Program-made: the position numbers and the translations under genes | Part shown: in pieces, positions 1 through 51,574 of the stretch | Layout: every line of letters begins with the position of its first letter | Position numbering within the stretch: the first letter of the stretch is position 1 | Assembly: GCA_035559815.1 (NCBI GenBank) | Contig: DATMAT010000022.1 | Location: 1-51,574, forward strand | Origin: Thermodesulfobacteriota bacterium | GTDB taxonomy: Bacteria > Desulfobacterota_D > UBA1144 > Nemesobacterales > CSP1-2 | Reading direction: 5' to 3' | Length of the DNA: 51,574 nucleotides | Notes under the pieces: generated by a model | The model's input: the letters and a program-made list of their open reading frames with translations, nothing else | Database searches by the model: none | Told to the model about the DNA's origin: nothing

Positions 1-18
1 GAATGAAAGGATGTACGG

Positions 19-525
19 ATGAAAAGGACTAGAAAACCAGCGCAGAAAAAATCGGCTAGGCCCGAAAGGAAAGTTATAAAGCCCTACGACCCGACCGGGC
101 CGGTAAAGGCGTATATGACCCGTAACCCATCGGTTGTGTCCTCCGAGACGGGGGCTAAAACGGGCTTCTGGATCCTACAAACAAAGGGTTTTAAACAACT
201 TCTGGTGATGGACCGGGGAAAACTGGTGGGTATCGTCAGTGACAGGGATTTTCGCAGGCCGCAGTTTAGGGACAAGCCCGTGGGCGAGGTCGAATACTGG
301 GAAGAATATTACAGCATTAACGACTTATACAAGATAAAAGACATAAAAACATCTGATGTCATCACCATTAACGAAAACGCCCCTTTAATTGATGCAGTCA
401 GGATATTTAAACAGAAGAAATTCAACGCCCTCCCCGTACTTTCAGACTCGGGAAAGCTGGTAGGCATATTGACCGTGCACGATATTCTTTCTTCCCTGGT
501 CAGTTCCTATAAAAATAAAAGATAA
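19..525 (+). CDS. Tandem CBS-domain protein
   Basis: A 168-residue protein with a basic N-terminal tail (about residues 1-25) and two CBS motifs. The first covers about residues 30-80 (VKAYMTRNPSVV, then LVGIVSDRDF). The second covers about 112-162 (IKTSDVITINENAPLIDAV, then LVGILTVHDIL). Paired CBS domains form a Bateman module that usually binds adenosine nucleotides and regulates a partner or acts alone as a sensor. No catalytic domain is attached, so this is a stand-alone module. The partner cannot be told from the neighbours, since the next gene (hpt) is convergent. ATG start at 19; the upstream AAGGATG is a weak ribosome-binding site. Confidence 0.88.
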   Translation: MKRTRKPAQKKSARPERKVIKPYDPTGPVKAYMTRNPSVVSSETGAKTGFWILQTKGFKQLLVMDRGKLVGIVSDRDFRRPQFRDKPVGEVEYWEEYYSINDLYKIKDIKTSDVITINENAPLIDAVRIFKQKKFNALPVLSDSGKLVGILTVHDILSSLVSSYKNKR

Positions 526-544
526 GGAACAGCCAGCGCTGCAA

Positions 545-562
545 CCTTTTCTGAGGAAAAGG
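545..562. terminator. Hairpin between convergent genes
   Basis: Perfect 7-bp stem, CCTTTTC / GAAAAGG, with a TGAG loop, lying between the convergent CBS and hpt stop codons. It has no strong U-run on either side, so terminator function is inferred from position only. Confidence 0.4.
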
Positions 563-584
563 AATAAACCGGGAATCATTTTCC

Positions 585-1121
585 TTATCTCCCTAAAATC
601 TCTTCCTTGAGCACGGCGATATAGGGGAGATTCCGGTATTTCTGCTCGTAGTCCATCCCATAACCGACCACGAACTCGTCCGGTATTTCAAACCCCCGGT
701 AATCAATTGGTATGTTCGCGATCCGGCGTGTCTTTTTGTCGAGAAGCGCACACACACGGATGTCCGCCGGTCCTCTCTCCTTGAGCGTTCTAAGGATGTA
801 GTTGAGTGTTAAGCCCGTATCGATAATATCCTCGACCAGGATTACATGCTCGTTCTCTATGCTCCTATCCAGGTCTTTTAATATCCTCACCACGCCGGTG
901 TGGGTTTGCCCGGAGTAGCTGGAGATGGAGAGAAAATCGAGGGTGACCGGAATGGAAATTTCCCTCATCAAATCGGCTAAAAAAACAAACCCCCCTCGAA
1001 GAACGGTAACCAGCACCGGACACTTTCCCCGATAATCACCGGATATCCTCTTCCCTAATTCCTTAATCCGCTTTTTGATGCTTTCCTCTGTAATCAGAAT
1101 TTTAGCCAGGTCATTTTCCAA
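585..1121 (-). CDS. hpt: Hypoxanthine phosphoribosyltransferase
   Basis: A 178-residue purine-salvage enzyme that transfers the phosphoribosyl group from PRPP to hypoxanthine or guanine in the cytoplasm. The PRPP-binding motif VILVEDIIDTGLTL lies at about residues 93-106, with the two adjacent acidic residues (ED) typical of the family. The early VLRGGFVFLADL segment and the late DEFVVGYGMDYEQKYRNLPYI segment (base and Mg binding) match Hpt/HprT enzymes of the usual length. Single gene, convergent with the CBS gene and divergent from the RNA candidate at 1319. Confidence 0.95.
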   Translation of the reverse strand: MENDLAKILITEESIKKRIKELGKRISGDYRGKCPVLVTVLRGGFVFLADLMREISIPVTLDFLSISSYSGQTHTGVVRILKDLDRSIENEHVILVEDIIDTGLTLNYILRTLKERGPADIRVCALLDKKTRRIANIPIDYRGFEIPDEFVVGYGMDYEQKYRNLPYIAVLKEEILGR

Positions 1122-1280
1122 AATTTATTCCCTCCCAGTTTTAGTAATTAACTCGTAGTTGTCGGATAAGATTAGACCACGGATTTAATGAAAGCTTAAA
1201 CTCGAAAAAACAATGCATGGCTATAATGCATTAAAAATAAACGATTTTCTCCTTAACAAAAGGTTTTCTAAAATTTTCTG

Positions 1281-1313
1281 TTGACATTGATAAGAGAATT
1301 TGGTAAATATAAT
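1281..1313 (+). promoter_or_regulatory. Sigma-70-like promoter for the RNA at 1319
   Basis: A perfect -35 TTGACA lies at 1281-1286. TAAATA at 1304-1309 has a 17-bp spacer; an overlapping TATAAT lies at 1308-1313 with a longer spacer. The expected start falls at about 1316-1320, exactly where the 5' strand of the terminal stem of the RNA candidate begins. There is no ORF directly downstream on this strand. Confidence 0.6.
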
Positions 1314-1318
1314 AATAA

Positions 1319-1480
1319 GCGATCCCAAGAGGCCGAGGACGAATAGAAAACCGGAGGCCAGTAAGTACCGAAAGAAGACCGAAAGGTCATAAAAACCCTC
1401 GAGTAGGGAAAGACAAGGCTGAAGCTGAGTCGAGGCCAGGTTTTCGAAGAGGACGAAGTCACTTGGGGTCGCCTTTTATT
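1319..1480 (+). ncRNA. Candidate structured small RNA, class unknown
   Basis: About 155-160 nt. The ends pair: GCGATCCCAAG (1319-1329) with CTTGGGGTCGC (1462-1472), 11 bp with one G-U, followed by CCTTTTATTTT as a terminator tail. Inside is a second stem, GAAAACC (1346-1352) with GGTTTTC (1439-1445), continued by GGCC (1356-1359) with GGCC (1434-1437). Two apical hairpins follow: GACC-GAAA-GGTC (1377-1388) and CCCT-CGAGT-AGGG (1396-1408). The large internal loop carries the same nonamer GAGGACGAA on both strands (1335-1343 and 1449-1457). A promoter lies directly upstream. I compared it by eye with 4.5S/SRP, tmRNA, RNase P and 6S RNA and saw no diagnostic motif of the first three; a divergent 6S-like RNA is not excluded. 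The end overlaps the stop codon of the convergent gene at 1476. Confidence 0.6.
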
Positions 1481-2390
1481 TTATGCCAAACCTCTGCAGT
1501 AATCTCTTGTAATCCTTTCCATAGAATATCTTTATGTCGATGTTTGGGTAAAGCTCTTTTACCCTCCTGATTTTACGGTTTTTCTTTGTTACGAGCTTCT
1601 GCCTGAGCGTGGTTAGCTCGATATAGAGGTCTAAATCGGGGAGGTAAAAGTCCGGCGTGAATTCTTCCTTTACATTTCCTTCTTCATCCCATTCGATAGG
1701 AAAGCTCCTCGGTTCGTACTGCCATTTAATGCGGTAAAAATCTAAAACCCTGGCAAAATCCCTTTCGCTGGGATGGGCGAATGTAGGCACTCCCGGGTGC
1801 TCGAACTCGTCATTCACCCCGGCGGCTGAATCGAGTCTCTCCAGGTTTGTTTTGAGCTTTTTAAGCGCCTTCCAGGTTATACCGGCCTTATCCGTAATTC
1901 CCTTTATTTCCACTGCCTTCAGGATTAAATTCACGGCAAAGTCCGTATCCATATGCTCTAACTTTACCTGGAGGTCATAATAATTGCTCCCCGGTCTCTC
2001 CTTTCCATAAAGCTCATGAATAAACCGCCTCTGGTTTCTTTCTCTTTCCCTTGCTGACCCGTGGGGTTTCTTCTTGTCAGAAGGCAGGTGAATCTTCACG
2101 TGAAGGGTGCCGGGAAAACCGTGAAAGAGTATTTCCCCTCCCAGGTTAAGGATTATGACATTACTATCCAAGGCCTCTTCTACCATCAGCCTTTTAACCA
2201 GCTTTGGCGGAACCTCCCCTCGAAGTACGCGCTTGATTAATCCCTCTCCGTCTATGCCCTGCCGGTTGTTTAACTTACTGCCGATGAGTGTGCTGTCTAC
2301 TAAAAGGAAGCCGAGTCTTTGGGAGGTAATTGAGGCTGTCTCGTGAGCCGGGCCTTCCTCTTTTTCGGAAGAAATAGTGATAACTGCCAT
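1476..2390 (-). CDS. Cytidylate-kinase-like / PD-(D/E)XK-like fusion protein
   Basis: A 304-residue protein. The N-terminal half (about 1-190: MAVITISSE opening, then GFPGTLHVKIHLPSDKKK and GSNYYDLQVKLEHMD) resembles the cytidylate-kinase-like family. I see no Walker A GxxGxGK, so kinase activity is doubtful. The C-terminal part (about 215-304) has FTPDFYLPDLDLYIELT followed by a lysine-rich strand and IDIKIFYGKDY. This has the spacing of a PD-(D/E)XK restriction-endonuclease-like core. The combination suggests a nucleotide-binding or regulatory domain fused to a nuclease-like domain. The domain assignments are by eye; function is unknown. Confidence 0.6.
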   Translation of the reverse strand: MAVITISSEKEEGPAHETASITSQRLGFLLVDSTLIGSKLNNRQGIDGEGLIKRVLRGEVPPKLVKRLMVEEALDSNVIILNLGGEILFHGFPGTLHVKIHLPSDKKKPHGSARERERNQRRFIHELYGKERPGSNYYDLQVKLEHMDTDFAVNLILKAVEIKGITDKAGITWKALKKLKTNLERLDSAAGVNDEFEHPGVPTFAHPSERDFARVLDFYRIKWQYEPRSFPIEWDEEGNVKEEFTPDFYLPDLDLYIELTTLRQKLVTKKNRKIRRVKELYPNIDIKIFYGKDYKRLLQRFGIK

Positions 2391-2712
2391 ATAAGGTTAG
2401 ATATTATAACTAAAGCGGCCAGTTATGAGTAGTTGTGGAAAATACCCTGTTTAAGGTGTTTAGAGAAAAATAAGAATTCAACGGGAGTGAAAGCAGAAAG
2501 GTATTTCATTTTTCTTTCTCTCCAATATTTAAGACTTTGTTTCTCTTTATTTAGTTCACCACGGAGTTCTTCGGCATCAGATTAACCTCAATTTAATTTT
2601 CCTTTCATAAGGCCTTTATGTAGATAGGAAATCTTTTTCTAGCCTTGGTTCATTGCTCTTTTTATTCGATGCATATGAGCCGGAGGTAGAAAAAAAATTA
2701 AGGAGGAATGAG
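2391..2712. other. Intergenic region without recognisable gene
   Basis: A/T-rich spacer between divergent genes (1476-2390, minus; 2713-4206, plus). It must hold both promoters but no convincing -35/-10 pair stands out. The only clear signal is AAGGAGG at about 2699-2705, the ribosome-binding site that fixes the start of the next gene. Confidence 0.5.
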
Positions 2713-4206
2713 ATGAAAACAAATGATAAGCAGTTAAGTAGACGGAGTTTCCTCAGGAACTCTGCAGTCGTCGCCGGAGGCGTTGTACTGGGCGCTTCAA
2801 CACTACAGATGATAACGGCTCACTCTACATGGGCTAAAAAACAAGGTAAGGGTGGTCGTGGAAATAGCCCCCAGGCCATAGGCTATGGACCTCTCACGCC
2901 GGTACGTGACCAGGACGGAGATGAAATCCTGGCCCTTCCGCATGGATTTCATTATGTAACATTCGGCAAAATCGGTGAGATTATGTCTGACGGAAACCTT
3001 ACTCCACGAAATCATGACGGCATGGCCGCTTTCCCCGGCCCGCACGGCACGGTGCGCCTAATCCGGAACCACGAGGTAAGGAATGCTCCTAATGACCCCA
3101 ACGGCGCAGTAGGAGGCCCGGGTGATACTAGGTACGATCCTCTGGGGGTAGGTGGTACGGTTACCATCGATTACGACCCTCGCCGGCGCCGGGTGGTAAG
3201 GGATTTTGTAAGCCTTAACGGCACAATTGTGAACTGCGCCGGCGGTTATTCCTTTGGCGACATCGGCTGGATCACCTGCGAGGAGACGACACAGGGACCT
3301 AATAACGGGTGGATGAAAAAGCATGGATATTGCTTTCTTGTTCCAGCCTCAGCGGAGGAGACCGTCCTAGCCGTGCCTATTATTCCAATGGGCCGCTTTT
3401 CTCACGAAGCCTGCGTAGCTGATCCTTCAACGGGTATTGTTTACCTCACCGAGGATGCAGGTTCTGGGATCGGCAGCGGGTTCTATCGCTACCTGCCCAA
3501 TGATCCCTTCGACCTCCTTGCCGGTGGAGTCCTTCAGATATTGATGGTAAAGAATCTTCCACAGTATGACACCCGCGAGGGACAAACCGAGGGTCAAGTT
3601 CTTCCCGTCGAATGGGTGACCATACCTGATCCTAACCCTGACCTGGAAAACGGCGAAGCGAGCGTGTTTGACCAGGGTTTTGGCCAGGGCGGTGCTAAGT
3701 TTAACCGGCTTGAGGGGATTTTCAGGGGGGAGGGGGATTCTGTATTCTTTGCGGCCACGAGCGGCGGGGATGCCAAAAACGGAGATGTAAACTCGGACGG
3801 TTTTGAAGAGGGTTACGGACAGATTTGGCAGTATAGGCCTACTCCAGGGGGCGGAGAGTTGATGCTGGTTTTTGAGTCGACTGCTCAGAGTGTTTTGGAC
3901 TCCCCGGATAACCTTTGTGTCACTCCGAGAGGAGGACTGATCATGTGCGAGGACGACGCCGGGTCAAACGACGGGGATACGCATCCACTGGCTCCTGGTA
4001 TTACCGACGTGAACAGGCTCGTAGGCCTCACCCCGGAGGGAGTACCCTTTGAGTTTGCAGTCAACCGTCTCAATGACTCCGAGTTTGCCGGTGCATGCTT
4101 CAGCCCAGACGGCAAGGTTCTATTCGTGAATATCTTTGGCGACGGCACTCCGGGGAGTGGGATGACCTGTGCTATTACCGGACCGTGGGGCCGCGGCCCG
4201 CTATGA
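2713..4206 (+). CDS. PhoX-like (DUF839) Tat-exported protein
   Basis: About 497 residues from the ATG at 2713. I choose this start over 2653 because AAGGAGG precedes it at the right distance and because it exposes a Tat signal directly: SRRSFLRN followed by the hydrophobic stretch SAVVAGGVVLGAST. The mature part has DUF839/PhoX features: ALPHGFHYVTFG, LTPRNHDGMAAF, an arginine-histidine-glutamate segment RLIRNHEVRN, FSHEACVADP, and late PDNLCVTPRGGLIMCEDD with FAGACFSPDGKVLFVN. PhoX enzymes are periplasmic Ca/Fe-dependent phosphatases. Many DUF839 proteins lack a tested substrate, so phosphatase activity is inferred. Convergent with nth. Confidence 0.85.
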   Translation: MKTNDKQLSRRSFLRNSAVVAGGVVLGASTLQMITAHSTWAKKQGKGGRGNSPQAIGYGPLTPVRDQDGDEILALPHGFHYVTFGKIGEIMSDGNLTPRNHDGMAAFPGPHGTVRLIRNHEVRNAPNDPNGAVGGPGDTRYDPLGVGGTVTIDYDPRRRRVVRDFVSLNGTIVNCAGGYSFGDIGWITCEETTQGPNNGWMKKHGYCFLVPASAEETVLAVPIIPMGRFSHEACVADPSTGIVYLTEDAGSGIGSGFYRYLPNDPFDLLAGGVLQILMVKNLPQYDTREGQTEGQVLPVEWVTIPDPNPDLENGEASVFDQGFGQGGAKFNRLEGIFRGEGDSVFFAATSGGDAKNGDVNSDGFEEGYGQIWQYRPTPGGGELMLVFESTAQSVLDSPDNLCVTPRGGLIMCEDDAGSNDGDTHPLAPGITDVNRLVGLTPEGVPFEFAVNRLNDSEFAGACFSPDGKVLFVNIFGDGTPGSGMTCAITGPWGRGPL

Positions 4207-4219
4207 TAGCCGGATTATT

Positions 4220-4879
4220 TTAATCATCTATTTTACTAAGTGGGCAGGCGGCGTGGTTGTGAGGCCTTGCCGGACAGTATTTTCGGCCGTAGTCGATAAG
4301 CCTGTAGGTGAAATCAAACCACTCTTCTTTGGGAAGGATATTCATCAGGTCTCTCTCGATTTTATCCGGGTCGGTCTCACCGGTAAGGCCAAGCAACCTG
4401 GAAAGGCGCTTAACATGGGTATCCACGGCAATTCCCTCGACAACGCCGTAGGCGTTTCCCAGGACTATGTTTGCGGTCTTACGGGCCACACCGGGAAGCG
4501 TTAGTAGTTCCTCCATGGTGCCAGGTACCTGCCCTCCGAATTTTTCTTTGATTATCCGGGCGCAGGCAAGAACGTTTTTGGTTTTCTGCCGGTAAAAACC
4601 GGTGGGTTTAATATCCTTCTCGAATTCACCGGGGTCTGCGTTCACGTAATCGTCCAGTGTGCGGTATTTTTTGAATAGCTCCCGGGTTACCTCGTTGACT
4701 TTCTTATCGGTGCACTGGGCGGAAAGCATCACCGCCACCAGAAGCTCCCAGTTGTTAGAATAATTGAGGGCGATCTTGGCGTGGGGGAGGAGTTTTTTTA
4801 GCTCTTTGACAACCCTGGCAGCCTTCCTTTTACGTGCCTCAATGTCTTTGGGGGTATGTATGTCTTTAACCTTTGCCAT
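4220..4879 (-). CDS. nth: Endonuclease III with incomplete Fe-S ligand set
   Basis: A 219-residue base-excision DNA glycosylase/AP lyase. The helix-hairpin-helix LLTLPGVARKTANIVLGNA (about 125-143) is followed by the catalytic aspartate in VDTHVKRLSRLLGLT; the catalytic lysine is in LSAQCTDKKVNEVT. The C-terminus normally carries C-x6-C-x2-C-x5-C for a 4Fe-4S cluster. Here it reads YCPARPHNHAACPLSKIDD, with only two cysteines: the second ligand position is His and the last is Asp. The cluster is therefore probably absent or altered. The core fold and active site look intact. Confidence 0.92.
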   Translation of the reverse strand: MAKVKDIHTPKDIEARKRKAARVVKELKKLLPHAKIALNYSNNWELLVAVMLSAQCTDKKVNEVTRELFKKYRTLDDYVNADPGEFEKDIKPTGFYRQKTKNVLACARIIKEKFGGQVPGTMEELLTLPGVARKTANIVLGNAYGVVEGIAVDTHVKRLSRLLGLTGETDPDKIERDLMNILPKEEWFDFTYRLIDYGRKYCPARPHNHAACPLSKIDD

Positions 4880-4970
4880 ATGAAATCCTTTGAATTATAG
4901 CAGTTCTAAGGTTTGTCCTCGGTGAGAACTGTTTAATCCCCTTTGGTTTCCGTCCTGTCTTTACCTGTTT

Positions 4971-5744
4971 TCAATCATGCAAATTGAACCTGAACGCTAC
5001 GCCCCGGAAGTTCTGCCAGGTCACCTCGCCCTCCGGCGCCAGTATTCTTGTCGGGTTTACTACATAGCTCAGCGCCCTTAAGACCTGATTGTCCCTCTCC
5101 GCCAGCCAGTCGGAAATCTCTTCGAGAAGAATAGCCACCGGGATCCCCAGAGCGGGGGTGAGTATCAGGTCGTTAAGCGAGGGCGACTGCTGCCATCCCT
5201 CTATGGTGTATTCAAAGAGTGTGCTCTGTAGGAAACAACCTAGGGCCGAAGAGGTCCTGTCGTATCCAAGCGCCCGGTAGTAGAAATAAAAGGACATTCC
5301 GGCAACGGGATGCTTTATGAAATTGGTCTCGAAACTGTCACCATCGAGAAGGGGAGGGCTCAAGAGAGATTTTCTCGACCGGGCGCCGTTGAAGTCCTGC
5401 CAGCCGGTCAGGTTTCTTAAATATTTAGGTAGGAAGTCGGTTATAACAACCTGGGCATTCTTTGGAGCGATGTATGTCCTCCCCGCCCAGACGATTCCGT
5501 AGCCAATGAACGAATCTCTGGTAAATTCACCCAGATTTGACCCTATAGATTTTTCCTTGTTCTTACGACCCAGCGAGCGTGACTCCTTCTTCAATGTCAG
5601 GTCTATGGAATCCGTATCCGGTATAAAAATGGGAGGCGTATCGCCGTAGATGTCCCGGATGGCCCAGTCATTGGCCTTTGCCTCCTCGAGGGCGCTCAGG
5701 ATGGTAAAAAAGGCTAGTGTGATAATTGTGGTACGTCGAGTCAT
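4971..5744 (-). CDS. DUF3943-type exported protein
   Basis: About 257 residues from the ATG at 5744, preferred over 5771 because AGAGG lies just upstream and because it starts at a signal peptide (RRTTIITLAFFTILSA, cleavage near ANDWA). The middle and end have the pattern of DUF3943 outer-envelope proteins: ETNFIKHPVAGMSFYFYYRALGY, then FEYTIEGWQQSPSLNDLILTPALGIPVAI. These probably form an envelope-associated helical or barrel fold; no activity is known. Monocistronic. Confidence 0.72.
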   Translation of the reverse strand: MTRRTTIITLAFFTILSALEEAKANDWAIRDIYGDTPPIFIPDTDSIDLTLKKESRSLGRKNKEKSIGSNLGEFTRDSFIGYGIVWAGRTYIAPKNAQVVITDFLPKYLRNLTGWQDFNGARSRKSLLSPPLLDGDSFETNFIKHPVAGMSFYFYYRALGYDRTSSALGCFLQSTLFEYTIEGWQQSPSLNDLILTPALGIPVAILLEEISDWLAERDNQVLRALSYVVNPTRILAPEGEVTWQNFRGVAFRFNLHD

Positions 5745-5948
5745 CCTTGCCTCTTTCCCTGAGGAATTCACACAGTCATACGGTTTTGTAAAACTACTCT
5801 ATTCTACTTCTTTAATAAAAATTAGGGAAGAGGGGAGTTATCGGCTAGCGATTGAATGATTAAAGGGGTAGAGTCTTGAATCTGGAATAAAGTTCTCCTT
5901 GCTTACGATTAATGCACAGTATATTAAAAGCTATACCGAAGAGCGCCT

Positions 5949-6962
5949 TTAAGAAGACCCCTTAGTTGCCATTACCGCACTTGTTTCCCGGGATAAATCG
6001 AGTCTTCTTATATTAGCGAATCCGGCGCTAAGAAGGTACTCCTTAAACTGGCTAAAGGTAAATGTATCCCCATGCGGGGTGTTAAGAAACATCAATACTG
6101 CAAAGAGCACCGGGAAAAAAGGGCCGCTTCTTTCTTCATCTGGAATCGTGTCAATGATGATTATTTCTCCTCCCATCCCGAGACTAGAATAAATTTTTGA
6201 AAGAAGCTTTTGCGTGAATTCTTCGCCTTGGGAGTGGCAGATGTGCCCGAGAATGGCCAGATCATAACTCCCTTCACCAAAACTTAGTTCATTCACGTCG
6301 CCTGGTATGTATTTAAATTGTCCCTCAAGCCCGTGTTGCTTTACATATTCCTTTGCCACTTCGAGCACCTCTGGAAAATCCACGGCCGTCACCAGAGAGC
6401 GGTGATTTGCCTGAGCCATGGCTATGCTCCAGGGAGCCGAACCCGCTGCAACGTCCAATATCCGTATATATCGAGCCACCCGATCCGTCCCCATAATTTC
6501 AACCAGCCGTCGACCGAGGGGGTAATTTAGGGTGAAAAGTGCTCTGGCCAGCCGTGAATAAAACTCCCTTTTTTCTTCGGGTTGGTTATTTCTTTTAGCC
6601 ATTCCCGATTTGACCGCTTCACTAAGATAGGGCCAATGACTATAAATGCCTTCGTTGTGTAGCGTAACAAAGTCTGAAAGACAGGTAGGTTTGCCGCTTA
6701 CCAAAAAAAATTCTGATTCCGGTGTGAGGTAGTATTTACCGCCTTTTTTCCCTATAAAATCCATTACCACTAGCGCATCGAGAAGAACCCTTGTGCCCTT
6801 CTGGGAGGCTTTTATTCCCTCGGCTATTTCTTTTGAATCATGTGCACCCTTATTAATCGCGTCAAAGATGCCAAGCTCTAAAGCAGAGCTGAGAATATGA
6901 ATTAAGGTACTGTTCCATATAACCTTTTGGATGTTTATCGGTGCTATATCCTCTCCTCTCAT
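5949..6962 (-). CDS. SAM-dependent O-methyltransferase
   Basis: 337 residues with the layout of the acetylserotonin O-methyltransferase-like family. An N-terminal winged-helix dimerisation domain covers about 10-95 (ELGIFDAINKGAHDSKEIAE and a plasmid of helices ending YYLTPESEFFL). The Rossmann methyltransferase domain carries ILDVAAGSAPWSIAMAQ (about 170-186) as SAM motif I and TAVDFPEVLEVAKEYVKQHG as motif II. Acceptor unknown. It stands alone between a signal-peptide protein and a divergent glycosyltransferase. Confidence 0.85.
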   Translation of the reverse strand: MRGEDIAPINIQKVIWNSTLIHILSSALELGIFDAINKGAHDSKEIAEGIKASQKGTRVLLDALVVMDFIGKKGGKYYLTPESEFFLVSGKPTCLSDFVTLHNEGIYSHWPYLSEAVKSGMAKRNNQPEEKREFYSRLARALFTLNYPLGRRLVEIMGTDRVARYIRILDVAAGSAPWSIAMAQANHRSLVTAVDFPEVLEVAKEYVKQHGLEGQFKYIPGDVNELSFGEGSYDLAILGHICHSQGEEFTQKLLSKIYSSLGMGGEIIIIDTIPDEERSGPFFPVLFAVLMFLNTPHGDTFTFSQFKEYLLSAGFANIRRLDLSRETSAVMATKGSS

Positions 6963-7228
6963 CGTAGCCCCTTTACGCTCTTTTATATTTAAGATTTTAT
7001 CGTAAAACCGTATCGAAAGTAACCCTTACGCCTTCGACTGGTAGTGAGGGTGGCGTGACAGAGCATGATATTAATCTGGCTAGCCCGGTAGAAAAAGCTT
7101 AACCCGGTTACATCGGCAAATGGAATTGCTCTGTCTAGTGCGATTTGCTAAGGCTGTGTCTCTTTGGTCAAATTCAGATTATTACGAGTTAGAATATATC
7201 CGAGTATTATAGTACCCTTGAAAAGACT

Positions 7229-8398
7229 ATGCTGGTGCTGGGCATAATTAGCATATTTACAATCCTTCTAACCGTATTTTTATTGAACTTTCGAAGGATG
7301 ATTACCCGTTACGACTGCTACGAACCGCCGGTCGTAGAAAATATGGGGGGAAGGCCTCCCCTGGTCTCTATTATCGTTCCTATGCGTGACGAAGAAAAGA
7401 ACGTAAGACGCTGTATGGGGAGTTTGCTTTTTCAAAATTATCCAAATTTCGAGGTCATAGCCGTAGATGATTCGTCAAAAGATAACACTCTTAACATACT
7501 CAAGGAGTTCGCCTCCGGACACAATAACCTAGAGGTTATAGAGAGCAAACCTCTCCCTGAGGGCTGGGTCGGGAAAAGCTACGCTCTATGGCGGGGAGTA
7601 GAACGGGCAAAAGGGGATTGGCTTCTCTTTGTCGATGCGGATACCGCCTCTCATCCTTACATGCTAACCTCGGTCGTGAAATATGTAGATGAGAACGAAA
7701 TAGATATGCTATCTATTTCCCCCTTTCAGGTTCTAGAAACCTTCTGGGAGCGGGTAATCCAGCCGGTTGTTCTTTCTTTCATCTACTATGCCTTTCCCTA
7801 TAGGAGAATTAATGACCCGAAAAGCAAAATGGCGGCGGCAAACGGTCAGTTTATACTGATAAGGCGATCCATCTACAGAGCCGTCGGCGGACACTCAGCC
7901 ATAAAGGACAGAATTGTGGAGGACGTAGCCTTAGCCGGTCTGGTAAAAGACCGTGGCTACCGGCTCCATTTTGTGAGAGGAAAAACTCTTATCAAGACCA
8001 GGATGTACACAAATTTTGGTGAGATATGGGAAGGATGGACAAAAAACCTTTTCTTCGGGCTTGGAAGGAAATGGAGGCGGATTATATTTCCCGTAGGTAT
8101 ACTCCTGGCCTTGGGGATTGTTCCCCCAATCCTTTTTGCCTGGTCTTTTGTCAAAGTGTTATTTCTAGGAGCGCCAACGCTTCCTTTACTCCTGATTCTA
8201 GCCGAAAGCGCCTTTCTCCTAGTTTTGGTCATATACAGTTTCTGGCAGCAGTCTGTTAGGCTATTTGCTATCCCCGGTTACTACTCCTTTACCGTTTTCT
8301 TAGGGGTGCTGATTTACATAGCTATTATACTTTCCTCCGTCTATAAGGTTGTAAGTGGTATGGGAGTTACCTGGAAGGAGAGGGTATATAGACTTTAG
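7229..8398 (+). CDS. Membrane-bound family 2 glycosyltransferase
   Basis: 389 residues. An N-terminal membrane helix (about 1-22) precedes a GT2 domain: VSIIVPMRDEEKNVRRC (about 49-65), the nucleotide-sugar aspartate in VIAVDDSSKDNT, the metal-binding DxD in LLFVDADTASH, and the acceptor motif IVEDVALAGLVKDRG. Three or four hydrophobic helices close the protein (about 285-380). The segment LPEGWVGKSYAL resembles CrtQ/HpnB-like enzymes that glycosylate or extend isoprenoid lipids, but the substrate cannot be fixed. It begins a single-gene unit. Confidence 0.85.
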   Translation: MLVLGIISIFTILLTVFLLNFRRMITRYDCYEPPVVENMGGRPPLVSIIVPMRDEEKNVRRCMGSLLFQNYPNFEVIAVDDSSKDNTLNILKEFASGHNNLEVIESKPLPEGWVGKSYALWRGVERAKGDWLLFVDADTASHPYMLTSVVKYVDENEIDMLSISPFQVLETFWERVIQPVVLSFIYYAFPYRRINDPKSKMAAANGQFILIRRSIYRAVGGHSAIKDRIVEDVALAGLVKDRGYRLHFVRGKTLIKTRMYTNFGEIWEGWTKNLFFGLGRKWRRIIFPVGILLALGIVPPILFAWSFVKVLFLGAPTLPLLLILAESAFLLVLVIYSFWQQSVRLFAIPGYYSFTVFLGVLIYIAIILSSVYKVVSGMGVTWKERVYRL

Positions 8399-8448
8399 GC
8401 AATCAGCAAATGCCCAGGGGCAAGTGAGCTAAGGCTGCTTTTAGGTCC

Positions 8449-8847
8449 TTACTTGTTAATCACCCTAATTGCTTTTGCATTGTCCGATGTTTGAAGTAGG
8501 CAGGCCGAGGATTTGCCGGTTCCGGTCGTTCCATAAACATAAACGATATTTATGCCTGCGTCGGCAATCTTTTTTGCAACCTTCTCCAGTTCTCCTATCT
8601 TGTTTGGCATTTCTACGGCAACCACATCCTCTTCCTTGCTTTCAATCCCTAGTTTGGCTAGTGCTTTCCTGGCCCGGGCATTACCATCCGTGGTTAACAT
8701 AAAATGGGCGCTGTCCCCCATTTCGTACGCACATACGGTGTTGATATTTATCTTTGCACCGGAAAGGGCAGAGGAAACCTCGGAAAGTAACCCAGCCCGG
8801 TTTGCCATGGTGAAGCTCAGTTGCTTTACCTTCTTTGCCTTTGCCAT
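8449..8847 (-). CDS. Tandem ACT-domain protein
   Basis: About 132 residues from the ATG at 8847. An ATG six codons upstream (8865) lies in front of the ribosome-binding site GAAGGAGGAA, so the inner start is preferred. Two ACT domains: about 8-65 (LSFTMANRAGLLSEVSSALSGAKININTV) and 75-130 (VAVEMPNKIGELEKVAKKIADAGINIVYVYGT). ACT modules bind amino acids or similar ligands and regulate metabolic enzymes. With no catalytic domain, this is a free-standing regulator or sensor. Confidence 0.85.
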   Translation of the reverse strand: MAKAKKVKQLSFTMANRAGLLSEVSSALSGAKININTVCAYEMGDSAHFMLTTDGNARARKALAKLGIESKEEDVVAVEMPNKIGELEKVAKKIADAGINIVYVYGTTGTGKSSACLLQTSDNAKAIRVINK

Positions 8848-9012
8848 TTTTCCTTCCTCCTTCAAATGCGTAAGCTTTTTGAGTTTTGATTATATCACAA
8901 AATTGAATTCTGCTGTTACAAATTTTTTTCTCCGCACCCTTGGTCGATTTCGGTGTTCATATTATCGTAAGGTGGGGTAAATAGGAGATCACTCTAGGTG
9001 GTCATGTCCCGG

Positions 9013-10143
9013 TCAAAGATTGCACCATTTTTGGGCAATTTCTGTGTATGCTTCGACGGCGGCTTCAATCTTGGAGATGTAACAGAATTCGTCTGTCCGG
9101 TGAGCCATGGTCAGTTCCCCCGGCCCTAAAATTACGGTTGGGCAATTATCAAAGGAAGGGGTGAGTACCGACGCATCGGTGAAGTAAGTGGCTCCGCGTA
9201 CCGTGGGGCTATCTTCGAGAAATTTTTCCATGATTTCGAAAACCTCTTTTATCCAATCATTCTCCGGGTCGGTGCAAATACAGCCGACATCGACTATTCG
9301 CCTTAATTCAACCTCTTCTCCCAGGTAGGACTGCAACTCCTCATAAAGTTTATTATTGTCCTGTCCGGGTATAGTACGGATATCGATACCGATAACGGCC
9401 CTATCCGGGACGGAATTTATATTCATGCCGCCTGAAATTGTACCAACATTAAGAGTTGGTAAACCCAGGAATGGGTGGGGCGAGACATTGAAATTGTATT
9501 TCTCCAGTTTAGCAACTGCGCGAGCCGCTTTGTAAATGGCGTTGACTCCCTTCTCCGGCATCGAGCCATGCGCGGTAACACCGCTTGTACAACCCTCCAA
9601 CCATAGTGCCCCCTTATGCCCCAGTAACGGATAATTCGAGGTGGGCTCGCCGACTACAATCGCACCGGCCTTACCCAGCACATTACCAAGCCCGGCCAAA
9701 TGATGCGCGCCTTGACAACCGGTCTCCTCCCCGGCAGTAATGACTAAGGTTATTCCGGCTTTGCCGTTGGGTAATTTGGCCAGGGTTAGAACGGCGACGG
9801 CCATCGCCGCCACTGCGCCCTTCATGTCGGATGAACCCCTTCCGTAGATTTTGTTTCCGTCGACTTCACCGCTAAAGGGGTCTTTCTTCCAATTGGCGGC
9901 ACCAAGGGGCACGGTGTCTATATGGCCGGTAAAACATATCGGAGCCTTATGGCCATTTCCCTCTATCCGGGCGATAAGACTAGTACGCCCTTCTGCGAAT
10001 TCGTAGTAACCGGCTTTAAACCCGCCGTCTTCGAGGAGATTCCCGAGGTATTTCGCACAATCATGTTCCCGACCGGGAGGGTTAATAGTATTGAAGGATA
10101 ATAGCTTGCGAGTCAGGGAAAGAACGTCTAAGCCTTTTTTCAC
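9013..10143 (-). CDS. M20 family metallopeptidase (ArgE/DapE/CPG2-like)
   Basis: 376 residues starting at GTG 10143 with GGGGGT upstream. Metal-site motifs of the M20 family: CFTGHIDTVPLGA (about 70-82), GRGSSDMKGAVAAM (about 97-110), the catalytic glutamate pair in AGEETGCQGA, and a terminal AHRTDEFCYI histidine. A lid/dimerisation domain (about 175-285) lies between. The family hydrolyses N-acyl amino acids or dipeptides; this one cannot be assigned to acetylornithine or succinyl-diaminopimelate substrates from sequence alone. Monocistronic. Confidence 0.88.
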   Translation of the reverse strand: MKKGLDVLSLTRKLLSFNTINPPGREHDCAKYLGNLLEDGGFKAGYYEFAEGRTSLIARIEGNGHKAPICFTGHIDTVPLGAANWKKDPFSGEVDGNKIYGRGSSDMKGAVAAMAVAVLTLAKLPNGKAGITLVITAGEETGCQGAHHLAGLGNVLGKAGAIVVGEPTSNYPLLGHKGALWLEGCTSGVTAHGSMPEKGVNAIYKAARAVAKLEKYNFNVSPHPFLGLPTLNVGTISGGMNINSVPDRAVIGIDIRTIPGQDNNKLYEELQSYLGEEVELRRIVDVGCICTDPENDWIKEVFEIMEKFLEDSPTVRGATYFTDASVLTPSFDNCPTVILGPGELTMAHRTDEFCYISKIEAAVEAYTEIAQKWCNL

Positions 10144-10365
10144 GGGTTACCCCCGATGGTGAGTATCCTAGTATACACTTGATTTCCTCTCCGTTGCCAG
10201 TACATTCCCTGCGTCTACACAGCGGAATCGGGTTTACCGGCCCAGGGCCAGCCAAGGGATTTGAATCCGTTCTTTTAATTAATGTGGCTGATTGTCATGC
10301 TTTTGTGCGCTTGAGCAGGCAGCCTGCTTAGAATAAAATAATTGGAGTTTCGGTATAAAGGGGGT

Positions 10366-10599
10366 ATGCGGAAGATGATGAGTAAGTACGATATACTGAG
10401 AGCAATTTCTAGGATGGAGCCGGCTACCCTCCAATCCATCTATGATGAGATCGAGAAGGAAGATAGCGATGCGGGCTCGCTGACCGATGAGCTGGTGGAC
10501 CTGGTATCAGAAGGGTTCGTCGAAGAAAGGGCAAGGGGTCAAGGGGTTCTGGAATACGTCCTGACCGAATCGGGTAAAAAAGCGCTTGAAGCCATTTAA
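10366..10599 (+). CDS. Small winged-helix-like protein
   Basis: About 77 residues from the ATG at 10366, chosen for the AAAGGGGG just upstream; an in-frame ATG lies at 10342. The sequence reads as helix-helix-recognition helix-wing: KYDILRAISRMEPATLQSIY, then DELVDLVSEGFVEERARG, and YVLTESGKKALEAI. This is the pattern of small winged-helix proteins related to PadR/MarR-like DNA-binding domains. Too short to assign a regulon. Confidence 0.55.
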   Translation: MRKMMSKYDILRAISRMEPATLQSIYDEIEKEDSDAGSLTDELVDLVSEGFVEERARGQGVLEYVLTESGKKALEAI

Positions 10600-10718
10600 G
10601 ATGGGTAAAACCGCAGAGGTTCCTTTTCCGGTTATTTGGGTTAAGGGGATATAGGTCTGTCCTTGGGCCATAATGTGAACGAAAATTTTTTACGTGGGAG
10701 GGATATAGGACCTACGTT

Positions 10719-10873
10719 ATGGTTAGGCACAAGGTAAAGGACTACCGGAAGTGGAAACATAATTCAGCGGCGACCGGGATTTGTTCGGGCTTAAGAACTA
10801 TGAAAATCTCCGGATTCTTAAGACCTCCGACTTTTTGAAACCCTTGGAGAAAGGCCGGGCTACCGGAGCTTAG
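10719..10873 (+). pseudogene. Remnant of a small monooxygenase/cyclase-like gene
   Basis: The frame from ATG 10719 reads MVRHKVKDYRKWKHN, matching the start of a common family of about 90-residue proteins (MVRHKVKDYxKWKPxFD). The rest appears in another frame as LKNYENLRILKTSDFLKPLE, like the family's C-terminal helix, ending at TAG 10871-10873. At least one frameshift and an internal deletion separate the two. The rest of the 10600-10960 interval holds no gene I can support. TGCCC/GGGCA followed by T-rich sequence near 10884-10910 could be a terminator. Confidence 0.5.
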
Positions 10874-10990
10874 CTTGTCCGGTTGCCCGGTTTTTGGGCA
10901 TGTCTTTTTCCCTCCGGTTTTTGTGTAATCATGTAGCTATACTGGACAGAAATTGTCCGGTTGATCGTGTATTGTTTAAAATTGTCCATA

Positions 10991-13990
10991 ATGAAGATTT
11001 TCGAGATCCCCACAGGTAGCGGCATTCAAAGCGTACTGGAAAAGGCGCAAATAGACCGGAACGACCCTTCGACCTATTTTTTGCTTCCGGAGATTGCGGC
11101 CATATCTCAAATGGAAAAACTTTTCTTGAGTCAGGGGCTATGGGGGGAAAGGCTTCTCACCTTCGGAAAGCTTGCCGCTATATCCAACCTAAGATCCAAA
11201 GACAGGTTCATCGAGATTTCTAGGATGGGAAGACTTTTTTTAATCGAAGAGGTGGTGAACGAACTAAAAGACAATCTCACGTATTTCAGGCAGATAATTT
11301 CAATCAAAGGGTTCTCCCAATCCTTTCTCCGTCTCATAGCCGAGCTGAAGCACGCCAAGGTCTACCCTAAAGACCTTGTTGAATTAGCCAAGAAGGTAAA
11401 AGAAAACAATCTGAATGAAAAACTGAATGATATAGCTCTTATATTTGAGCTTTATCAACGAAAACTGCGGGAGGAGGGCCTGGTAGATGATATAGACAGA
11501 CTAAAACTACTCTCGGACAATATCAGAAACGGTGAACTAAAAACCATCTTTCCGGAAGCTCGGACCTTTGTGGTTTTTGGATTTTTTGATTTTACGTATT
11601 CACAACTGGATGTTCTTAAGAGCATCGACGATTCGGGCTACAAGCTTCTTATTTATATCCCATCATTCTTCGAATCGACAAGGCTAAAAATAGAATTTAT
11701 AAGCAGGTTAAAAGAATATTTTAAAGACATCAAAATAGAGCAATTATCACCATCCCCGGTAAAGAAAAAGGAGATTGAAATACTTTCCTTCCGGTCATTC
11801 ATGGAGGAAGCGGAGTTTGCTGCTAGAGAGATAAAAAAGTTGACTCTCGTTGGTGAGGTCAAACCCGATGAAATCGGGGTTATGGCTAGGTCCTATTCTG
11901 GAAAACAAAATTATGTGATTAGGGCCTTTGAGAAGCTTGGGATTCCATACTCTATGCCCGGAGCTAACAACTTGAGGACGAGTACTGTGGGACAGTTTGT
12001 CCTGGATTTACTCCGGATTAAATTTTCTGATTTGGAGAGGGGGCTCTTTATCCATTTCTTGAGGAGTCCTTTATTATCGGAGTATTTTAGAGGAGTCGAC
12101 AACTACGATGAGCTTATATCTGGTCTCGATCTCGAATCAAGAAAAAGAAGAGTTCTTGGTGGAATAAGGGAGTGGAGAGAGATACTCGAGGGTTTAACAA
12201 ACAAAGAATTTGCCAGGAGGGTTGGAGGAATCATAGATAAGGTAGATAAGAGCTTTAAATCCAACGTGCTGGAAGAGCTTATAGAAGATTTAAGCGATGT
12301 TCTTGACGGCCTTCTGATATACAAGGCTGTAGAAGATTTGTCCATAATATCTAATTCTTATGGTCCTGCCTGGGAAAAGTTTAGCGGCTTTCTAAGGGAG
12401 CTTTTATTTCTTTCAAGAATCAGGTTTAAGAAAAGTCTGGAAGGGGTCGAGGATTTTGTATTTCTCCTCGAGGATTTGATGTCTGAAGAGGGGTTCTCCT
12501 CAGTCTCTGAATCAAATGGAGGGAAAACACAGCTAATAGGAGCACTCGAAGCCATCGGTGCATCATTTCCGATAGTTTTTATTCTGGATATGTGTGAAAA
12601 AAGTTTTCCTTATCCACCGGCGAAAGACCCTATTCTTAAGAACAATGAAAGAGAAATAATCGCCTCATTCCTGGGTAAAAATTCTCTTAGCGTTGAAAAT
12701 TACCATTACCAGGCCGAGGAGTTACTGTTTAAGCTCATTTGTAACTCTGCCCAGAGAAAACTCTACATCACCTATTCTTACCTTGACCAGAAAGAGCGAA
12801 CCAAGCTTCCTTCGTATTTAGTATCAGATTTAACAAAGAAAGAAAAGTTGGAAGTAAAAAGGATTTCTACCTGGGAAGGTTTATTGGAGACGGAAAATAT
12901 ATATACCAGGGATGATCTTGCCAGGTATGTCTTTTACCACGGGGTATATAAGAAAGGGGCTATACCAGAGCTGCTGAGACAAAAATGGAATCCCTACAGT
13001 TGGGTCGTGAGCGGAATAGAGGCAGAAAGGTTGAGATTAACTCCATCTGGAACTTATTGCCAGTTCGAGGGAATTGTTAGCAGAAAGGACCTTCTCCCAT
13101 CATTTGCGGAATTTTCACCGACTAGCCTTGAAAAATACGGGGATTGCCCTTTTAAATACTTTGCTTGGGAAATCCTGGGACTCAAGCAGTTAGATGAGGT
13201 TGAAGATGAGGTTTCGGTGCTGGATCTTGGAACTTTTTATCACAAACTCCTCAAAACGTACTTTGAGTTGATTGCCCAAGAAAAGGGAGGACGGGTTGAT
13301 TTGAGGGACATGACTGATGAGGAATTGCTGTATAAATTGAATGAAGTTCTCAAGGCATCCGGTTTTGATGACGTATTCAAAGGACTTTCATCCGGTATAG
13401 GGGAACTGGTCAGGATAAGGGTCTTCGAAGAAACTCTTCCCCAATTTATCCTGGCAGAAGCAAGGAGGATAAGGGAATGGAATGATAGGGGATTCTTCCC
13501 GGCACATTTTGAAGAGCGACTCGAATTCAATATCGGGGATTTAAAAATCAGTGGGGTAGTGGACAGGGTCGATGTTGGTGCTATGGGGGCATTGGTTATA
13601 GATTACAAGCTTCGGTCTTCATCCGGAAAGGATTTTTTCACCTACAAGAGCCTACAGCTACCACTTTACCTTGTAGGCCTTGAAACCAAGGGTCTTAAAC
13701 CTTTTGGAGGTTATTATCGCTTTGTGGAAAAACCGGACGAGGTGAGGGGAAAATATGCCCATGGCAAGGTTGACATTTCTGACCTTCTGGAGTCCTCAAA
13801 GATTCAGGTGGAGATGTATTCAAATCTCATGAAAGAGGGATTTTTCGCACCGGTGATCGAGAAAAAGGAACCGGGGTTTGAGAAGGTAGAGATTGAACTC
13901 AGGAAGGACGACCACGGTTCATGCAAGTGGTGTGAATTTAGGGACTTGTGCCGGGTTCAGGGAGGAACCGTAAGAATCCATGAGTCTTAA
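10991..13990 (+). CDS. addB: AddB-like helicase/nuclease subunit
   Basis: About 999 residues from the ATG at 10991, taken because MKIFEIPTGSG is the usual type of AddB opening; an upstream in-frame ATG lies at 10961. It is the helicase-like partner of AddA for processing DNA double-strand ends. The C-terminus is a RecB-type nuclease with a 4-Cys iron-sulphur arrangement: SLEKYGDCPFKYFAWE, then DLGTFYHKLLKTYF, the catalytic ALVIDYKLRSS and LQLPLYLVGLE, and finally CKWCEFRDLC. The N-terminal P-loop is degenerate, as in many AddB-type proteins. The stop overlaps the addA start by 11 nt, so the two are translationally coupled. Confidence 0.85.
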   Translation: MKIFEIPTGSGIQSVLEKAQIDRNDPSTYFLLPEIAAISQMEKLFLSQGLWGERLLTFGKLAAISNLRSKDRFIEISRMGRLFLIEEVVNELKDNLTYFRQIISIKGFSQSFLRLIAELKHAKVYPKDLVELAKKVKENNLNEKLNDIALIFELYQRKLREEGLVDDIDRLKLLSDNIRNGELKTIFPEARTFVVFGFFDFTYSQLDVLKSIDDSGYKLLIYIPSFFESTRLKIEFISRLKEYFKDIKIEQLSPSPVKKKEIEILSFRSFMEEAEFAAREIKKLTLVGEVKPDEIGVMARSYSGKQNYVIRAFEKLGIPYSMPGANNLRTSTVGQFVLDLLRIKFSDLERGLFIHFLRSPLLSEYFRGVDNYDELISGLDLESRKRRVLGGIREWREILEGLTNKEFARRVGGIIDKVDKSFKSNVLEELIEDLSDVLDGLLIYKAVEDLSIISNSYGPAWEKFSGFLRELLFLSRIRFKKSLEGVEDFVFLLEDLMSEEGFSSVSESNGGKTQLIGALEAIGASFPIVFILDMCEKSFPYPPAKDPILKNNEREIIASFLGKNSLSVENYHYQAEELLFKLICNSAQRKLYITYSYLDQKERTKLPSYLVSDLTKKEKLEVKRISTWEGLLETENIYTRDDLARYVFYHGVYKKGAIPELLRQKWNPYSWVVSGIEAERLRLTPSGTYCQFEGIVSRKDLLPSFAEFSPTSLEKYGDCPFKYFAWEILGLKQLDEVEDEVSVLDLGTFYHKLLKTYFELIAQEKGGRVDLRDMTDEELLYKLNEVLKASGFDDVFKGLSSGIGELVRIRVFEETLPQFILAEARRIREWNDRGFFPAHFEERLEFNIGDLKISGVVDRVDVGAMGALVIDYKLRSSSGKDFFTYKSLQLPLYLVGLETKGLKPFGGYYRFVEKPDEVRGKYAHGKVDISDLLESSKIQVEMYSNLMKEGFFAPVIEKKEPGFEKVEIELRKDDHGSCKWCEFRDLCRVQGGTVRIHES

Positions 13991-16900
13991 CCAAGAGCAA
14001 GAGGTAGCATTAGAACTAGATACGGAGCACGTTGTGGAGGCAGCAGCGGGGTCGGGTAAAACCCGGGCGCTTGTGGCCAGGTATCTCCAGGTACTCAGGG
14101 AGGGGAGGGCGGACGTTGATGGAATAGTGGCAATAACCTTCACCGAGAATGCCGCGGCTGAGATGAGAGAGAGAATAATTAAAGATATCGATGAGTGTAT
14201 ATCTAAAGGCGGCGAAGTGAATTTTTTACGCGGGGAGGCAATCAAGAAATTAACGAACGCCCCGATAAGCACAATCCATGGTTTTGCTCACAGAATTCTC
14301 CAAGAGAACCCATTAGAATGCGGGTTAAAACCTGATTTTTCGCTTATAGAGGGCGTTGAGGAGGAGTTATTCGTTAAAGAGGTGATAGATGAATTCCTGC
14401 TTAAGCTCTGGGAGTCTGATAACGAGGGGGAGAGAGATGTTCTCGGAGAAGTACTTTCGGAAGAGGGCTTTGACCGCAATAAACTAAGGGAAAAGATAAT
14501 TCGGATAATATCGCTTTCCAGGACCTTGCACCTTGAACAGCCATGGAAAACGTTCTCCGGGGGTGAATCCTACGTACAAGATGAGAATGCATTAATAAGA
14601 GATCTACTGACCACTATCGAAGGTAAATTAAAGGATTCATCCAATAATAGTGTGCAAACTAGAATTGATAGAATAAAGAATCTTTCCGGTCAACTCTCTA
14701 TTACCAAAAAGAAATCTCTAAAGGCTAAACTCGTGCAAGGGGTAAAAAAAGAATTAAATGATATTATTCACCAGCTAAACCGAGCCTCAAAAGAGGATAA
14801 AGATATTGCCAATCAGATTCTCAATCCGGTAAATAATATCTTAAACTACTATGATACAAGATTAACCTGGATTTATTTGAGCCTCGCTGAAAAAGCTTAT
14901 AAATATCTCCAAGATAGAAAAATGGAATCTTTCTCCCTCGATTATGAAGACCTGCTTATTAAGGCCAGGGATCTGTTGAAGAATAACCGTGCTCTCCGAG
15001 ACCGCTACCGGAACAAATTTAAATTCATCTTGGTAGATGAGTTCCAGGATACGGACAGCCTGCAATTCGAGATAATAAATCTCCTCTGTGAAGGCGGCGG
15101 AGCAAATCTATTCATAGTCGGGGATCCAAACCAGTCAATTTTCGGATTCAGGGGCGGCGACCCCGGTGTTTTTCTAGGCATTAAGGACAGAGAAAAAAGA
15201 TTAAGGAGGCTCGTCAAAAATCATAGGTCCGGGAAGGAGCTCGTTGATTACTTCAACCTATTCTTCGGGAGGCTATTTGGCCAAAGCTATGTGCAGATGA
15301 AATCAGCCAAAAAGGCTTTGCCCGGGCTTAGGAGCGTGGAATTCATATTAACAGCGGGCGCTGGTGCGGATGAGTGGAGACGGGAGGAATCTCGGAGAAT
15401 CTCGAATAGAATACACGAGCTTCTGAGTAGGGGATATCAGCTTAAAGATATAGCCATACTCATGCGATCAAGAGGTTATATGCACATATATGAAAACGCC
15501 CTTCGTGAGGCAGGCATTCCCTATTATTCTGCTAGCGGAGGCGGGTTCTTCTCACGACAGGAAATAAGAGATTTTGCCTTATTTCTCAGATATCTGATTT
15601 ATCCGAAAGATAAAATAGCAGAAGCGTGCGTGCTTCGGTCACCGTTTTTGGGCGCTTCGGATGATGAACTCCTTTCATTCTATTCACGGAAAGAAGCAGT
15701 TAATAGAATCTCAGATTTTAGGACTTTTGTGAGCAAACTTAGGAAGGAGTCGTTGTTGCTTACTCCTCTTGAATTGGTAGAGTGGGTAATAGAAAAGACC
15801 GGCTATTCTTCCTCCCTCCTGGCTCTCCCTGACGGAAAGGCCAAATACGTTAATTTAAACAAATTAATTCAAATTGTTGGGCGTATGGAAGCTTTGGGCT
15901 TGAATATCACGGATATTCTGGATTATCTGGAATCAGGCTCGGAAGGGGACTCCGAGCCTCTGGCTTTATCCGAAATCGAGGGTGAGGATTCGGTCAAGAT
16001 TCTCACGGTGCACAAAGCAAAGGGGTTGGAATTTAAGGTGGTATTCCTGGCAGATTTAAACCACGGCTCTCCCAAGGGCAAGGAAAACATCATGGCCAGA
16101 AGAGAATCCGGGTTTCTGGTAAGATATGAAGGTACTGAGTCAAGCCTCTGGGAAGGACTGGCCGGGCAGGATAGTATGGACAGGCTAGAAGAGGAAAAGC
16201 GGATACTTTACGTAGCAAAAACTCGGGCGAAGGAATTGTTGATTATTGCTCTGGGAGGAACAAAAAGAAAAAGTGATAATAAATTATCTTTACAAAAAGA
16301 AACATTTGCCGGTTTTTTGGATTCTATAATAGGATTCCCGGAGGACTGCGAAACCCATGACAAGATCTCATTGGGAGATATCGATATACCGGTTTGGAAA
16401 TGCACCAGCGAGCCCAAGCCAAAACCAATAGAAAATAGTATCGAAACCTTATCAACGTCGGTTGATGTGGGCGACATAGAGAAAATATTCGAAAAAATTG
16501 CTGACCTGCCGATTCTAACGAAAAAAGGTAAACCTCGGTGCCAAAAGTTAACGGGTAAACCTTCTTCTTTGGCAATCGGGACATTAATGCACAGATTCCT
16601 TGAGGTCTGGGATTTTAAGGATGAAAGCATAAATTCCACTGTTAAGTTTGTTATGAACGAGGCTTTTATGTGGGACGATTCATTGAATAAAGAGTTGCGC
16701 CAGTTAGCCAGTAATTTTCTGAATTCCGAGCTTATGGATAGATTAAAGAAGGCAGAAGTGATGTTTAAGGAGGTCCCTTTTTACGTGGAAATCAACGGTA
16801 GTCCGGATAGGGGAAAGATAGACTTGGTTTTACAGGAAAGAGAAAAAGTAAGCTTATTCGACTATAAGCACATAAGCGACCGCAACGGAATAGATGAATT

Positions 16901-17012
16901 CAAGGAACAGCTTGGTCGCTATACTGCCGCCATCGAAAGACACTTCGGGAAACCGCCCGATGAGAAGTTTATAGTACTCCTGCCGGAGGTCAGGCTGGTG
17001 CGACAGGACTAA
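13980..17012 (+). CDS. addA: AddA-like UvrD-family helicase/nuclease
   Basis: 1010 residues. Helicase motifs: Walker A AAAGSGKTRAL (about 21-31), AITFTENAAAEMRERI, Walker B ILVDEFQDTDSLQFE, VGDPNQSIFGFRGGD, and SVKILTVHKAKGLEFKVVFL. The C-terminal RecB-family nuclease has GTLMHRFLEVW, then GKIDLVLQEREKVSLFDYKH. With AddB it would degrade broken DNA ends and prepare them for RecA. End-processing of this kind is also known to feed CRISPR spacer acquisition in other bacteria; the proximity to the array here may be chance. Confidence 0.9.
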   Translation: MSLNQEQEVALELDTEHVVEAAAGSGKTRALVARYLQVLREGRADVDGIVAITFTENAAAEMRERIIKDIDECISKGGEVNFLRGEAIKKLTNAPISTIHGFAHRILQENPLECGLKPDFSLIEGVEEELFVKEVIDEFLLKLWESDNEGERDVLGEVLSEEGFDRNKLREKIIRIISLSRTLHLEQPWKTFSGGESYVQDENALIRDLLTTIEGKLKDSSNNSVQTRIDRIKNLSGQLSITKKKSLKAKLVQGVKKELNDIIHQLNRASKEDKDIANQILNPVNNILNYYDTRLTWIYLSLAEKAYKYLQDRKMESFSLDYEDLLIKARDLLKNNRALRDRYRNKFKFILVDEFQDTDSLQFEIINLLCEGGGANLFIVGDPNQSIFGFRGGDPGVFLGIKDREKRLRRLVKNHRSGKELVDYFNLFFGRLFGQSYVQMKSAKKALPGLRSVEFILTAGAGADEWRREESRRISNRIHELLSRGYQLKDIAILMRSRGYMHIYENALREAGIPYYSASGGGFFSRQEIRDFALFLRYLIYPKDKIAEACVLRSPFLGASDDELLSFYSRKEAVNRISDFRTFVSKLRKESLLLTPLELVEWVIEKTGYSSSLLALPDGKAKYVNLNKLIQIVGRMEALGLNITDILDYLESGSEGDSEPLALSEIEGEDSVKILTVHKAKGLEFKVVFLADLNHGSPKGKENIMARRESGFLVRYEGTESSLWEGLAGQDSMDRLEEEKRILYVAKTRAKELLIIALGGTKRKSDNKLSLQKETFAGFLDSIIGFPEDCETHDKISLGDIDIPVWKCTSEPKPKPIENSIETLSTSVDVGDIEKIFEKIADLPILTKKGKPRCQKLTGKPSSLAIGTLMHRFLEVWDFKDESINSTVKFVMNEAFMWDDSLNKELRQLASNFLNSELMDRLKKAEVMFKEVPFYVEINGSPDRGKIDLVLQEREKVSLFDYKHISDRNGIDEFKEQLGRYTAAIERHFGKPPDEKFIVLLPEVRLVRQD

Positions 17013-17013
17013 T

Positions 17014-17130
17014 GTTAGCGTGTCAGCGTGTTCATACGTTGAATGTGTCAAATACTGGATAAGTTTTTACCTATATTGGCAAAGAGAAGGATAGTCTATT
17101 TTTTTATAGCTGGTTTGACCTAGGTAGCTT
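17014..17130 (-). pseudogene. Decayed 3' end of a four-helix-bundle gene (copy 1)
   Basis: On the minus strand the remnant reads KLIQYLTHST followed by a repeat-encoded tail, closely matching KLISYLAHST at the end of the intact gene at 17570-17965. A stop codon and a frameshift interrupt it further upstream. It starts at an octamer arm (GTTAGCGTG type, 17014-17045). Confidence 0.6.
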
Positions 17131-17149
17131 CTTTTCAAGATAACGTAGT

Positions 17150-17377
17150 TTAAATGGAAGTAAGGAACCCAAACTTGACTTCGAGGTCTGTCTCATCCTC
17201 CTCCTTGGAAGGAGGCGCTTGGTGCTCTATAACTCTTTGGATGGCCAGTATCTCTCTCTCCATATTATCGAGCTTTTTGTGAATCTTCTTCATATCCTCG
17301 AAAATAACTTCAAGCGTAACCTTCTTTTTCAGTGTTGATTTTTTCTTGGCTCTAAGCTTACCCTTGGGTTTTGCCAT
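17150..17377 (-). CDS. Small lysine-rich coiled-coil protein
   Basis: 75 residues. A basic N-terminus (KPKGKLRAKKKSTLKKK) precedes a heptad-patterned helix (VIFEDMKKIHKKLDNMEREILAIQRVIE) and an acidic end. Likely a short coiled coil, function unknown. It sits inside copy 1 of the octamer/four-helix-bundle element, between the decayed gene and the opposite octamer arm. Confidence 0.45.
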   Translation of the reverse strand: MAKPKGKLRAKKKSTLKKKVTLEVIFEDMKKIHKKLDNMEREILAIQRVIEHQAPPSKEEDETDLEVKFGFLTSI

Positions 17378-17484
17378 GGCTAATCGCCTCTCTCCGGTTT
17401 TTCGCCTTCAGTACGGATACATTTTACTTTGACAACATTGTAAAAGTATCTGAGTAGCCTTGTCAATAACTTAAAATTATCTGT

Positions 17485-17521
17485 AAACCCGTTAACCCGT
17501 AAACCCGCCAACCCGTGAAGC
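17485..17521. repeat. Octamer-repeat arm (AACCCGNN), copy 1
   Basis: Four successive degenerate octamers of the form AACCCGNN. The complementary form (NNCGTGTT) lies at 17014-17045 and 17571-17612, so opposite arms enclose the four-helix-bundle sequences. Directly followed by CTTTTAACAGACCAC (17521-17535) and a solitary CRISPR-repeat relic. Confidence 0.7.
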
Positions 17522-17535
17522 TTTTAACAGACCAC

Positions 17536-17560
17536 ATTTCAATTCCTCATAGGTAGGCGG
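17536..17560. repeat. Solitary CRISPR-repeat relic 1
   Basis: Begins ATTTCAATTCCTCATAGGTA, matching the first dozen bases of the array repeat (GTTTCAATCCCT) but continuing CATAGGTAGGCGG instead of TTCAGGGAG. The second half resembles the 30-bp repeat class with a TCATAGGTA or TTATAGGTA core found with type I-B/III arrays. It is preceded by the same CTTTTAACAGACCAC tract as the first true repeat of the array. Confidence 0.6.
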
Positions 17561-17569
17561 TTGCACCCG

Positions 17570-17965
17570 TTAGCGTGTTGTCGTGTTCACTTGTTTAAGT
17601 GTTGAATGTGCTAAGTACGAGATAAGTTTACCTATCTTAGCGGAGAGGAGATTGGTTTTGATAACTAACTCATTAAAATCTTGATAGGATAAGTACTCAA
17701 GGTCTCTGGCGATATGTAATTGTGTTCTTACTTCTCCGGTCGAACCTTTTGCATAGTGCAGAAATTTAATGAAATCTTTTCTCGTCTTTCTCTCAAATCC
17801 CTCCGCTATATTTGAAGCTATTGATACTGCAGCTCTTTCGATCTGATCTTTAAGTCCAAAGTCTTTAACAAATTTCTCTTTGTTTGTGGCACGATAGATG
17901 TTAACAGCAAGGGCTCTAGCCTCTTGCCAAATTTCTAGGTCCTCGAACCTCTTTACAGTTTTCAT
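17570..17965 (-). CDS. Four-helix-bundle protein (S23/IVS-encoded family), copy 2
   Basis: 131 residues of the TIGR02436-type family first seen in intervening sequences of 23S rRNA genes: RFEDLEIWQEARALAVNIY, then IERAAVSIASNIAEGFERKT and FIKFLHYAKGSTGEVRTQL. These are the diagnostic helices. The fold is a pentameric four-helix bundle; no enzyme activity is known. The last residues (about STLKQVNTTTR and the stop) are encoded by the octamer repeat itself. An octamer arm of opposite sense lies 5' of the gene (18052-18071). No reverse transcriptase is near, so it is not a DGR accessory. Confidence 0.85.
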   Translation of the reverse strand: MKTVKRFEDLEIWQEARALAVNIYRATNKEKFVKDFGLKDQIERAAVSIASNIAEGFERKTRKDFIKFLHYAKGSTGEVRTQLHIARDLEYLSYQDFNELVIKTNLLSAKIGKLISYLAHSTLKQVNTTTR

Positions 17966-18068
17966 ATCCGTTTATTTTTTGTATGTTAACTTGATTGGAG
18001 TCATATATTTATATCAATGATCGAAAGTGTATTGCTGTATGTATATCTTTTCAACCCGCGAACTCGTG

Positions 18069-18169
18069 AACCTTGAATCTGCAGAGTCCATTTATTCCTG
18101 GAGGTCAGTATTTCTAACCCGCAAACCCGCCAACCCGTGAACCTTTTAACAGACCTCGTTTCAATCCCT
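18069..18169. repeat. 101-bp duplication ending in a CRISPR-repeat fragment, left copy
   Basis: Nearly identical (two differences by eye) to 18294-18394, 225 bp away. It contains CCTTGAATCTGCAGAGTCC, an octamer arm at 18116-18143, CTTTTAACAGACC, and the first 12 bases of the array repeat. The left copy continues as a relic (18158-18180); the right copy continues as repeat 1 of the array. Confidence 0.85.
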
Positions 18170-18180
18170 CATAGGTAATG
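18158..18180. repeat. Solitary CRISPR-repeat relic 2
   Basis: GTTTCAATCCCT is identical to the array repeat start, followed by CATAGGTAATG as in relic 1. It has no second repeat and no spacer of array length next to it. Confidence 0.65.
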
Positions 18181-18187
18181 AAATGAA

Positions 18188-18293
18188 TTGTTAGCGTGTT
18201 GTCGTGTTCGCTTGTTTACGTGCTAGATAAAACAACTAAGAAGTGAATTTACCGATCTCGCTGGGGAGAAAATGAGTTTGAGAGAGGTTGTAG
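18188..18293 (-). pseudogene. Decayed 3' end of a four-helix-bundle gene (copy 3)
   Basis: Begins with the octamer arm GTTAGCGTGTTGTCGTGTTC, the same arm that encodes the end of the intact gene. The minus-strand reading LIFSPARSVNSLLS aligns with NLLSAKIGKLISYL of the intact protein. Only about 70 bp of gene remains before the 101-bp duplication. Confidence 0.5.
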
Positions 18294-18394
18294 AACCTTG
18301 AATCTGCAGAGTCCATTTATTCCCGGAGGTCAGTATTTCTAACCCGCAAACCCGCCAACCCGTGAACCTTTTAACAGACCACGTTTCAATCCCT
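18294..18394. repeat. 101-bp duplication, right copy (abuts the array)
   Basis: Right copy of the sequence at 18069-18169. Differences are T to C near position 30 and T to A just before the repeat. It runs into array repeat 1 (18383-18419) and so marks the left boundary of the CRISPR array. Confidence 0.85.
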
Positions 18395-21300
18395 TTCAGG
18401 GAGTAAGAGGTTTTTCTACAAAGTGGAGCTTGCGATACAGCTGAAGGATACATGAAGTTTCAATCCCTTTCAGGGAGTAAGAGGTTTTTCTACTCACTGT
18501 GGCATTATTGACGAGTTGCACGCCCACAAGTTTCAATCCCTTTCAGGGAGTAAGAGGTTTTTCTACAGAAATATCGCATTACATCAAAGTGCATGAGAAG
18601 AGTTTCAATCCCTTTCAGGGAGTAAGAGGTTTTTCTACTGGAGCGCGAAGAATTATCTGATGCACATATCCAGTTTCAATCCCTTTCAGGGAGTAAGAGG
18701 TTTTTCTACCAGGCGCCTGAGCGGCTCCACCTCCATGGAGGCCAGGTTTCAATCCCTTTCAGGGAGTAAGAGGTTTTTCTACGCGAATATCAATGCCGTT
18801 ATCAACTTTAAAGATTTGTTTCAATCCCTTTCAGGGAGTAAGAGGTTTTTCTACTAGGTCTGCTCAAGCTCAAGCGGCTGTTCATCGTGGTTTCAATCCC
18901 TTTCAGGGAGTAAGAGGTTTTTCTACAGGGAAGAGACTTGATTTGAGCTTAAAAATAGCTAGTTTCAATCCCTTTCAGGGAGTAAGAGGTTTTTCTACGC
19001 GAAAGTAGGGTTTGAGAACCGAATTGACCGCTTTGGGGTTTCAATCCCTTTCAGGGAGTAAGAGGTTTTTCTACTATGGATACGTGATTTCACTGGTGAA
19101 AATGTCAGTGGGTTTCAATCCCTTTCAGGGAGTAAGAGGTTTTTCTACCAGTATTCGAGAGAAGGGCAAATAGAGGAAGTAGAAAGGTTTCAATCCCTTT
19201 CAGGGAGTAAGAGGTTTTTCTACGAACGGGTACGAATAAGAGAGGCTGAAGCGCGAAAAGTTTCAATCCCTTTCAGGGAGTAAGAGGTTTTTCTACAGGA
19301 TCGGCAAAGAATCCACATATAATAGTCGCCGAGTTTCAATCCCTTTCAGGGAGTAAGAGGTTTTTCTACCGTATGATGCGAAGAGGCCTAGTATGAGTAA
19401 GCGTGGAGTTTCAATCCCTTTCAGGGAGTAAGAGGTTTTTCTACTCGCTGTCGCTACTATTGGTACGAAGAACCTTTAGAGTTTCAATCCCTTTCAGGGA
19501 GTAAGAGGTTTTTCTACTTTGTAGATTCGTTCGCTATTTGCTAACGGTAAAGTTTCAATCCCTTTCAGGGAGTAAGAGGTTTTTCTACCGATTCGCCGAA
19601 TCTAAAGAAGGTAGTAAGCTAATTGTTTCAATCCCTTTCAGGGAGTAAGAGGTTTTTCTACCAGTCCGGCATCGTAGGACACTCCGTTCACTGTGGTGTT
19701 TCAATCCCTTTCAGGGAGTAAGAGGTTTTTCTACCATTGGAGAGTATACCAAGATGACCAAGGTAAACCAGTGTTTCAATCCCTTTCAGGGAGTAAGAGG
19801 TTTTTCTACCTCGATGTGCCGGATTCTCCGGTTAATCTTAATGAGTTTCAATCCCTTTCAGGGAGTAAGAGGTTTTTCTACTCAACCGATCATCCCGCTT
19901 GTTATCTGCCGGTTCAGTTTCAATCCCTTTCAGGGAGTAAGAGGTTTTTCTACAGAAAAAATGCCACAAACAAAGAATGGCAAGGCGTACGTTTCAATCC
20001 CTTTCAGGGAGTAAGAGGTTTTTCTACTTTGAAGACTTTTGACTATGTCACCAGTCTCATACCAGTTTCAATCCCTTTCAGGGAGTAAGAGGTTTTTCTA
20101 CCTACGTGAGCACGGTTATCCTACGATAACCGTGTGTTTCAATCCCTTTCAGGGAGTAAGAGGTTTTTCTACCACAGCAAAATTGTCATGACAAATTCTG
20201 TTTTGTCATGTTTCAATCCCTTTCAGGGAGTAAGAGGTTTTTCTACTCCACTTCGTGAAAAAGAGCTTGAGTTGATAATAAGTTTCAATCCCTTTCAGGG
20301 AGTAAGAGGTTTTTCTACTAGTACCGTCAAAGTTGATCAACGCGCCATCATCTGTTTCAATCCCTTTCAGGGAGTAAGAGGTTTTTCTACCTACAAGAAT
20401 GACCCAACTCGTCGGGAAACGTGGTTTGTTTCAATCCCTTTCAGGGAGTAAGAGGTTTTTCTACTTTTAGCATCGGCATAATTAGAAGCCCAGGAGTCGT
20501 TTCAATCCCTTTCAGGGAGTAAGAGGTTTTTCTACCTTCCTTTAACTACGCCATAATCATCCGCAAAATTCCATAGTTTCAATCCCTTTCAGGGAGTAAG
20601 AGGTTTTTCTACACATAAATTTAAAAACGGAGGTACATAAAAATGGCGTTTCAATCCCTTTCAGGGAGTAAGAGGTTTTTCTACAGGCGAATCGGTCAAG
20701 AATAATTGTAGCTAATCCCGGGTTTCAATCCCTTTCAGGGAGTAAGAGGTTTTTCTACTGAAGCGGCGTTATATTTAGCTGGACACGAACGGCAAGTTTC
20801 AATCCCTTTCAGGGAGTAAGAGGTTTTTCTACTCGTACCCGTCCTTTATCATCGACTTGCTCGACTCTGTTTCAATCCCTTTCAGGGAGTAAGAGGTTTT
20901 TCTACCCAAACGCTGCGGTATTTGTAGTGTCTCCCATTGATGCGTTTCAATCCCTTTCAGGGAGTAAGAGGTTTTTCTACTTACGTGAGCATCACCATTG
21001 AAATTGTGTTGTCTTGGTTTCAATCCCTTTCAGGGAGTAAGAGGTTTTTCTACCCTTTATCATTTCTGCTATCAATGCATCTTCCTCTGTTTCAATCCCT
21101 TTCAGGGAGTAAGAGGTTTTTCTACCCTAACTGGACATCTAATTGTGCTCCCCTTCTTAGTAGGTTTCAATCCCTTTCAGGGAGTAAGAGGTTTTTCTAC
21201 ATTGTCGTTCATACCAGATAACGTTTCCTCAAATACATGTTTCAATCCCTTTCAGGGAGTAAGAGGTTTTTCTACGTTCCCGCACTTCCTCGGTTGGTAC

Positions 21301-24271
21301 TAGTTCGTGTAAGTTTCAATCCCTTTCAGGGAGTAAGAGGTTTTTCTACCTCTTGCCGCATTTGCCGGAGCCGTAGCAGTTAACGAGTTTCAATCCCTTT
21401 CAGGGAGTAAGAGGTTTTTCTACAAGAGGAAAAAAGACTAGCCGAGTTTCAGAAAGAGGTTTCAATCCCTTTCAGGGAGTAAGAGGTTTTTCTACCTCGT
21501 ACTCCGTGTCTCCGCCCTCGAGATTATTCTGTTTCAATCCCTTTCAGGGAGTAAGAGGTTTTTCTACTGATTGTCTTCAACTAGCTGCACTATGTCTTTG
21601 AAGGTTTCAATCCCTTTCAGGGAGTAAGAGGTTTTTCTACCAGAGCGTATGCTCTTCGCCGTTCTTCCGAGCCGTAGTTTCAATCCCTTTCAGGGAGTAA
21701 GAGGTTTTTCTACTTGCTTACCGGGCGTAATTGATGTTTAACGTGCAAGTTTCAATCCCTTTCAGGGAGTAAGAGGTTTTTCTACTAGGAATTTTCTTCA
21801 CTGGTAAATTTCCATCTTGACAGTTTCAATCCCTTTCAGGGAGTAAGAGGTTTTTCTACATCTTCACCATCTCCATCTCCATCATAGGTGATATGTTTCA
21901 ATCCCTTTCAGGGAGTAAGAGGTTTTTCTACAAAGCTTGCTAAACAAACGGGAAGACCCCAAACTTGTTTCAATCCCTTTCAGGGAGTAAGAGGTTTTTC
22001 TACACCAATGCCGGTCCGCAGGTGTGAAAGTATTTGTGAGTTTCAATCCCTTTCAGGGAGTAAGAGGTTTTTCTACCTAAGACCCTGGGAAGTGACGCAT
22101 TTTAAATATTTTGTTTCAATCCCTTTCAGGGAGTAAGAGGTTTTTCTACATTAACTCCTTAATATCATAACACTTAACCCGACAGTTTCAATCCCTTTCA
22201 GGGAGTAAGAGGTTTTTCTACTTAAAGTGAAATCTGATTATGCCGGGGGTGCAACGGTGTTTCAATCCCTTTCAGGGAGTAAGAGGTTTTTCTACTCATA
22301 AGTGTATGTGTATTTCTCTCTTTTTTCTGAGTTTCAATCCCTTTCAGGGAGTAAGAGGTTTTTCTACCTAGGTATTCATATGGTCTTTAATAGTTTCTAT
22401 TGAGTTTCAATCCCTTTCAGGGAGTAAGAGGTTTTTCTACATCTTCACCATCTCCATCTCCATCATAGGTGATATGTTTCAATCCCTTTCAGGGAGTAAG
22501 AGGTTTTTCTACCAAGAGTCCAGATTTTTGAACAGGCATTAAACAATTTAAGTTTCAATCCCTTTCAGGGAGTAAGAGGTTTTTCTACTTGAGTGGGATA
22601 CCAATTCTGGCACTCCATACGCAGTTTCAATCCCTTTCAGGGAGTAAGAGGTTTTTCTACATTCAACTATTTTTTCTAAAGGATTAGCAGAAATAAGTTT
22701 CAATCCCTTTCAGGGAGTAAGAGGTTTTTCTACCCAAAAGAGGTACTTGATACTCTTCAGCCATTAGTGTTTCAATCCCTTTCAGGGAGTAAGAGGTTTT
22801 TCTACTGATGCATTAGAAAATGAAAGATTTTTGTAAGGAGGTTTCAATCCCTTTCAGGGAGTAAGAGGTTTTTCTACTAGAATCGGAGATAGGGAAGAAC
22901 TTCTTGATATAAAGTTTCAATCCCTTTCAGGGAGTAAGAGGTTTTTCTACCCCTACTCCCCAATCACATGAAGCCACATAGAGCAGCGTTTCAATCCCTT
23001 TCAGGGAGTAAGAGGTTTTTCTACAAAGAGCGCTACGATTTTTTCCCACTGCTTAGGCTTGTTTCAATCCCTTTCAGGGAGTAAGAGGTTTTTCTACTTG
23101 CGAAAATTCTGGCAGTGGTGTCCGCTTTGCTCGGTTTCAATCCCTTTCAGGGAGTAAGAGGTTTTTCTACTTTGAGGTAATCCAGTAGAGATTATATAAG
23201 GGGTAAGTTTCAATCCCTTTCAGGGAGTAAGAGGTTTTTCTACTTTTTCAGTTTCTATAGATGATTTGCAAATTCTCTTGTTTCAATCCCTTTCAGGGAG
23301 TAAGAGGTTTTTCTACTCTATATTACTCTTTCCCATTTTGTTCATCCGGCTGGTTTCAATCCCTTTCAGGGAGTAAGAGGTTTTTCTACTTTAGGGCAAT
23401 CAACTTAGCTAAAAAAATTTACGAGTTTCAATCCCTTTCAGGGAGTAAGAGGTTTTTCTACAAAAGTCCCTCTTCGGGCTTTTACTTTTTTAGACAAGTT
23501 TCAATCCCTTTCAGGGAGTAAGAGGTTTTTCTACCGGAGGAATTCGGCCTGAATAAGCACACGCTAAGAAGTTTCAATCCCTTTCAGGGAGTAAGAGGTT
23601 TTTCTACTACAAGCCACAGTAATAGCACCACTGGCTTGCGTATGTTTCAATCCCTTTCAGGGAGTAAGAGGTTTTTCTACGCAAGGGTCTATCCAATCGA
23701 GTCCTTTGTTGTGGAAGTTTCAATCCCTTTCAGGGAGTAAGAGGTTTTTCTACTCGACAGCTTTCTGCAAAGTAGCTGTGGGATACAAAGTTTCAATCCC
23801 TTTCAGGGAGTAAGAGGTTTTTCTACCTTGCTACCGGGATCGATCCCGACAGTAACGGCCTGGTTTCAATCCCTTTCAGGGAGTAAGAGGTTTTTCTACT
23901 CGAAGAGCAAGATTGAATGGACTAATGCTACCTGGGTTTCAATCCCTTTCAGGGAGTAAGAGGTTTTTCTACCCAGCTTCTCGGTCTTTCTTAAATTTTT
24001 TATTCTCAAAGTTTCAATCCCTTTCAGGGAGTAAGAGGTTTTTCTACCTCTGCCTTTAGAATCGGTAGGATTGAACGGAGACTTTGTTTCAATCCCTTTC
24101 AGGGAGTAAGAGGTTTTTCTACTTCCCAATATCTCGAAGCATGGAGGCCGGGACGCCCCAGTTTCAATCCCTTTCAGGGAGTAAGAGGTTTTTCTACCTA
24201 AGAGAAAGTTATCTACAGCCAACGAAGAGGATATGTTTCAATCCCTTTCAGGGAGTAAGAGGTTTTTCTAC
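18383..24271 (-). CRISPR. CRISPR array, 81 repeats / 80 spacers
   Basis: By hand count, 81 copies of a 37-bp repeat, plus-strand form GTTTCAATCCCTTTCAGGGA + GTAAGAGGTTTTTCTAC, all apparently identical, with spacers of about 34-38 nt (mean unit about 73 bp). In the minus-strand reading the repeat ends AGGGATTGAAAC. It contains a perfect TCCCT-GAA-AGGGA hairpin, so Cas6 cleavage at the stem base would leave the 8-nt ATTGAAAC tag. This sets the likely crRNA strand as minus, with the leader expected at the cas-gene side (right end). Spacer 48 (21860-21894) and spacer 56 (22441-22475) are identical. Apparent ORFs through the array are translations of the repeat. Confidence 0.98.
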
Positions 24272-24510
24272 CTTAGTCTTCCCAACCCCTTCATAATCAA
24301 GAGTTTTATAATGTTTTTCCGAGAATCTCCTCTATTCTCGGCTATTAAGTTGTCAAAGAACGATGTTACTTGCTTCAAGTTTGGCATATAACCTGCCTTG
24401 ATGTCAAGTCTTTTTGATTTCCGAGCATCTTCAGGGAATTTCATGTAAGCTCCGATCATCGGGTTTTCATTATGAGCTTCGACGCAGTTTGAAAAGGGTT
24501 GAAAGTTCAA
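24268..24510 (-). CDS. Unknown small ORF running into the array
   Basis: 80 residues from a TTG at 24510, 17 nt after the stop of the 171-residue gene. It reads as plausible protein (PENPMIGAYMKFPE-like segment, LKQVTSFFDNLIAENRG, KNIIKLLIMKGLGRLR). The stop TAG (24268-24270) lies inside the last CRISPR repeat, so the reading frame ends in the array. It occupies the space where the leader is expected. It may be a truncated gene, or non-coding leader that happens to be open. Confidence 0.4.
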   Translation of the reverse strand: MNFQPFSNCVEAHNENPMIGAYMKFPEDARKSKRLDIKAGYMPNLKQVTSFFDNLIAENRGDSRKNIIKLLIMKGLGRLR

Positions 24511-24527
24511 TTTTCATGATTTTATGT

Positions 24528-25043
24528 TTAGTACCTCAAGTCGTAGAGGTAGAGGACCGATGCCCATCCACTCGGCATCATTAGTGGCGGAGCTTCTAGT
24601 TCTTTTCCATACTTGACAATCATCTCCAGAAAATAGCGCGCATGGAAAAATGCCTCTAAGATGGATCGGGTAGCAGCGAGCCAATTTTGGTTATCCTCTA
24701 CTTTGAATTGCTTGCCCGTTCCTTCTCGAATAATGGTCATGAAACATTCATTTAAAGTACGATTGGGGGCTAACAACCGAAGCTTTTCAACGATTTCTTG
24801 AGTATAGGACTGAAGTTTATAAACTTTGTAACTCTGACGATAGAAACGATAAACCTTATCCTCGTACACCCAATGGTTGTTACACTCCTCGAGTAGCTTC
24901 TCGAGCGACGGCAGTTCAGCAACAATATTACCAAATAACTCTTGAACCCCCGGTCTATTGTCTGGATGATTGTAATAATCCCCTAATTCCTCAAATTTCT
25001 TCTCTTCAAGAGTCTTTACGTTCTTTTCAGATTCTTCGGACAT
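24528..25043 (-). CDS. Conserved-looking hypothetical protein next to cas2
   Basis: 171 residues. Acidic N-terminus, then HWVYEDKVYRFYRQSYKVYK (about 57-76), a helical middle (EIVEKLRLLAPNRTLNECFMTIIREGTGKQ) and an aromatic, helical C-terminus (ILEAFFHARYFLEMIVKYG, then MMPSGWASVLYLYDLRY). I do not recognise a named family, but the balanced composition and internal patterning say it is real. Transcribed in the same direction as cas1-cas2, 123 bp after cas2. No HEPN RxxxxH motif is obvious. Confidence 0.65.
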   Translation of the reverse strand: MSEESEKNVKTLEEKKFEELGDYYNHPDNRPGVQELFGNIVAELPSLEKLLEECNNHWVYEDKVYRFYRQSYKVYKLQSYTQEIVEKLRLLAPNRTLNECFMTIIREGTGKQFKVEDNQNWLAATRSILEAFFHARYFLEMIVKYGKELEAPPLMMPSGWASVLYLYDLRY

Positions 25044-25166
25044 ATATCTCGCCCTTTAAGTCTAAACGGTTTTAGAAACTACGACTATAATCAGCTAAAA
25101 CTACTTTCTTACTTGGTCTTCTTTTTGATACATACATTATCTCTAATAAGATCACACAGATGTTCT

Positions 25167-25442
25167 TTATAAAACTATGGCATCCTCAGGCAGGGGCTCG
25201 ATCCCGCCGATTCTCTCTATCTTCTCAATGTCATTTTCACACAGAAAATAAAACCTGATGCTATCTCCCTCTTCGGCTTTTATTTGCTTCTCCAATCTAT
25301 CTCTCATTCTGAGGTAATCCACTTTGGTTATATCACATTCAAACACGCTGAATTGGACCCACTGTCCAAAGTTCTTGAGGGTTTTAAAAATCTTTCCACG
25401 GCGGCGGTCATCTTTAATGTCATAAGATACCACAACGAACAT
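25167..25442 (-). CDS. cas2: CRISPR-associated endonuclease Cas2
   Basis: 91 residues, ferredoxin-like fold. The catalytic/structural aspartate is in VVSYDIKDDRRRGKIFKTL (about 4-22), followed by WVQFSVFECDI and the C-terminal strand SIRFYFLCENDIEKI. It forms the Cas1-Cas2 integrase that inserts new spacers. It lies 170 bp downstream of cas1, separated by a heptamer-repeat block. Confidence 0.95.
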   Translation of the reverse strand: MFVVVSYDIKDDRRRGKIFKTLKNFGQWVQFSVFECDITKVDYLRMRDRLEKQIKAEEGDSIRFYFLCENDIEKIERIGGIEPLPEDAIVL

Positions 25443-25454
25443 GAGCTACCCGCA

Positions 25455-25612
25455 CTCCCGTCATTAGCTATTAGTCTTTAGTCCTTCGACTGTTTTTGTC
25501 CAAGGACGAACGACAAACGTCCAACGACTCTTCTATAATCCCGTCATTAGCTATTAGTCTTTAGTCCTTCGACTGTCTTTGTCCAAGGACCAAGGACTAA
25601 CGACTAACGACT
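25455..25612. repeat. Heptamer-hairpin block A (cas1-cas2 junction)
   Basis: Two tandem units of about 80 bp. Each has heptamers of the form GTCNTTR, the centre GACTGTTTTTGTCC (GACTGTCTTTGTCC in the second unit), then the complementary YAANGAC series. The units can fold into long imperfect hairpins. The repeat begins right after the cas1 stop codon (AAATAAAGTCGTTAG on the minus strand). Confidence 0.9.
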
Positions 25613-26653
25613 TTATTTAATCAGAAACGGTATATACTCCTCTATCTCACCGGAGATAAACTTGCCCAAAAGCCTAGCCTGAAGCTCAAAGCTCTTGAAG
25701 TACGTTGCTTTGTAATCAAACAGAGGATGCTTTATCTCGGCTCGCTTTTTCTCCTCGTAATGCTGTAGGAATTTTTTGAATGCGCTGTCTTTAAGCTTGT
25801 AAACCTTTCCTAGTTCTAAATCGAAATCATCAATCTGTATAACCTTTTTGTTTATCAAAGAAAGCACCAGGGAGTCGACAATCACCGGTCTAAACTCTTC
25901 TACCAAGTCCAACGCCAGGGATGGCTTTCCGTATTTGTCCGAATGGAGAAACCCGATGTAGGGGTCGAATCCAACAATATTGCACACGGTGTGCACGTCG
26001 TTTGTAAGAAGAACATAGCCCAATGAGAGAAGAGCGTTTACGGGGTCGGTAGGCGGTCTTCTCTCTCTTCCATCAAAACTAAAGCCGTCCGCTTTTATGA
26101 GTTCTCCAAAAACACCGAAATAAGCGGCGGTTCCGGCTCCCTCATGTCCTCGTATTTCATCCACGGATGTAGCGTCTTTAAGTTTTCTAATCGTAACCTT
26201 TATTCTTTCTATGGCCTCTTCGATTCTATTTCCTGAGATATTGGAGCTTACCTCATCAACCTTATCTTCGGGACTTTGCGCACGCCCTGCCCTGAGCAGA
26301 ATTGTACGTATATTTGCAAGTTTGCCGTAAACCAGGGCTTTACTGATAGCTTCTGTCTTACCCTTGTCGTCGGATGCTTTATACTGAGCCTTTCTCAGAA
26401 TAGAGTTCTTTGAAAACTCCGGCTGTAACCGCCCTATGTATTTTCCAAAGGTAGTTAGATAAACAATCTCTATTCCGTGTTCTAGCAGGGACCTGACGGT
26501 TAAAGGTGTAACTGTCACCCTTCCCCAGACCACAACATGGTCTACTTTTATCAGGGGAACGTCGATTATTGTTTCTTTCTCGATCGTGACTTTGAGACGC
26601 TCGTCAACCTTTCTAAGCACCGAACCGTCACGGGTTATGTGCAACGTACTCAT
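25613..26653 (-). CDS. cas1: CRISPR-associated integrase Cas1
   Basis: 346 residues. An N-terminal beta domain (1-75: MSTLHITRDGSVLRK, HVVVWGRVTVTPLTVRSLLE) precedes the helical catalytic domain. Metal ligands: E171 in EIRGHEGAGTAAYFG, H237 in GFLHSDKYGKPSLALDL, and D249/E252 in DLVEEFRP. This is the nuclease-integrase that catalyses spacer insertion with Cas2. It is of the kind found with type I-A to I-D systems. Heptamer repeats bracket it on both sides. Confidence 0.96.
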   Translation of the reverse strand: MSTLHITRDGSVLRKVDERLKVTIEKETIIDVPLIKVDHVVVWGRVTVTPLTVRSLLEHGIEIVYLTTFGKYIGRLQPEFSKNSILRKAQYKASDDKGKTEAISKALVYGKLANIRTILLRAGRAQSPEDKVDEVSSNISGNRIEEAIERIKVTIRKLKDATSVDEIRGHEGAGTAAYFGVFGELIKADGFSFDGRERRPPTDPVNALLSLGYVLLTNDVHTVCNIVGFDPYIGFLHSDKYGKPSLALDLVEEFRPVIVDSLVLSLINKKVIQIDDFDLELGKVYKLKDSAFKKFLQHYEEKKRAEIKHPLFDYKATYFKSFELQARLLGKFISGEIEEYIPFLIK

Positions 26654-26664
26654 CCTACCTCCTC

Positions 26665-26915
26665 ATCCCCGTCGTTAGCTTTTAGTCTTTAGTCATTAGA
26701 TTTAGTCTAACGACAAACGGCCAACTCCTTCCCACATCCCCGTCTTTAGCTATTAGTCCTTGGTCTTTAGACTGTTTTTATCCAACGACTAACAGCCAAC
26801 GACTAACGACTCTTCTGTAATCCCGTCATTAGCTATTAGTCTTTAGTCCTTCGACTGTTTTTATCGAATGACCAAAGACCAAGGACCAACGACATTTCTT
26901 CCAACGGCTAACGAC
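26665..26915. repeat. Heptamer-hairpin block B
   Basis: About three units of the same GTCNTTR / YAANGAC hairpin repeat, joined by CTCCTTCCCACATCCCCG or CTCTTCTGTAATCCCG linkers. The right end overlaps the stop codon of the four-helix-bundle gene: AGAAAAAGTCGTTAG encodes its last residues R-K-S-R and the TAG. Confidence 0.9.
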
Positions 26916-27282
26916 TTTTTCTTAAAGAGTTTACTAAGCCATTAATTAGCGTACCGACTTTATCACATCTGGTTATAGTTTGAATTACCTCCTCTTCATT
27001 TACATAGCCAAGTCTTTCTGCAATCTTGACTGCAGTAACAACCTCGTAAAGAGACCTCCTTGCAATAGTTAGAAACTGAATAAATTCCTTATCAGTATTA
27101 CAACCGCTTCCTTCGGCTATATTCAGGGGCACTGATGACACTGCTCTCCTTAACTGATCCACTAATACGAAGGATTCGTTTTTGGGGAAACTAGTCGTAA
27201 GCTTATAAATCTCTTCTACCAGATTCATCCCTTCTTGCCAGGCTTTTAGCCTTTCAAATCTATACATCCTTGCCTCCCGCAC
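26908..27282 (-). CDS. Four-helix-bundle protein (S23/IVS family) between cas4 and cas1
   Basis: 124 residues, same family as the gene at 17570 but clearly diverged: RFERLKAWQEGMNLVEEIY, then VDQLRRAVSSVPLNIAEGSG and FIQFLTIARRSLYEVVTAV. It interrupts the usual cas4-cas1 adjacency and has heptamer arrays on both sides. Its last codons (RKSR and stop) come from the repeat, exactly as in cas6. The start may be the inner ATG at 27267 (MYRFERLK). No enzymatic role is known for the family; a mobile intervening-sequence-like element is the simplest reading. Confidence 0.85.
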   Translation of the reverse strand: MREARMYRFERLKAWQEGMNLVEEIYKLTTSFPKNESFVLVDQLRRAVSSVPLNIAEGSGCNTDKEFIQFLTIARRSLYEVVTAVKIAERLGYVNEEEVIQTITRCDKVGTLINGLVNSLRKSR

Positions 27283-27289
27283 ATCCGTC

Positions 27290-27535
27290 GTTGGTTATTA
27301 GCCATTAGTCTTTAGACTGTCCTTATCCAACGACCAAGGACAAACGACTAACGACCAACTCCTTCCCACATCCCCGTCTTTGGCTATCAGTCTTTAGTCC
27401 TTCGATTGTTTTTGTCCAAGGACGAACGACTAACGACCAACTCCTTCCCACACTCCTGTCTTTGGCTATTAGTCCCTGGTCCTTTGATTCTTTGTCTAAC
27501 GACAAACGACTAATGACTAAAGTCCAAAGTCCAGT
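27290..27535. repeat. Heptamer-hairpin block C
   Basis: About three hairpin units between the four-helix-bundle gene and the cas4 stop. The repeat runs into cas4: the minus-strand heptamers GGACTTT-GGACTTT-AGTCATT encode the last residues of Cas4 and its TAG stop. Confidence 0.9.
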
Positions 27536-28254
27536 TTTACTCTTCTTGCCTTTTCCTCCTCTTTCGGCAGGCATACAGGGTAAAGACTGCAACCGGCGCA
27601 TTTACCCTTGTAGAACGCAGGAGGCTTAACCCCGCTTCTCATAAGCTCCCGGACCTTCTCTATCATCTCAACCGTGTATTTCCTGAGTTCCTCATCGAGA
27701 ATCACTTCAACCCTTCTCCCAGACGAAGCATAATAAATGAATCCCTTCGGGATTCTCGTCGTTAGTCCTCGGTCTTTGGTCCTTGGAGTTTTCTCGTCTA
27801 AAGACGAATGACCAACGACCAACGACTCTTCGTCGAAGGGCGAACGACTAACGACTAAAGACGGCTCGCCGGTAGACGGGCTAAGCATTTCCTCGATGCA
27901 TAGTGCCTGGGCGCAGAGCTGGAGCTTGTCGTTTTTCCAATCCCCGCGCCTTCCCCTCTTGTATTCCACCGGATAGATTTCTCCTGCCTTTTCCTCTATT
28001 AAATCTGCAAATCCTATAAGACCGTATTTCTTTGAATATACGTGCACTCTTCTGAGTTGCACCAGGTCTCCCCGGGTAGTTTTCATGGTTTTGTGCACGT
28101 TCTCGTGGATGATATCGCCTTCCACCGTGTATTCGTTATCCTTGAACTCGCCGGCCACATAAATCCAGTAGCACCGGGTGGGACAGTACTCATAGTGGTT
28201 AAGCGCTGAGATAAATATATAGTCGTTAATCTCTTGTCTTTGGTCTTTAGACAT
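27517..28254 (-). CDS. cas4: Cas4 nuclease with an in-frame repeat insertion
   Basis: 245 residues. RecB-type nuclease that trims pre-spacers and helps fix their PAM orientation. Fe-S cysteines C24 (EYCPTRC) and C219, C222, C228 (KCAGCSLYPVC). Active-site residues H50 (GDIIHENVH), D84 (GFADLIEE), E97 and K99 (PVEYKRG), Q112 (LQLCAQAL). Between the Q motif and the strand GFIYYASSGRRVEV lies about 36 extra residues (about 132-167) encoded by a complete heptamer hairpin (block D); no stop or frameshift results. The first codons (SKDQRQEIND) and the last (LDFGL) also read through heptamer sequence. It is full length otherwise and probably active if the insert forms a surface loop. Confidence 0.92.
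   Translation of the reverse strand: MSKDQRQEINDYIFISALNHYEYCPTRCYWIYVAGEFKDNEYTVEGDIIHENVHKTMKTTRGDLVQLRRVHVYSKKYGLIGFADLIEEKAGEIYPVEYKRGRRGDWKNDKLQLCAQALCIEEMLSPSTGEPSLVVSRSPFDEESLVVGHSSLDEKTPRTKDRGLTTRIPKGFIYYASSGRRVEVILDEELRKYTVEMIEKVRELMRSGVKPPAFYKGKCAGCSLYPVCLPKEEEKARRVKLDFGL
27757..27863. repeat. Heptamer-hairpin block D, inside cas4
   Basis: Four GTCNTTR-type heptamers, the turn GAGTTTTCTC, and several YAANGAC heptamers, then a second partial set. About 107 bp lie within the cas4 reading frame and it stays open. The same sequence class is otherwise only between genes in this window. Confidence 0.92.
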
Positions 28255-28323
28255 GACTGAGTACCTGCTAATTTCATCTACATTGGTATCTCCAGAAATC
28301 GTATACCTGAACGTTCTTCCCGC

Positions 28324-28448
28324 ACCCTCGTCTTTAGCTGTTTGTCTTTAGTCTTTCGACTGTTTTTGTCTAACGACTAATGACGAAGGACCAAAGACTT
28401 TTTATCTAACGACTAACGACTAACGACTAACGACAAAAGACCAATAGC
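28324..28448. repeat. Heptamer-hairpin block E
   Basis: One full hairpin unit followed by a run of four nearly perfect ACTAACG heptamers, between the AbiEii-like toxin stop and the cas4 start. The interval 28255-28452 otherwise has no gene. Confidence 0.9.
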
Positions 28449-28452
28449 TATC

Positions 28453-29124
28453 TTAAACATCAATCCACTCTTTGCTCATCTCTTCTACTTCATAAGAGAA
28501 AAATTCTTTTACCTCTGTCCACTGCAATTTTTGAATCATCCTGGGCATCTTTTCTCTTTCGGCATCTTCAAAATATACAAGGGCTCTCAAGGCCTGCATC
28601 GGGAAGTCTCTTACTCTGGGGAATTTTTTACTGCTCAGCCTCAAAAGGCTTTTAAGAGATGTATGAAAGTTAGCGATAAAATATAGGTCTATAAAATCTT
28701 TTTTGCTGCCCCGCCCGACAATGGCAGCGATTTTCATTAATCCGATATCTGAGAAAGAGGCTATCCGTAGATTTCCAAAATCAATCAGAGGAGACACTAG
28801 GGGATATTCGTAGTGAAAAAAGCTCATACCTACACGGCCTAGGTAAATTCTTAAGGTTCCCTGCTCTTCTAGTTCAACCTCTACCTTTCCTGCCTTGGAT
28901 AAACAGCGGATGATTTTTTCTCTTGAATTTCTTTTAAGTTCTTCTCTATTTGAGAAAAAATCAAAATCTTGGGAGACACGGTGCCCGATTTGAAGGGCAA
29001 GTCCTGTTCCACCAGCTAGATAGAAGTCTTTGAGAAAGGATTGCTCATGCAGGATTTTGTAAACGGATCTTGCCCCTTTTGTCAGAGCTTCGGTATGAAG
29101 GTTCTCTTTCATCAGTATCTCCAT
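28453..29124 (-). CDS. AbiEii/AbiGii-type nucleotidyltransferase toxin
   Basis: 223 residues of the DUF1814 family. The nucleotidyltransferase core FYLAGGTGLALQIGHR (about 34-49) is followed by the acidic pair in SQDFDFFS, then RIYLGRVGMSFFHYEYPLV, and the family's KIAAIVGRGSKKDFIDLYF segment. Such toxins transfer nucleotides to cellular targets and act in abortive phage infection. It overlaps the upstream antitoxin gene by 13 nt. The pair sits between cas6 and cas4, with heptamer arrays on both sides. Confidence 0.85.
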   Translation of the reverse strand: MEILMKENLHTEALTKGARSVYKILHEQSFLKDFYLAGGTGLALQIGHRVSQDFDFFSNREELKRNSREKIIRCLSKAGKVEVELEEQGTLRIYLGRVGMSFFHYEYPLVSPLIDFGNLRIASFSDIGLMKIAAIVGRGSKKDFIDLYFIANFHTSLKSLLRLSSKKFPRVRDFPMQALRALVYFEDAEREKMPRMIQKLQWTEVKEFFSYEVEEMSKEWIDV

Positions 29125-29426
29125 AAAGGGTATTTATCGGTCAGCCAATCAGGCTTTTTGTATCGTCTTATCTTGAGCACGATCCGCCAGTAATTAAACC
29201 CGCGTTTGGAAAGAACCCTGTACCCTCGTGCTCTCACAAACTCCTTGATTCTTTGAGCACCGTATGTTTTAAAGAGCCATTTAAGCTCTTCTCTTGTACC
29301 GAACTCGAGCGTTCTTCCGATTATAAGCTCCACATCTTTTTCTGTATCCAGAGATGAAAAATCGTATTCTTGAAAATAAGGTGCAATGGTTTTTATTATC
29401 TTGGTTTTCATTTTCTTCCTATACAT
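29112..29426 (-). CDS. DUF6922-like antitoxin partner
   Basis: 104 residues, predicted helical and basic (EKDVELIIGRTLEFGTREEL, then LFKTYGAQRIKEFVRARGYR and the C-terminal KIRRYKKPDWLTDKYPLWRY). Small proteins with this pattern are commonly encoded directly before AbiEii-type toxins and are their antitoxins. Overlap with the toxin indicates coupled translation. An alternative start is the inner Met at 29411. Confidence 0.7.
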   Translation of the reverse strand: MYRKKMKTKIIKTIAPYFQEYDFSSLDTEKDVELIIGRTLEFGTREELKWLFKTYGAQRIKEFVRARGYRVLSKRGFNYWRIVLKIRRYKKPDWLTDKYPLWRY

Positions 29427-29429
29427 TTT

Positions 29430-29712
29430 TATCTAAAGACTAACGTTCTTCCAGCACTCCCGTCTTTAGCTATTTATCTTTAGTCCTTAGACTGTTTTAT
29501 TGTCCAAGGACAAACGACTAACGTCCAACGACTCTTCTATAATCTCGTCTTTAGCTATTAGTCTTTCGATTCTTTGTCTAACGACCAAAGACCAACGACC
29601 AACTCCTTCCCACATTCCCGCCTTTGGCTATTAGTCCTTCGTCCTTCGACTGTTTTTGTCCAAGGACCAAGGACTAACGACTAACGACTAACGACTTTTT
29701 CTACTAACGACT
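29430..29712. repeat. Heptamer-hairpin block F
   Basis: About three to four hairpin units between cas6 and the toxin-antitoxin pair. The right end encodes the last residues of Cas6: minus-strand AGAAAAAGTCGTTAG gives R-K-S-R and the stop, the same sequence that ends the four-helix-bundle gene at 26908. Confidence 0.9.
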
Positions 29713-30500
29713 CTTCGCGTCATTCCCATCCCGTGCGTAGTTTTCCTTCCCGTGCCTGCAAAGATAGGTTCATATCTTGCCATACCTAACCCCATAGTTG
29801 TCTTTGCCCCGATGCCCGCGATAGTTGCATATCGAGCGAGGGCATGTATTTGTTGACGAAGAACTTTATTGCGCTCGGCAATTCTAAAGATCACTGTTCC
29901 GTTGAAAGCATGAATTTCCTCTTGATTGAGACCTATAACAATGGTACTTACCCTACTAGAATCAAGAATTAATAGCCTGCTCTTTTCCCAGATAGTGGGT
30001 AGATCTTCAGACATTTTGATGGGAGAAAAGCTATGCCAGCGAGTACATAAATTGCCAAAAATTAAAATAGGATCAGGCAGAGGATAGTCATAATCACCTC
30101 TTTTGAAAGTAGTCTTACGAAAACTTAAACTGAAATACTCAGAAGAATTAGCCCCTAACAAGATGTCAGAATAGGTCGGAAAGGGAAAACTGTTAACAAA
30201 AGCTATATGCCCATCCCAAGAGTCGAGATTAAATTTATAACCAACTTTTTGTGGTAATTCTTCAGCCAGAGTATCTTTAAAGCTCTCTAATAGAAGATTA
30301 ACTCTAAGCTTCATCTGAGCACCTTGAGAAACAGATTTATACCGCAGAGTATAAGGTTTAAACGATAAACTAGACCGAAGTAGGTCAGCAGTTTTCGTTT
30401 TTAGTATTTTCTTAAAGAAGAGTCCATGCAAAGCCCGGCCCCATTCGACTCCCTTGGGTAAGGCTTGATCAAAAGCCAGAGTTAGTTCAAATCCTTGCAT
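29688..30500 (-). CDS. cas6: Cas6 crRNA-processing endoribonuclease
   Basis: 270 residues, RAMP fold. The glycine-rich loop GIGAKTTMGLGMA lies at about 229-241, where Cas6 proteins normally end. Here a second, similar segment GTGRKTTHGMGMT (249-261) follows, and then a tail encoded by the heptamer repeat (RRVVSRKSR). Cas6 cuts the repeat RNA at the base of the TCCCT-GAA-AGGGA stem. The start codon is directly adjacent to the cas3 stop (TAG-ATG), so translation is coupled. Confidence 0.88.
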   Translation of the reverse strand: MQGFELTLAFDQALPKGVEWGRALHGLFFKKILKTKTADLLRSSLSFKPYTLRYKSVSQGAQMKLRVNLLLESFKDTLAEELPQKVGYKFNLDSWDGHIAFVNSFPFPTYSDILLGANSSEYFSLSFRKTTFKRGDYDYPLPDPILIFGNLCTRWHSFSPIKMSEDLPTIWEKSRLLILDSSRVSTIVIGLNQEEIHAFNGTVIFRIAERNKVLRQQIHALARYATIAGIGAKTTMGLGMARYEPIFAGTGRKTTHGMGMTRRVVSRKSR

Positions 30501-33275
30501 CTAAGCTATAATCGCTCCTTCATCGAATTCGGATTCACTCGCTTCCTCTCCACTGGATCGAGCCAGCGGAATACCAACCGAATAAGTAAAACTCCTAGCC
30601 TGCTTAGAGTTTTTTGCTTTTCCCTTTTTGGATTTTTCAGAGGTTTCATCTCTCGGCAAGAGATCCATTACAGGATTGAACTCTCGGGTATAACTATTTC
30701 GCCAAGTGTTAGAGACAAATATTTTTGGTAATTTAACATGTCCAATCTTTTCATCATAGCTACTTTCCGAGACAACAATGATTAGCTCTTTGAAGTAGAC
30801 TCTTCCGCTTCTGGCTCTTTCCCAGTACCATCCACCTTTATCATAGTTGTATACTTTCTCAAAAATCGGATTAGCTTGGGCAATCAATTCTCTCTGTTCA
30901 TCAACAGATAATTTATCCCATCTAGTCTTCGATATAGCCAAGCTTTCAATTCCAACTTCAATTGCATTTTTGAGATTTTCTGTTGCTTTAGTATGTGGTT
31001 CTAATCGAGTTGTTGTAAGAGTAACTCTAGGTTCCCAACTACGTGTAATTATAAAACCCTGCTTGTGAAGATAGGAATTTAGAATATTGAAGTTATAAAC
31101 ATAGTCATAAAGAAGTCCAAAGAGCATTTCGATCCTGTAGTCGAATAAAGGTTCTGTTTTTATATGCTCCTTTATCCTTTGAACATTAAATATTCCACCA
31201 TCCTGATGATTAAGTTCATCAATATAATTTTTAAACCACTCCTTATAAGTCTCTTCATCCCACTGCGGACGTAAGAATTTGGGTATTTCGTTTCCTATTA
31301 CTATCAATTCGTATTCTCCTTTTTTATCTTTTCTGTTACACCGTCCTGCACGCTGAATGAGATTTTCGGGAAGTGGAAGTTGAGTTATAAGTACATGAGC
31401 ATCCAAGTCACATCCAACTTCAATAGCGCTAGTAGTAACAAGTACATAACCCCGATTACTTTCATTGAGTTCTTTCAGCTTACTATAACGATCCTTTCTC
31501 TCCTCATCTGGTAGTCTTCCATGATAAAGAATAAGATTCTTTGCATCTATTTCCCCACTTACTTCGAGCTTTTTATAGACCTCAGCGGCATCTTCGACTT
31601 TTTCAAACACGACGATTATATGTTTTTCGCTGGTATATCGGCTTAAAACCTCTTTTAATGTGAGATTAATGATTAAGTTTTCTGTTTTAGTTTCCTCGTC
31701 CGTAGTAGCGAGCTTAGCAGATATGTATTTGAGGGTTTTATCTCCTGATTTTCGGTTAAGCAGGGCAAGCTTTCCAGAAGAGGTGAAATCTATTTGTGAT
31801 TGTAAGAATGTAAGTTCTTTGACTGTCTTTTTCGGCATAGTGGCTGTCATTACTACTATGCCAACTCCGTTTGTATAAAGAGACTCAACAAGTAGCAAGA
31901 AGTTTGTAAAGGCAACATCCTCATAACTGTGGGCTTCATCAAATACCACCACAGTCTTTTTCTTTTTGATATCTCTATGAATACGGCGAGGATAAATATA
32001 TGCTTTATTTTCCGCTCCATATCCAAAGAACCTATATATGAATTTATCAAGGGTTGTCAGGATTATATTAGCCGAATAGAAGTGACGGTCTGGCTTATGA
32101 ACTGCTTTTTGGGGTTGACCACCTCGATAAATCACGTGTTCTATTTGACTACCAGTGTCAACAATACAGCTAAACTGCTGGTCTTTAATTTGTCCTGACA
32201 GGTGTTTCAGGTATCTATCTATTCGCTTTCTCTGGTCATCAACAAGGCTACGTGCTGGTAAGACTAAAATAAGTCTCTTATTAAAGCTGAGTGCTGGAAA
32301 CAAAATTGCCTCAGTCTTTCCAGAACCTGTTGGAGCTAGAATTAAACTTGAAATATCATCATCTGCAAAAAGATCAAAAGCTTCTCTCTGCAAAGCATTT
32401 GGTTTGAAGGTATCCCCGCCAATAAGACGGTAGGTATCATCCACATTATCTTTTTTTAGTAATCCATCTATAAATGTATATGATACTTCTGGAGGCTTTT
32501 TAAGATAATAGCTATGAACAGGCTGGAATCTCCCTATTTGTATAGCCTCTCTTAGCTTTTCCTCTATGTGGTTTTTCAGGTTGTTTGTCTCTTCCCACCA
32601 TTTATTAATGCGAAATTTATCCTCTAATTCGATTTCCAATCCTATTATATCTCTTCTAACGATGTCGAAGACAAACGCCCATGGGTGAACATGCAGATAA
32701 ATCTCACCGTTTGATCGCTTTTCCGGTCTAAGCTCAACATCCATAAAAGTGCGCGATGAAGCATCTCCATCAATTGCCCATGTGGCTGACTCTGCTTCAA
32801 TTTGATCGGCGAGTTCAAGACTATAAAGAAGCTCAGGGTACTCAAATAGGGTATCGGGATTCTCACCCTGCCTTCTAAGAAGGTTTACAGCTTGAACTAT
32901 TGATTCCACGGAGTATTTGTGATGATTCTTTATTAACTGATTTACCAAAGACTCTGTATCTGGGCTGGCCAGTTCATTAACAATCTGTCTATAAGGATGT
33001 CCACGAAAGGAGTAAATTAGAATATATTTTCCATCTTTTTTATCTAGTCTTAAATCAAAGGTATCTATCTTACCGCAATCATGGATTTCCGCTGCTCTTG
33101 CCAGGTTTTCCTTCCATTTAACAAGTTCTTTTTGCACCGATTGGAAAGACTCAATAAGGAATCTGGTGTTTGCTTGATGCGAACTCAAAGTGTGGATTAT
33201 TGCACGAGTCGGAAGACCCGTAGAATCATACTTGAAGAAAATCCTTCCGATTCCTTCCAAGTTTACCTTTTCCAT
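30501..33275 (-). CDS. cas3: Cas3 helicase-nuclease with N-terminal HD domain
   Basis: About 924 residues from the ATG at 33275, preferred over 33299 because AGGGGAG lies 9 nt upstream and it avoids overlap with cas5. HD domain (numbered from 33299): H36, H73-D74 (AEIHDCGKID), H101, H126/H127 (KNHHKYS) and D165 (LELADQIEAE), a complete metal-site set. SF2 helicase: LAPTGSGKTEA (322-331), VVVFDEAHSYED with the DEAH box at 454-457, VVMTATMPKK, and VGCDLDAHVL followed by LIQRAGRCNRKDKKGE. It unwinds and degrades target DNA. In standard type I-D the HD domain is on Cas10d, not on Cas3, so this arrangement is unusual. Confidence 0.95.
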   Translation of the reverse strand: MEKVNLEGIGRIFFKYDSTGLPTRAIIHTLSSHQANTRFLIESFQSVQKELVKWKENLARAAEIHDCGKIDTFDLRLDKKDGKYILIYSFRGHPYRQIVNELASPDTESLVNQLIKNHHKYSVESIVQAVNLLRRQGENPDTLFEYPELLYSLELADQIEAESATWAIDGDASSRTFMDVELRPEKRSNGEIYLHVHPWAFVFDIVRRDIIGLEIELEDKFRINKWWEETNNLKNHIEEKLREAIQIGRFQPVHSYYLKKPPEVSYTFIDGLLKKDNVDDTYRLIGGDTFKPNALQREAFDLFADDDISSLILAPTGSGKTEAILFPALSFNKRLILVLPARSLVDDQRKRIDRYLKHLSGQIKDQQFSCIVDTGSQIEHVIYRGGQPQKAVHKPDRHFYSANIILTTLDKFIYRFFGYGAENKAYIYPRRIHRDIKKKKTVVVFDEAHSYEDVAFTNFLLLVESLYTNGVGIVVMTATMPKKTVKELTFLQSQIDFTSSGKLALLNRKSGDKTLKYISAKLATTDEETKTENLIINLTLKEVLSRYTSEKHIIVVFEKVEDAAEVYKKLEVSGEIDAKNLILYHGRLPDEERKDRYSKLKELNESNRGYVLVTTSAIEVGCDLDAHVLITQLPLPENLIQRAGRCNRKDKKGEYELIVIGNEIPKFLRPQWDEETYKEWFKNYIDELNHQDGGIFNVQRIKEHIKTEPLFDYRIEMLFGLLYDYVYNFNILNSYLHKQGFIITRSWEPRVTLTTTRLEPHTKATENLKNAIEVGIESLAISKTRWDKLSVDEQRELIAQANPIFEKVYNYDKGGWYWERARSGRVYFKELIIVVSESSYDEKIGHVKLPKIFVSNTWRNSYTREFNPVMDLLPRDETSEKSKKGKAKNSKQARSFTYSVGIPLARSSGEEASESEFDEGAIIA

Positions 33276-33279
33276 GTAT

Positions 33280-34143
33280 TTATACTCCCCTAAATCCATC
33301 TTTTAATTTGTCTACTAATCCTTTTGAAATGTAAAGCTCATTTCCATTAAGGTAGTACTCTGTTTTAATAGTCTGATTTAGGTCGGATACAAAAACAGCC
33401 AAGATACTATTAAAGCCATCAACTGGTGAAGGTGAATTTTCAAAAATCGCTGGAGAGGCTTGCCCTTGTTGCCAGCGGTGGTAATAAATTTGATAGGTTG
33501 TAGCATTTAGAACTACGTTGGCACTTTCTAAAGGAACAAGCGAGGATGATGGAGCTTCGATTTTATTTATATCTAAAGGAAAAGGATCATCTACAGCTTC
33601 GAGATACGCATAACCTTCTTTGCCAAGTTTTGTGCCGTAGCCTACCAGTTCTTTAAAGCACGATAAAGAATCTTCATCTTCAGCAAGAACGTACCCTACC
33701 AAGTAATCGGTAAAAAGATACTCCCATGTATGTAATTGAAGGTTGTGAACTTTTCCCTCCTTCCGCATCTTTGAGAAATCACTATGACTGAATTCTCTTG
33801 GACCATGTCGATAGGATTGATGGATACGAAAGTTACGACTGGGTTTATCTGGGTATTGCATTAATCGTGGATAAGCCCCTACGGAGATAAACGATGTTGG
33901 CAAGGTATAGTAGGGTGGATTTCTCTTAGTTCTTCCTCTACCTCGTTCAACGTCGGTTTCAGGATATACACCACGTTCGTTCGGATTATCTTTTTGTGTT
34001 GTTAAAAGAGCAAGCCTTTTTAGAAAACCTGAAAGCGTTGAGGGAGGAACAAAAGGGTATGTAGAAATGTGCAACATAGAGCCTGGTAGAACTCTAAAGG
34101 TTAGAGTGCTAGTTGGTTTAATGTGTAATCTCATTGCGTACAT
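33280..34143 (-). CDS. cas5: Cas5-family effector subunit (Csc1-like position)
   Basis: 287 residues, RAMP fold. The N-terminal strand and glycine-proline turn YPFVPPSTLSGFLKRLAL (about 31-48) are typical of Cas5. A middle DYLVGYVLAEDEDSLSCF strand-helix is followed by LVGYGTKLGKEGYAYLE, the conserved KLG segment. Cas5 binds the 5' tag of the crRNA and caps the Cascade backbone. By gene order it corresponds to Csc1 of type I-D, but the sequence also resembles Cas5 of other subtypes; subtype assignment is uncertain. Confidence 0.8.
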   Translation of the reverse strand: MYAMRLHIKPTSTLTFRVLPGSMLHISTYPFVPPSTLSGFLKRLALLTTQKDNPNERGVYPETDVERGRGRTKRNPPYYTLPTSFISVGAYPRLMQYPDKPSRNFRIHQSYRHGPREFSHSDFSKMRKEGKVHNLQLHTWEYLFTDYLVGYVLAEDEDSLSCFKELVGYGTKLGKEGYAYLEAVDDPFPLDINKIEAPSSSLVPLESANVVLNATTYQIYYHRWQQGQASPAIFENSPSPVDGFNSILAVFVSDLNQTIKTEYYLNGNELYISKGLVDKLKDGFRGV

Positions 34144-34163
34144 TCTTTATTCCTCATTCTTAC

Positions 34164-35147
34164 TTAAGTAGAAGCCTGGTCTAAATACTCTTTTGCAAAT
34201 ATATCAGCCCATTCTTGAAGTTGCTCCAGAGCTTTTTGTCCTAAATACCTGGTGAAATATTGAGCGGTTGCAACTCCGTTTTGAACTTGTCCACCGTTTA
34301 CAATCTGAGCATTTGTTTTGAAAATTTCCTCTGCTTCTTTAATGTTATCTATGTAAGGAGGAACCACTGGTCTTCTGCCTTTGGGAACCCAGTATTTGTC
34401 AACAACTAACCAAGGCTGCCTTGTATTATCAAGAAAATCCGACTCTTCATAGAACCATAACCCTTTAGGATTTCCTGCACCTAAGCGTATAAGAGAGTTG
34501 ATGAAAGCATAAGCAGCGGCACTAAACTCTTTCTCTGTAACCGAAAAGGCATGATTAGATATTGAGTAAAGTAATCCTGGCTCATTATACTCGCGCTTAA
34601 ATGGCTGTGGCGAGTTCTCTCTTGGATTATTATTCATTTGTGAGGGATGCATTGCCCTTTGCTTTTCTTCGGGGAGTTGAAGCTGAATGGCTACTCCGCC
34701 AGCATGTATATACCGTCCAATAAAAGTTTTCTCACCTGTTTCCAATCCGCCAAAGATTCTGCATATTGGGCAATTATCTTCCATACAGGTTAGTGGGATA
34801 CCACATTCCAATGAGTCAGTTAGTAAGGGACCTTTACTTGTATCTTTAGCAGGAGCCCAGAGTAGAGTCCGTCTCTCGACACCACGTCGTTTGGTTGGAG
34901 AGATATAACATTTCTCAATTTCTCCACTATCTGTGGCTATTTTAACTGTCTCAACTATATTGACGTTCACTTGAACTTCATGTCCGAAGTAAAGCTCCTG
35001 AGGCCCAATCAAAAGCGCATAAATATCAAAGTGCCAGTGAGGATCAGCGTTATTAGCCAGTCCTGAATATTCTCCTCTGACCTTTGTTACTTGGGTTGCC
35101 CTGTCTTCCTGTGTCTGTATTTCTTCTTTCTTTTTCTTTCTTGCCAT
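34164..35147 (-). CDS. cas7: Cas7-family backbone subunit (Csc2-like)
   Basis: 327 residues. A charged N-terminus (1-20), then a RAMP fold with a cysteine cluster C115, C121, C126, C129 (LTCMEDNCPICRIFGG), as found in zinc-binding Cas7 proteins including Csc2. The late NSLIRLGAGNPKGLWFYEE segment matches the family's end. Several copies would polymerise along the crRNA. A strong AGGAGG precedes the start. It lies between the small-subunit candidate and cas5, the position of csc2 in type I-D operons. Confidence 0.78.
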   Translation of the reverse strand: MARKKKKEEIQTQEDRATQVTKVRGEYSGLANNADPHWHFDIYALLIGPQELYFGHEVQVNVNIVETVKIATDSGEIEKCYISPTKRRGVERRTLLWAPAKDTSKGPLLTDSLECGIPLTCMEDNCPICRIFGGLETGEKTFIGRYIHAGGVAIQLQLPEEKQRAMHPSQMNNNPRENSPQPFKREYNEPGLLYSISNHAFSVTEKEFSAAAYAFINSLIRLGAGNPKGLWFYEESDFLDNTRQPWLVVDKYWVPKGRRPVVPPYIDNIKEAEEIFKTNAQIVNGGQVQNGVATAQYFTRYLGQKALEQLQEWADIFAKEYLDQAST

Positions 35148-35174
35148 TTTAATTCCTCCTCTGATAAATTGTTT

Positions 35175-35657
35175 TTACTCCTCGGTAGGTTTAGGTAAAT
35201 ATTTGGGGAATCTAGCTGAAAGCATTAGACGGACTTCATATACAAATTGTCGCCAATCACGGTCATTAAGTTCTTTTTCCTTAAGCAAGTATACTCGTGC
35301 TCTTTCAAGATCATCATATTCTATTTCAAGATAGCGACTGTTATCCTCACTCTTCTCCCTATCAGTCAGCCCAAGTCTCTGAAATAAATTCTTTGTCTGT
35401 TCATACATGAAACTCCTGCCTTGGTTCCAATAAAGCCTTGCTGAGTTCCTTTCTATAATTGGAGCGACAGAATAGCCAAAGTGTGAAGCTTCGTCTACAT
35501 CTCCAATGAGTTTAGTTATTTCTAGTTTAAGAGCTTTTTGGTCAGAACCTTTTTCCTTAAGCTCATTTTCAGCAAAGCTTATGAAAGCGTAGCACATGCC
35601 AGCAATTGCATTTGCAAGTTCATAACGCTCAGCTTTCTCCTTAGGTTTTAAAATCAT
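35175..35657 (-). CDS. Candidate small subunit (Cas11-like)
   Basis: 160 residues, predicted almost all helical (ELANAIAGMCYAFISFAENEL; DQKALKLEITKLIGDVDEA; DDLERARVYLLKEKELNDRD; WRQFVYEVRLMLSARFPKYL). The start overlaps the large-subunit stop by 4 nt (ATGA) behind GGAGGTGA. Size, helical nature and position between the large subunit and cas7 match Cas11. In standard type I-D, Cas11d is made from an internal start within cas10d, whereas here it would be a separate gene. No clear sequence match; role inferred. Confidence 0.6.
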   Translation of the reverse strand: MILKPKEKAERYELANAIAGMCYAFISFAENELKEKGSDQKALKLEITKLIGDVDEASHFGYSVAPIIERNSARLYWNQGRSFMYEQTKNLFQRLGLTDREKSEDNSRYLEIEYDDLERARVYLLKEKELNDRDWRQFVYEVRLMLSARFPKYLPKPTEE

Positions 35658-37315
35658 GGTTTCACCTCCTCCCTTAGCAATTCGGTAAACTTTTGATGTA
35701 AGTCATCAGCAAGATATTCTTGTTTTCCAGCTTTCTCAGAATACTCCTTAGCCAAAACGTACTCAGCAAAGGTAACTTGATCTGCTTGAATATAACGTAT
35801 TGCATCGGCAACCGCATCGTTTAGCTTTTTTCTGCCTTTCTCAAATGTTATTGCACTTGGGTTGCCAAACCTCTGAAGGAGTAGCTTTAGAGTTACAAGA
35901 TGTCTTTTAGGAAGCTTTACCTCACAATCACCACCTGTTCCTCCAAAACTTACAAGGACATCGAAAGTTTCAAAAACCTCAATAGGAAATAAGGTTGCCA
36001 ATTTATAAAGAGCATACTGCACTGTACCCATAATTTTGTTCAAAGAACCCTTTTGGGGAATATGCTCATTATAGGGACAAGGTAAGACAATTCGTTGACC
36101 AGCTATCAGGTTTAACTCTGCTAAAGTATATTGGCGTATATAGTTTTCCACACGATACCTGTCAGATTCGTTTTCTTTTTGGAAGGTAGCAATAAATCCC
36201 TCGTCAACCAGTTTAACAGGAGAGGCAAAGCCGATAACGGCACAGTCATAGCAAATATTTGGCTGACCTTCACTACTATTAGATTGGCTTCGTTGGCTTG
36301 GTGAGCTAAAGATAAATTTATTGGCTGTTAATTTAGGTTCTGTTTCATTAAGTCCACAACCACAAGAGTAACAAAAATTATTAGCCCTATCCCCAGCAGT
36401 TCTACTAAAAGAAAAATGGGGCTGATCCTTTAGTAAAGTATCTAATTTATGAAATTCGCTCTCTTTCATTTGAATTAACTGCTTTATACGCTCTACTAAT
36501 TTTTTACCTTTTCCCATTTTTTCTATAACTTGTGTACTAGCGTTGCGATTGTAATAACTGGAATTAATCAAAAGTAACACTTTTAAATCTTTTTTGTTCT
36601 TGATGTCCTTTTCTAATTCATTCAACTGTTCTTTGTAAAGATTTGGTGTCTGACGCAAGGTTGCGTAATAGAAACCAGCTATCAACCAACGCTGGGCATT
36701 GGTAATAATAGGTATCTCCGGAACCGAACTTAAACCTCTGTTAGCCAGTCTCACCGAATTTACGAGAAGAACAAAAGTTTTTACTAGATACTCCATATCA
36801 AAACGCCACTTAACAAAACTTTTCCAATAACTTTTCCAATCAGGAACTTGGTCATCTGGAACAAAAAGCCATACTGTTTGATCGCTTTCTCTCAGAACTA
36901 CTATTTCACACGATCTTTGGAGATATGAGAGATATTCTTGCATCATATTTTCATAGGCAATTCTCATTTGAAGCTCATTGGGCAAGGGTCGCTTGTAGAG
37001 ATGATAAACTCGACCTAGTATCTGTCCTTTCTCATTTATAACCTTTTGTTGATTGATTTCCAATTTTGGAGGCCCATGTTGAGGTGAGGATGAGAAACGC
37101 AGAAAGCATAGTGTTCTAATTATAGGTAATGCCGATTTTCCGAAGGAAGATAAAATAATTTTAATTTCATCTAACTTTTCTTGAGCTATTGCCCACTCAC
37201 AGGTTTGGATCCAAGTAGAATCTGCTTTTTTCCCTTCTTTCTCACAGTGTACATTGAAGCTAGCTAGAATTTTTAATTTCTCTAGCTCACCTAATTCGTT
37301 CATTCTGTTAACCAT
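35654..37315 (-). CDS. Large effector subunit, Cas10d-like without HD domain
   Basis: 553 residues. A zinc-ribbon pair C315/C318 (FCYSCGCG) and C355/C358 (ICYDCAV) with RSQS-rich sequence between resembles the Cas10d (Csc3) and Cst1-type large subunits. I see no HD motif at the N-terminus and no GGDD cyclase motif, and the protein is much shorter than usual Cas10d (about 900 or more). A helical C-terminus (about 490-553) could dock the small subunit. It follows the WYL gene with 8-nt overlap. The start may be the inner Met at 37303, which has a better-spaced GGAGG. Confidence 0.62.
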   Translation of the reverse strand: MVNRMNELGELEKLKILASFNVHCEKEGKKADSTWIQTCEWAIAQEKLDEIKIILSSFGKSALPIIRTLCFLRFSSSPQHGPPKLEINQQKVINEKGQILGRVYHLYKRPLPNELQMRIAYENMMQEYLSYLQRSCEIVVLRESDQTVWLFVPDDQVPDWKSYWKSFVKWRFDMEYLVKTFVLLVNSVRLANRGLSSVPEIPIITNAQRWLIAGFYYATLRQTPNLYKEQLNELEKDIKNKKDLKVLLLINSSYYNRNASTQVIEKMGKGKKLVERIKQLIQMKESEFHKLDTLLKDQPHFSFSRTAGDRANNFCYSCGCGLNETEPKLTANKFIFSSPSQRSQSNSSEGQPNICYDCAVIGFASPVKLVDEGFIATFQKENESDRYRVENYIRQYTLAELNLIAGQRIVLPCPYNEHIPQKGSLNKIMGTVQYALYKLATLFPIEVFETFDVLVSFGGTGGDCEVKLPKRHLVTLKLLLQRFGNPSAITFEKGRKKLNDAVADAIRYIQADQVTFAEYVLAKEYSEKAGKQEYLADDLHQKFTELLREEVKP

Positions 37316-38279
37316 CCTCCATTTTAGAATATACTTCGAACATTTTCCGAACTGTCTTTACCATCTCCCCCCTCAGCCACTCTGGCTCTAGAATCTCGGC
37401 TTCGGCTCCCCATTGGAGTACCCACCACAGAGCTTCCTGGGGATAGGAGGTGTTGATTTCATATAGGATGTTGCCGTTGGTAAGCTTGGTAATCTCCCCT
37501 CGCGATACCCAGGGAGGCTCTTCGATGTATTTTGCTACGTTTTTGGAGAACTTGATTCTTACGGTAGTTGTCTCGTTTCCGGTAAAAACCCCAAAACTAT
37601 CCTTATGCCTTTCCTTGAATGAATAGTCGCTTCTTCTTGGCACGGTAAATTGGGTGAAACGGATATCCTTGATTCGGTTTATCCTGAACATCCGAATCTC
37701 TTTATGCGTGAAGGAGTAACCCTCGACATAGAGACCGTTTTTTCTTGGAAATATGGTGTACGGGTCGAATTCGTATTTTACGATTTCGCCTCTTTTGTAG
37801 TTATCGTAGGTGATGATTACCCGTCTTACATTTTCCTTTATCGCCTCGGTCAGGGTTTCTATTATTTTGGGATCACAGCCAAAGCCTTCTTTGAAAACTA
37901 TGTCGTCGAGGGCGCCCTGTAGAATTCCTCTTGCTTGAAGAGGGGCTTGATTGATAATCCTTCTTATCCCGCTCAGCGCATCCTGGGTAAGGTTGTAGTC
38001 TCCAATTGAAGAAAGCTGTCTTACGGACATCACCAAGGCGAAAATTTCGTTCAGGGTCAGATCGTAGATGTTGATGAGGGAGTCTTGCTCTATAATCAAG
38101 GATTTCTTCTTGGGGGAGTAGGTAAACTTGAACCCCAGTTTCTCAAGGAGTGTTTTATCTTTGTAAAACTGTTGTTTAGATATACCCAGGGCTTTATAAA
38201 GCTCCTTGGGCTGGCGTTTAGGATTCGATTTAATTTCGTGACAGATTTGAATTAACCTTAGGGGCCTCAACCCTTGCAT
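37308..38279 (-). CDS. WYL-domain transcriptional regulator of the cas operon
   Basis: 323 residues. The N-terminal helix-turn-helix (PKELYKALGISKQQFYKDKTLLEKLGF, about 23-49 when split) is followed by a WYL-type sensor domain (ITYDNYKRGEIVKYEFDPYTIF, then YVEGYSFTHKEIRMFRINRIKDI) and a WCX-like C-terminal extension. First gene of the operon, overlapping the large-subunit gene by 8 nt. WYL proteins often repress or activate CRISPR and other defence genes in response to nucleic-acid ligands. No ribosome-binding site is visible; translation may be leaderless. Confidence 0.85.
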   Translation of the reverse strand: MQGLRPLRLIQICHEIKSNPKRQPKELYKALGISKQQFYKDKTLLEKLGFKFTYSPKKKSLIIEQDSLINIYDLTLNEIFALVMSVRQLSSIGDYNLTQDALSGIRRIINQAPLQARGILQGALDDIVFKEGFGCDPKIIETLTEAIKENVRRVIITYDNYKRGEIVKYEFDPYTIFPRKNGLYVEGYSFTHKEIRMFRINRIKDIRFTQFTVPRRSDYSFKERHKDSFGVFTGNETTTVRIKFSKNVAKYIEEPPWVSRGEITKLTNGNILYEINTSYPQEALWWVLQWGAEAEILEPEWLRGEMVKTVRKMFEVYSKMEDG

Positions 38280-38294
38280 AACCAGATTTTAGTA

Positions 38295-38314
38295 TTTGCA
38301 AGAGGGGTTTGCAA
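38295..38314 (-). promoter_or_regulatory. Direct repeat upstream of the cas operon
   Basis: TTTGCAA occurs at 38295-38301 and 38308-38314, 13 bp apart, just upstream of the WYL start. A direct repeat at this place could be the regulator's operator. This rests only on position and repetition. Confidence 0.3.
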
Positions 38315-38375
38315 CCGCTAATTTGGCCCCGGTCAACGGCAGGGTTGACTACATTCGTCACAGTTGGTTCTTCTT

Positions 38376-38529
38376 GTTGGCGTGTTAGCTTGTTTACGTA
38401 GACAGCCCGCCAACAGGCAGCTCCGCAAACACACACCCCTAAATCCCCTCATTCGGCGAGGCTCAGGGCAGGTCTAAAGAGGGGACTAGGGTCAAACCCG
38501 CAAACAGGTAAGCCCGCAAACCCGCCAAC
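38376..38529. repeat. Octamer-repeat element without four-helix-bundle gene
   Basis: Left arm GTTGGCGTGTTAGCTTGTTT (38376-38395), right arm of AACCCGCN-type octamers (38494-38529), with about 90 bp between that hold no gene. It is the same repeat family as at 17.0-18.4 kb. The rest of the 38280-38663 interval holds no other gene I can support. Confidence 0.65.
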
Positions 38530-38663
38530 TTTACAAATTCTCCTTGATAGCTCATACGTTAAATGGGATAATAATCCTGTTAAATGAGAGGTGAGGTTGT
38601 TACCTGGCGTTGTTAGTTAAAGTTATACCGCTGCGACCATCTCAGAGAATAAGGAGGAAGTAA

Positions 38664-39131
38664 ATGCAAAAAAGGATTAAAACAATATTGTCGAAGCACT
38701 TTTTGTTTGACGGCCTCGGCCAAAAGCACCTCGACCTAATCGTCGGATGCGCCTCTAACGTAAAGTTCGACACCAAGGATTTTATATTTCGGGAAGGCCA
38801 GGAAGCCGACCGTTTTTACATAATCCGGGAGGGTAGGGTGGCCCTGGAATCGGTCCTGGCACCGGACAGGGAACCATTAACCATCCAGATTCTGGACGAA
38901 GACGACGTGCTGGGCTGGTCTTGGCTCTTTCCACCTTATCGCTGGCGTTTCGACGCCAAAGCTATTGTACCCACTCAGGCTATTATGCTCGATGGAAAAT
39001 TCCTCCGGAAAAAATGCGAAGAAGACCATGACCTGGGCTACGAGCTGATGAAGCGGTTTGCTTACGTCATCCAGCAGAGGCTTCAAGCGGTAAGGTTGCA
39101 AAATCCGAACATGTATGCGGTGCATGGCTGA
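38664..39131 (+). CDS. Cyclic-nucleotide-binding-domain protein
   Basis: 155 residues consisting of one cNMP-binding beta-barrel: DFIFREGQEADRFYIIREGRVAL (about 36-58), then EDDVLGWSWLFPPYRWRFDAKA and a C-helix. The phosphate-binding cassette is atypical and there is no helix-turn-helix, so it is not a full Crp-type regulator. Good ribosome-binding site AAGGAGGAAG at 38651-38660. It may sense a nucleotide and act through a partner. Confidence 0.85.
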   Translation: MQKRIKTILSKHFLFDGLGQKHLDLIVGCASNVKFDTKDFIFREGQEADRFYIIREGRVALESVLAPDREPLTIQILDEDDVLGWSWLFPPYRWRFDAKAIVPTQAIMLDGKFLRKKCEEDHDLGYELMKRFAYVIQQRLQAVRLQNPNMYAVHG

Positions 39132-39194
39132 GCAGGAGAGGGTACTGTATTGAGCGGTGTTCATCATAACTCATGACGAAAAGGGGGCGACCCG

Positions 39195-39479
39195 GTGGCT
39201 AAGGTCAGCGTGGAGGGCAAATCGGAAAGCAGTGAAGCATTCATTTTTAACGTCGAAGTAGTGGAAGGGGACAGCAAAACAGTTCACACCGTAGAGGTGG
39301 ACAGGACCTATTATGAAAGGCTAACCGGCGGGAAGGTGACACCGGCCGAACTGGTGGAAAAATCCTTCTCATTTCTACTCAGGAGGGAACCCAAAGAATC
39401 CATCCTGAGAAGATTCAATCTGGAAAAAATAGCTTACTACTTCCCCGAATATGAAGAGGATATAAAAAATTACCTCTGA
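39195..39479 (+). CDS. Small conserved-looking hypothetical protein
   Basis: 94 residues from a GTG at 39195 with AAGGGGG upstream. Beta-rich N-terminal half (EAFIFNVEVVEGDSKTVHTV) and a helical C-terminal half (PAELVEKSFSFLLRREPKES, then ILRRFNLEKIAYYFPEYEED). Family not recognised. It probably shares a transcript with the M23 gene 15 bp downstream. Confidence 0.6.
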   Translation: MAKVSVEGKSESSEAFIFNVEVVEGDSKTVHTVEVDRTYYERLTGGKVTPAELVEKSFSFLLRREPKESILRRFNLEKIAYYFPEYEEDIKNYL

Positions 39480-39494
39480 TAAGGAGATTCTTTA

Positions 39495-40889
39495 ATGAGA
39501 GGAATAAAGAAGTTTTTTTACATAATCATCATTGCGCTGGTCCTCGGGACGATCTTTTACATCATCCCTCAATTTGAATGGCATTCTCCTACCGTCGACA
39601 TAAAGCTCGACACCGAGTACGTGGGGCTTCGCCCCTTCGACGTGGAGATAAGGGACCGGGGTAAGGGGCTCAAGAAGGTTTCCATCGTCCTTGCCGACCA
39701 GCACGGCGAATCCCCTCTTTTTGACAAAGAGTACGATTCAACGGTCAACGAGGAAAAAGTCCAGATAAAGCTCGACCCCAAAAAACTGGGCATAAAGGGA
39801 GGCCCGGCCGAAATTAGGGTTATGGCCGAGGACCGGTCCCGCCTCAAGCTTTTTGTGGGAAATAAGACCACGGCAGTCAAGAAGGTGACCATAGATGTCA
39901 CCCCTCCCCGGATAGAGGTGTTAAGCCGGGAACATTACATAAACCACGGCGGCTCCGGTTTGGTCATTTATAAGTCGTCCGAGGATACGGCTAAGAGCGG
40001 GGTCAAGGTCGGGAATTATTTTTTCCCCGGGAAGAAGGGCTACTTTCAGGACCCGGAAGTCTATATGGCCTTTTTTGCCTATCCCTATAACCTGGGCGCT
40101 GATGAAAATATAATGGTCATGGCGGAGGATGCGGCGGGTAATTCCAGAGAAACCAGTTTTTTTTACAGGGTGAAATACGTTCCTTACAGAAAAAGCACGC
40201 TGGATATAGGAGATGACTTCATCGACCGGAAGATGGTTCCGATACTGGGCGAGGAATACTCGCCGGGTACCGCCTTAAAGGAGGTTTTCCTCAAGGTCAA
40301 TAGCGACTTGAGAAAGAAGAACGACGCCCAGATCAAGAGAATAGGGGAGAAGTCTCAAGGCCAAATACTTTGGAACGGAGCATTCCATCAACTGACCAAC
40401 TCTAAGGTGGAGGCTAACTTTGCCGATGCCCGAACGTACATTTATCAGGGCGAGGAAATAGACCATCAGTATCATCTGGGCTACGACCTGGCCGTGACCA
40501 GGAGGTATCCGGTGGAGGCGGCTAATGATGGGGTAGTGGTGTTTGCCGGCGACCTGGGGATTTACGGAAACGCAGTCATAATCGACCACGGCTACGGGCT
40601 AAATTCCCTTTATGGACACCTTAGTACCATCGAGGTTAACGTCGGAGACATGATCCAAAAAAAGCAGATAATCGGCCGGACCGGCGAAACCGGCTTGGCC
40701 GCGGGCGACCATCTGCATTACGGCGTCTATATCTACGGTGTTCCCGTCCGTCCGGTGGAGTGGTGGGATGAGAAGTGGATAAACGATAACATCATGAACA
40801 AGATAAACGAGGTGAAGGTTGAGTTTGGTGCAGGGGCAAAACAAACCAGCACCTCAGCTGGCAACGAACCGGAAAAGGCTAAGAATTAA
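39495..40889 (+). CDS. Membrane-anchored M23 family metallopeptidase
   Basis: 464 residues. An N-terminal membrane anchor (FFYIIIIALVLGTIFYIIP) is followed by two to three beta-rich domains (about 30-310). The LytM/M23 peptidase domain is at about 320-440: QYHLGYDLAV with the zinc His and Asp, VVIIDHGYG-type strand (VIIDHGYGLNSLYGHLST), and GDHLHYGVYIYG with the last zinc His. All expected zinc residues are present (HxxxD, HLH). It would cut peptidoglycan cross-bridges in the periplasm or regulate a division amidase. Confidence 0.9.
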   Translation: MRGIKKFFYIIIIALVLGTIFYIIPQFEWHSPTVDIKLDTEYVGLRPFDVEIRDRGKGLKKVSIVLADQHGESPLFDKEYDSTVNEEKVQIKLDPKKLGIKGGPAEIRVMAEDRSRLKLFVGNKTTAVKKVTIDVTPPRIEVLSREHYINHGGSGLVIYKSSEDTAKSGVKVGNYFFPGKKGYFQDPEVYMAFFAYPYNLGADENIMVMAEDAAGNSRETSFFYRVKYVPYRKSTLDIGDDFIDRKMVPILGEEYSPGTALKEVFLKVNSDLRKKNDAQIKRIGEKSQGQILWNGAFHQLTNSKVEANFADARTYIYQGEEIDHQYHLGYDLAVTRRYPVEAANDGVVVFAGDLGIYGNAVIIDHGYGLNSLYGHLSTIEVNVGDMIQKKQIIGRTGETGLAAGDHLHYGVYIYGVPVRPVEWWDEKWINDNIMNKINEVKVEFGAGAKQTSTSAGNEPEKAKN

Positions 40890-41303
40890 TGCGTAAAAAA
40901 ATAAGCTAGATGCACACTATAACTGTTGATTCAATAATTTCCTTCAACAATTCTTCCCTTGATGGGGAATGATCTTTGATGTTCGGTGGATCTGAGGTAT
41001 CCCCGATCCAGTCAGATATCAAACTTGTCGTAAGCGGAGTCTAAGGAACTCCGTTGGAATGACCGGTTTGTTAATTGTTTTTTCCAGCGGATGCAATTCC
41101 GCTCATCCTGAGCAGGGTCGAAGGATGATTTAAAGCAAAAGGTGTTCGCCCTTCGACTAGGCTAAGGACGAACGCTGGGATTATTGAATGGTTTTACTCT
41201 CATCTAGTTATGTTGAAGAAACAGAGGTTTTTAGGAAACTATCTGGATCAAATGGAAATAAGAAGTTAGGGTGGTAGAATCATGTTTTCACCCTACCATG
41301 AAT

Positions 41304-41360
41304 CCCCTCCAATCAATGGAGGGGAATTATAGAATACCTTCGGCTGCCGTGGGGTGCCTC
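41304..41360. repeat. Composite hairpin repeat, copy 1
   Basis: Stem CCCCTCC/GGAGGGG around AATCAAT, followed by GAATTATAGAATACC and a C/G-rich tail. It shares this order with 49219-49275 (CCCTCCC/GGGAGGG, then AATTTTCGGATACCC and a GTGCCGCAGGGAGC tail), so both are copies of one dispersed element. Confidence 0.6.
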
Positions 41361-41367
41361 ATTAAAT

Positions 41368-41395
41368 GTAAGGAACGCATATATGCGTTCCTTAC
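41368..41395. repeat. 28-bp perfect palindrome
   Basis: GTAAGGAACGCAT followed by AT and its exact complement. A similar 28-bp hairpin with a GTA...TAC frame lies at 51224-51251. Likely a small dispersed palindromic repeat (MITE or REP-like). Confidence 0.75.
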
Positions 41396-41549
41396 TACAA
41401 TAAAAAAAATGATATACGCACCCATGAAATTTATTTTGCAGGCAATGCGTGACTACCAATGGCATATAAGATCGCTTAAATATGGAAATACTGTGGGTTG
41501 TGGGCCATTGTGATTATGGATCTAATAACCTTCTTCCTGCAATAACAAA

Positions 41550-42305
41550 ATGATTATCTACGGAAAGAATCCGGTGATCGAGGCTCTCTTGGGGATGCCG
41601 TCCAAGGTAGAAGAGGTTTTAATCTCTCAAGAGGGAAAAGGGGAAAGGTATTCAGAAATCATAAAACTGGCCCGGGAGAACAAGGTAAAAATCTCGTTCC
41701 TACCCCAAAAAGCCTTGTCCAAAATCTCGGACACACCGGGTCATCAAGGGGTCCTAGCCAGGATTCGAGACTTTGAGTACGCGCCTCTTGACCAAATCCT
41801 CGGTAGAGCAAAAGGGAAAGGGGAAAAGCCTCTTCTCTTGATACTGGACCACATAGAAGACCCCCAGAATCTCGGGGCGATGATAAGAACGGTCAATGTC
41901 CTGGGGGCACACGGCGTTGTAATTCCCAAGGACCGGTCGGCTTCGGTAACCCCTGCCGTGATAAAAGCCTCCGCCGGGGCTACCAGTTTTATTCCGGTTG
42001 CCCGGGTGATAAACATCGTCTCGGTGATGAAAGAACTCAAGAAAAATGGGCTCTGGATAGTGGGCGCAGACCAATCGGCTCCTAAAGCGGTTTTTGAGGA
42101 GAATTTGGGAAAGCTGGATTTGGCCCTGGTAATCGGAAGCGAGGGCAAGGGGTTGGGAAGGCTGGTGAGGGAGGAGTGCGATTTCCTTGTATCCATCCCT
42201 GGTGTGGGAGAGGTATCCTCCCTAAACGCCTCGGTCGCCGCCGGGATAATCATCTATGAGGTGATGAGGCAGAGGAGGTCAATTCAAAATATTAGCCAGG
42301 AATGA
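41550..42305 (+). CDS. rlmB: 23S rRNA 2'-O-methyltransferase (TrmH/SpoU family)
   Basis: 251 residues. An N-terminal L30e-like substrate-binding domain (MIIYGKNPVIEALL to about 80) precedes the SPOUT knot: LLILDHIEDPQNLGAMIRTV (motif 1), ALVIGSEGKGLGRLVREECD (motif 2) and IPGVGEVSSLNASVAAGIIIYE (motif 3). These are the RlmB motifs; RlmB methylates G2251 of 23S rRNA. No ribosome-binding site is obvious. Monocistronic. Confidence 0.93.
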   Translation: MIIYGKNPVIEALLGMPSKVEEVLISQEGKGERYSEIIKLARENKVKISFLPQKALSKISDTPGHQGVLARIRDFEYAPLDQILGRAKGKGEKPLLLILDHIEDPQNLGAMIRTVNVLGAHGVVIPKDRSASVTPAVIKASAGATSFIPVARVINIVSVMKELKKNGLWIVGADQSAPKAVFEENLGKLDLALVIGSEGKGLGRLVREECDFLVSIPGVGEVSSLNASVAAGIIIYEVMRQRRSIQNISQE

Positions 42306-42330
42306 GCACAAGTAAATTCTGTTACCGAGA

Positions 42331-42367
42331 TAGCGTGTTTGCGTGTTAACTCGTCAACTCGTGAACA
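42331..42367. repeat. Octamer inverted repeat without loop
   Basis: AGCGTGTTTGCGTGTT is followed directly by AACTCGTCAACTCGTGAAC: NNCGTGTT octamers on the left and AACTCGNN octamers on the right, forming an imperfect hairpin. It lies between the convergent rlmB and ligA stops and may act as a terminator. Same family as the arms at 17-18.4 and 38.4 kb. Confidence 0.6.
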
Positions 42368-42381
42368 CTTAAACATTTGCA

Positions 42382-44415
42382 TCAAGTTGTGGCCTGATAA
42401 ATAAGCCTTTTAAATTCATCCTCATCCAAAATTTTTATCCCCAGCGACCGGGCCTTGTCCAGCTTCGTGCCGGGGTCGTCTCCGGCCACGACGTAGGTAG
42501 TCTTTTTGGTTACCGAAGAGGAAACAACACCGCCATGCTCCTCCACCAGTCTCTTTGCCTCGTCCCGGGTAAATGACTTGAGGGCGCCGGTGAAGACAAA
42601 GGTTTGCCCCTTCAGTTTGTCGCTCTTTTTAACCGAAGCCTTATATTCGATATTAACGCCTGAAGAAAGAATTTTTTTCATGGTCTCTCTATTCTTTCTT
42701 TCTCTGAAAAACCGGGTGATGCTCTTTGCCACCTCTGGTCCTACGGTGGGTATATCCATTAACCTTTCTTCTGTAGCCCCGGCCAAATCGTCGATATCGG
42801 TGAAATTCTCGGCTAGTATTTGAGCCATCCTCTCGCCAACGTGGCGGATGCTCAGGGCATTTATGAAACGGTCAAACGGAATCTTTTTACTCTTCTCTAT
42901 TTCCTCTTCCAGGTTAGACGCCGATTTGTCGGCGAACCTCTCCAGGTTAACCAGGTCGCTCTTCTTGAGGTAAAAAACATCGGAGAGGTCTTTGAGTAGC
43001 CCTTCCTTCATCAGTTGGTCTACTATCTTTTCTCCGAGTCCCCGGATATCGAATGCCCTTCTCGATGCCAGGTGCTTTATTCTTCCCTTCAACTGGGCCG
43101 GGCAGGAAAGATTTGGACAGTAGTAGTAAGACCCCTCTCTTTCCACTTGAGTCGAGCATACCGGGCATTTATCCGGCATGACAAAGGGTTTTTCCTCCCC
43201 GGTTCTTTTCTCCACTATGGGCTGGACGACCTCGGGAATGACGTCTCCCGCTCTCTCCACCAGGACGATGTCTCCTATTCTTAGGTCTTTTTCCTTTATT
43301 ATGTCCTCGGTGTGCAGGGTGGCCCGGCTGACGGTGACCCCCCCTATTTTGACCGGGTCGAGATTCGCCACCGGCGTGAGAAGCCCCATCCTTCCCACCT
43401 GGACCACTATATCCCGTATTTTGGTAGTAGCCTGGCGGGGCTTGAATTTGTACGCCACGCTCCAGCGGGGATACTTGGCCGTTGTTCCCAGCTCCCTCTG
43501 GTAATCTCTCCTGTCCACTTTTATCACCACGCCGTCGGCTTCATAAGGGAGCTCATCCCGTACCGATTCCATCTCGTGATGGTAGGAAATAGCTTGGTTG
43601 ATGCCCTGGCAATGCATCATCCTTTTCTCTATCTTGAATCCCCATGCTTTCAATTTCTGCATGACCTCCCATTCGGTTTTAAATTCGTATCCAACGACCT
43701 CTCCAACCCCCCAGGCATAAAAGTCGAGCTGCCGCCTGGCGGTAATCCCGGAGTCCAGTTGCCGGAGCGAGCCGGAGGTTGCGTTTCTGGGGTTGGCGAA
43801 TATAGGCTCGCCCGCCTCGCCCAGCTCTTTATTCAGCTTTCGGAACGCCTCTTTCGGCATTATCACCTCTCCCCTTACCTCGATTCTCTTTGGGATTCCG
43901 TCAGAAGCCCGAAACTTGAGCGGTATGGCTTTCACCGTCTTGATATTCGCGGTAACGTCCTCCCCAACCCGGCCGTCGCCGCGGGTTGCACCTTGGGTCA
44001 GTACCCCGTTCTCGTAGGTAATGGAAGCGGAGACCCCGTCAAACTTGGGCTCCGCCGTGTACTCGATATCCTCTGCGATTCCGAGAAATCTCTTTACCCT
44101 TTTGTCGAATTCTAATGCCTCCTCCTCGGTCAGGATGTTATCTATACTCATCATGGGGGTCCGGTGCTCCACCGGTCTGAAGCCTTCCGCTATAAGGCCG
44201 CCTACACGTTGAGTGGGAGAATCCGAAGTGACCAGCTCCGGGTGCTCGGATTCGAGTCTCTTCAGCTCTTGCATGAGCGCATCGTACTCGGCATCGGAGA
44301 TTTCCGGCCTGCTTTCTATGTAGTAGAGATAATCGTGGCGCTCGATCTCCCGCTTGAGCTCTTCGATTCTTTTCTTTGCCTTTTCCGGGGAAGTCTTCTT
44401 TTGAGTGGTGGTCAT
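42382..44415 (-). CDS. ligA: NAD-dependent DNA ligase
   Basis: 677 residues, full length. Adenylation domain with the catalytic lysine in AEPKFDGVSASITYENG (about 118) and the N-terminal NAD-binding HDYLYYIE and ISDAEYDALM. OB fold, four-cysteine zinc finger (CPVCSTQ ... CPNLSCPAQ), HhH repeats (FDIRGLGEKIVDQLM; LMDIPTVGPEVAKSI) and a C-terminal BRCT domain (FVFTGALKSFTRDEAKRLVE). Joins Okazaki fragments. Last gene of purK-purE-ligA, 59 bp after purE. Confidence 0.97.
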   Translation of the reverse strand: MTTTQKKTSPEKAKKRIEELKREIERHDYLYYIESRPEISDAEYDALMQELKRLESEHPELVTSDSPTQRVGGLIAEGFRPVEHRTPMMSIDNILTEEEALEFDKRVKRFLGIAEDIEYTAEPKFDGVSASITYENGVLTQGATRGDGRVGEDVTANIKTVKAIPLKFRASDGIPKRIEVRGEVIMPKEAFRKLNKELGEAGEPIFANPRNATSGSLRQLDSGITARRQLDFYAWGVGEVVGYEFKTEWEVMQKLKAWGFKIEKRMMHCQGINQAISYHHEMESVRDELPYEADGVVIKVDRRDYQRELGTTAKYPRWSVAYKFKPRQATTKIRDIVVQVGRMGLLTPVANLDPVKIGGVTVSRATLHTEDIIKEKDLRIGDIVLVERAGDVIPEVVQPIVEKRTGEEKPFVMPDKCPVCSTQVEREGSYYYCPNLSCPAQLKGRIKHLASRRAFDIRGLGEKIVDQLMKEGLLKDLSDVFYLKKSDLVNLERFADKSASNLEEEIEKSKKIPFDRFINALSIRHVGERMAQILAENFTDIDDLAGATEERLMDIPTVGPEVAKSITRFFRERKNRETMKKILSSGVNIEYKASVKKSDKLKGQTFVFTGALKSFTRDEAKRLVEEHGGVVSSSVTKKTTYVVAGDDPGTKLDKARSLGIKILDEDEFKRLIYQATT

Positions 44416-44474
44416 TTGGCTCTGTTCTCTTTTTTAGGTTGATTCAAGCCAGAAAACCAGGTTTTTTGTGGGCT

Positions 44475-44978
44475 TCACTTCTCACGAAGCTTTTCCATTA
44501 AACCTTTATTTTTTTCACGTGATTCCGTGGCCATTTTTTCCTTATAACTTATAACCTTCTCCAAGAGAGATGGGTCGGTTGCGGCCAGGATTTCTACAGC
44601 CAGTATGGCTGCGTTTTTAGCCCCGCCTATTGCTACCGTGGCCACCGGCACGCCGGGAGGCATTTGTACGATGGACAAGAGGGAATCCAACCCGCTTAGA
44701 GACTCGGTGCGGACGGGCACGCCGATTACCGGAAGCGGGGTGTTGGCCGCAATCATTCCGGGGAGGTGCGCCGCCCCTCCCGCTCCGGCAATGATCACCC
44801 GCAATCCCCGTTTATGTGCCTCCTGTCCATAATTGGTCATGTCTAAAGGGGTGCGGTGAGCAGAGACGATGCTAATTTCGTAAGGCACTCCAAATTCCGC
44901 GCATACCTCGGCAGCGGCTTTCATAGTGGGCAGGTCGGAATCGCTTCCCATGATTATTCCGATTAAGGGTTTGGTCAT
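44475..44978 (-). CDS. purE: N5-carboxyaminoimidazole ribonucleotide mutase
   Basis: 167 residues of class I PurE. It moves the carboxylate from N5-CAIR to give CAIR in purine synthesis. [20 protein letters not shown] (about 8-27) holds the phosphate-binding Ser-Asp pair; SIVSAHRTP (about 37-45) holds the catalytic histidine. [15 protein letters not shown] and PVIGVPV complete the active site. Its substrate is made by PurK encoded 22 bp upstream. Confidence 0.97.
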
Positions 44979-45000
44979 TGTTTACCTCCGGCTTATTGCA

Positions 45001-46152
45001 TTAGAATGAAATAGAACCTGCCGCTTCTACCGCTTTCTCTAGGGCTTCCTCCATGGTCTTGCCCAAAACGGTGATATGCCCCATCTTGCGGCTGGGACGG
45101 GTGAGTTTCTTGCCGTAGAGGTGCAGGTTCACCCCAGGGATGCTCAGTGCTTTTTCCACCCCGCGGACGGTTGCAACGTCGCTTCTATTGCCAAGCAGGT
45201 TGACCATCACCGCTGCCGGAAGAACCATGGAGCTTGAGCCCAGGGGATAGCCCAGGATTGCTCGGAGGTGGTTCTCGAACTGCGATGTTATGCAGGCTTC
45301 GATCGTATAATGCCCGGAGTTATGGGGACGGGGGGCAAGCTCATTAACCAGTACGCGGTTATCGCGGAGTAGGAACATTTCTATACCGAATATCCCCACG
45401 CCGTCAAAGGTTTCTATACACCCTCTGGCTATTTGGGATGCCTCTTCTTTGACTGCGGAGTTCACCTCAGCCGGTGCCTTTACCGTGTGGCATATGTGGT
45501 CCTTTTGTACCGTCTCTACTACCGGGTAGGTGACCACCTCTCCCCTAGTGCTTCTTACCACCATCACCGCAAGCTCTTTCCTGAATTCAACATATCCCTC
45601 GACCATCAGGCCCTGTTCCTCACCCCTAAGTTTTCTCCAGGCCGGTAGAACATCATTAGACCCCTCAACCAGTGCGTTTCCTCGACCGTCGTAGCCGTTT
45701 CGCCGGGCTTTCAATACAAGTGGCCAGCCAAAATTCTCCGCGGCTTCCAGTATATCTTCGCTACGAGAAACAGCAGCGAAGGGGGGAACCCCTATTCCAT
45801 TTGCCCGAAGCAATTGCTTTTGAAGTAGCTTATCCTGTACAAGGCCAACTGTTTTTGCCGTTGGATACACCGTCATCCCCTTGGACTCCAGATGTTCTAA
45901 TAACGGCGCATCGACAAACTCGTTCTCCAGGGTTATTAAATCGGATATCTGGGCTAGGTTTTCCAGGGAGCGCACATCGTTTAAAGAGCCTACTACCCTA
46001 AGGTTGGTAATCTGCTGTGCCGGGCTGTCCGGCTCCGGGTCTAGAATCGCTATTTTAAGGCCGAGCTTGTAGGCGGCATTTGCGGTCATCCGGGCTAGCT
46101 GGCCTCCTCCAAGTATGCCTATGGTTACGGATTCAGTTTTCTTCAAAGACAT
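45001..46152 (-). CDS. purK: N5-carboxyaminoimidazole ribonucleotide synthase
   Basis: 383 residues, ATP-grasp enzyme that carboxylates AIR at the expense of ATP and bicarbonate. The N-terminal TIGILGGGQLARMTANAAYK (about 10-29) binds AIR; GWPLVLKARRNGYDGRGNAL binds ATP; VLVNELAPRPHNSGHYTIEA (about 265-284) is the signature end of the grasp. First gene of the purK-purE-ligA operon. Confidence 0.97.
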   Translation of the reverse strand: MSLKKTESVTIGILGGGQLARMTANAAYKLGLKIAILDPEPDSPAQQITNLRVVGSLNDVRSLENLAQISDLITLENEFVDAPLLEHLESKGMTVYPTAKTVGLVQDKLLQKQLLRANGIGVPPFAAVSRSEDILEAAENFGWPLVLKARRNGYDGRGNALVEGSNDVLPAWRKLRGEEQGLMVEGYVEFRKELAVMVVRSTRGEVVTYPVVETVQKDHICHTVKAPAEVNSAVKEEASQIARGCIETFDGVGIFGIEMFLLRDNRVLVNELAPRPHNSGHYTIEACITSQFENHLRAILGYPLGSSSMVLPAAVMVNLLGNRSDVATVRGVEKALSIPGVNLHLYGKKLTRPSRKMGHITVLGKTMEEALEKAVEAAGSISF

Positions 46153-46376
46153 GACTTGCGGTTATTATTTGGGTCAGTCTGTATCATAGATGTTCCGACC
46201 CATCAGGAGTAAGAATCATTACCGTCATTTTTGAAACCGTTAAAATCGATATTGACAAAATTATCAGAATATTATAGTTTGAAATCATATTATATCTCAA
46301 TATGCTCAAGTTTAACATCAGCTTCAAAGATTAAGTCCACAATTAGAAGTTATATAATAAAAGGAGGGTATGAATT

Positions 46377-47180
46377 ATGCTCGATATAGCACGGAGAGAC
46401 TTTTTTGAGGTTGTGGGAAGCAGACGTTCCATAAGGTATTTCAAACCTTGGAAGCCGGTAGAGCCGGAGAAGCTGGAAGCAATCCTTCAAGCGGCTCGCA
46501 TTGCTTCACACATGGGAAATGTAAATGCGGTACAGGCTATAGTGTTCACCGATAAAGAGTTAAAGGAGAAGCTCAAACCGGTAGTTTCTACCTTTAACGT
46601 GGCCTTCATAGAGATGGCTCCGGTTATCCTCATTTGGTTTATCGAGAGAGATGCCTGGTATAAAGAGATTGCCGACCATCTCACTGACCTGTACAAGTGG
46701 GGCGCGGTTAATCCGTCCCACGGCTGGAGCGTAGAGTTCATCCAAAACTCAGCCAAACCCCGTCTCACCAGTTTCCCAACCGAGGTAGTAGATTTTATGT
46801 TGTCTTGCGAATCTGGTATGGCCATGGCTCAGGCTCAATTGACCGCAGTTGCACTGGGCTTGGGGGTTTGTTCATTTGCCGGAGTTGGACCAAAGATAGC
46901 GGAGATCTTCGGCCTTCCCGACCATTGTCGTTTTGTCTGGGGTATGGCAATTGGTTATCCGGCAGAAGACCCATTAACCGGCGGACAGAGAAAGCGTAAA
47001 CCATTCGAGCAAATCTACTTCAAAGACAAATATGGCGTTCCTTTCAAGAGCGACCCTAAGGCGGTAGAGATGCTGAAGGAATTGAAGATGCTTCAACCCG
47101 AGGCTTCGCTGACGCCCGAACGCCTGCAAGAGATTAACATGCTCTCTAGGATGGCCGGTCTCCCGGAGAGAACCGATTAA
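46377..47180 (+). CDS. Nitroreductase family protein
   Basis: 267 residues with AAAGGAGGGT upstream. FMN-binding motif SRRSIRYFKPWKPVEPEKL (about 16-34), helix ILQAARIASHMGNVNAVQA, late AMAQAQLTAVALGLGVCSFA and the arginine/proline-rich end KRKPFEQIYF. The family reduces nitro groups, quinones or enones with NAD(P)H in the cytoplasm; the substrate is unknown. A TTGACA at 46254 could belong to its promoter. Confidence 0.88.
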   Translation: MLDIARRDFFEVVGSRRSIRYFKPWKPVEPEKLEAILQAARIASHMGNVNAVQAIVFTDKELKEKLKPVVSTFNVAFIEMAPVILIWFIERDAWYKEIADHLTDLYKWGAVNPSHGWSVEFIQNSAKPRLTSFPTEVVDFMLSCESGMAMAQAQLTAVALGLGVCSFAGVGPKIAEIFGLPDHCRFVWGMAIGYPAEDPLTGGQRKRKPFEQIYFKDKYGVPFKSDPKAVEMLKELKMLQPEASLTPERLQEINMLSRMAGLPERTD

Positions 47181-47399
47181 GCTAGCGCATCAAGGGCAGT
47201 CTACGTTAGTTAGGCTGCCCCGGTCAAAGCAACCAAGCTTAAAATAAATCTACTTTTCCCCCGGTCCTGTAATTGTAACCTTTCCGGGTTCGTGTATAGT
47301 ATTACCAAAATCATTCGAGCAAGGAGGAAGCGCAATCTCTCGGCAGACAGGAGCTCAGGGCAGCGAGTTCAGTCGTGGCGATTAATTGCGTAAAGTTCT

Positions 47400-47591
47400 A
47401 TGGCCAGAAAGTTATTAACCTGTAAGGAGCTGGGGAACGAGGACTGTAAGAGGAAATTCACCGGCTACAACGAAGGCGAAGTCTTGATGAAGGCTATACA
47501 GCACATAATGTGGGATCATAAGGTAGAGAAAGTAACACCGGAGATGAAAGATAATATCCGGTCTTTGATCAAAGACGAGCCGGCGTCTTGA
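47400..47591 (+). CDS. DUF1059 small protein
   Basis: 63 residues. LLTCKELGNEDCKRKFTGYN (about 5-24) followed by EVLMKAIQHIMWDHKVEKVT and a C-terminal helix is the typical DUF1059 pattern, with two conserved cysteines and a WDHK histidine. Function unknown. A conserved-length hairpin GGGCAG/CTGCCC lies upstream at 47194-47220. Confidence 0.8.
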   Translation: MARKLLTCKELGNEDCKRKFTGYNEGEVLMKAIQHIMWDHKVEKVTPEMKDNIRSLIKDEPAS

Positions 47592-47759
47592 CCAATTGTT
47601 CATAAGCACGTTCTATTAGCTTGAGTTGTTTGTATTCGAGCCTTGCCCAAACCATTAGCGGACATTGATCGGTTTTCCGAGCTTTACCTCAAGAGACGAT
47701 AGTCGCCGGGATATAAGATGTTTTAAACCAACCCCTGGATCATCGTTAATTTATATATT

Positions 47760-48398
47760 ATGGTTCTTAGCATTGCCATGGCTTATCCCGAACCATACAT
47801 CGAATATCGCACTTCTCCATCCAGAATTCTTCTGCGGTTCCCCGAAGGAGAGGAAAGGTTTATAGAAATAGCCCCGGGGACCTCGTTCGGCTCCAACCAC
47901 AATACGACGCGTCTTTGCCTGAGGGCGATCGAAGAAGTACTAAAGGCGGGGAAGATGGAAAAGGTTTTGGACTTGGGATGTGGCAGCGGTATACTGGCAA
48001 TCTCTGCCGCAGCATTAGGTGCGGACAGCGTCCTGGCTATGGACATCGACCCGATAGCGGTTGAAGAGGCCATAAAGAACGTGGAGAGAAATGGGGTAAG
48101 TACAAAGGTTAGAGTTCTACGGGCATCGTTGGAGGGGGCTAAAGAAAGATATGACCTGGTCATGGCAAATATAGTTACCGACGAGCTTTTGAGGTTGGCC
48201 GAGGGGATTAAAAAGGTAATGAAGGAAAATGGTGTTCTGGTTGTCTCCGGCATATCGGAGCTAAAGAGAGAGAAGGCTATATCTGGCTTTAAAGAAGCCG
48301 GATTTGGTCTTATCAGAGAATTCACGGAAGATGGCTGGGTGGCTATCTGGTTTGAATTAAGCAGCAGGATGGATAAAGATTTTGGGGGTGTCGCATGA
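47760..48398 (+). CDS. PrmA-like methyltransferase, short form
   Basis: 212 residues. GTSFGSNHNTTRLCLRAIEE (about 40-59) and SAM motif VLDLGCGSGILAISAAALGA (about 72-91), then AMDIDPIAVEEAIKN and MANIVTDELL, match the catalytic domain of PrmA (L11 methyltransferase). The usual N-terminal substrate-recognition domain is shorter (about 40 residues, not about 90). Whether L11 is the substrate is therefore uncertain. The stop overlaps the next start by 4 nt. Confidence 0.8.
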   Translation: MVLSIAMAYPEPYIEYRTSPSRILLRFPEGEERFIEIAPGTSFGSNHNTTRLCLRAIEEVLKAGKMEKVLDLGCGSGILAISAAALGADSVLAMDIDPIAVEEAIKNVERNGVSTKVRVLRASLEGAKERYDLVMANIVTDELLRLAEGIKKVMKENGVLVVSGISELKREKAISGFKEAGFGLIREFTEDGWVAIWFELSSRMDKDFGGVA

Positions 48399-48874
48399 TA
48401 GAGATAACTTTTATTACCGACAAAGCCAATTATCCGGCAGAGCAGATCGACATAATGGAAAGGATTTTTAACAAGAACTTCATTACCACACAGAATGAGG
48501 ATCTTGAGATAATATTTAAACCCGATTCTCCGGAGACGTTAATCTACATAAAGCTGACCAAGGGTGTGATCCCGGAGATATTGTTTACTGCGCTTGGCGA
48601 AGACCTCAGCGATTCGGTGAGCAGCAACGATTTCTTCAACGCCTTCATCAGTGCTAACTCTAAAGAAACACCCTCCTTAATTTTTGTTTTTGAGGGTGGC
48701 ACTAGGTCGTTCGAATTCAAGATCAAGTCGAAGAATCAAAAAAGCCTGAAAGAAGGCTCCAAAAAGATAATAGAAAAACTGTTGAGCGTCTTGACTGACG
48801 AAGATCGGGTTCTTAACTCTCATGACCGCCAAACCTTCCATTACCGCCGGGGAGGATGGGTGGAAGTGAAGTGA
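48395..48874 (+). CDS. Hypothetical protein coupled to the PrmA-like gene
   Basis: 159 residues, alpha/beta composition (NYPAEQIDIMERIFNKNFIT; KEGSKKIIEKLLSVLTDEDR; terminal HYRRGGWVEVK). No family recognised. The 4-nt ATGA overlap with the methyltransferase indicates a functional or at least expression link. Confidence 0.6.
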   Translation: MIEITFITDKANYPAEQIDIMERIFNKNFITTQNEDLEIIFKPDSPETLIYIKLTKGVIPEILFTALGEDLSDSVSSNDFFNAFISANSKETPSLIFVFEGGTRSFEFKIKSKNQKSLKEGSKKIIEKLLSVLTDEDRVLNSHDRQTFHYRRGGWVEVK

Positions 48875-49273
48875 TGCATGATAACAATGACTCGATGATG
48901 GTTAAATCGTAGCGATAATTCCCAATCAAAAAAGAAAACCATTTTATGAACAGGTATTTCATTCCTTGACGGAACCAGCTTAGTTCTGTAGCTCGCTACC
49001 TGTCATTCCCGCGGACGCGGGAATCCATGTTCATACTATTCTGGATTCCTAATTGAAAGGTTCGGAAACGAGTTTCAGGAGTAATAATAAAAGGTCCCCG
49101 TCCTAACATAACACAATCCTCCCCCTTGATGGGGGAGGATTAAGGTGGGGGTGATAAAATCGCATTATTCACCCTCCCCTTTAGCCCGTGAGATAAATCA
49201 TATCTCATGGGCTGAACCCCCTCCCATCAAGGGAGGGAAATTTTCGGATACCCTGCGCGTGCCGCAGGGAGCT
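48875..49273. repeat. Cluster of hairpin repeats
   Basis: No gene. It contains: ATTCCCGCGGACGCGGGAAT (49005-49024), a common genomic palindrome; AATCCTCCCCC / GGGGGAGGATT with TTGAT loop (49115-49141), perfect 11-bp stem; AGCCCGTGAGATA / TATCTCATGGGCT (49182-49212); and CCCTCCC/GGGAGGG (49219-49237) with the tail shared with 41304-41360. Together they look like a nest of small dispersed elements between convergent genes. Confidence 0.7.
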
Positions 49274-50998
49274 TCACTTGTTTCTGACCTTACTCAACCA
49301 ACCCATTAGTTGATTTAAACCAAGAGAATTTATAACGTCTTTCTTTTCCACCCAACCCCTCCTGGCAGTACCCACGCCAAATCTCATGGCGTAGAGCTGG
49401 TCCGGGTGGTGGGCGTCGGTCGAAATAACTATTTTAACCCCGGAGTCGGCCGCCTTTCTGGCGTTGATATCGTTTAAATCAAGCCGGAAGTAGGAGGCAT
49501 TCACCTCGATTGCCTTACCGTAAGCCTTAGCCGTTTTAATGACCTCATCTATATCCACTTCATAGGGGTCTCTCTCTCCGATCAACCTTCCGGTTGGGTG
49601 GCCGAGTATATGTACGAGGGGATTCTTTAGTGCCGTTGTTATCCGCTTGGTCATGGAATTTCTATCCATCTTAAAACCGCTGTGCACCGATACCAGCACC
49701 ATATCTAAATCCTTTAGAACCTCGTCGGGATAGTCGAGAGAGCCGTCGCTCTTTATGTCCACCTCCGCTCCCATGAGTATCCTGATTCCTTTAAGTTTTT
49801 TGTTTATTTGCTCAACTTCTTTTTTCTCCTCGTATAGTCTTTCTATAGAAAGCCCCCTGGCAATCCGGGAGGAAGGGGAGTGGTCGGTTATGGCGATGTA
49901 TTGATATCCAAGCTCTTTTGCCCGAAGAGCCATCTCCTCGACGCCGGTTTTGCCGTCGCTCCACTTGGAATGCATCTGGAGGTCTCCTTTTATATCATCC
50001 AGCTCCACCAGGTCTGGCAGGGTTTTATTCAAAGCTGCTTCTATCTCTCCGTTATCCTCTCTAATTTCCGGTGGAATCCAGGGCATGCCCAGTATCTTAT
50101 AAATCTCCTCTTCAGTTTCACCGGCTACTCTTTCTTCGCCCCGGAATAAGCCATACTCGTTTATCTTAAAACCCTTACGGAGGGCTATGGTCCTCAATTT
50201 CACGTTGTGTGCTTTTGACCCGGTGAAGTATTGAAGCGCGGCTCCGTAGGATTCGGGTGCGACGACGCGAAGGTCAACTTGGATCCCATCCTTGGTGATT
50301 ATACTCCCCTTGGTATCGCCCGCCGCCAGCACGTTTTTGACCAGGGTGAGTTGAGTAAATGCCTTCACCACCTTCTCTCCGTCGTCGGCCATGGTCAGTA
50401 TGTCGATGTCTCCTATAGTTTCTCTCATCCGTCTCAACGAACCGGCGGCAATGGTTCCTTCAGTCCCCGGAATCTTGCTGATCTCCTCAATTATTTCTTC
50501 TGCCAGTGGGAGCGCTATTCCCAGGAGTATTCTTTCCGTGCTTTGCTGGAAGATCTCGATTCCCCGTTTTATATCCTGAACCTTCTTCTCGCCCATGCCC
50601 CGAAGCTTCAAAATCTCCTCTCCATCCAAGGCTGCCCTGAGGTCGTCCAGGTTTTTAATACCGAGTTCCTTGTTTAACTTAGAGAGGGTCTTCGGGCCGA
50701 GCCCCTGAATGCCTAAAAGTTCTACCAGCCCATCGGGTACTTTCTTTTTCAGTTCCTCATAATCGCGTATCTTTCCATGCTCTATGTATTCTTTGATCTT
50801 TCCGGCGAGGTCGCTTCCCACCCCGGGGATCTTGGAAAGCTCGTCCCTCCTGGCCATATCCTCGATGTCACTGCTAAGGTCGGATATGCTCCGCGCCGCA
50901 TTTCTGTAGGCCCTAATCCTGAACGGGTTTTCTTCGAGTAGGTCGAGTATGTCCGCTATTCTCTCGAATATCTCGGCAATCTCTCTATTCTTTTTCAT
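49274..50998 (-). CDS. polX: DNA polymerase X with PHP domain
   Basis: 574 residues. N-terminal HhH/8-kDa region (REIAEIFERIADILDLLEEN; LSKIPGVGSDLAGKI), polymerase palm with TIGDIDILTM and VDLRVVAPESYGAAL (catalytic aspartates), and C-terminal PHP phosphoesterase domain (DLQMHSKWSDGKTGVEEM, ITDHSPSS, EVNASYFRLDLND, STDAHHPDQL). It fills short gaps in base-excision repair and trims 3' ends. Full length; the PHP metal-binding histidines are present. Monocistronic. Confidence 0.95.
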   Translation of the reverse strand: MKKNREIAEIFERIADILDLLEENPFRIRAYRNAARSISDLSSDIEDMARRDELSKIPGVGSDLAGKIKEYIEHGKIRDYEELKKKVPDGLVELLGIQGLGPKTLSKLNKELGIKNLDDLRAALDGEEILKLRGMGEKKVQDIKRGIEIFQQSTERILLGIALPLAEEIIEEISKIPGTEGTIAAGSLRRMRETIGDIDILTMADDGEKVVKAFTQLTLVKNVLAAGDTKGSIITKDGIQVDLRVVAPESYGAALQYFTGSKAHNVKLRTIALRKGFKINEYGLFRGEERVAGETEEEIYKILGMPWIPPEIREDNGEIEAALNKTLPDLVELDDIKGDLQMHSKWSDGKTGVEEMALRAKELGYQYIAITDHSPSSRIARGLSIERLYEEKKEVEQINKKLKGIRILMGAEVDIKSDGSLDYPDEVLKDLDMVLVSVHSGFKMDRNSMTKRITTALKNPLVHILGHPTGRLIGERDPYEVDIDEVIKTAKAYGKAIEVNASYFRLDLNDINARKAADSGVKIVISTDAHHPDQLYAMRFGVGTARRGWVEKKDVINSLGLNQLMGWLSKVRNK

Positions 50999-51574
50999 GG
51001 TGTTTCAATTATATTCTAGGGGTGAGAGGTTTTAAAGTAAAATAGAGACTTGCTGCTGTCCAAAATAATTAGAAAGCAATAAATCCGTTCCTGTAAAAGA
51101 AGGCTTTTAGACAGATAAGAACATTTTTTTAATCGGGTTGTACTTTTTATGTTTGCTATGCAAGCACTTTCCTAACTATATTCGTTCAAGTAGCCTTTCT
51201 ATTCTCCGGACGACGTAACTAATGTAGAGACGCATTGTTATGCGTCTCTACGACAACAATTTTTCGATCCCATAATTGTGTAGGGACGAATCTTGTATTC
51301 GTACTAGTCCTTATAAAGCGTGAACACAAGGTGTCATGTGAGTCAGATTGCTTTGGTCGTGGAATTTATCCATGCCTACCTTCCATGTCATTGAGCGTTA
51401 CGGTTCCCTGACTTCCTCCTCTTGATCACTACCCATAGATCCCAGCGAAGCAATTTCTTATCTTGAACAAGTATGAAAATCAAGATAAAACTGGCCGATT
51501 AATTTGATTTTCTCCCTTTAGTGCTCAAAATTAATCGGAATGAACCTGCCGGAGTTATTTCAAAAGCGCCTGGT
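50999..51574. other. Terminal intergenic region with palindromes
   Basis: 576 bp without a gene. It contains GTAGAGACGCAT-TGTT-ATGCGTCTCTAC (51224-51251), a degraded cousin starting GTAGGGACGAAT at 51280, and an inverted repeat CCGATTAATTTGA / TCAAAATTAATCGG (51495-51507 and 51525-51538). The interval continues beyond the window. Confidence 0.65.
51224..51251. repeat. 12-bp stem palindrome (GTAGAGACGCAT)
   Basis: Perfect 12-bp inverted repeat with a TGTT loop. Palindromes of the GTAGAGACGCNN type are widespread dispersed repeats in several phyla. Confidence 0.75.

Follow-up and report, generated by a model that had tools for sequence, protein, structure and literature searches.

A series of three small units at the edge of a CRISPR array

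The window, a stretch of 51,574 nucleotides of bacterial DNA, contains a CRISPR array and a cas operon that reads towards it, and three consecutive small units occupy the interval between the left edge of the array and a protein-coding gene that ends at position 17012 (Table 1). The units lie at 17.0–18.4 kb and are built alike: each has octamer arms and a linker and ends in CRISPR-repeat sequence. In each of them, arms of the NNCGTGTT type on the left are balanced by AACCCGNN arms on the right, which are followed by CTTTTAACAGACC and the start of a CRISPR repeat. The right ends of the units (17486–17555, 18115–18177 and 18340–18402) carry a common 63-nt stretch in three copies, and a search of the 3.97-Mb genome found exact matches to CTTTTAACAGACC at these three sites only. 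As a widespread motif CTTTTAACAGACC was rejected, since one-mismatch matches elsewhere were unrelated.

An earlier note on this DNA had described the same threefold order, with a four-helix-bundle (4HB) gene that was decayed, intact and decayed in turn. The three units with arms, linker and repeat start stand, and so does the intact PF05635 gene on the minus strand of the second; the series of gene states needs revision. Unit 1 retains only a C-terminal remnant of the 4HB gene, adjoining the arm, together with a separate and unrelated ORF of 75 aa that matched no family above cut-off in a profile search and nothing in PADLOC. Unit 3 is a 4HB unit with an internal deletion, in which the middle of the gene is gone and both arms and the linker are kept. 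The near-identical tract that had been noticed in copies 2 and 3 was confirmed as 102 bp at 98% identity, and alignment of the two units showed them to be 94% alike in the 5′ part and 60% in the 3′ part. Profile searches found no transposase in the units, which encode only the 4HB protein or the unassigned 75-aa ORF.

Solitary repeat relics had been claimed for copies 1 and 2. Repeat remains are indeed present, but they (TTTCAATYCCTCATAGGTA) are 20–22-nt tails from repeats of another type, which resembles GTTTCAATTCCTTATAGGTAGGCTAAGAAC, the repeat of a genuine array in the related genome G005. Copy 3, for its part, does border an array of 81 exact repeats, although it does not open it: since the cas genes run leftward, the minus-strand repeat has its tag ATTGAAAC as its end, and there is a leader-like motif (TTCTTTGACAACTTAATA) on the right side of the array, we place the units at the trailer (oldest) end, so that the 4HB gene is codirectional with the array and downstream of it. 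The repeat reads on the same strand as the cas genes, and in systems of this kind processed crRNAs usually carry ATTGAAAC as their 5′ tag. The leader-like motif was found again before the first repeat in the related genome G001. Comparison of the array spacers with these elements gave no convincing match.

The cas operon holds a 4HB gene of its own, with heptamer arms, and a heptamer arm element which a genome search detected only there; its 13 copies are a case of strictly local spread. An AbiEii-like gene and a small neighbour also lie within the operon (28453–29426), with heptamer elements on their flanks.

Table 1. Features of the unit series, the CRISPR array and the cas operon (window coordinates).
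Feature	Position	Strand	Remarks
Unit 1: octamer arms, 4HB C-terminal remnant, 75-aa ORF, linker, other-type repeat tail	17014–17560	−	
75-aa ORF in unit 1	17150–17377	−	lysine-rich, without convincing family
AACCCGNN octamer arm, unit 1	17486–17519	−	upstream arm in gene sense
Relic 1, CRISPR repeat tail	17536–17557	−	
Unit 2: complete element with intact 4HB gene, arms, linker, repeat tail	17569–18177	−	
Intact four-helix-bundle gene	17570–17965	−	PF05635/TIGR02436, 131 aa
AACCCGNN octamer arm, unit 2	18116–18142	−	
Conserved linker, arm to repeat end	18143–18157	−	CTTTTAACAGACC on plus strand
Relic 2, CRISPR repeat tail	18158–18177	−	
Unit 3: internal-deletion derivative, both arms and linker	18190–18382	−	
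CRISPR array, 81 exact repeats	18383–24271	−	unit 3 adjoins 3′ end of last repeat
cas2, cas1, cas4, cas6, cas3	25167–33299	−	leftward, reading towards array
Heptamer arm element, about 80 bp	25448–29689		13 copies in cas operon
Second 4HB gene, heptamer arms	26908–27282	−	between cas1 and cas4
Heptamer element in frame inside cas4	27744–27860		adds roughly 40 residues

Complementary tandem arms are a general feature of 4HB loci

Unit 2 has complementary tandem arms on both sides of its 4HB gene. Judged by eye, nearly every 4HB gene in the bacterial family of the window has tandem 7- or 8-mer arms, the unit varying from locus to locus and being kept at apparently orthologous loci in different genera. 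The pattern extends well beyond this family. In a wide sample of 80 4HB loci from many phyla, arm periods of 8 and 7 dominate, and the median flank complementarity was 34.5, against 16 in the control, with 59 loci above the 95th percentile of the control. A combined set gave 67 of 106 loci above the complementary-arm threshold, compared with 0–3 permuted pairs, and the upstream arm had a positive GC skew in 64 of these 67. Across phyla (loci L089–L168 and L001–L079), 4HB genes thus lie within complementary arms of tandem 7/8-mers, whose unit is specific to the locus, and the upstream arm is G-rich. Armless relatives would have spoken against the structure first described; most 4HB genes proved to have such arms.

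Complementary arms also occur at most 4HB loci on viral contigs. 4HB elements enter phage-like contigs, and the arms, including those on viral contigs, fit mobility. On one contig from a viral collection a 4HB element appears, by eye, to lie inside a dnaE-like gene (L207, around 5001–5240); elsewhere an armed 4HB element adjoins a phage tape-measure-like gene (L180, around 5001–5351).

Selection for an RNA hairpin in the sense transcript was considered as a reason for the complementarity and is unsupported: G-U and A-C mismatches numbered 149 and 160 (p = 0.57), and unit 3 folded no better than shuffled sequences. One heptamer unit folded only moderately better than its shuffles (z = −2.28). 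In two arm families of the window (17014–18395 and 26668–27527) we saw by eye one A-G mismatch at a fixed place in each paired repeat unit; only the overall mismatch counts were put to a test.

The repeat–linker junction recurs in several repeat types and two genera

With the whole 1.7-kb region as query, relatives and the genome itself were searched for further octamer units. Two more were found at C78 in the same genome, each behind a solitary repeat relic, and another, in G005, immediately adjoins the end of an array built of a different repeat; this brings the octamer units to six, spread over three loci and two genera and standing behind two repeat types. The six are alignable from the repeat end onwards: a GNGGTCTGTTAAAAGGTTYACGGGTTGG-like sequence directly follows ATTGAAA, and the linker TGTYAAAAGGTTYAC is common to them with few differences. 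Deletion derivatives of like structure stand behind both repeat types, which indicates that an element changed its repeat partner at the same base.

A separate heptamer subfamily repeats this arrangement. It adjoins array ends at C23 in the same genome and at C25 in G005, and its linker NGAGCAAGGCTAGTG immediately follows ATTGAAAC, and does so with four different repeat sequences. The second array of the genome, at C23, has ...GGGAATTGAAAC as its end, and three heptamer units follow in tandem without a gap, with GGGRATTGAAAC between them; the third carries an intact 4HB gene. Repeat tails of about 12 nt separate such tandem units. Two more repeat relics, with the linker the same or decayed, lie within a few kb. 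At C25 yet another repeat is followed by five heptamer units, of which one has kept its 4HB gene intact, and one of the repeat tails is degenerate. One copy of the heptamer linker, at C8, has a 12-nt repeat-like tail and no array; it shows a weak direct repeat. The search pattern for the heptamer linker, with up to 3 mismatches allowed, itself included ATTGAAAC, so heptamer units lacking a repeat could have been missed; one arm element without a repeat end was seen at L027:9985.

A third 4HB element family, with TCCCTAG arms, begins inside a CRISPR repeat at C23 and was seen there twice (L027, 8540 and 11110), once with a 4HB gene and once without. The first base of nearly every unit at a CRISPR end comes immediately behind ...ATTGAAAC or a degenerate version of that sequence, and the intact 4HB genes of these units point in the direction of array transcription. 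The original suggestion, targeting of CRISPR repeats or hitch-hiking with them, is supported, the same junction of a repeat end in ATTGAAAC with a conserved linker being present in six octamer units and in about eleven units of the independent heptamer family, with several repeat types and in two genera. Three arrays in G001 end without any element, their last repeat being degenerate.

The association is confined to certain lineages

Of the genome's eight 4HB genes, four fall in its two CRISPR loci, which make up 0.7% of the sequence (binomial P = 1.7 × 10⁻⁷ under assumed independence, which is not exact: two of the four are neighbours, yet the four belong to four different arm families). This makes a chance neighbourhood very improbable, and we say the same of an assembly artefact. 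The assembly is metagenome-derived and tandem repeats are prone to error, but most parts of the copies are separated by numerous substitutions, and the layout is repeated on other contigs (C23 and C78) and in another genome (G005).

Whether armed 4HB genes elsewhere abut CRISPR repeats has a divided answer: they do so in two genera, both from one bacterial family, and rarely beyond that family. Only one of the 80 loci of the wide sample lay within 8 kb of a CRISPR array, and that one is between cas1 and cas2; a general attraction of 4HB elements to CRISPR arrays is rejected on this count. So is a general attraction to ATTGAAAC, because ATTGAAA[CGT] occurred 16 times near the 4HB genes of the 80 loci, against 17.7 expected. 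Given both results, any site preference is lineage-specific. The one locus near an array belongs to a Nitrospirae genome (L127, 7900–8700), where an armed 4HB gene lies between cas1-like and cas2-like genes, about 600 bp before the array. Around two cyanobacterial 4HB genes on plasmids, no annotated cas genes were seen.

Origin of the units and their relation to the array

The explanation that we favor, at about even probability, is that these are 4HB elements of a known type, certain lineages of which have colonized the 3′ ends of CRISPR repeats by insertion and local multiplication. The units would belong to a widespread class of small and probably mobile elements, in which a 4HB gene lies between inverted tandem 7- or 8-mer arms, and some lineages in this bacterial family would have specialized on repeat ends, inserting directly after ...ATTGAAAC and codirectionally with array transcription. 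At insertion, roughly 12 nt of the repeat end, or more, may be duplicated, as the repeat tails between units suggest; target duplication is put forward as an inference, since we found no empty counterpart of any occupied site. Multiplication could then have proceeded through tandem copies, gene-deleted copies and local recombination, as the copies and the exchange between them indicate. The elements may persist at the trailer end because immunity suffers least there, and collapse of an array would leave a solitary repeat with its element. 

The main rival, to which we assign a lower though substantial probability, has the elements passively inherited and recombined by way of the repeat end that they have in common. 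One element per subfamily would have landed downstream of an ancestral array without any preference, after which array ends and element were duplicated, recombined and inherited together, and arrays collapsed to a repeat plus element. Such a history accounts for part of the copies: the contrast between 94% and 60% likeness in units 2 and 3 shows that tandem duplication and recombination via common repeat ends explain some of them, and the recently exchanged tract starts within the common repeat end and is confined to the half of the units nearer the repeat. The tandem units and duplicated blocks at C23, the presence of both subfamilies in the same two genomes, and the lack of a general CRISPR preference among 4HB elements are likewise what it predicts. 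It is harder to reconcile with at least three arm families standing independently at repeat ends in one genome, with one arm family behind four different repeat sequences, with the repeat-like tail that lacks an array at C8, and with the element-free arrays of G001.

Between genera, the trailer 4HB protein has a dN of 0.095 and a dS of 0.99, values which indicate that it is kept by purifying selection. On the insertion model the protein may act in trans on gene-less copies. Its conservation, together with the codirection with the array, the exactness of the junction and the persistence in two genera, would also suit a domesticated trailer module that serves the CRISPR system, for example by ending or stabilizing the array transcript, or through a 4HB protein that binds repeat RNA or aids adaptation. 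We regard this as improbable: arrays in G001 do without the element, the gene is decayed at C5 in G005 and missing from most units, the fold of unit 3 is not above that of shuffled sequences, and the arms show no excess of G-U pairs.

More speculatively, and with less confidence than in either colonization or passive inheritance, we propose that some 4HB elements recognize the 3′ end of the CRISPR repeat, the future crRNA 5′ tag, as the place to insert and are expressed with the help of array transcription, and perhaps of Cas6 cleavage, so that arrays would be a dedicated harbor for mobile elements that lack a transposase. If this is true, a class of mobile elements whose movement lacks an explanation would land preferentially at CRISPR repeats, and this would account for the solitary repeats and odd sequences found at array trailers. 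The locus-specific complementary 7/8-mer arms around 4HB (S23/IVP) genes in many phyla and on viral contigs suggest that one general element class lies behind scattered reports of intergenic heptamers and octamers, and they offer a concrete way of testing how elements of this kind move.

Comparison with known systems

The protein of unit 2 scores 124.9 bits against PF05635 (curated cut-off 33.8) and 119.5 bits against TIGR02436 (cut-off 24), and it is related to the solved structure 2GSC. The 4HB proteins that we tested matched no PADLOC defence model. Their similarity to the Avd proteins of diversity-generating retroelements is distant, with scores below cut-off (at best 29.6 bits against a cut-off of 80 for NF033474, and 22.8 bits for PF22296), and neither a reverse transcriptase nor a template repeat was noticed next to the element.

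The PF05635/TIGR02436 family is known from intervening sequences (IVS) of 23S rRNA genes (PMC4990558). IVS that encode S23/IVP, such as that of Coxiella (PMC4990558), resemble our units in protein family, short length and complementary ends, and they are considered selfish; they differ in residing within 23S rRNA genes and in being excised by RNase III, whereas the units described here have tandem 7/8-mer arms and lie at CRISPR trailers or in intergenic positions. In the window they are not inside a 23S rRNA gene, their neighbors being a protein-coding gene and the array.

Genes annotated 23S_rRNA_IVP were noted in cas loci in 2013 (PMC3936711). That report thus concerns the same protein family in CRISPR-cas loci, but the genes lie among cas genes, and the available part of the paper mentions neither arms nor a junction with the CRISPR repeat. 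The paired tandem octamer and heptamer sites of Geobacter metallireducens face each other on opposite strands, like the arms described here, and were read as regulator binding sites; 4HB genes and CRISPR repeats go unmentioned in the portion of that article available (PMC2700814). The TAACTGA repeats of Beggiatoaceae are likewise tandem heptamers between genes, but they are direct repeats with a regulatory interpretation, and the terms four helix, intervening and CRISPR are absent from the paper (PMC4679880). A search of open-licence papers yielded no earlier report of the exact junction between a 4HB element and a CRISPR repeat.

Follow-up and report, generated by a model that had tools for sequence, protein, structure and literature searches.

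The hairpin-rich region between cas6 and cas2 in the window studied here (the whole stretch of 51,574 nucleotides that was analysed) is best explained, at a probability of roughly 0.7, as a set of local hairpin derivatives, ORF-less and MITE-like, of a small mobile element. The autonomous form of that element would be the array-flanked cassettes of PF05635 genes (23S_rRNA_IVP, or S23 protein; IVP below). As reconstructed from sequence, the full element would be a cassette of ~0.45-0.6 kb made up of a degenerate heptamer array, the IVP/S23 gene and an inverted array, and the window would be where the GTCNTTR family has its home locus, with one IVP gene and about 14 hairpins through the surrounding cas operon. 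This reading would tie together two long-standing puzzles, the role of the IVP protein and the origin of bacterial heptamer repeats. To our knowledge, the S23/IVP four-helix proteins are common and have no known function, and bacterial heptamer arrays have been noticed for decades with no known agent.

Six blocks of GTCNTTR heptamers with inverted partners lie at the junctions, and in the order, given by the preliminary description: cas6/DUF6922 gene, AbiEii gene/cas4, inside cas4, cas4/IVP gene, IVP gene/cas1 and cas1/cas2 (Table 1). That description had estimated about 12-15 units of about 80 bp with shared linkers, and our count of about 14 hairpin units agrees, as does the repeat finder, which gives units spaced 71-89 bp apart and linkers such as CTCCTTCCCACATCCC. 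The predicted folding into hairpins was borne out for the 12 units folded singly (RNA z-scores -2.4 to -8.3). The units had also been described as heptamers followed by their complements; the inverted partners are present, but the two arms are not equivalent, one being fairly conserved (GTCNTTaGCTATTAGTCTTTAGTCCTTCGACTGTTTTTGTC) and the other a degenerate (YAANGAC)n array. Over both strands of the whole window, GTCNTTR occurs 124 times, where first-order Markov shuffles predict 47.8. The 4.3 kb from 25455 to 29712 hold 79 of these heptamers (~4 expected) and the remaining 47 kb hold 45 (~44 expected), a background frequency, so that the claim that the motif clusters nowhere else in the window stands. 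The suggested search of the rest of the genome placed GTCNTTR on five further contigs (C23, C28, C36, C38 and C68).

Table 1. Hairpins, arrays and PF05635 genes located in the window
Feature	Coordinates	Strand	Evidence
Two heptamer hairpins, cas2-cas1	25460..25616	.	RNA folds, z -4.6, -8.3
Three hairpins and partial array, cas1-IVP gene; array abuts 3' side of IVP ORF	26671..26922	.	z -5.4, -7.3 (two folded)
Four-helix gene, PF05635 23S_rRNA_IVP (S23 protein), putative element core	26908..27282	-	Pfam E 5.4e-37; PDB 2GSC (XCC0516) E 9.8e-25
Three hairpins, IVP gene-cas4; first just 5' of IVP ORF; includes linker CTCCTTCCCACATCCC	27287..27535	.	z -3.5 to -4.8
In-frame hairpin insert, cas4 residues ~127-166	27757..27876	.	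homologue alignments
Single GTCNTTR arm, cas4 5' end	28222..28252	.	motif scan, repeat finder
Hairpin with extended (YAACGAC)n array, cas4-AbiEii gene	28330..28448	.	z -3.1
Three hairpins and tail, DUF6922 gene-cas6; overlaps cas6 3' end	29434..29712	.	z -5.1, -2.4, -6.7
Second element of the same kind, beside CRISPR array; AACCCGYN and GTTNNCGT octamer arrays	17477..18375	.	Pfam, array scan
PF05635 gene within second element	17570-17965	-	Pfam

The four-helix gene between cas4 and cas1 matches PF05635 well above the gathering score (126.7 bits against a cut-off of 33.8) over model positions 1-106 of 106, and its only other match, to bAvd, is weak. The preliminary description had considered the hairpins as possible recombination sites that brought this gene in as cargo. 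We instead assign the gene to the element itself, because, wherever the family was sampled, its genes usually have such arrays on their flanks. In its own genome, all eight of the eight PF05635 genes found in a census of 0.83 of 3.97 Mb lie among 7- or 8-mer arrays of their own, each with a different motif; two of these genes are on contig C23, near a Cas4 homologue.

Arrays flanking IVP genes are a family-wide rule, usual though not invariable, and occur in named genomes of many phyla, in one archaeon and on cyanobacterial plasmids. In a diverse set of 80 named loci, for which genome contigs were scanned with an alignment of five IVP sequences, period-7 density within 250 bp of the IVP gene was 25.7 and 16.8 per kb and fell to about 1.0-1.6 per kb at distances above 2 kb. 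Arrays were present in 67% of the IVP-adjacent gaps of this set versus 17% of 476 gaps between other genes (p=4e-29), and only periods 7 and 8 were enriched near IVP genes. An independent proteobacterial set of 30 loci gave arrays in 77% of flank windows versus 3.8% of distant windows, with arrays on at least one side in 27 loci. The two flanks are mutually inverted: upstream and downstream arrays score as inverse complements at a mean of 21.4, compared with 11.2 when loci were mismatched and 11.6 in pairs of control windows, and half of the scores exceed the 99th percentile of controls. In addition, the cassette lies in its neighbours' direction of transcription, being co-directional with them in 63/75 cases (background 45%) and having an upstream neighbour on the same strand as the IVP gene in 72/75. 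We found no statement in the literature of a general link between PF05635 genes and heptamer arrays; with such a rule holding across phyla, the proteins and the arrays each offer an explanation for the other, and both become testable.

Motif and IVP gene often go together. Mean motif similarity was 0.60 for IVP protein pairs at 60-70% identity and 0.46 for pairs below 60%, and of the 11 pairs that reach 60% identity and lack common neighbours, 4 exceeded the null 95th percentile. Below 60% identity, motif and protein distance were uncorrelated, and recognition specificity of IVP for its motif is therefore suggested rather than proven. This loss of correlation counts against the mobile-element reading. 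So do the IVPs of one pair of loci (L044/L045), which are 80% identical and have different motifs, and the PF05635 protein itself, in which no known catalytic motif is present.

The cassettes behave as presence/absence insertions, and one hairpin as an in-frame insert. At the Mesorhizobium nuoC/nuoD site, occupied alleles measure 461-486 bp and empty ones 7-20 bp; at a second operon site in this genus the ranges are 344-598 bp and 51-112 bp. Occupied alleles at both sites are array-IVP-array cassettes and empty alleles lack arrays. (Fifteen of the 63 Mesorhizobium IVP loci, in which no core motif was found, were left out of the flank counts.) For the GTCNTTR family, the corresponding contrast is seen in Cas4 at the protein level: about 40 residues are inserted in frame and missing from all six homologues compared (own contig C23, G001, G005, G015, G018 and G030), whose alignments break near residues 125/167. 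At 31-42% identity these homologues are distant, and they delimit the insert in the protein but not in the DNA. Together with dispersed solitary copies and the occupied and empty alleles seen for such cassettes in Mesorhizobium, the insert supports the mobile hairpin family that had been offered as one option. Hairpins thereby add a source of variation to cas operons, the Cas4 here being longer by ~40 residues. A target-derived origin of the array motif was also considered: a lone GTGAATG unit is present in one of the empty nuo alleles (L250), but nothing comparable occurs at the second site, and the idea was dropped.

Dispersed GTGAATR hairpins are most numerous in genomes that have the GTGAATR cassette. 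Among related Mesorhizobium genomes, with kinship ignored, GTGAATR triplets number 16-83 per genome in the six that carry this cassette, and their median is 0 in the 35 that do not (p=4e-5); a reversed-pattern control gave zero. Counted against the mobile-element reading are one genome with GTGAATR arrays (G072) and three with CAGTAGG arrays (G080, G099 and G108) in which PF05635 was not detected; gene loss or transfer is therefore required.

No transposition event was seen in these data, which counts against the mobile-element reading. In single-stranded or hairpin nucleic acid, an IVP oligomer may recognise the heptamer register cognate to it and promote, in trans, the copying or insertion of array-bearing sequence; the candidate steps involve single-stranded DNA at the replication fork or passage through RNA. 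Host replication or repair enzymes would carry this out, a proposal made because there are carriers in which neither a reverse transcriptase nor a Y1 transposase was detected. That another enzyme moves the elements, with IVP as an accessory, seems unlikely. REPIN/RAYT systems work likewise, their home-locus gene being flanked by cognate palindromic repeats and accompanied by many dispersed non-autonomous hairpins. However, the match of the IVP is to the four-helix fold of XCC0516 and to no HUH/Y1 transposase, it is accompanied by tandem arrays of heptamers or octamers, and, membership being tested for the transposase alone, no Y1 enzyme marks the home locus. PF05635 is also related to Avd, the four-helix accessory protein of diversity-generating retroelements (PMC10053308), in line with the weak bAvd match, but these retroelements require a reverse transcriptase with a template/variable repeat pair. 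Among assemblies of which some are incomplete, PF00078 had no match in the genome of the window (G000), G103, G070 or G071, and PF01797 had none in G074, G103, G105 or G107, so that G103 lacks both of the families searched; such genomes disfavour a DGR-like and a RAYT-like mover alike.

We consider it similarly improbable that the arrays are post-transcriptional signals, with inverted arrays around each IVP ORF forming a stem in polycistronic mRNA that RNase III cleaves or IVP binds, so controlling expression, and dispersed hairpins regulating in trans. The strong RNA folds, the co-directional cassettes and the excision of the Coxiella intervening-sequence (IVS) stem by RNase III (PMC4990558) agree with this proposal, which leaves unexplained the presence or absence of whole cassettes, the Cas4 insert, the 14 or so local copies and the persistence of arrays in genomes without the gene. 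Transcript stabilisation or processing is possible as a side effect of the mobile element. Very little probability attaches to simple-sequence slippage in unconstrained intergenic DNA, with tolerated ORFs nearby by chance, which was already disfavoured. Unit number does vary widely between species at one site, and slippage therefore contributes to array length; yet the restriction to periods 7 and 8, the same motif inverted on both flanks and recurring across the genome, the far fewer arrays in other intergenic gaps and the array-free empty alleles all speak against it. Finally, the four-helix gene could serve CRISPR as an accessory, with the hairpins belonging to this particular cas operon. 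IVP genes have been reported in cas loci near cas4/cas6 (PMC3936711), both IVPs of the window are within or next to CRISPR loci, the two on C23 are near a Cas4 homologue, and one further IVP (L147) has cas10 on one side and a Cmr3-family gene on the other. Most sampled IVP cassettes, however, are in unrelated operons (nuo, acc-like and others), and we hold this explanation to be extremely unlikely. The mobile-element reading, if true, would itself account for IVP genes turning up in cas loci, for much intergenic hairpin DNA and for some of the variability inside operons.

Several known repeats may be related. The 23S rRNA IVSs of Coxiella and Leptospira encode the same protein family in an ORF between terminal inverted repeats that form a stem, an arrangement found both here and in the family-wide comparison of inverted flanks, and the 428-nt Coxiella IVS carries tandem GACAGAT heptamers in variable number just upstream of its ORF (PMC4990558). 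In contrast to these IVSs, which lie in a 23S rRNA helix, the present cassette lies between cas4 and cas1, cassettes of this kind occupy protein operons, their arrays are on both flanks and motif-specific per family, and ORF-less hairpin derivatives are dispersed in the genome. Intergenic, dispersed heptamer arrays, degenerate or perfect, have been described with the units GGGGAYT in Nostoc (STRR), GGGAATC in Xanthomonas (~70 inverted pairs per genome; PMC4692102) and TAACTGA in Beggiatoaceae. The arrays here share the dispersed intergenic 7 bp tandem units, several per site, and the likeness to cyanobacterial repeats noted in the preliminary description is strengthened by IVP genes on cyanobacterial plasmids with STRR-like arrays on both flanks. 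Unlike our arrays, the described repeats are connected to no protein in the parts of those reports available to us, which state that the Xanthomonas repeats generally have no association with mobile elements (PMC4692102) and that the Beggiatoaceae transmission mechanism is not evident. It is tempting to speculate, at somewhat less than even odds, that PF05635 genes with private heptamer or octamer arrays are widespread minimal mobile elements without a recognisable transposase or reverse transcriptase, and that STRRs, the Xanthomonas and Beggiatoaceae repeats and the rRNA IVSs are all members or relics. GGGATTC and GGGAATC units accompany the closest XCC0516 relatives compared (64% identity, and 60% over 70 residues), both of which sit between genes resembling accB and accC; an IVP locus of the XCC0516 type (L369) begins with GGGAATC units.

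The hairpins of the cas operon most plausibly represent the non-autonomous side of a mobile element family centred on IVP, the product of PF05635 (23S_rRNA_IVP) genes such as the four-helix gene between cas4 and cas1. On the minus strand, the operon runs cas6, a DUF6922 gene, an AbiEii-type gene, cas4, the four-helix gene, cas1 and cas2, and GTCNTTR heptamers followed by their complements are present at all the junctions named in the preliminary description. The hairpin blocks noticed there are real: 79 GTCNTTR matches, counting both strands, occur in 4.3 kb against ~4 expected from shuffles, and the remainder of the window, which had been described as free of such blocks, stays at the background level of shuffles on both strands. 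The proposed ~80 bp unit agrees with a spacing of 71-89 bp inside blocks, where linkers are common to units, and the 12 units folded as single strands fold well (z -2.4 to -8.3), in line with the hairpins described. In aligned units, one arm is conserved fairly well and the other, (YAANGAC)n, is degenerate. In the rest of the genome (3.97 Mb, 79 contigs), more GTCNTTR arrays are found on contigs C23, C28, C36, C38 and C68.

Within cas4, the hairpin is in frame and lengthens the protein by ~40 residues. Alignments with Cas4-type proteins from contig C23 and from relatives G001, G005, G015, G018 and G030 break near residues 125 and 167 and resume with little or nothing between in all six places, indicating that the block is an insert in the cas4 of the window. 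The check proposed earlier, whether blocks are inserted cleanly, thus comes out positive for cas4 at the protein level, as the block is absent from six Cas4-type homologues. In G005, an IVP gene with hairpins (locus L052), similar to the arrangement on contig C23 listed below, lies close to that genome's own Cas4 homologue.

Coordinates of the features in the window and on contig C23
Feature	Position	Observation
GTCNTTR hairpin blocks	25455-29712	cas6 to cas2
Hairpin inside cas4	27757-27876	in-frame insert
AbiEii-type nucleotidyltransferase and small DUF6922 genes	28453-29426	overlapping genes of the cas operon, probably toxin and antitoxin
Second PF05635 gene with its arrays	17477-18375	octamer arrays (AACCCGYN and GTTNNCGT); the stretch recurs in near-repeats next to the CRISPR array start
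Isolated octamer array	42331-42379	degenerate, GTTNNCGT type (TAGCGTGTTTGCGTGTTAACTCGTCAACTCGTGAAC)
Cas4-type domain and AAACACY hairpin cluster	C23:248569-257242	domain in a long open frame of 539 aa, adjoining the dense cluster, which has two PF05635 genes

The four-helix gene belongs to PF05635 (E 5e-37), and its product matches the solved structure of Xanthomonas XCC0516 (2GSC; 1e-24). The genome carries eight PF05635 genes, and reading of the flanks shows every one surrounded by short-period arrays of its own, which have inverted partners and are built on GTCNTTR, GAATTNG, AACCCGYN, AAACACY, TCCCTAR, an octamer around CCAAGYNA, TAGCTCN and AATTAAG. In 0.83 Mb of this genome, a blind lag detector returned 61 period-7 and 27 period-8 arrays, compared to 3-25 at other periods, with arrays at 8/8 IVP loci, three of which are surrounded by local clusters. 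For other families no IVP gene was seen in this sample; among them are CATCNTG heptamers and CACGAAGR octamers, which are dispersed on contigs C23, C44, C20 and C1 with no adjoining PF05635 gene.

The association extends to PF05635-relative loci from 80 named genomes spanning Bacteroidota, Chloroflexota, Acidobacteriota, Rhizobiales, Planctomycetota, candidate phyla and a Methanophagales archaeon. The period-7 signal reaches 25.7 and 16.8 per kb within 250 bp on the two sides of the gene, versus ~1-1.6 beyond 2 kb; period 8 gives a smaller peak, and periods 5, 6 and 9-12 give almost nothing. Arrays occupy 67% of IVP-adjacent gaps versus 17% of 476 other called intergenic gaps. At most loci where the strict detector failed, degenerate arrays are visible by eye, and a lax search found a best 7/8-mer motif in 104/109 loci, the weakest being indistinguishable from chance. 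A second set, of 30 proteobacterial loci picked independently by protein similarity only, has arrays in 77% of flank windows versus 3.8% of distant windows.

Cassettes (array-IVP-array) are present or absent at the same sites in Mesorhizobium-group genomes. At nuoC/nuoD, a minority of 41 such genomes carry a cassette of 461-486 bp where others have 7-20 bp, and two array types are found there; these alleles (L234-L245), with GTGAATR or AGTAGTG-like arrays, share this one insertion site but come from different species. A second operon site holds a cassette in 14 loci (344-598 bp) and lacks it in 16 (51-112 bp); none of the empty alleles has an array, and therefore the arrays arrive together with the gene. 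In the six genomes with GTGAATR cassettes there are 16-83 GTGAATR triplets, versus a median of 0 in the remaining 35 (p=4e-5, a value that ignores relatedness), and the reversed pattern, used as a control, occurs in none of the genomes. PF05635 was undetected in G072, which has GTGAATR arrays, and in G080, G099 and G108, which have CAGTAGG arrays; we read these arrays as relics.

Upstream and downstream flanks of the same locus match as inverse complements far better (mean score 21.4) than flanks of different loci (11.2) or control windows (11.6). Motif similarity is 0.60 for IVPs at 60-70% identity versus 0.46 below 60%, where motif and protein are unrelated (Mantel p=0.11). Of the 11 IVP pairs of at least 60% identity that share no neighbour genes, a small sample, four lie above the 95th percentile of the null; one of these four joins a cyanobacterial plasmid gene with a gene from the family of the window's genome (L148/L040). 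Such motif sharing between related IVPs suggests cognate recognition. Cassettes are co-directional with both neighbours in 63/75 cases versus a 45% background, the pattern that an element lacking a promoter of its own should show. No reverse transcriptase (PF00078) was detected in the window's genome, and neither PF00078 nor Y1 transposase (PF01797) was detected in G103, which has a GTGAATR cassette and dispersed hairpins. In the most economical model, IVP would bind its own arrays and act on them in trans, and copying would be carried out by host enzymes. The gene-array association, flank inversion and presence or absence of cassettes are observed, while the binding, trans action and copying step of this model are inferred.

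The 23S rRNA intervening sequence (IVS) is a relative of this proposed IVP-centred family and, to our knowledge, the only one described. The Coxiella IVS has inverted termini, with tandem GACAGAT heptamers upstream of its S23p gene, an arrangement treated in that work as a local feature (PMC4990558). IVP genes near cas4/cas6 in cas loci were listed in 2013, in a passage that leaves repeats unmentioned (PMC3936711). Heptamers of Xanthomonas and Nostoc (PMC4692102) and TAACTGA repeats of Beggiatoaceae (PMC4679880) have been described, with no agent given in the passages concerned. In the open-licence PubMed Central literature, we found no report linking IVP genes generally to heptamer arrays.

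By eye, nine loci on plasmids (eight cyanobacterial, one Riemerella) also fit the gene-array association, and several have units like the cyanobacterial short tandem heptamer repeats, such as CCCTGTT and GGGAGTA. On a plasmid of Picosynechococcus sp. PCC 7003 (L147), a PF05635 cassette with octamer arrays separates cas10/cmr2 from a Cmr3-family gene in a type III-B system. In two unrelated genomes (L093, L105), PF05635 cassettes with different array motifs apparently lie inside an N-6 DNA methylase-like gene.

Follow-up and report, generated by a model that had tools for sequence, protein, structure and literature searches.

A type I CRISPR-Cas locus of the I-B-labelled Cas8b family with a probable split of the cas8b-cas11 gene in two

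The window analysed here, a stretch of 51,574 nucleotides from the draft genome of a Thermodesulfobacteriota bacterium (79 contigs, contamination 3.79%), carries a type I CRISPR-Cas effector operon on the minus strand at positions 29688-37315, made up of cas6, cas3, cas5, cas7, an ORF of 160 aa and an ORF of 553 aa. An earlier note on this DNA had drawn the same boundaries, and all six genes are indeed present on that strand. The operon and its surroundings comprise the following features:

37308..38279, minus strand: gene for a WYL-domain regulator at the head of the operon (Pfam WYL and WCX)
35654..37315, minus strand: cas8b, large subunit of 553 aa, HD-less, with a zinc ribbon (PDLC01527)
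35175..35657, minus strand: putative freestanding cas11, small subunit of 160 aa (C-terminal part of PDLC01527)
34164..35147, minus strand: cas7b, backbone subunit (PDLC01388, 350.8 bits)
33280..34143, minus strand: cas5b (PDLC01389, 271.4 bits)
30501..33299, minus strand: cas3, HD nuclease fused to a helicase, 932 aa (TIGR01587, 168.8 bits)
29688..30500, minus strand: cas6 (PF10040; PADLOC Cas6 and Cas6d models)
27517..28254, minus strand: cas4 (TIGR00372, 158 bits, in two stretches)
25613..26653, minus strand: cas1 of the I-D (Cas1d) type (TIGR04093)
25167..25442, minus strand: cas2 (TIGR01573)
18383..24271, minus strand: CRISPR array with 81 identical 37-bp repeats and 80 spacers of 34-40 nt

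Within cas4, a local repeat (repeats D5 and D6) forms an in-frame interruption. We take GTAGAAAAACCTCTTACTCCCTGAAAGGGATTGAAAC as the crRNA strand of the array repeat, because its ATTGAAAC end is common to the repeats of the relatives. The spacers yielded no match to phages in the 'near' mode, which requires 28 identical bases; a phage search for Cas7 returned none, and no relative was confirmed when viruses were scanned with Cas7.

The effector gene order recurs in relatives from Thermus thermophilus, cyanobacteria, Poribacteria and Chloroflexi, and the WYL gene lies upstream of cas8 in Thermus and in several further relatives. Cas7 is 51-57% identical to that of 31 relatives. A first scan of genome contigs with the large subunit confirmed no relative. 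The alignments of the large and small subunits (A3 and A4) cover 37 of the 41 genome loci, leaving out L013, L025, L031 and L045 as well as L005-L008, while alignments A5 and A6 hold 31 and 25 of the 45 relatives, respectively. Weak matches were also seen in G347, G845 and G731.

The earlier note regarded the effector as I-D-like and its Cas5 and Cas7 as not settling the subtype. Among the PADLOC models, both proteins strongly match only those labelled CAS-I-B (271 and 351 bits), and by these matches Cas5, Cas7 and both pieces of the large subunit fall into one catalogued HD-less type I-B family (PDLC01527). Cas5, Cas7 and the large subunit matched no effector model of type I-D, I-A or I-E, and the Csc1, Csc2 and Cas5d/Cas7d models gave no match at E up to 1 with the window Cas5 and Cas7; the authentic I-D proteins of Synechocystis pSYSA, used as a positive control, do match the I-D models. 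An I-D-like effector was rejected on the basis of these models, the pSYSA control and the Cas3 tree, and the single CAS-I-B label together with a known HD-less Cas8 model largely amounts to what the note itself had named as its refutation. Some I-D flavour is nevertheless genuine: it is seen in Cas1, which scores 400.7 bits on the I-D Cas1d model TIGR04093 (cut-off 385), and in a weak structural match of the large subunit to Cas10d.

The large subunit matches the Cas8b model PDLC01527 with 305.8 bits, its best stretch being residues 240-551 on profile positions 315-606. The earlier description of an HD-less protein of about 553 residues with a zinc ribbon was correct: profile searches found no HD model match in it, so that the I-D trait of an HD nuclease on the Cas10d large subunit is lacking, and C315, C318, C355 and C358 are invariant in all 38 aligned large-subunit rows, window included, with no histidine among the invariant columns. 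The C4 zinc ribbon was rejected as a mark of type I-D, being present in 11/11 Csh2-type large subunits vs 1/16 cyanobacterial Cas10d proteins. For the AF2 model (pLDDT 87), Foldseek gave no match at E 0.001 or better; its best hit is Cas10d, the match that the note had named as support, but weakly so (6thh_C, E 0.0041, probability 0.98), whereas VIA prefers the I-A Cas8a (7tr6_C, Z 7.9, rmsd 4.5 over 278 residues) to Cas10d (Z 4.8 and 4.3). Searches of solved structures returned only noise, whether run with profiles of Cas7, Cas5 and the large and small subunits or with single sequences, and no solved relative of the family's large subunit, Cas5 or Cas7 was found by sequence. Profile-profile comparison yielded no significant link to Csc1, Csc2 or Cas10d. 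HHalign joined Cas7 significantly to none of the Csc2, Csh2, Csd2 and DevR groups, and Cas5 only weakly to the Cas5 of Csh2-type loci (E 0.0005, probability 33%); the sets omit two short Cas5 rows, one short row and two short large-subunit rows. In the control, Csh2 was joined with Csd2 (probability 100%) and Csc2 was not joined with Csh2 (0.1%), therefore the missing I-D link says little.

In Cas3, the HD residues H41, H73, D74, K77, H101, H126, H127 and D165 are identical in 44/44 relatives, i.e. all those with Cas3 in the locus (L039 has none). The full HD site read from the sequence in the earlier note thus stands for H73-D74, H101, H126/127 and D165, but its first histidine is H41 rather than H36, position 36 being Q in 35 and L in 9 of the relatives. 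Among the relatives that have this effector gene order, HD on Cas3 is the rule, and the window shares the family trait of an HD domain fused to the helicase (or carried by a separate Cas3'' gene), while the HD-less Cas3' helicase typical of type I-D is absent. The PADLOC name Cas3d (PDLC01196, 205 bits with the window Cas3) was rejected as an I-D sign, since the authentic pSYSA Cas3' scores only 46 bits on this model.

In the tree of Cas3 the helicases of the family form a clade separate from I-D Cas3' (SH-aLRT 100). This tree comprises 20 family members and the window, 15/17 I-D, 10/12 Csh2-type, 3/3 I-C and 5/5 DevR loci, with type labels assigned in this analysis (3/12 Csh2-type, the 3 I-C and the 5 DevR loci are below the model cut-off). 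The window groups with Chloroflexi and Poribacteria both here (SH-aLRT 96) and in the tree of Cas7, Cas5 and Cas8 (SH-aLRT 98), which has no outgroups and where the window sits on a long branch (1.34), its exact place being uncertain.

The family itself is already known; the new point is the split of its large-subunit gene. The distinct helical ORF of 160 residues noticed between the large subunit and cas7 is confirmed as a separate ORF, with its own Shine-Dalgarno sequence and an ATGA overlap with cas8b:

35662..35673, minus strand: cas11 Shine-Dalgarno sequence GGGAGGAGGTGA, inside the end of cas8b, duplex energy -13.4
35654..35657, minus strand: ATGA overlap of 4 nt, formed by the cas8b stop TGA and the cas11 start ATG
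35643..35662, minus strand: stretch of 20 nt in which the split must fall, between residue 551, the last one matched in the large subunit, and residue 6, the first one matched in the small subunit

Residues 6-156 of the 160-aa protein match PDLC01527 (4e-28) on profile positions 610-753, so that the two pieces are contiguous on one Cas8b model (315-606, then 610-753), and with the family's own profile the matches end at the same residues, 551 and 6. The protein also aligns with 37 relatives at 21-36% identity. Its AF2 model (pLDDT 94) is mostly helical with three short strands; the expected match to the Cas11 fold was not clearly seen with Foldseek or VIA, and the fold search brought up no CRISPR family of note, a chain of a Cmr complex (9arw_F) ranking 23rd (Z 3.3). 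We nevertheless assign it, on sequence grounds, as a freestanding Cas11 small subunit because its homologue in the relatives is the C-terminal part of their fused Cas8. The window thereby shows a trait of type I-A, and here the word "variant" in the earlier note was apt: a freestanding small-subunit gene sets it apart from 45 relatives.

In all 45 relatives the small-subunit part shares one reading frame with the C-terminal end of the large subunit; in 44 of them the whole pair forms one frame, the remaining gene (L025) being broken farther upstream. A strong Shine-Dalgarno sequence with an in-frame start is found at the junction in 35 of 42 non-redundant relatives (L007, L008 and L045 omitted) vs 6.3 expected, is absent in the other 7, and in any non-overlapping segment elsewhere such starts occur in at most 10 of the 42. 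The junction is the best Shine-Dalgarno start of the whole gene in 29/45 relatives (3.7 expected); the best start lies elsewhere in 16/45, in 5 of which the junction is outside the best three. The strong in-frame junction starts therefore suggest that the relatives probably make Cas11 by internal initiation, as already published for other I-B, I-C and I-D systems. This usual arrangement, cas11 inside cas8b with an internal start, is lacking in the window, a difference that marks a variant and does not define the family. The duplex energy at the window junction (-13.4) compares with a lowest value of -12.9 among the junction starts of the 45 relatives. In one relative, G1181, an apparent deletion took the 3' part of cas8 together with the 5' part of cas7. 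Two DevR-type loci have small ORFs (164 and 216 aa) ahead of cas7, which appear, by eye, to be low-complexity shadow frames.

Taken together, we consider it likely that the locus encodes a Cascade-Cas3 system of type I that belongs to the I-B-labelled Cas8b family and whose cas8b-cas11 gene has been split in two. The cut coincides exactly with the site at which the relatives appear to initiate the small subunit internally, and since the window nests inside the family, the split looks derived. In the relatives, one gene would give both free Cas11, via the internal ribosome-binding site, and a full-length Cas8 that ends in a Cas11-like part; in the window, the former internal site would now start a separate cas11 gene, whose translation is probably coupled to that of cas8b by the 4-nt overlap. 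Cas6 would cut the pre-crRNA, on which Cas5, several copies of Cas7, one Cas8 and free Cas11 are predicted to assemble, with Cas8 and Cas5 reading the PAM. Since Cas8 has lost its Cas11 part, free Cas11 copies alone would form the belly that runs along the non-target strand, as they do in I-A and I-E. Cas3, with its HD and helicase domains, would be recruited next and degrade the DNA.

Several other explanations must be weighed against this one. The two genes could be an ordinary fused cas8b with a single-base frameshift, due to a recent mutation or to a sequencing or assembly error, with free Cas11 still made from the internal start. The frames are indeed one base apart with nothing missing at the junction, frameshift-like breaks occur elsewhere within the large subunit of L025 and G725, and the sequence comes from a single draft genome in 79 contigs. 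We nonetheless find this unlikely, as the break falls precisely on the domain junction, within 20 of ~2140 nt (a chance of ~1% if positions were random), the remaining genes of the operon are open, and the Shine-Dalgarno sequence of the window is the strongest of 46 junction starts. It is very improbable that a ribosomal frameshift at the junction also yields a fused Cas8-Cas11 and that the split is regulatory: a Shine-Dalgarno-like stretch precedes the junction and cas11 is in the -1 frame of cas8b, but by eye no canonical slippery heptamer is seen ahead of the stop. The idea that the 160-aa protein is an unrelated accessory, which could draw on the lack of a Cas11 fold match of note, is hardly credible given its match to the C-terminal part of the fused Cas8b model and its alignment with the relatives.

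The earlier note also raised the possibility of an intermediate between type I-D and other type I systems; in such a case the large subunit would be a Cas10d whose HD domain passed to Cas3. The Foldseek hit speaks for it, as do the I-D type of Cas1 and the order of the model as we read it (RRM-like, zinc ribbon, RRM-like, helical), which resembles Cas10d minus HD and Cas11 (domain limits from PMC7689449), and such an HD transfer has been proposed (PMC10212523). We regard it as quite improbable and without support from sequence, where Cas5, Cas7 and Cas8 follow I-B models and the Cas3 clade stands apart; the zinc ribbon distribution and the VIA ranking point the same way, as does the profile comparison, though that method is too weak to join known Cas7 groups. 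Moreover, if true, it would hold for the whole family and not for the window specifically. On a more far-reaching, decidedly speculative and improbable reading, the I-B-labelled family would be a surviving relative of the predicted step that moved HD from a Cas10-like large subunit to Cas3: HD would be gone, the Cas10 order of RRM, zinc ribbon, RRM, helical thumb and Cas11 would have been kept alongside an I-D-type Cas1, and the window would further have released cas11 at the old internal start.

The relation of the freestanding cas11 of types I-A and I-E to the small subunits encoded inside the large-subunit gene in I-B, I-C and I-D is named as unresolved in PMC10212523. A fused gene cut exactly at a conserved internal start would be one direct route to a freestanding cas11. 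In addition, the split would demonstrate that Cas8 can do without an attached Cas11 part in nature, a point of relevance to the requirement for separate Cas11 expression in I-B tools (PMC13199841). Thus far, it is known from one draft genome, no second copy having been found, and our literature search, which did not reach most subscription papers nor the 2020 and 2025 classification papers, found no printed case of a separate cas11 in type I-B.

Among known systems, those on pTT27 of T. thermophilus HB27 (L007) and HB8 (L005) share with the window the order WYL-cas8-cas7-cas5-cas3-cas6, homologous Cas8-Cas11, Cas7, Cas5, HD-helicase Cas3 and Cas6, and repeats that end in ATTGAAAC. The type I-B system of HB27 is reported to be active in vivo (PMC10989782), and 20 exact copies of its published repeat adjoin the HB27 relative locus, an analogy from which activity may be extrapolated to the window. 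However, Thermus has a single cas8b-cas11 gene that contains an internal start signal, the sequences are distant (HB8 Cas7 is ~52% identical to that of the window), and the adaptation genes are on the other strand. The plasmid systems of Picosynechococcus PCC 73109 and PCC 8807 (L006, L008) have the same cas8-to-cas6 order, cas4-cas1-cas2 on the same strand and a Cas1 annotated as Cas1d, but a fused cas8b-cas11 and the WYL gene on the opposite strand. The I-B Cascade of Synechocystis PCC 6714 (Cmx8/Cas8b; PMC11096372) and that of Haloferax (PMC11899642), for which Cas11b is reported to arise by internal translation of cas8b, have the I-B label in common with the window, where cas11 is instead its own gene. 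Type I-D (Synechocystis pSYSA, L057) resembles it in the Cas1d-type Cas1 and weakly in Cas6 (31 bits), but has HD on Cas10d, an HD-less Cas3', Cas11d internal to cas10d, and Cas5 and Cas7 of other models. Types I-A and I-E possess, like the window, a freestanding small-subunit gene (PMC13199841); in the window, however, this gene would have originated by the split of a fused one.

The effector operon and the adaptation genes of the window are arranged as follows:

18383-24271: CRISPR array of 81 identical 37-bp repeats and 80 spacers
26908-27282: four-helix-bundle gene (TIGR02436), between cas1 and cas4
27517-28254: cas4
28453-29426: between cas4 and cas6, a pair of ORFs (223 and 104 aa) that share 13 nt and have no clear NCBIfam match
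29688-38279, minus strand: effector operon, in the order WYL regulator, 553-aa large subunit, 160-aa protein, cas7, cas5, cas3, cas6

Together with cas4 and the four-helix-bundle gene, cas1 and cas2 belong to the gene group beyond cas6. One spacer of the array is present twice. Two small ORFs between the array and cas2 (80 and 171 aa, 24268-25043) gave no convincing family in model searches including PADLOC, Pfam and NCBIfam. The cas4 gene is interrupted in frame by a local repeat (copies of short-repeat families D5 and D6, 27718-27869), and Cas4 models match it as two pieces. The intergenic spaces from cas2 to cas6 (25420-29722) are full of short-repeat variants, ACGACTAACGAC-like units of families D5-D8 and D10, every listed copy of which lies within this interval. 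The stretch around the far array end (17477-18402) contains two 102-nt copies, 98% identical, at 18068 and 18293, single repeat-like units of different sequence, GTTTCAATCCCTCATAGGTA, and AACCCGC octamer runs, which recur at 38494.

Pfam and NCBIfam provide no CRISPR family for Cas7 or for the large or small subunit, and Cas5 remains below their cut-off. According to PADLOC, Cas5 matches PDLC01389 (271 bits) and Cas7 matches PDLC01388 (351 bits), both labelled CAS-I-B, and the earlier note's view that these two proteins leave the subtype unsettled is not confirmed. In the same search, the 553- and 160-aa proteins match consecutive parts (profile positions 315-606 and 610-753) of a single Cas8b model, PDLC01527 (CAS-I-B). 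A plasmid search returned 17 records from Thermus thermophilus and Picosynechococcus, with Cas7 identity of 49-54%; in all four examined the order from cas8 to cas6 is that of the window. Scanning genomes with an alignment of three Cas7 sequences added 41 loci from cyanobacteria, Poribacteria, Chloroflexi, Thermaceae, Tectomicrobia, Binatia and others. PMC10989782 prints the I-B repeat of HB27, and since 20 copies of it adjoin the HB27 locus, we take this locus to be the I-B system shown in that paper to block plasmids. The I-B label of the family derives from PADLOC and PMC10989782, and large subunits named I-B are diverse.

Full-length matches occur in 6/386 cyanobacterial-phylum genomes (plus one marginal), counting, as for all phyla, the centre genome where one exists. 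The family was found in 8/84 genomes of the phylum of locus L012, 6/198 of that of L047 (two of these weak), and 1/400 and 1/5 of those of L018 and L009, in both cases the centre itself; in the window's own phylum (1/57) it is the window genome.

In the Cas3 tree, which is midpoint-rooted and has long branches, the family forms one clade (SH-aLRT 100), with I-B/I-C and DevR-type loci as further groups, and the window lies inside it with Chloroflexi and Poribacteria (96). A Cas7+Cas5+Cas8 tree, calculated without an outgroup, gives the window the same neighbours (support 98). The Cas3 clade of the family stands apart from I-D (SH-aLRT 100). Of the two suggestions in the earlier note, an intermediate between I-D and other type I systems finds no support in the sequences; what holds is a variant, through its freestanding small-subunit gene.

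The operon does contain the distinct 160-residue ORF described earlier between the large subunit and cas7. End points of model matches confine the split to 20 nt, about 1% of the gene pair, and the family's own profile gives the same end residues. In all 45 relatives (L005-L049) one reading frame covers the small-subunit part and the C-terminal large-subunit part; it extends over the entire pair in 44, and in locus L025 the N-terminal piece lies in another frame. The fused state also occurs in 6/6 full-length cyanobacterial matches, loci L126 and L127, the C-terminal piece of genome G725 and 8/9 places in Poribacteria-phylum genomes, although several of these further matches repeat loci counted before. 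Because every tree neighbour is fused, the split, known from one draft genome, looks derived in the window's lineage. Frameshift-like breaks with two overlapping frames are seen inside the large subunit of L125 (genome G725, 6449-8430) and L025 (7126-9004), and L147 (genome G1181, 7417-9523) has an apparent deletion of the cas8 3' part and the cas7 5' part.

The HD domain in Cas3 is a rule of the family, as H41, H73, D74, K77, H101, H126, H127 and D165 are identical in 44/44 relatives with Cas3 in the locus; of the site proposed earlier, H73-D74, H101, H126/127 and D165 are retained, whereas H36 is not conserved. Cas3 is in two frames (N-terminal and helicase) in L010, L011, L012, L018, L019, L021, L024, L027, L029, L038, L043, L046 and L047, loci from Poribacteria, Chloroflexi and a few other members. 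The HB27 annotation splits the I-B cas3 (L007, 10636-13085), a single gene in HB8, into two genes, one named cas3 and one covering a 3' piece, although HB27 I-B interference is functional in published work.

The large subunit has no HD, and the cysteines invariant in its alignment make up a C4 zinc ribbon, as anticipated; this ribbon is present in 38/38 alignment rows, window included, and in 11/11 large subunits preceding Csh2-type cas7, compared to 1/16 cyanobacterial Cas10d and 0/3 and 0/3 of two further groups. Its AlphaFold2 model (pLDDT 87) has a weak Foldseek match to Cas10d (6thh_C, E 0.0041). By VIA it matches I-A Cas8a (7tr6_C, Z 7.9, rmsd 4.5 over 278 residues), I-B CAST Cas8 (8fcj_I, Z 4.9) and Cas10d (7sbb_I, Z 4.8; 6thh_C, Z 4.3), values so low that they may reflect common arrangements. 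From the order of strands and helices, the model reads to us as RRM-like, zinc ribbon, RRM-like, helical, which resembles Cas10d minus its HD and Cas11 parts, with domain limits as given in PMC7689449.

Against the I-D model TIGR04093, the window Cas1 scores above the cut-off. In profile comparison, neither Cas7 nor Cas5 nor the large subunit could be linked significantly to I-D, and the only link, a weak one, joined Cas5 to Csh2-type I-B loci; the method also left Csc2 and Csh2 unjoined, so distant kinship is beyond it. We read the locus as a combination of an I-D-type adaptation module with an I-B-labelled effector.

Within the literature searched, no description of an I-B system that encodes cas11 as a separate gene was found. 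Among all in-frame starts of the gene that follow a Shine-Dalgarno, the best one is at the junction of the two parts in 29/45 relatives (3.7 expected), and a junction start ranks in the best three in 40/45. With near-copies removed, 35/42 have a strong junction start (6.3 expected), and no non-overlapping window of equal width has more than 10. At the window's junction, GGGAGGAGGTGA is followed by ATG with the upstream-frame stop directly after (ATGA), and its signal energy, -13.4, is the lowest among 46 junction starts. The start signal of the relatives suggests the same arrangement as that of I-B, I-C and I-D systems, for which an internal start for Cas11 is reported in PMC13199841, PMC11899642, PMC11096372 and PMC10212523.
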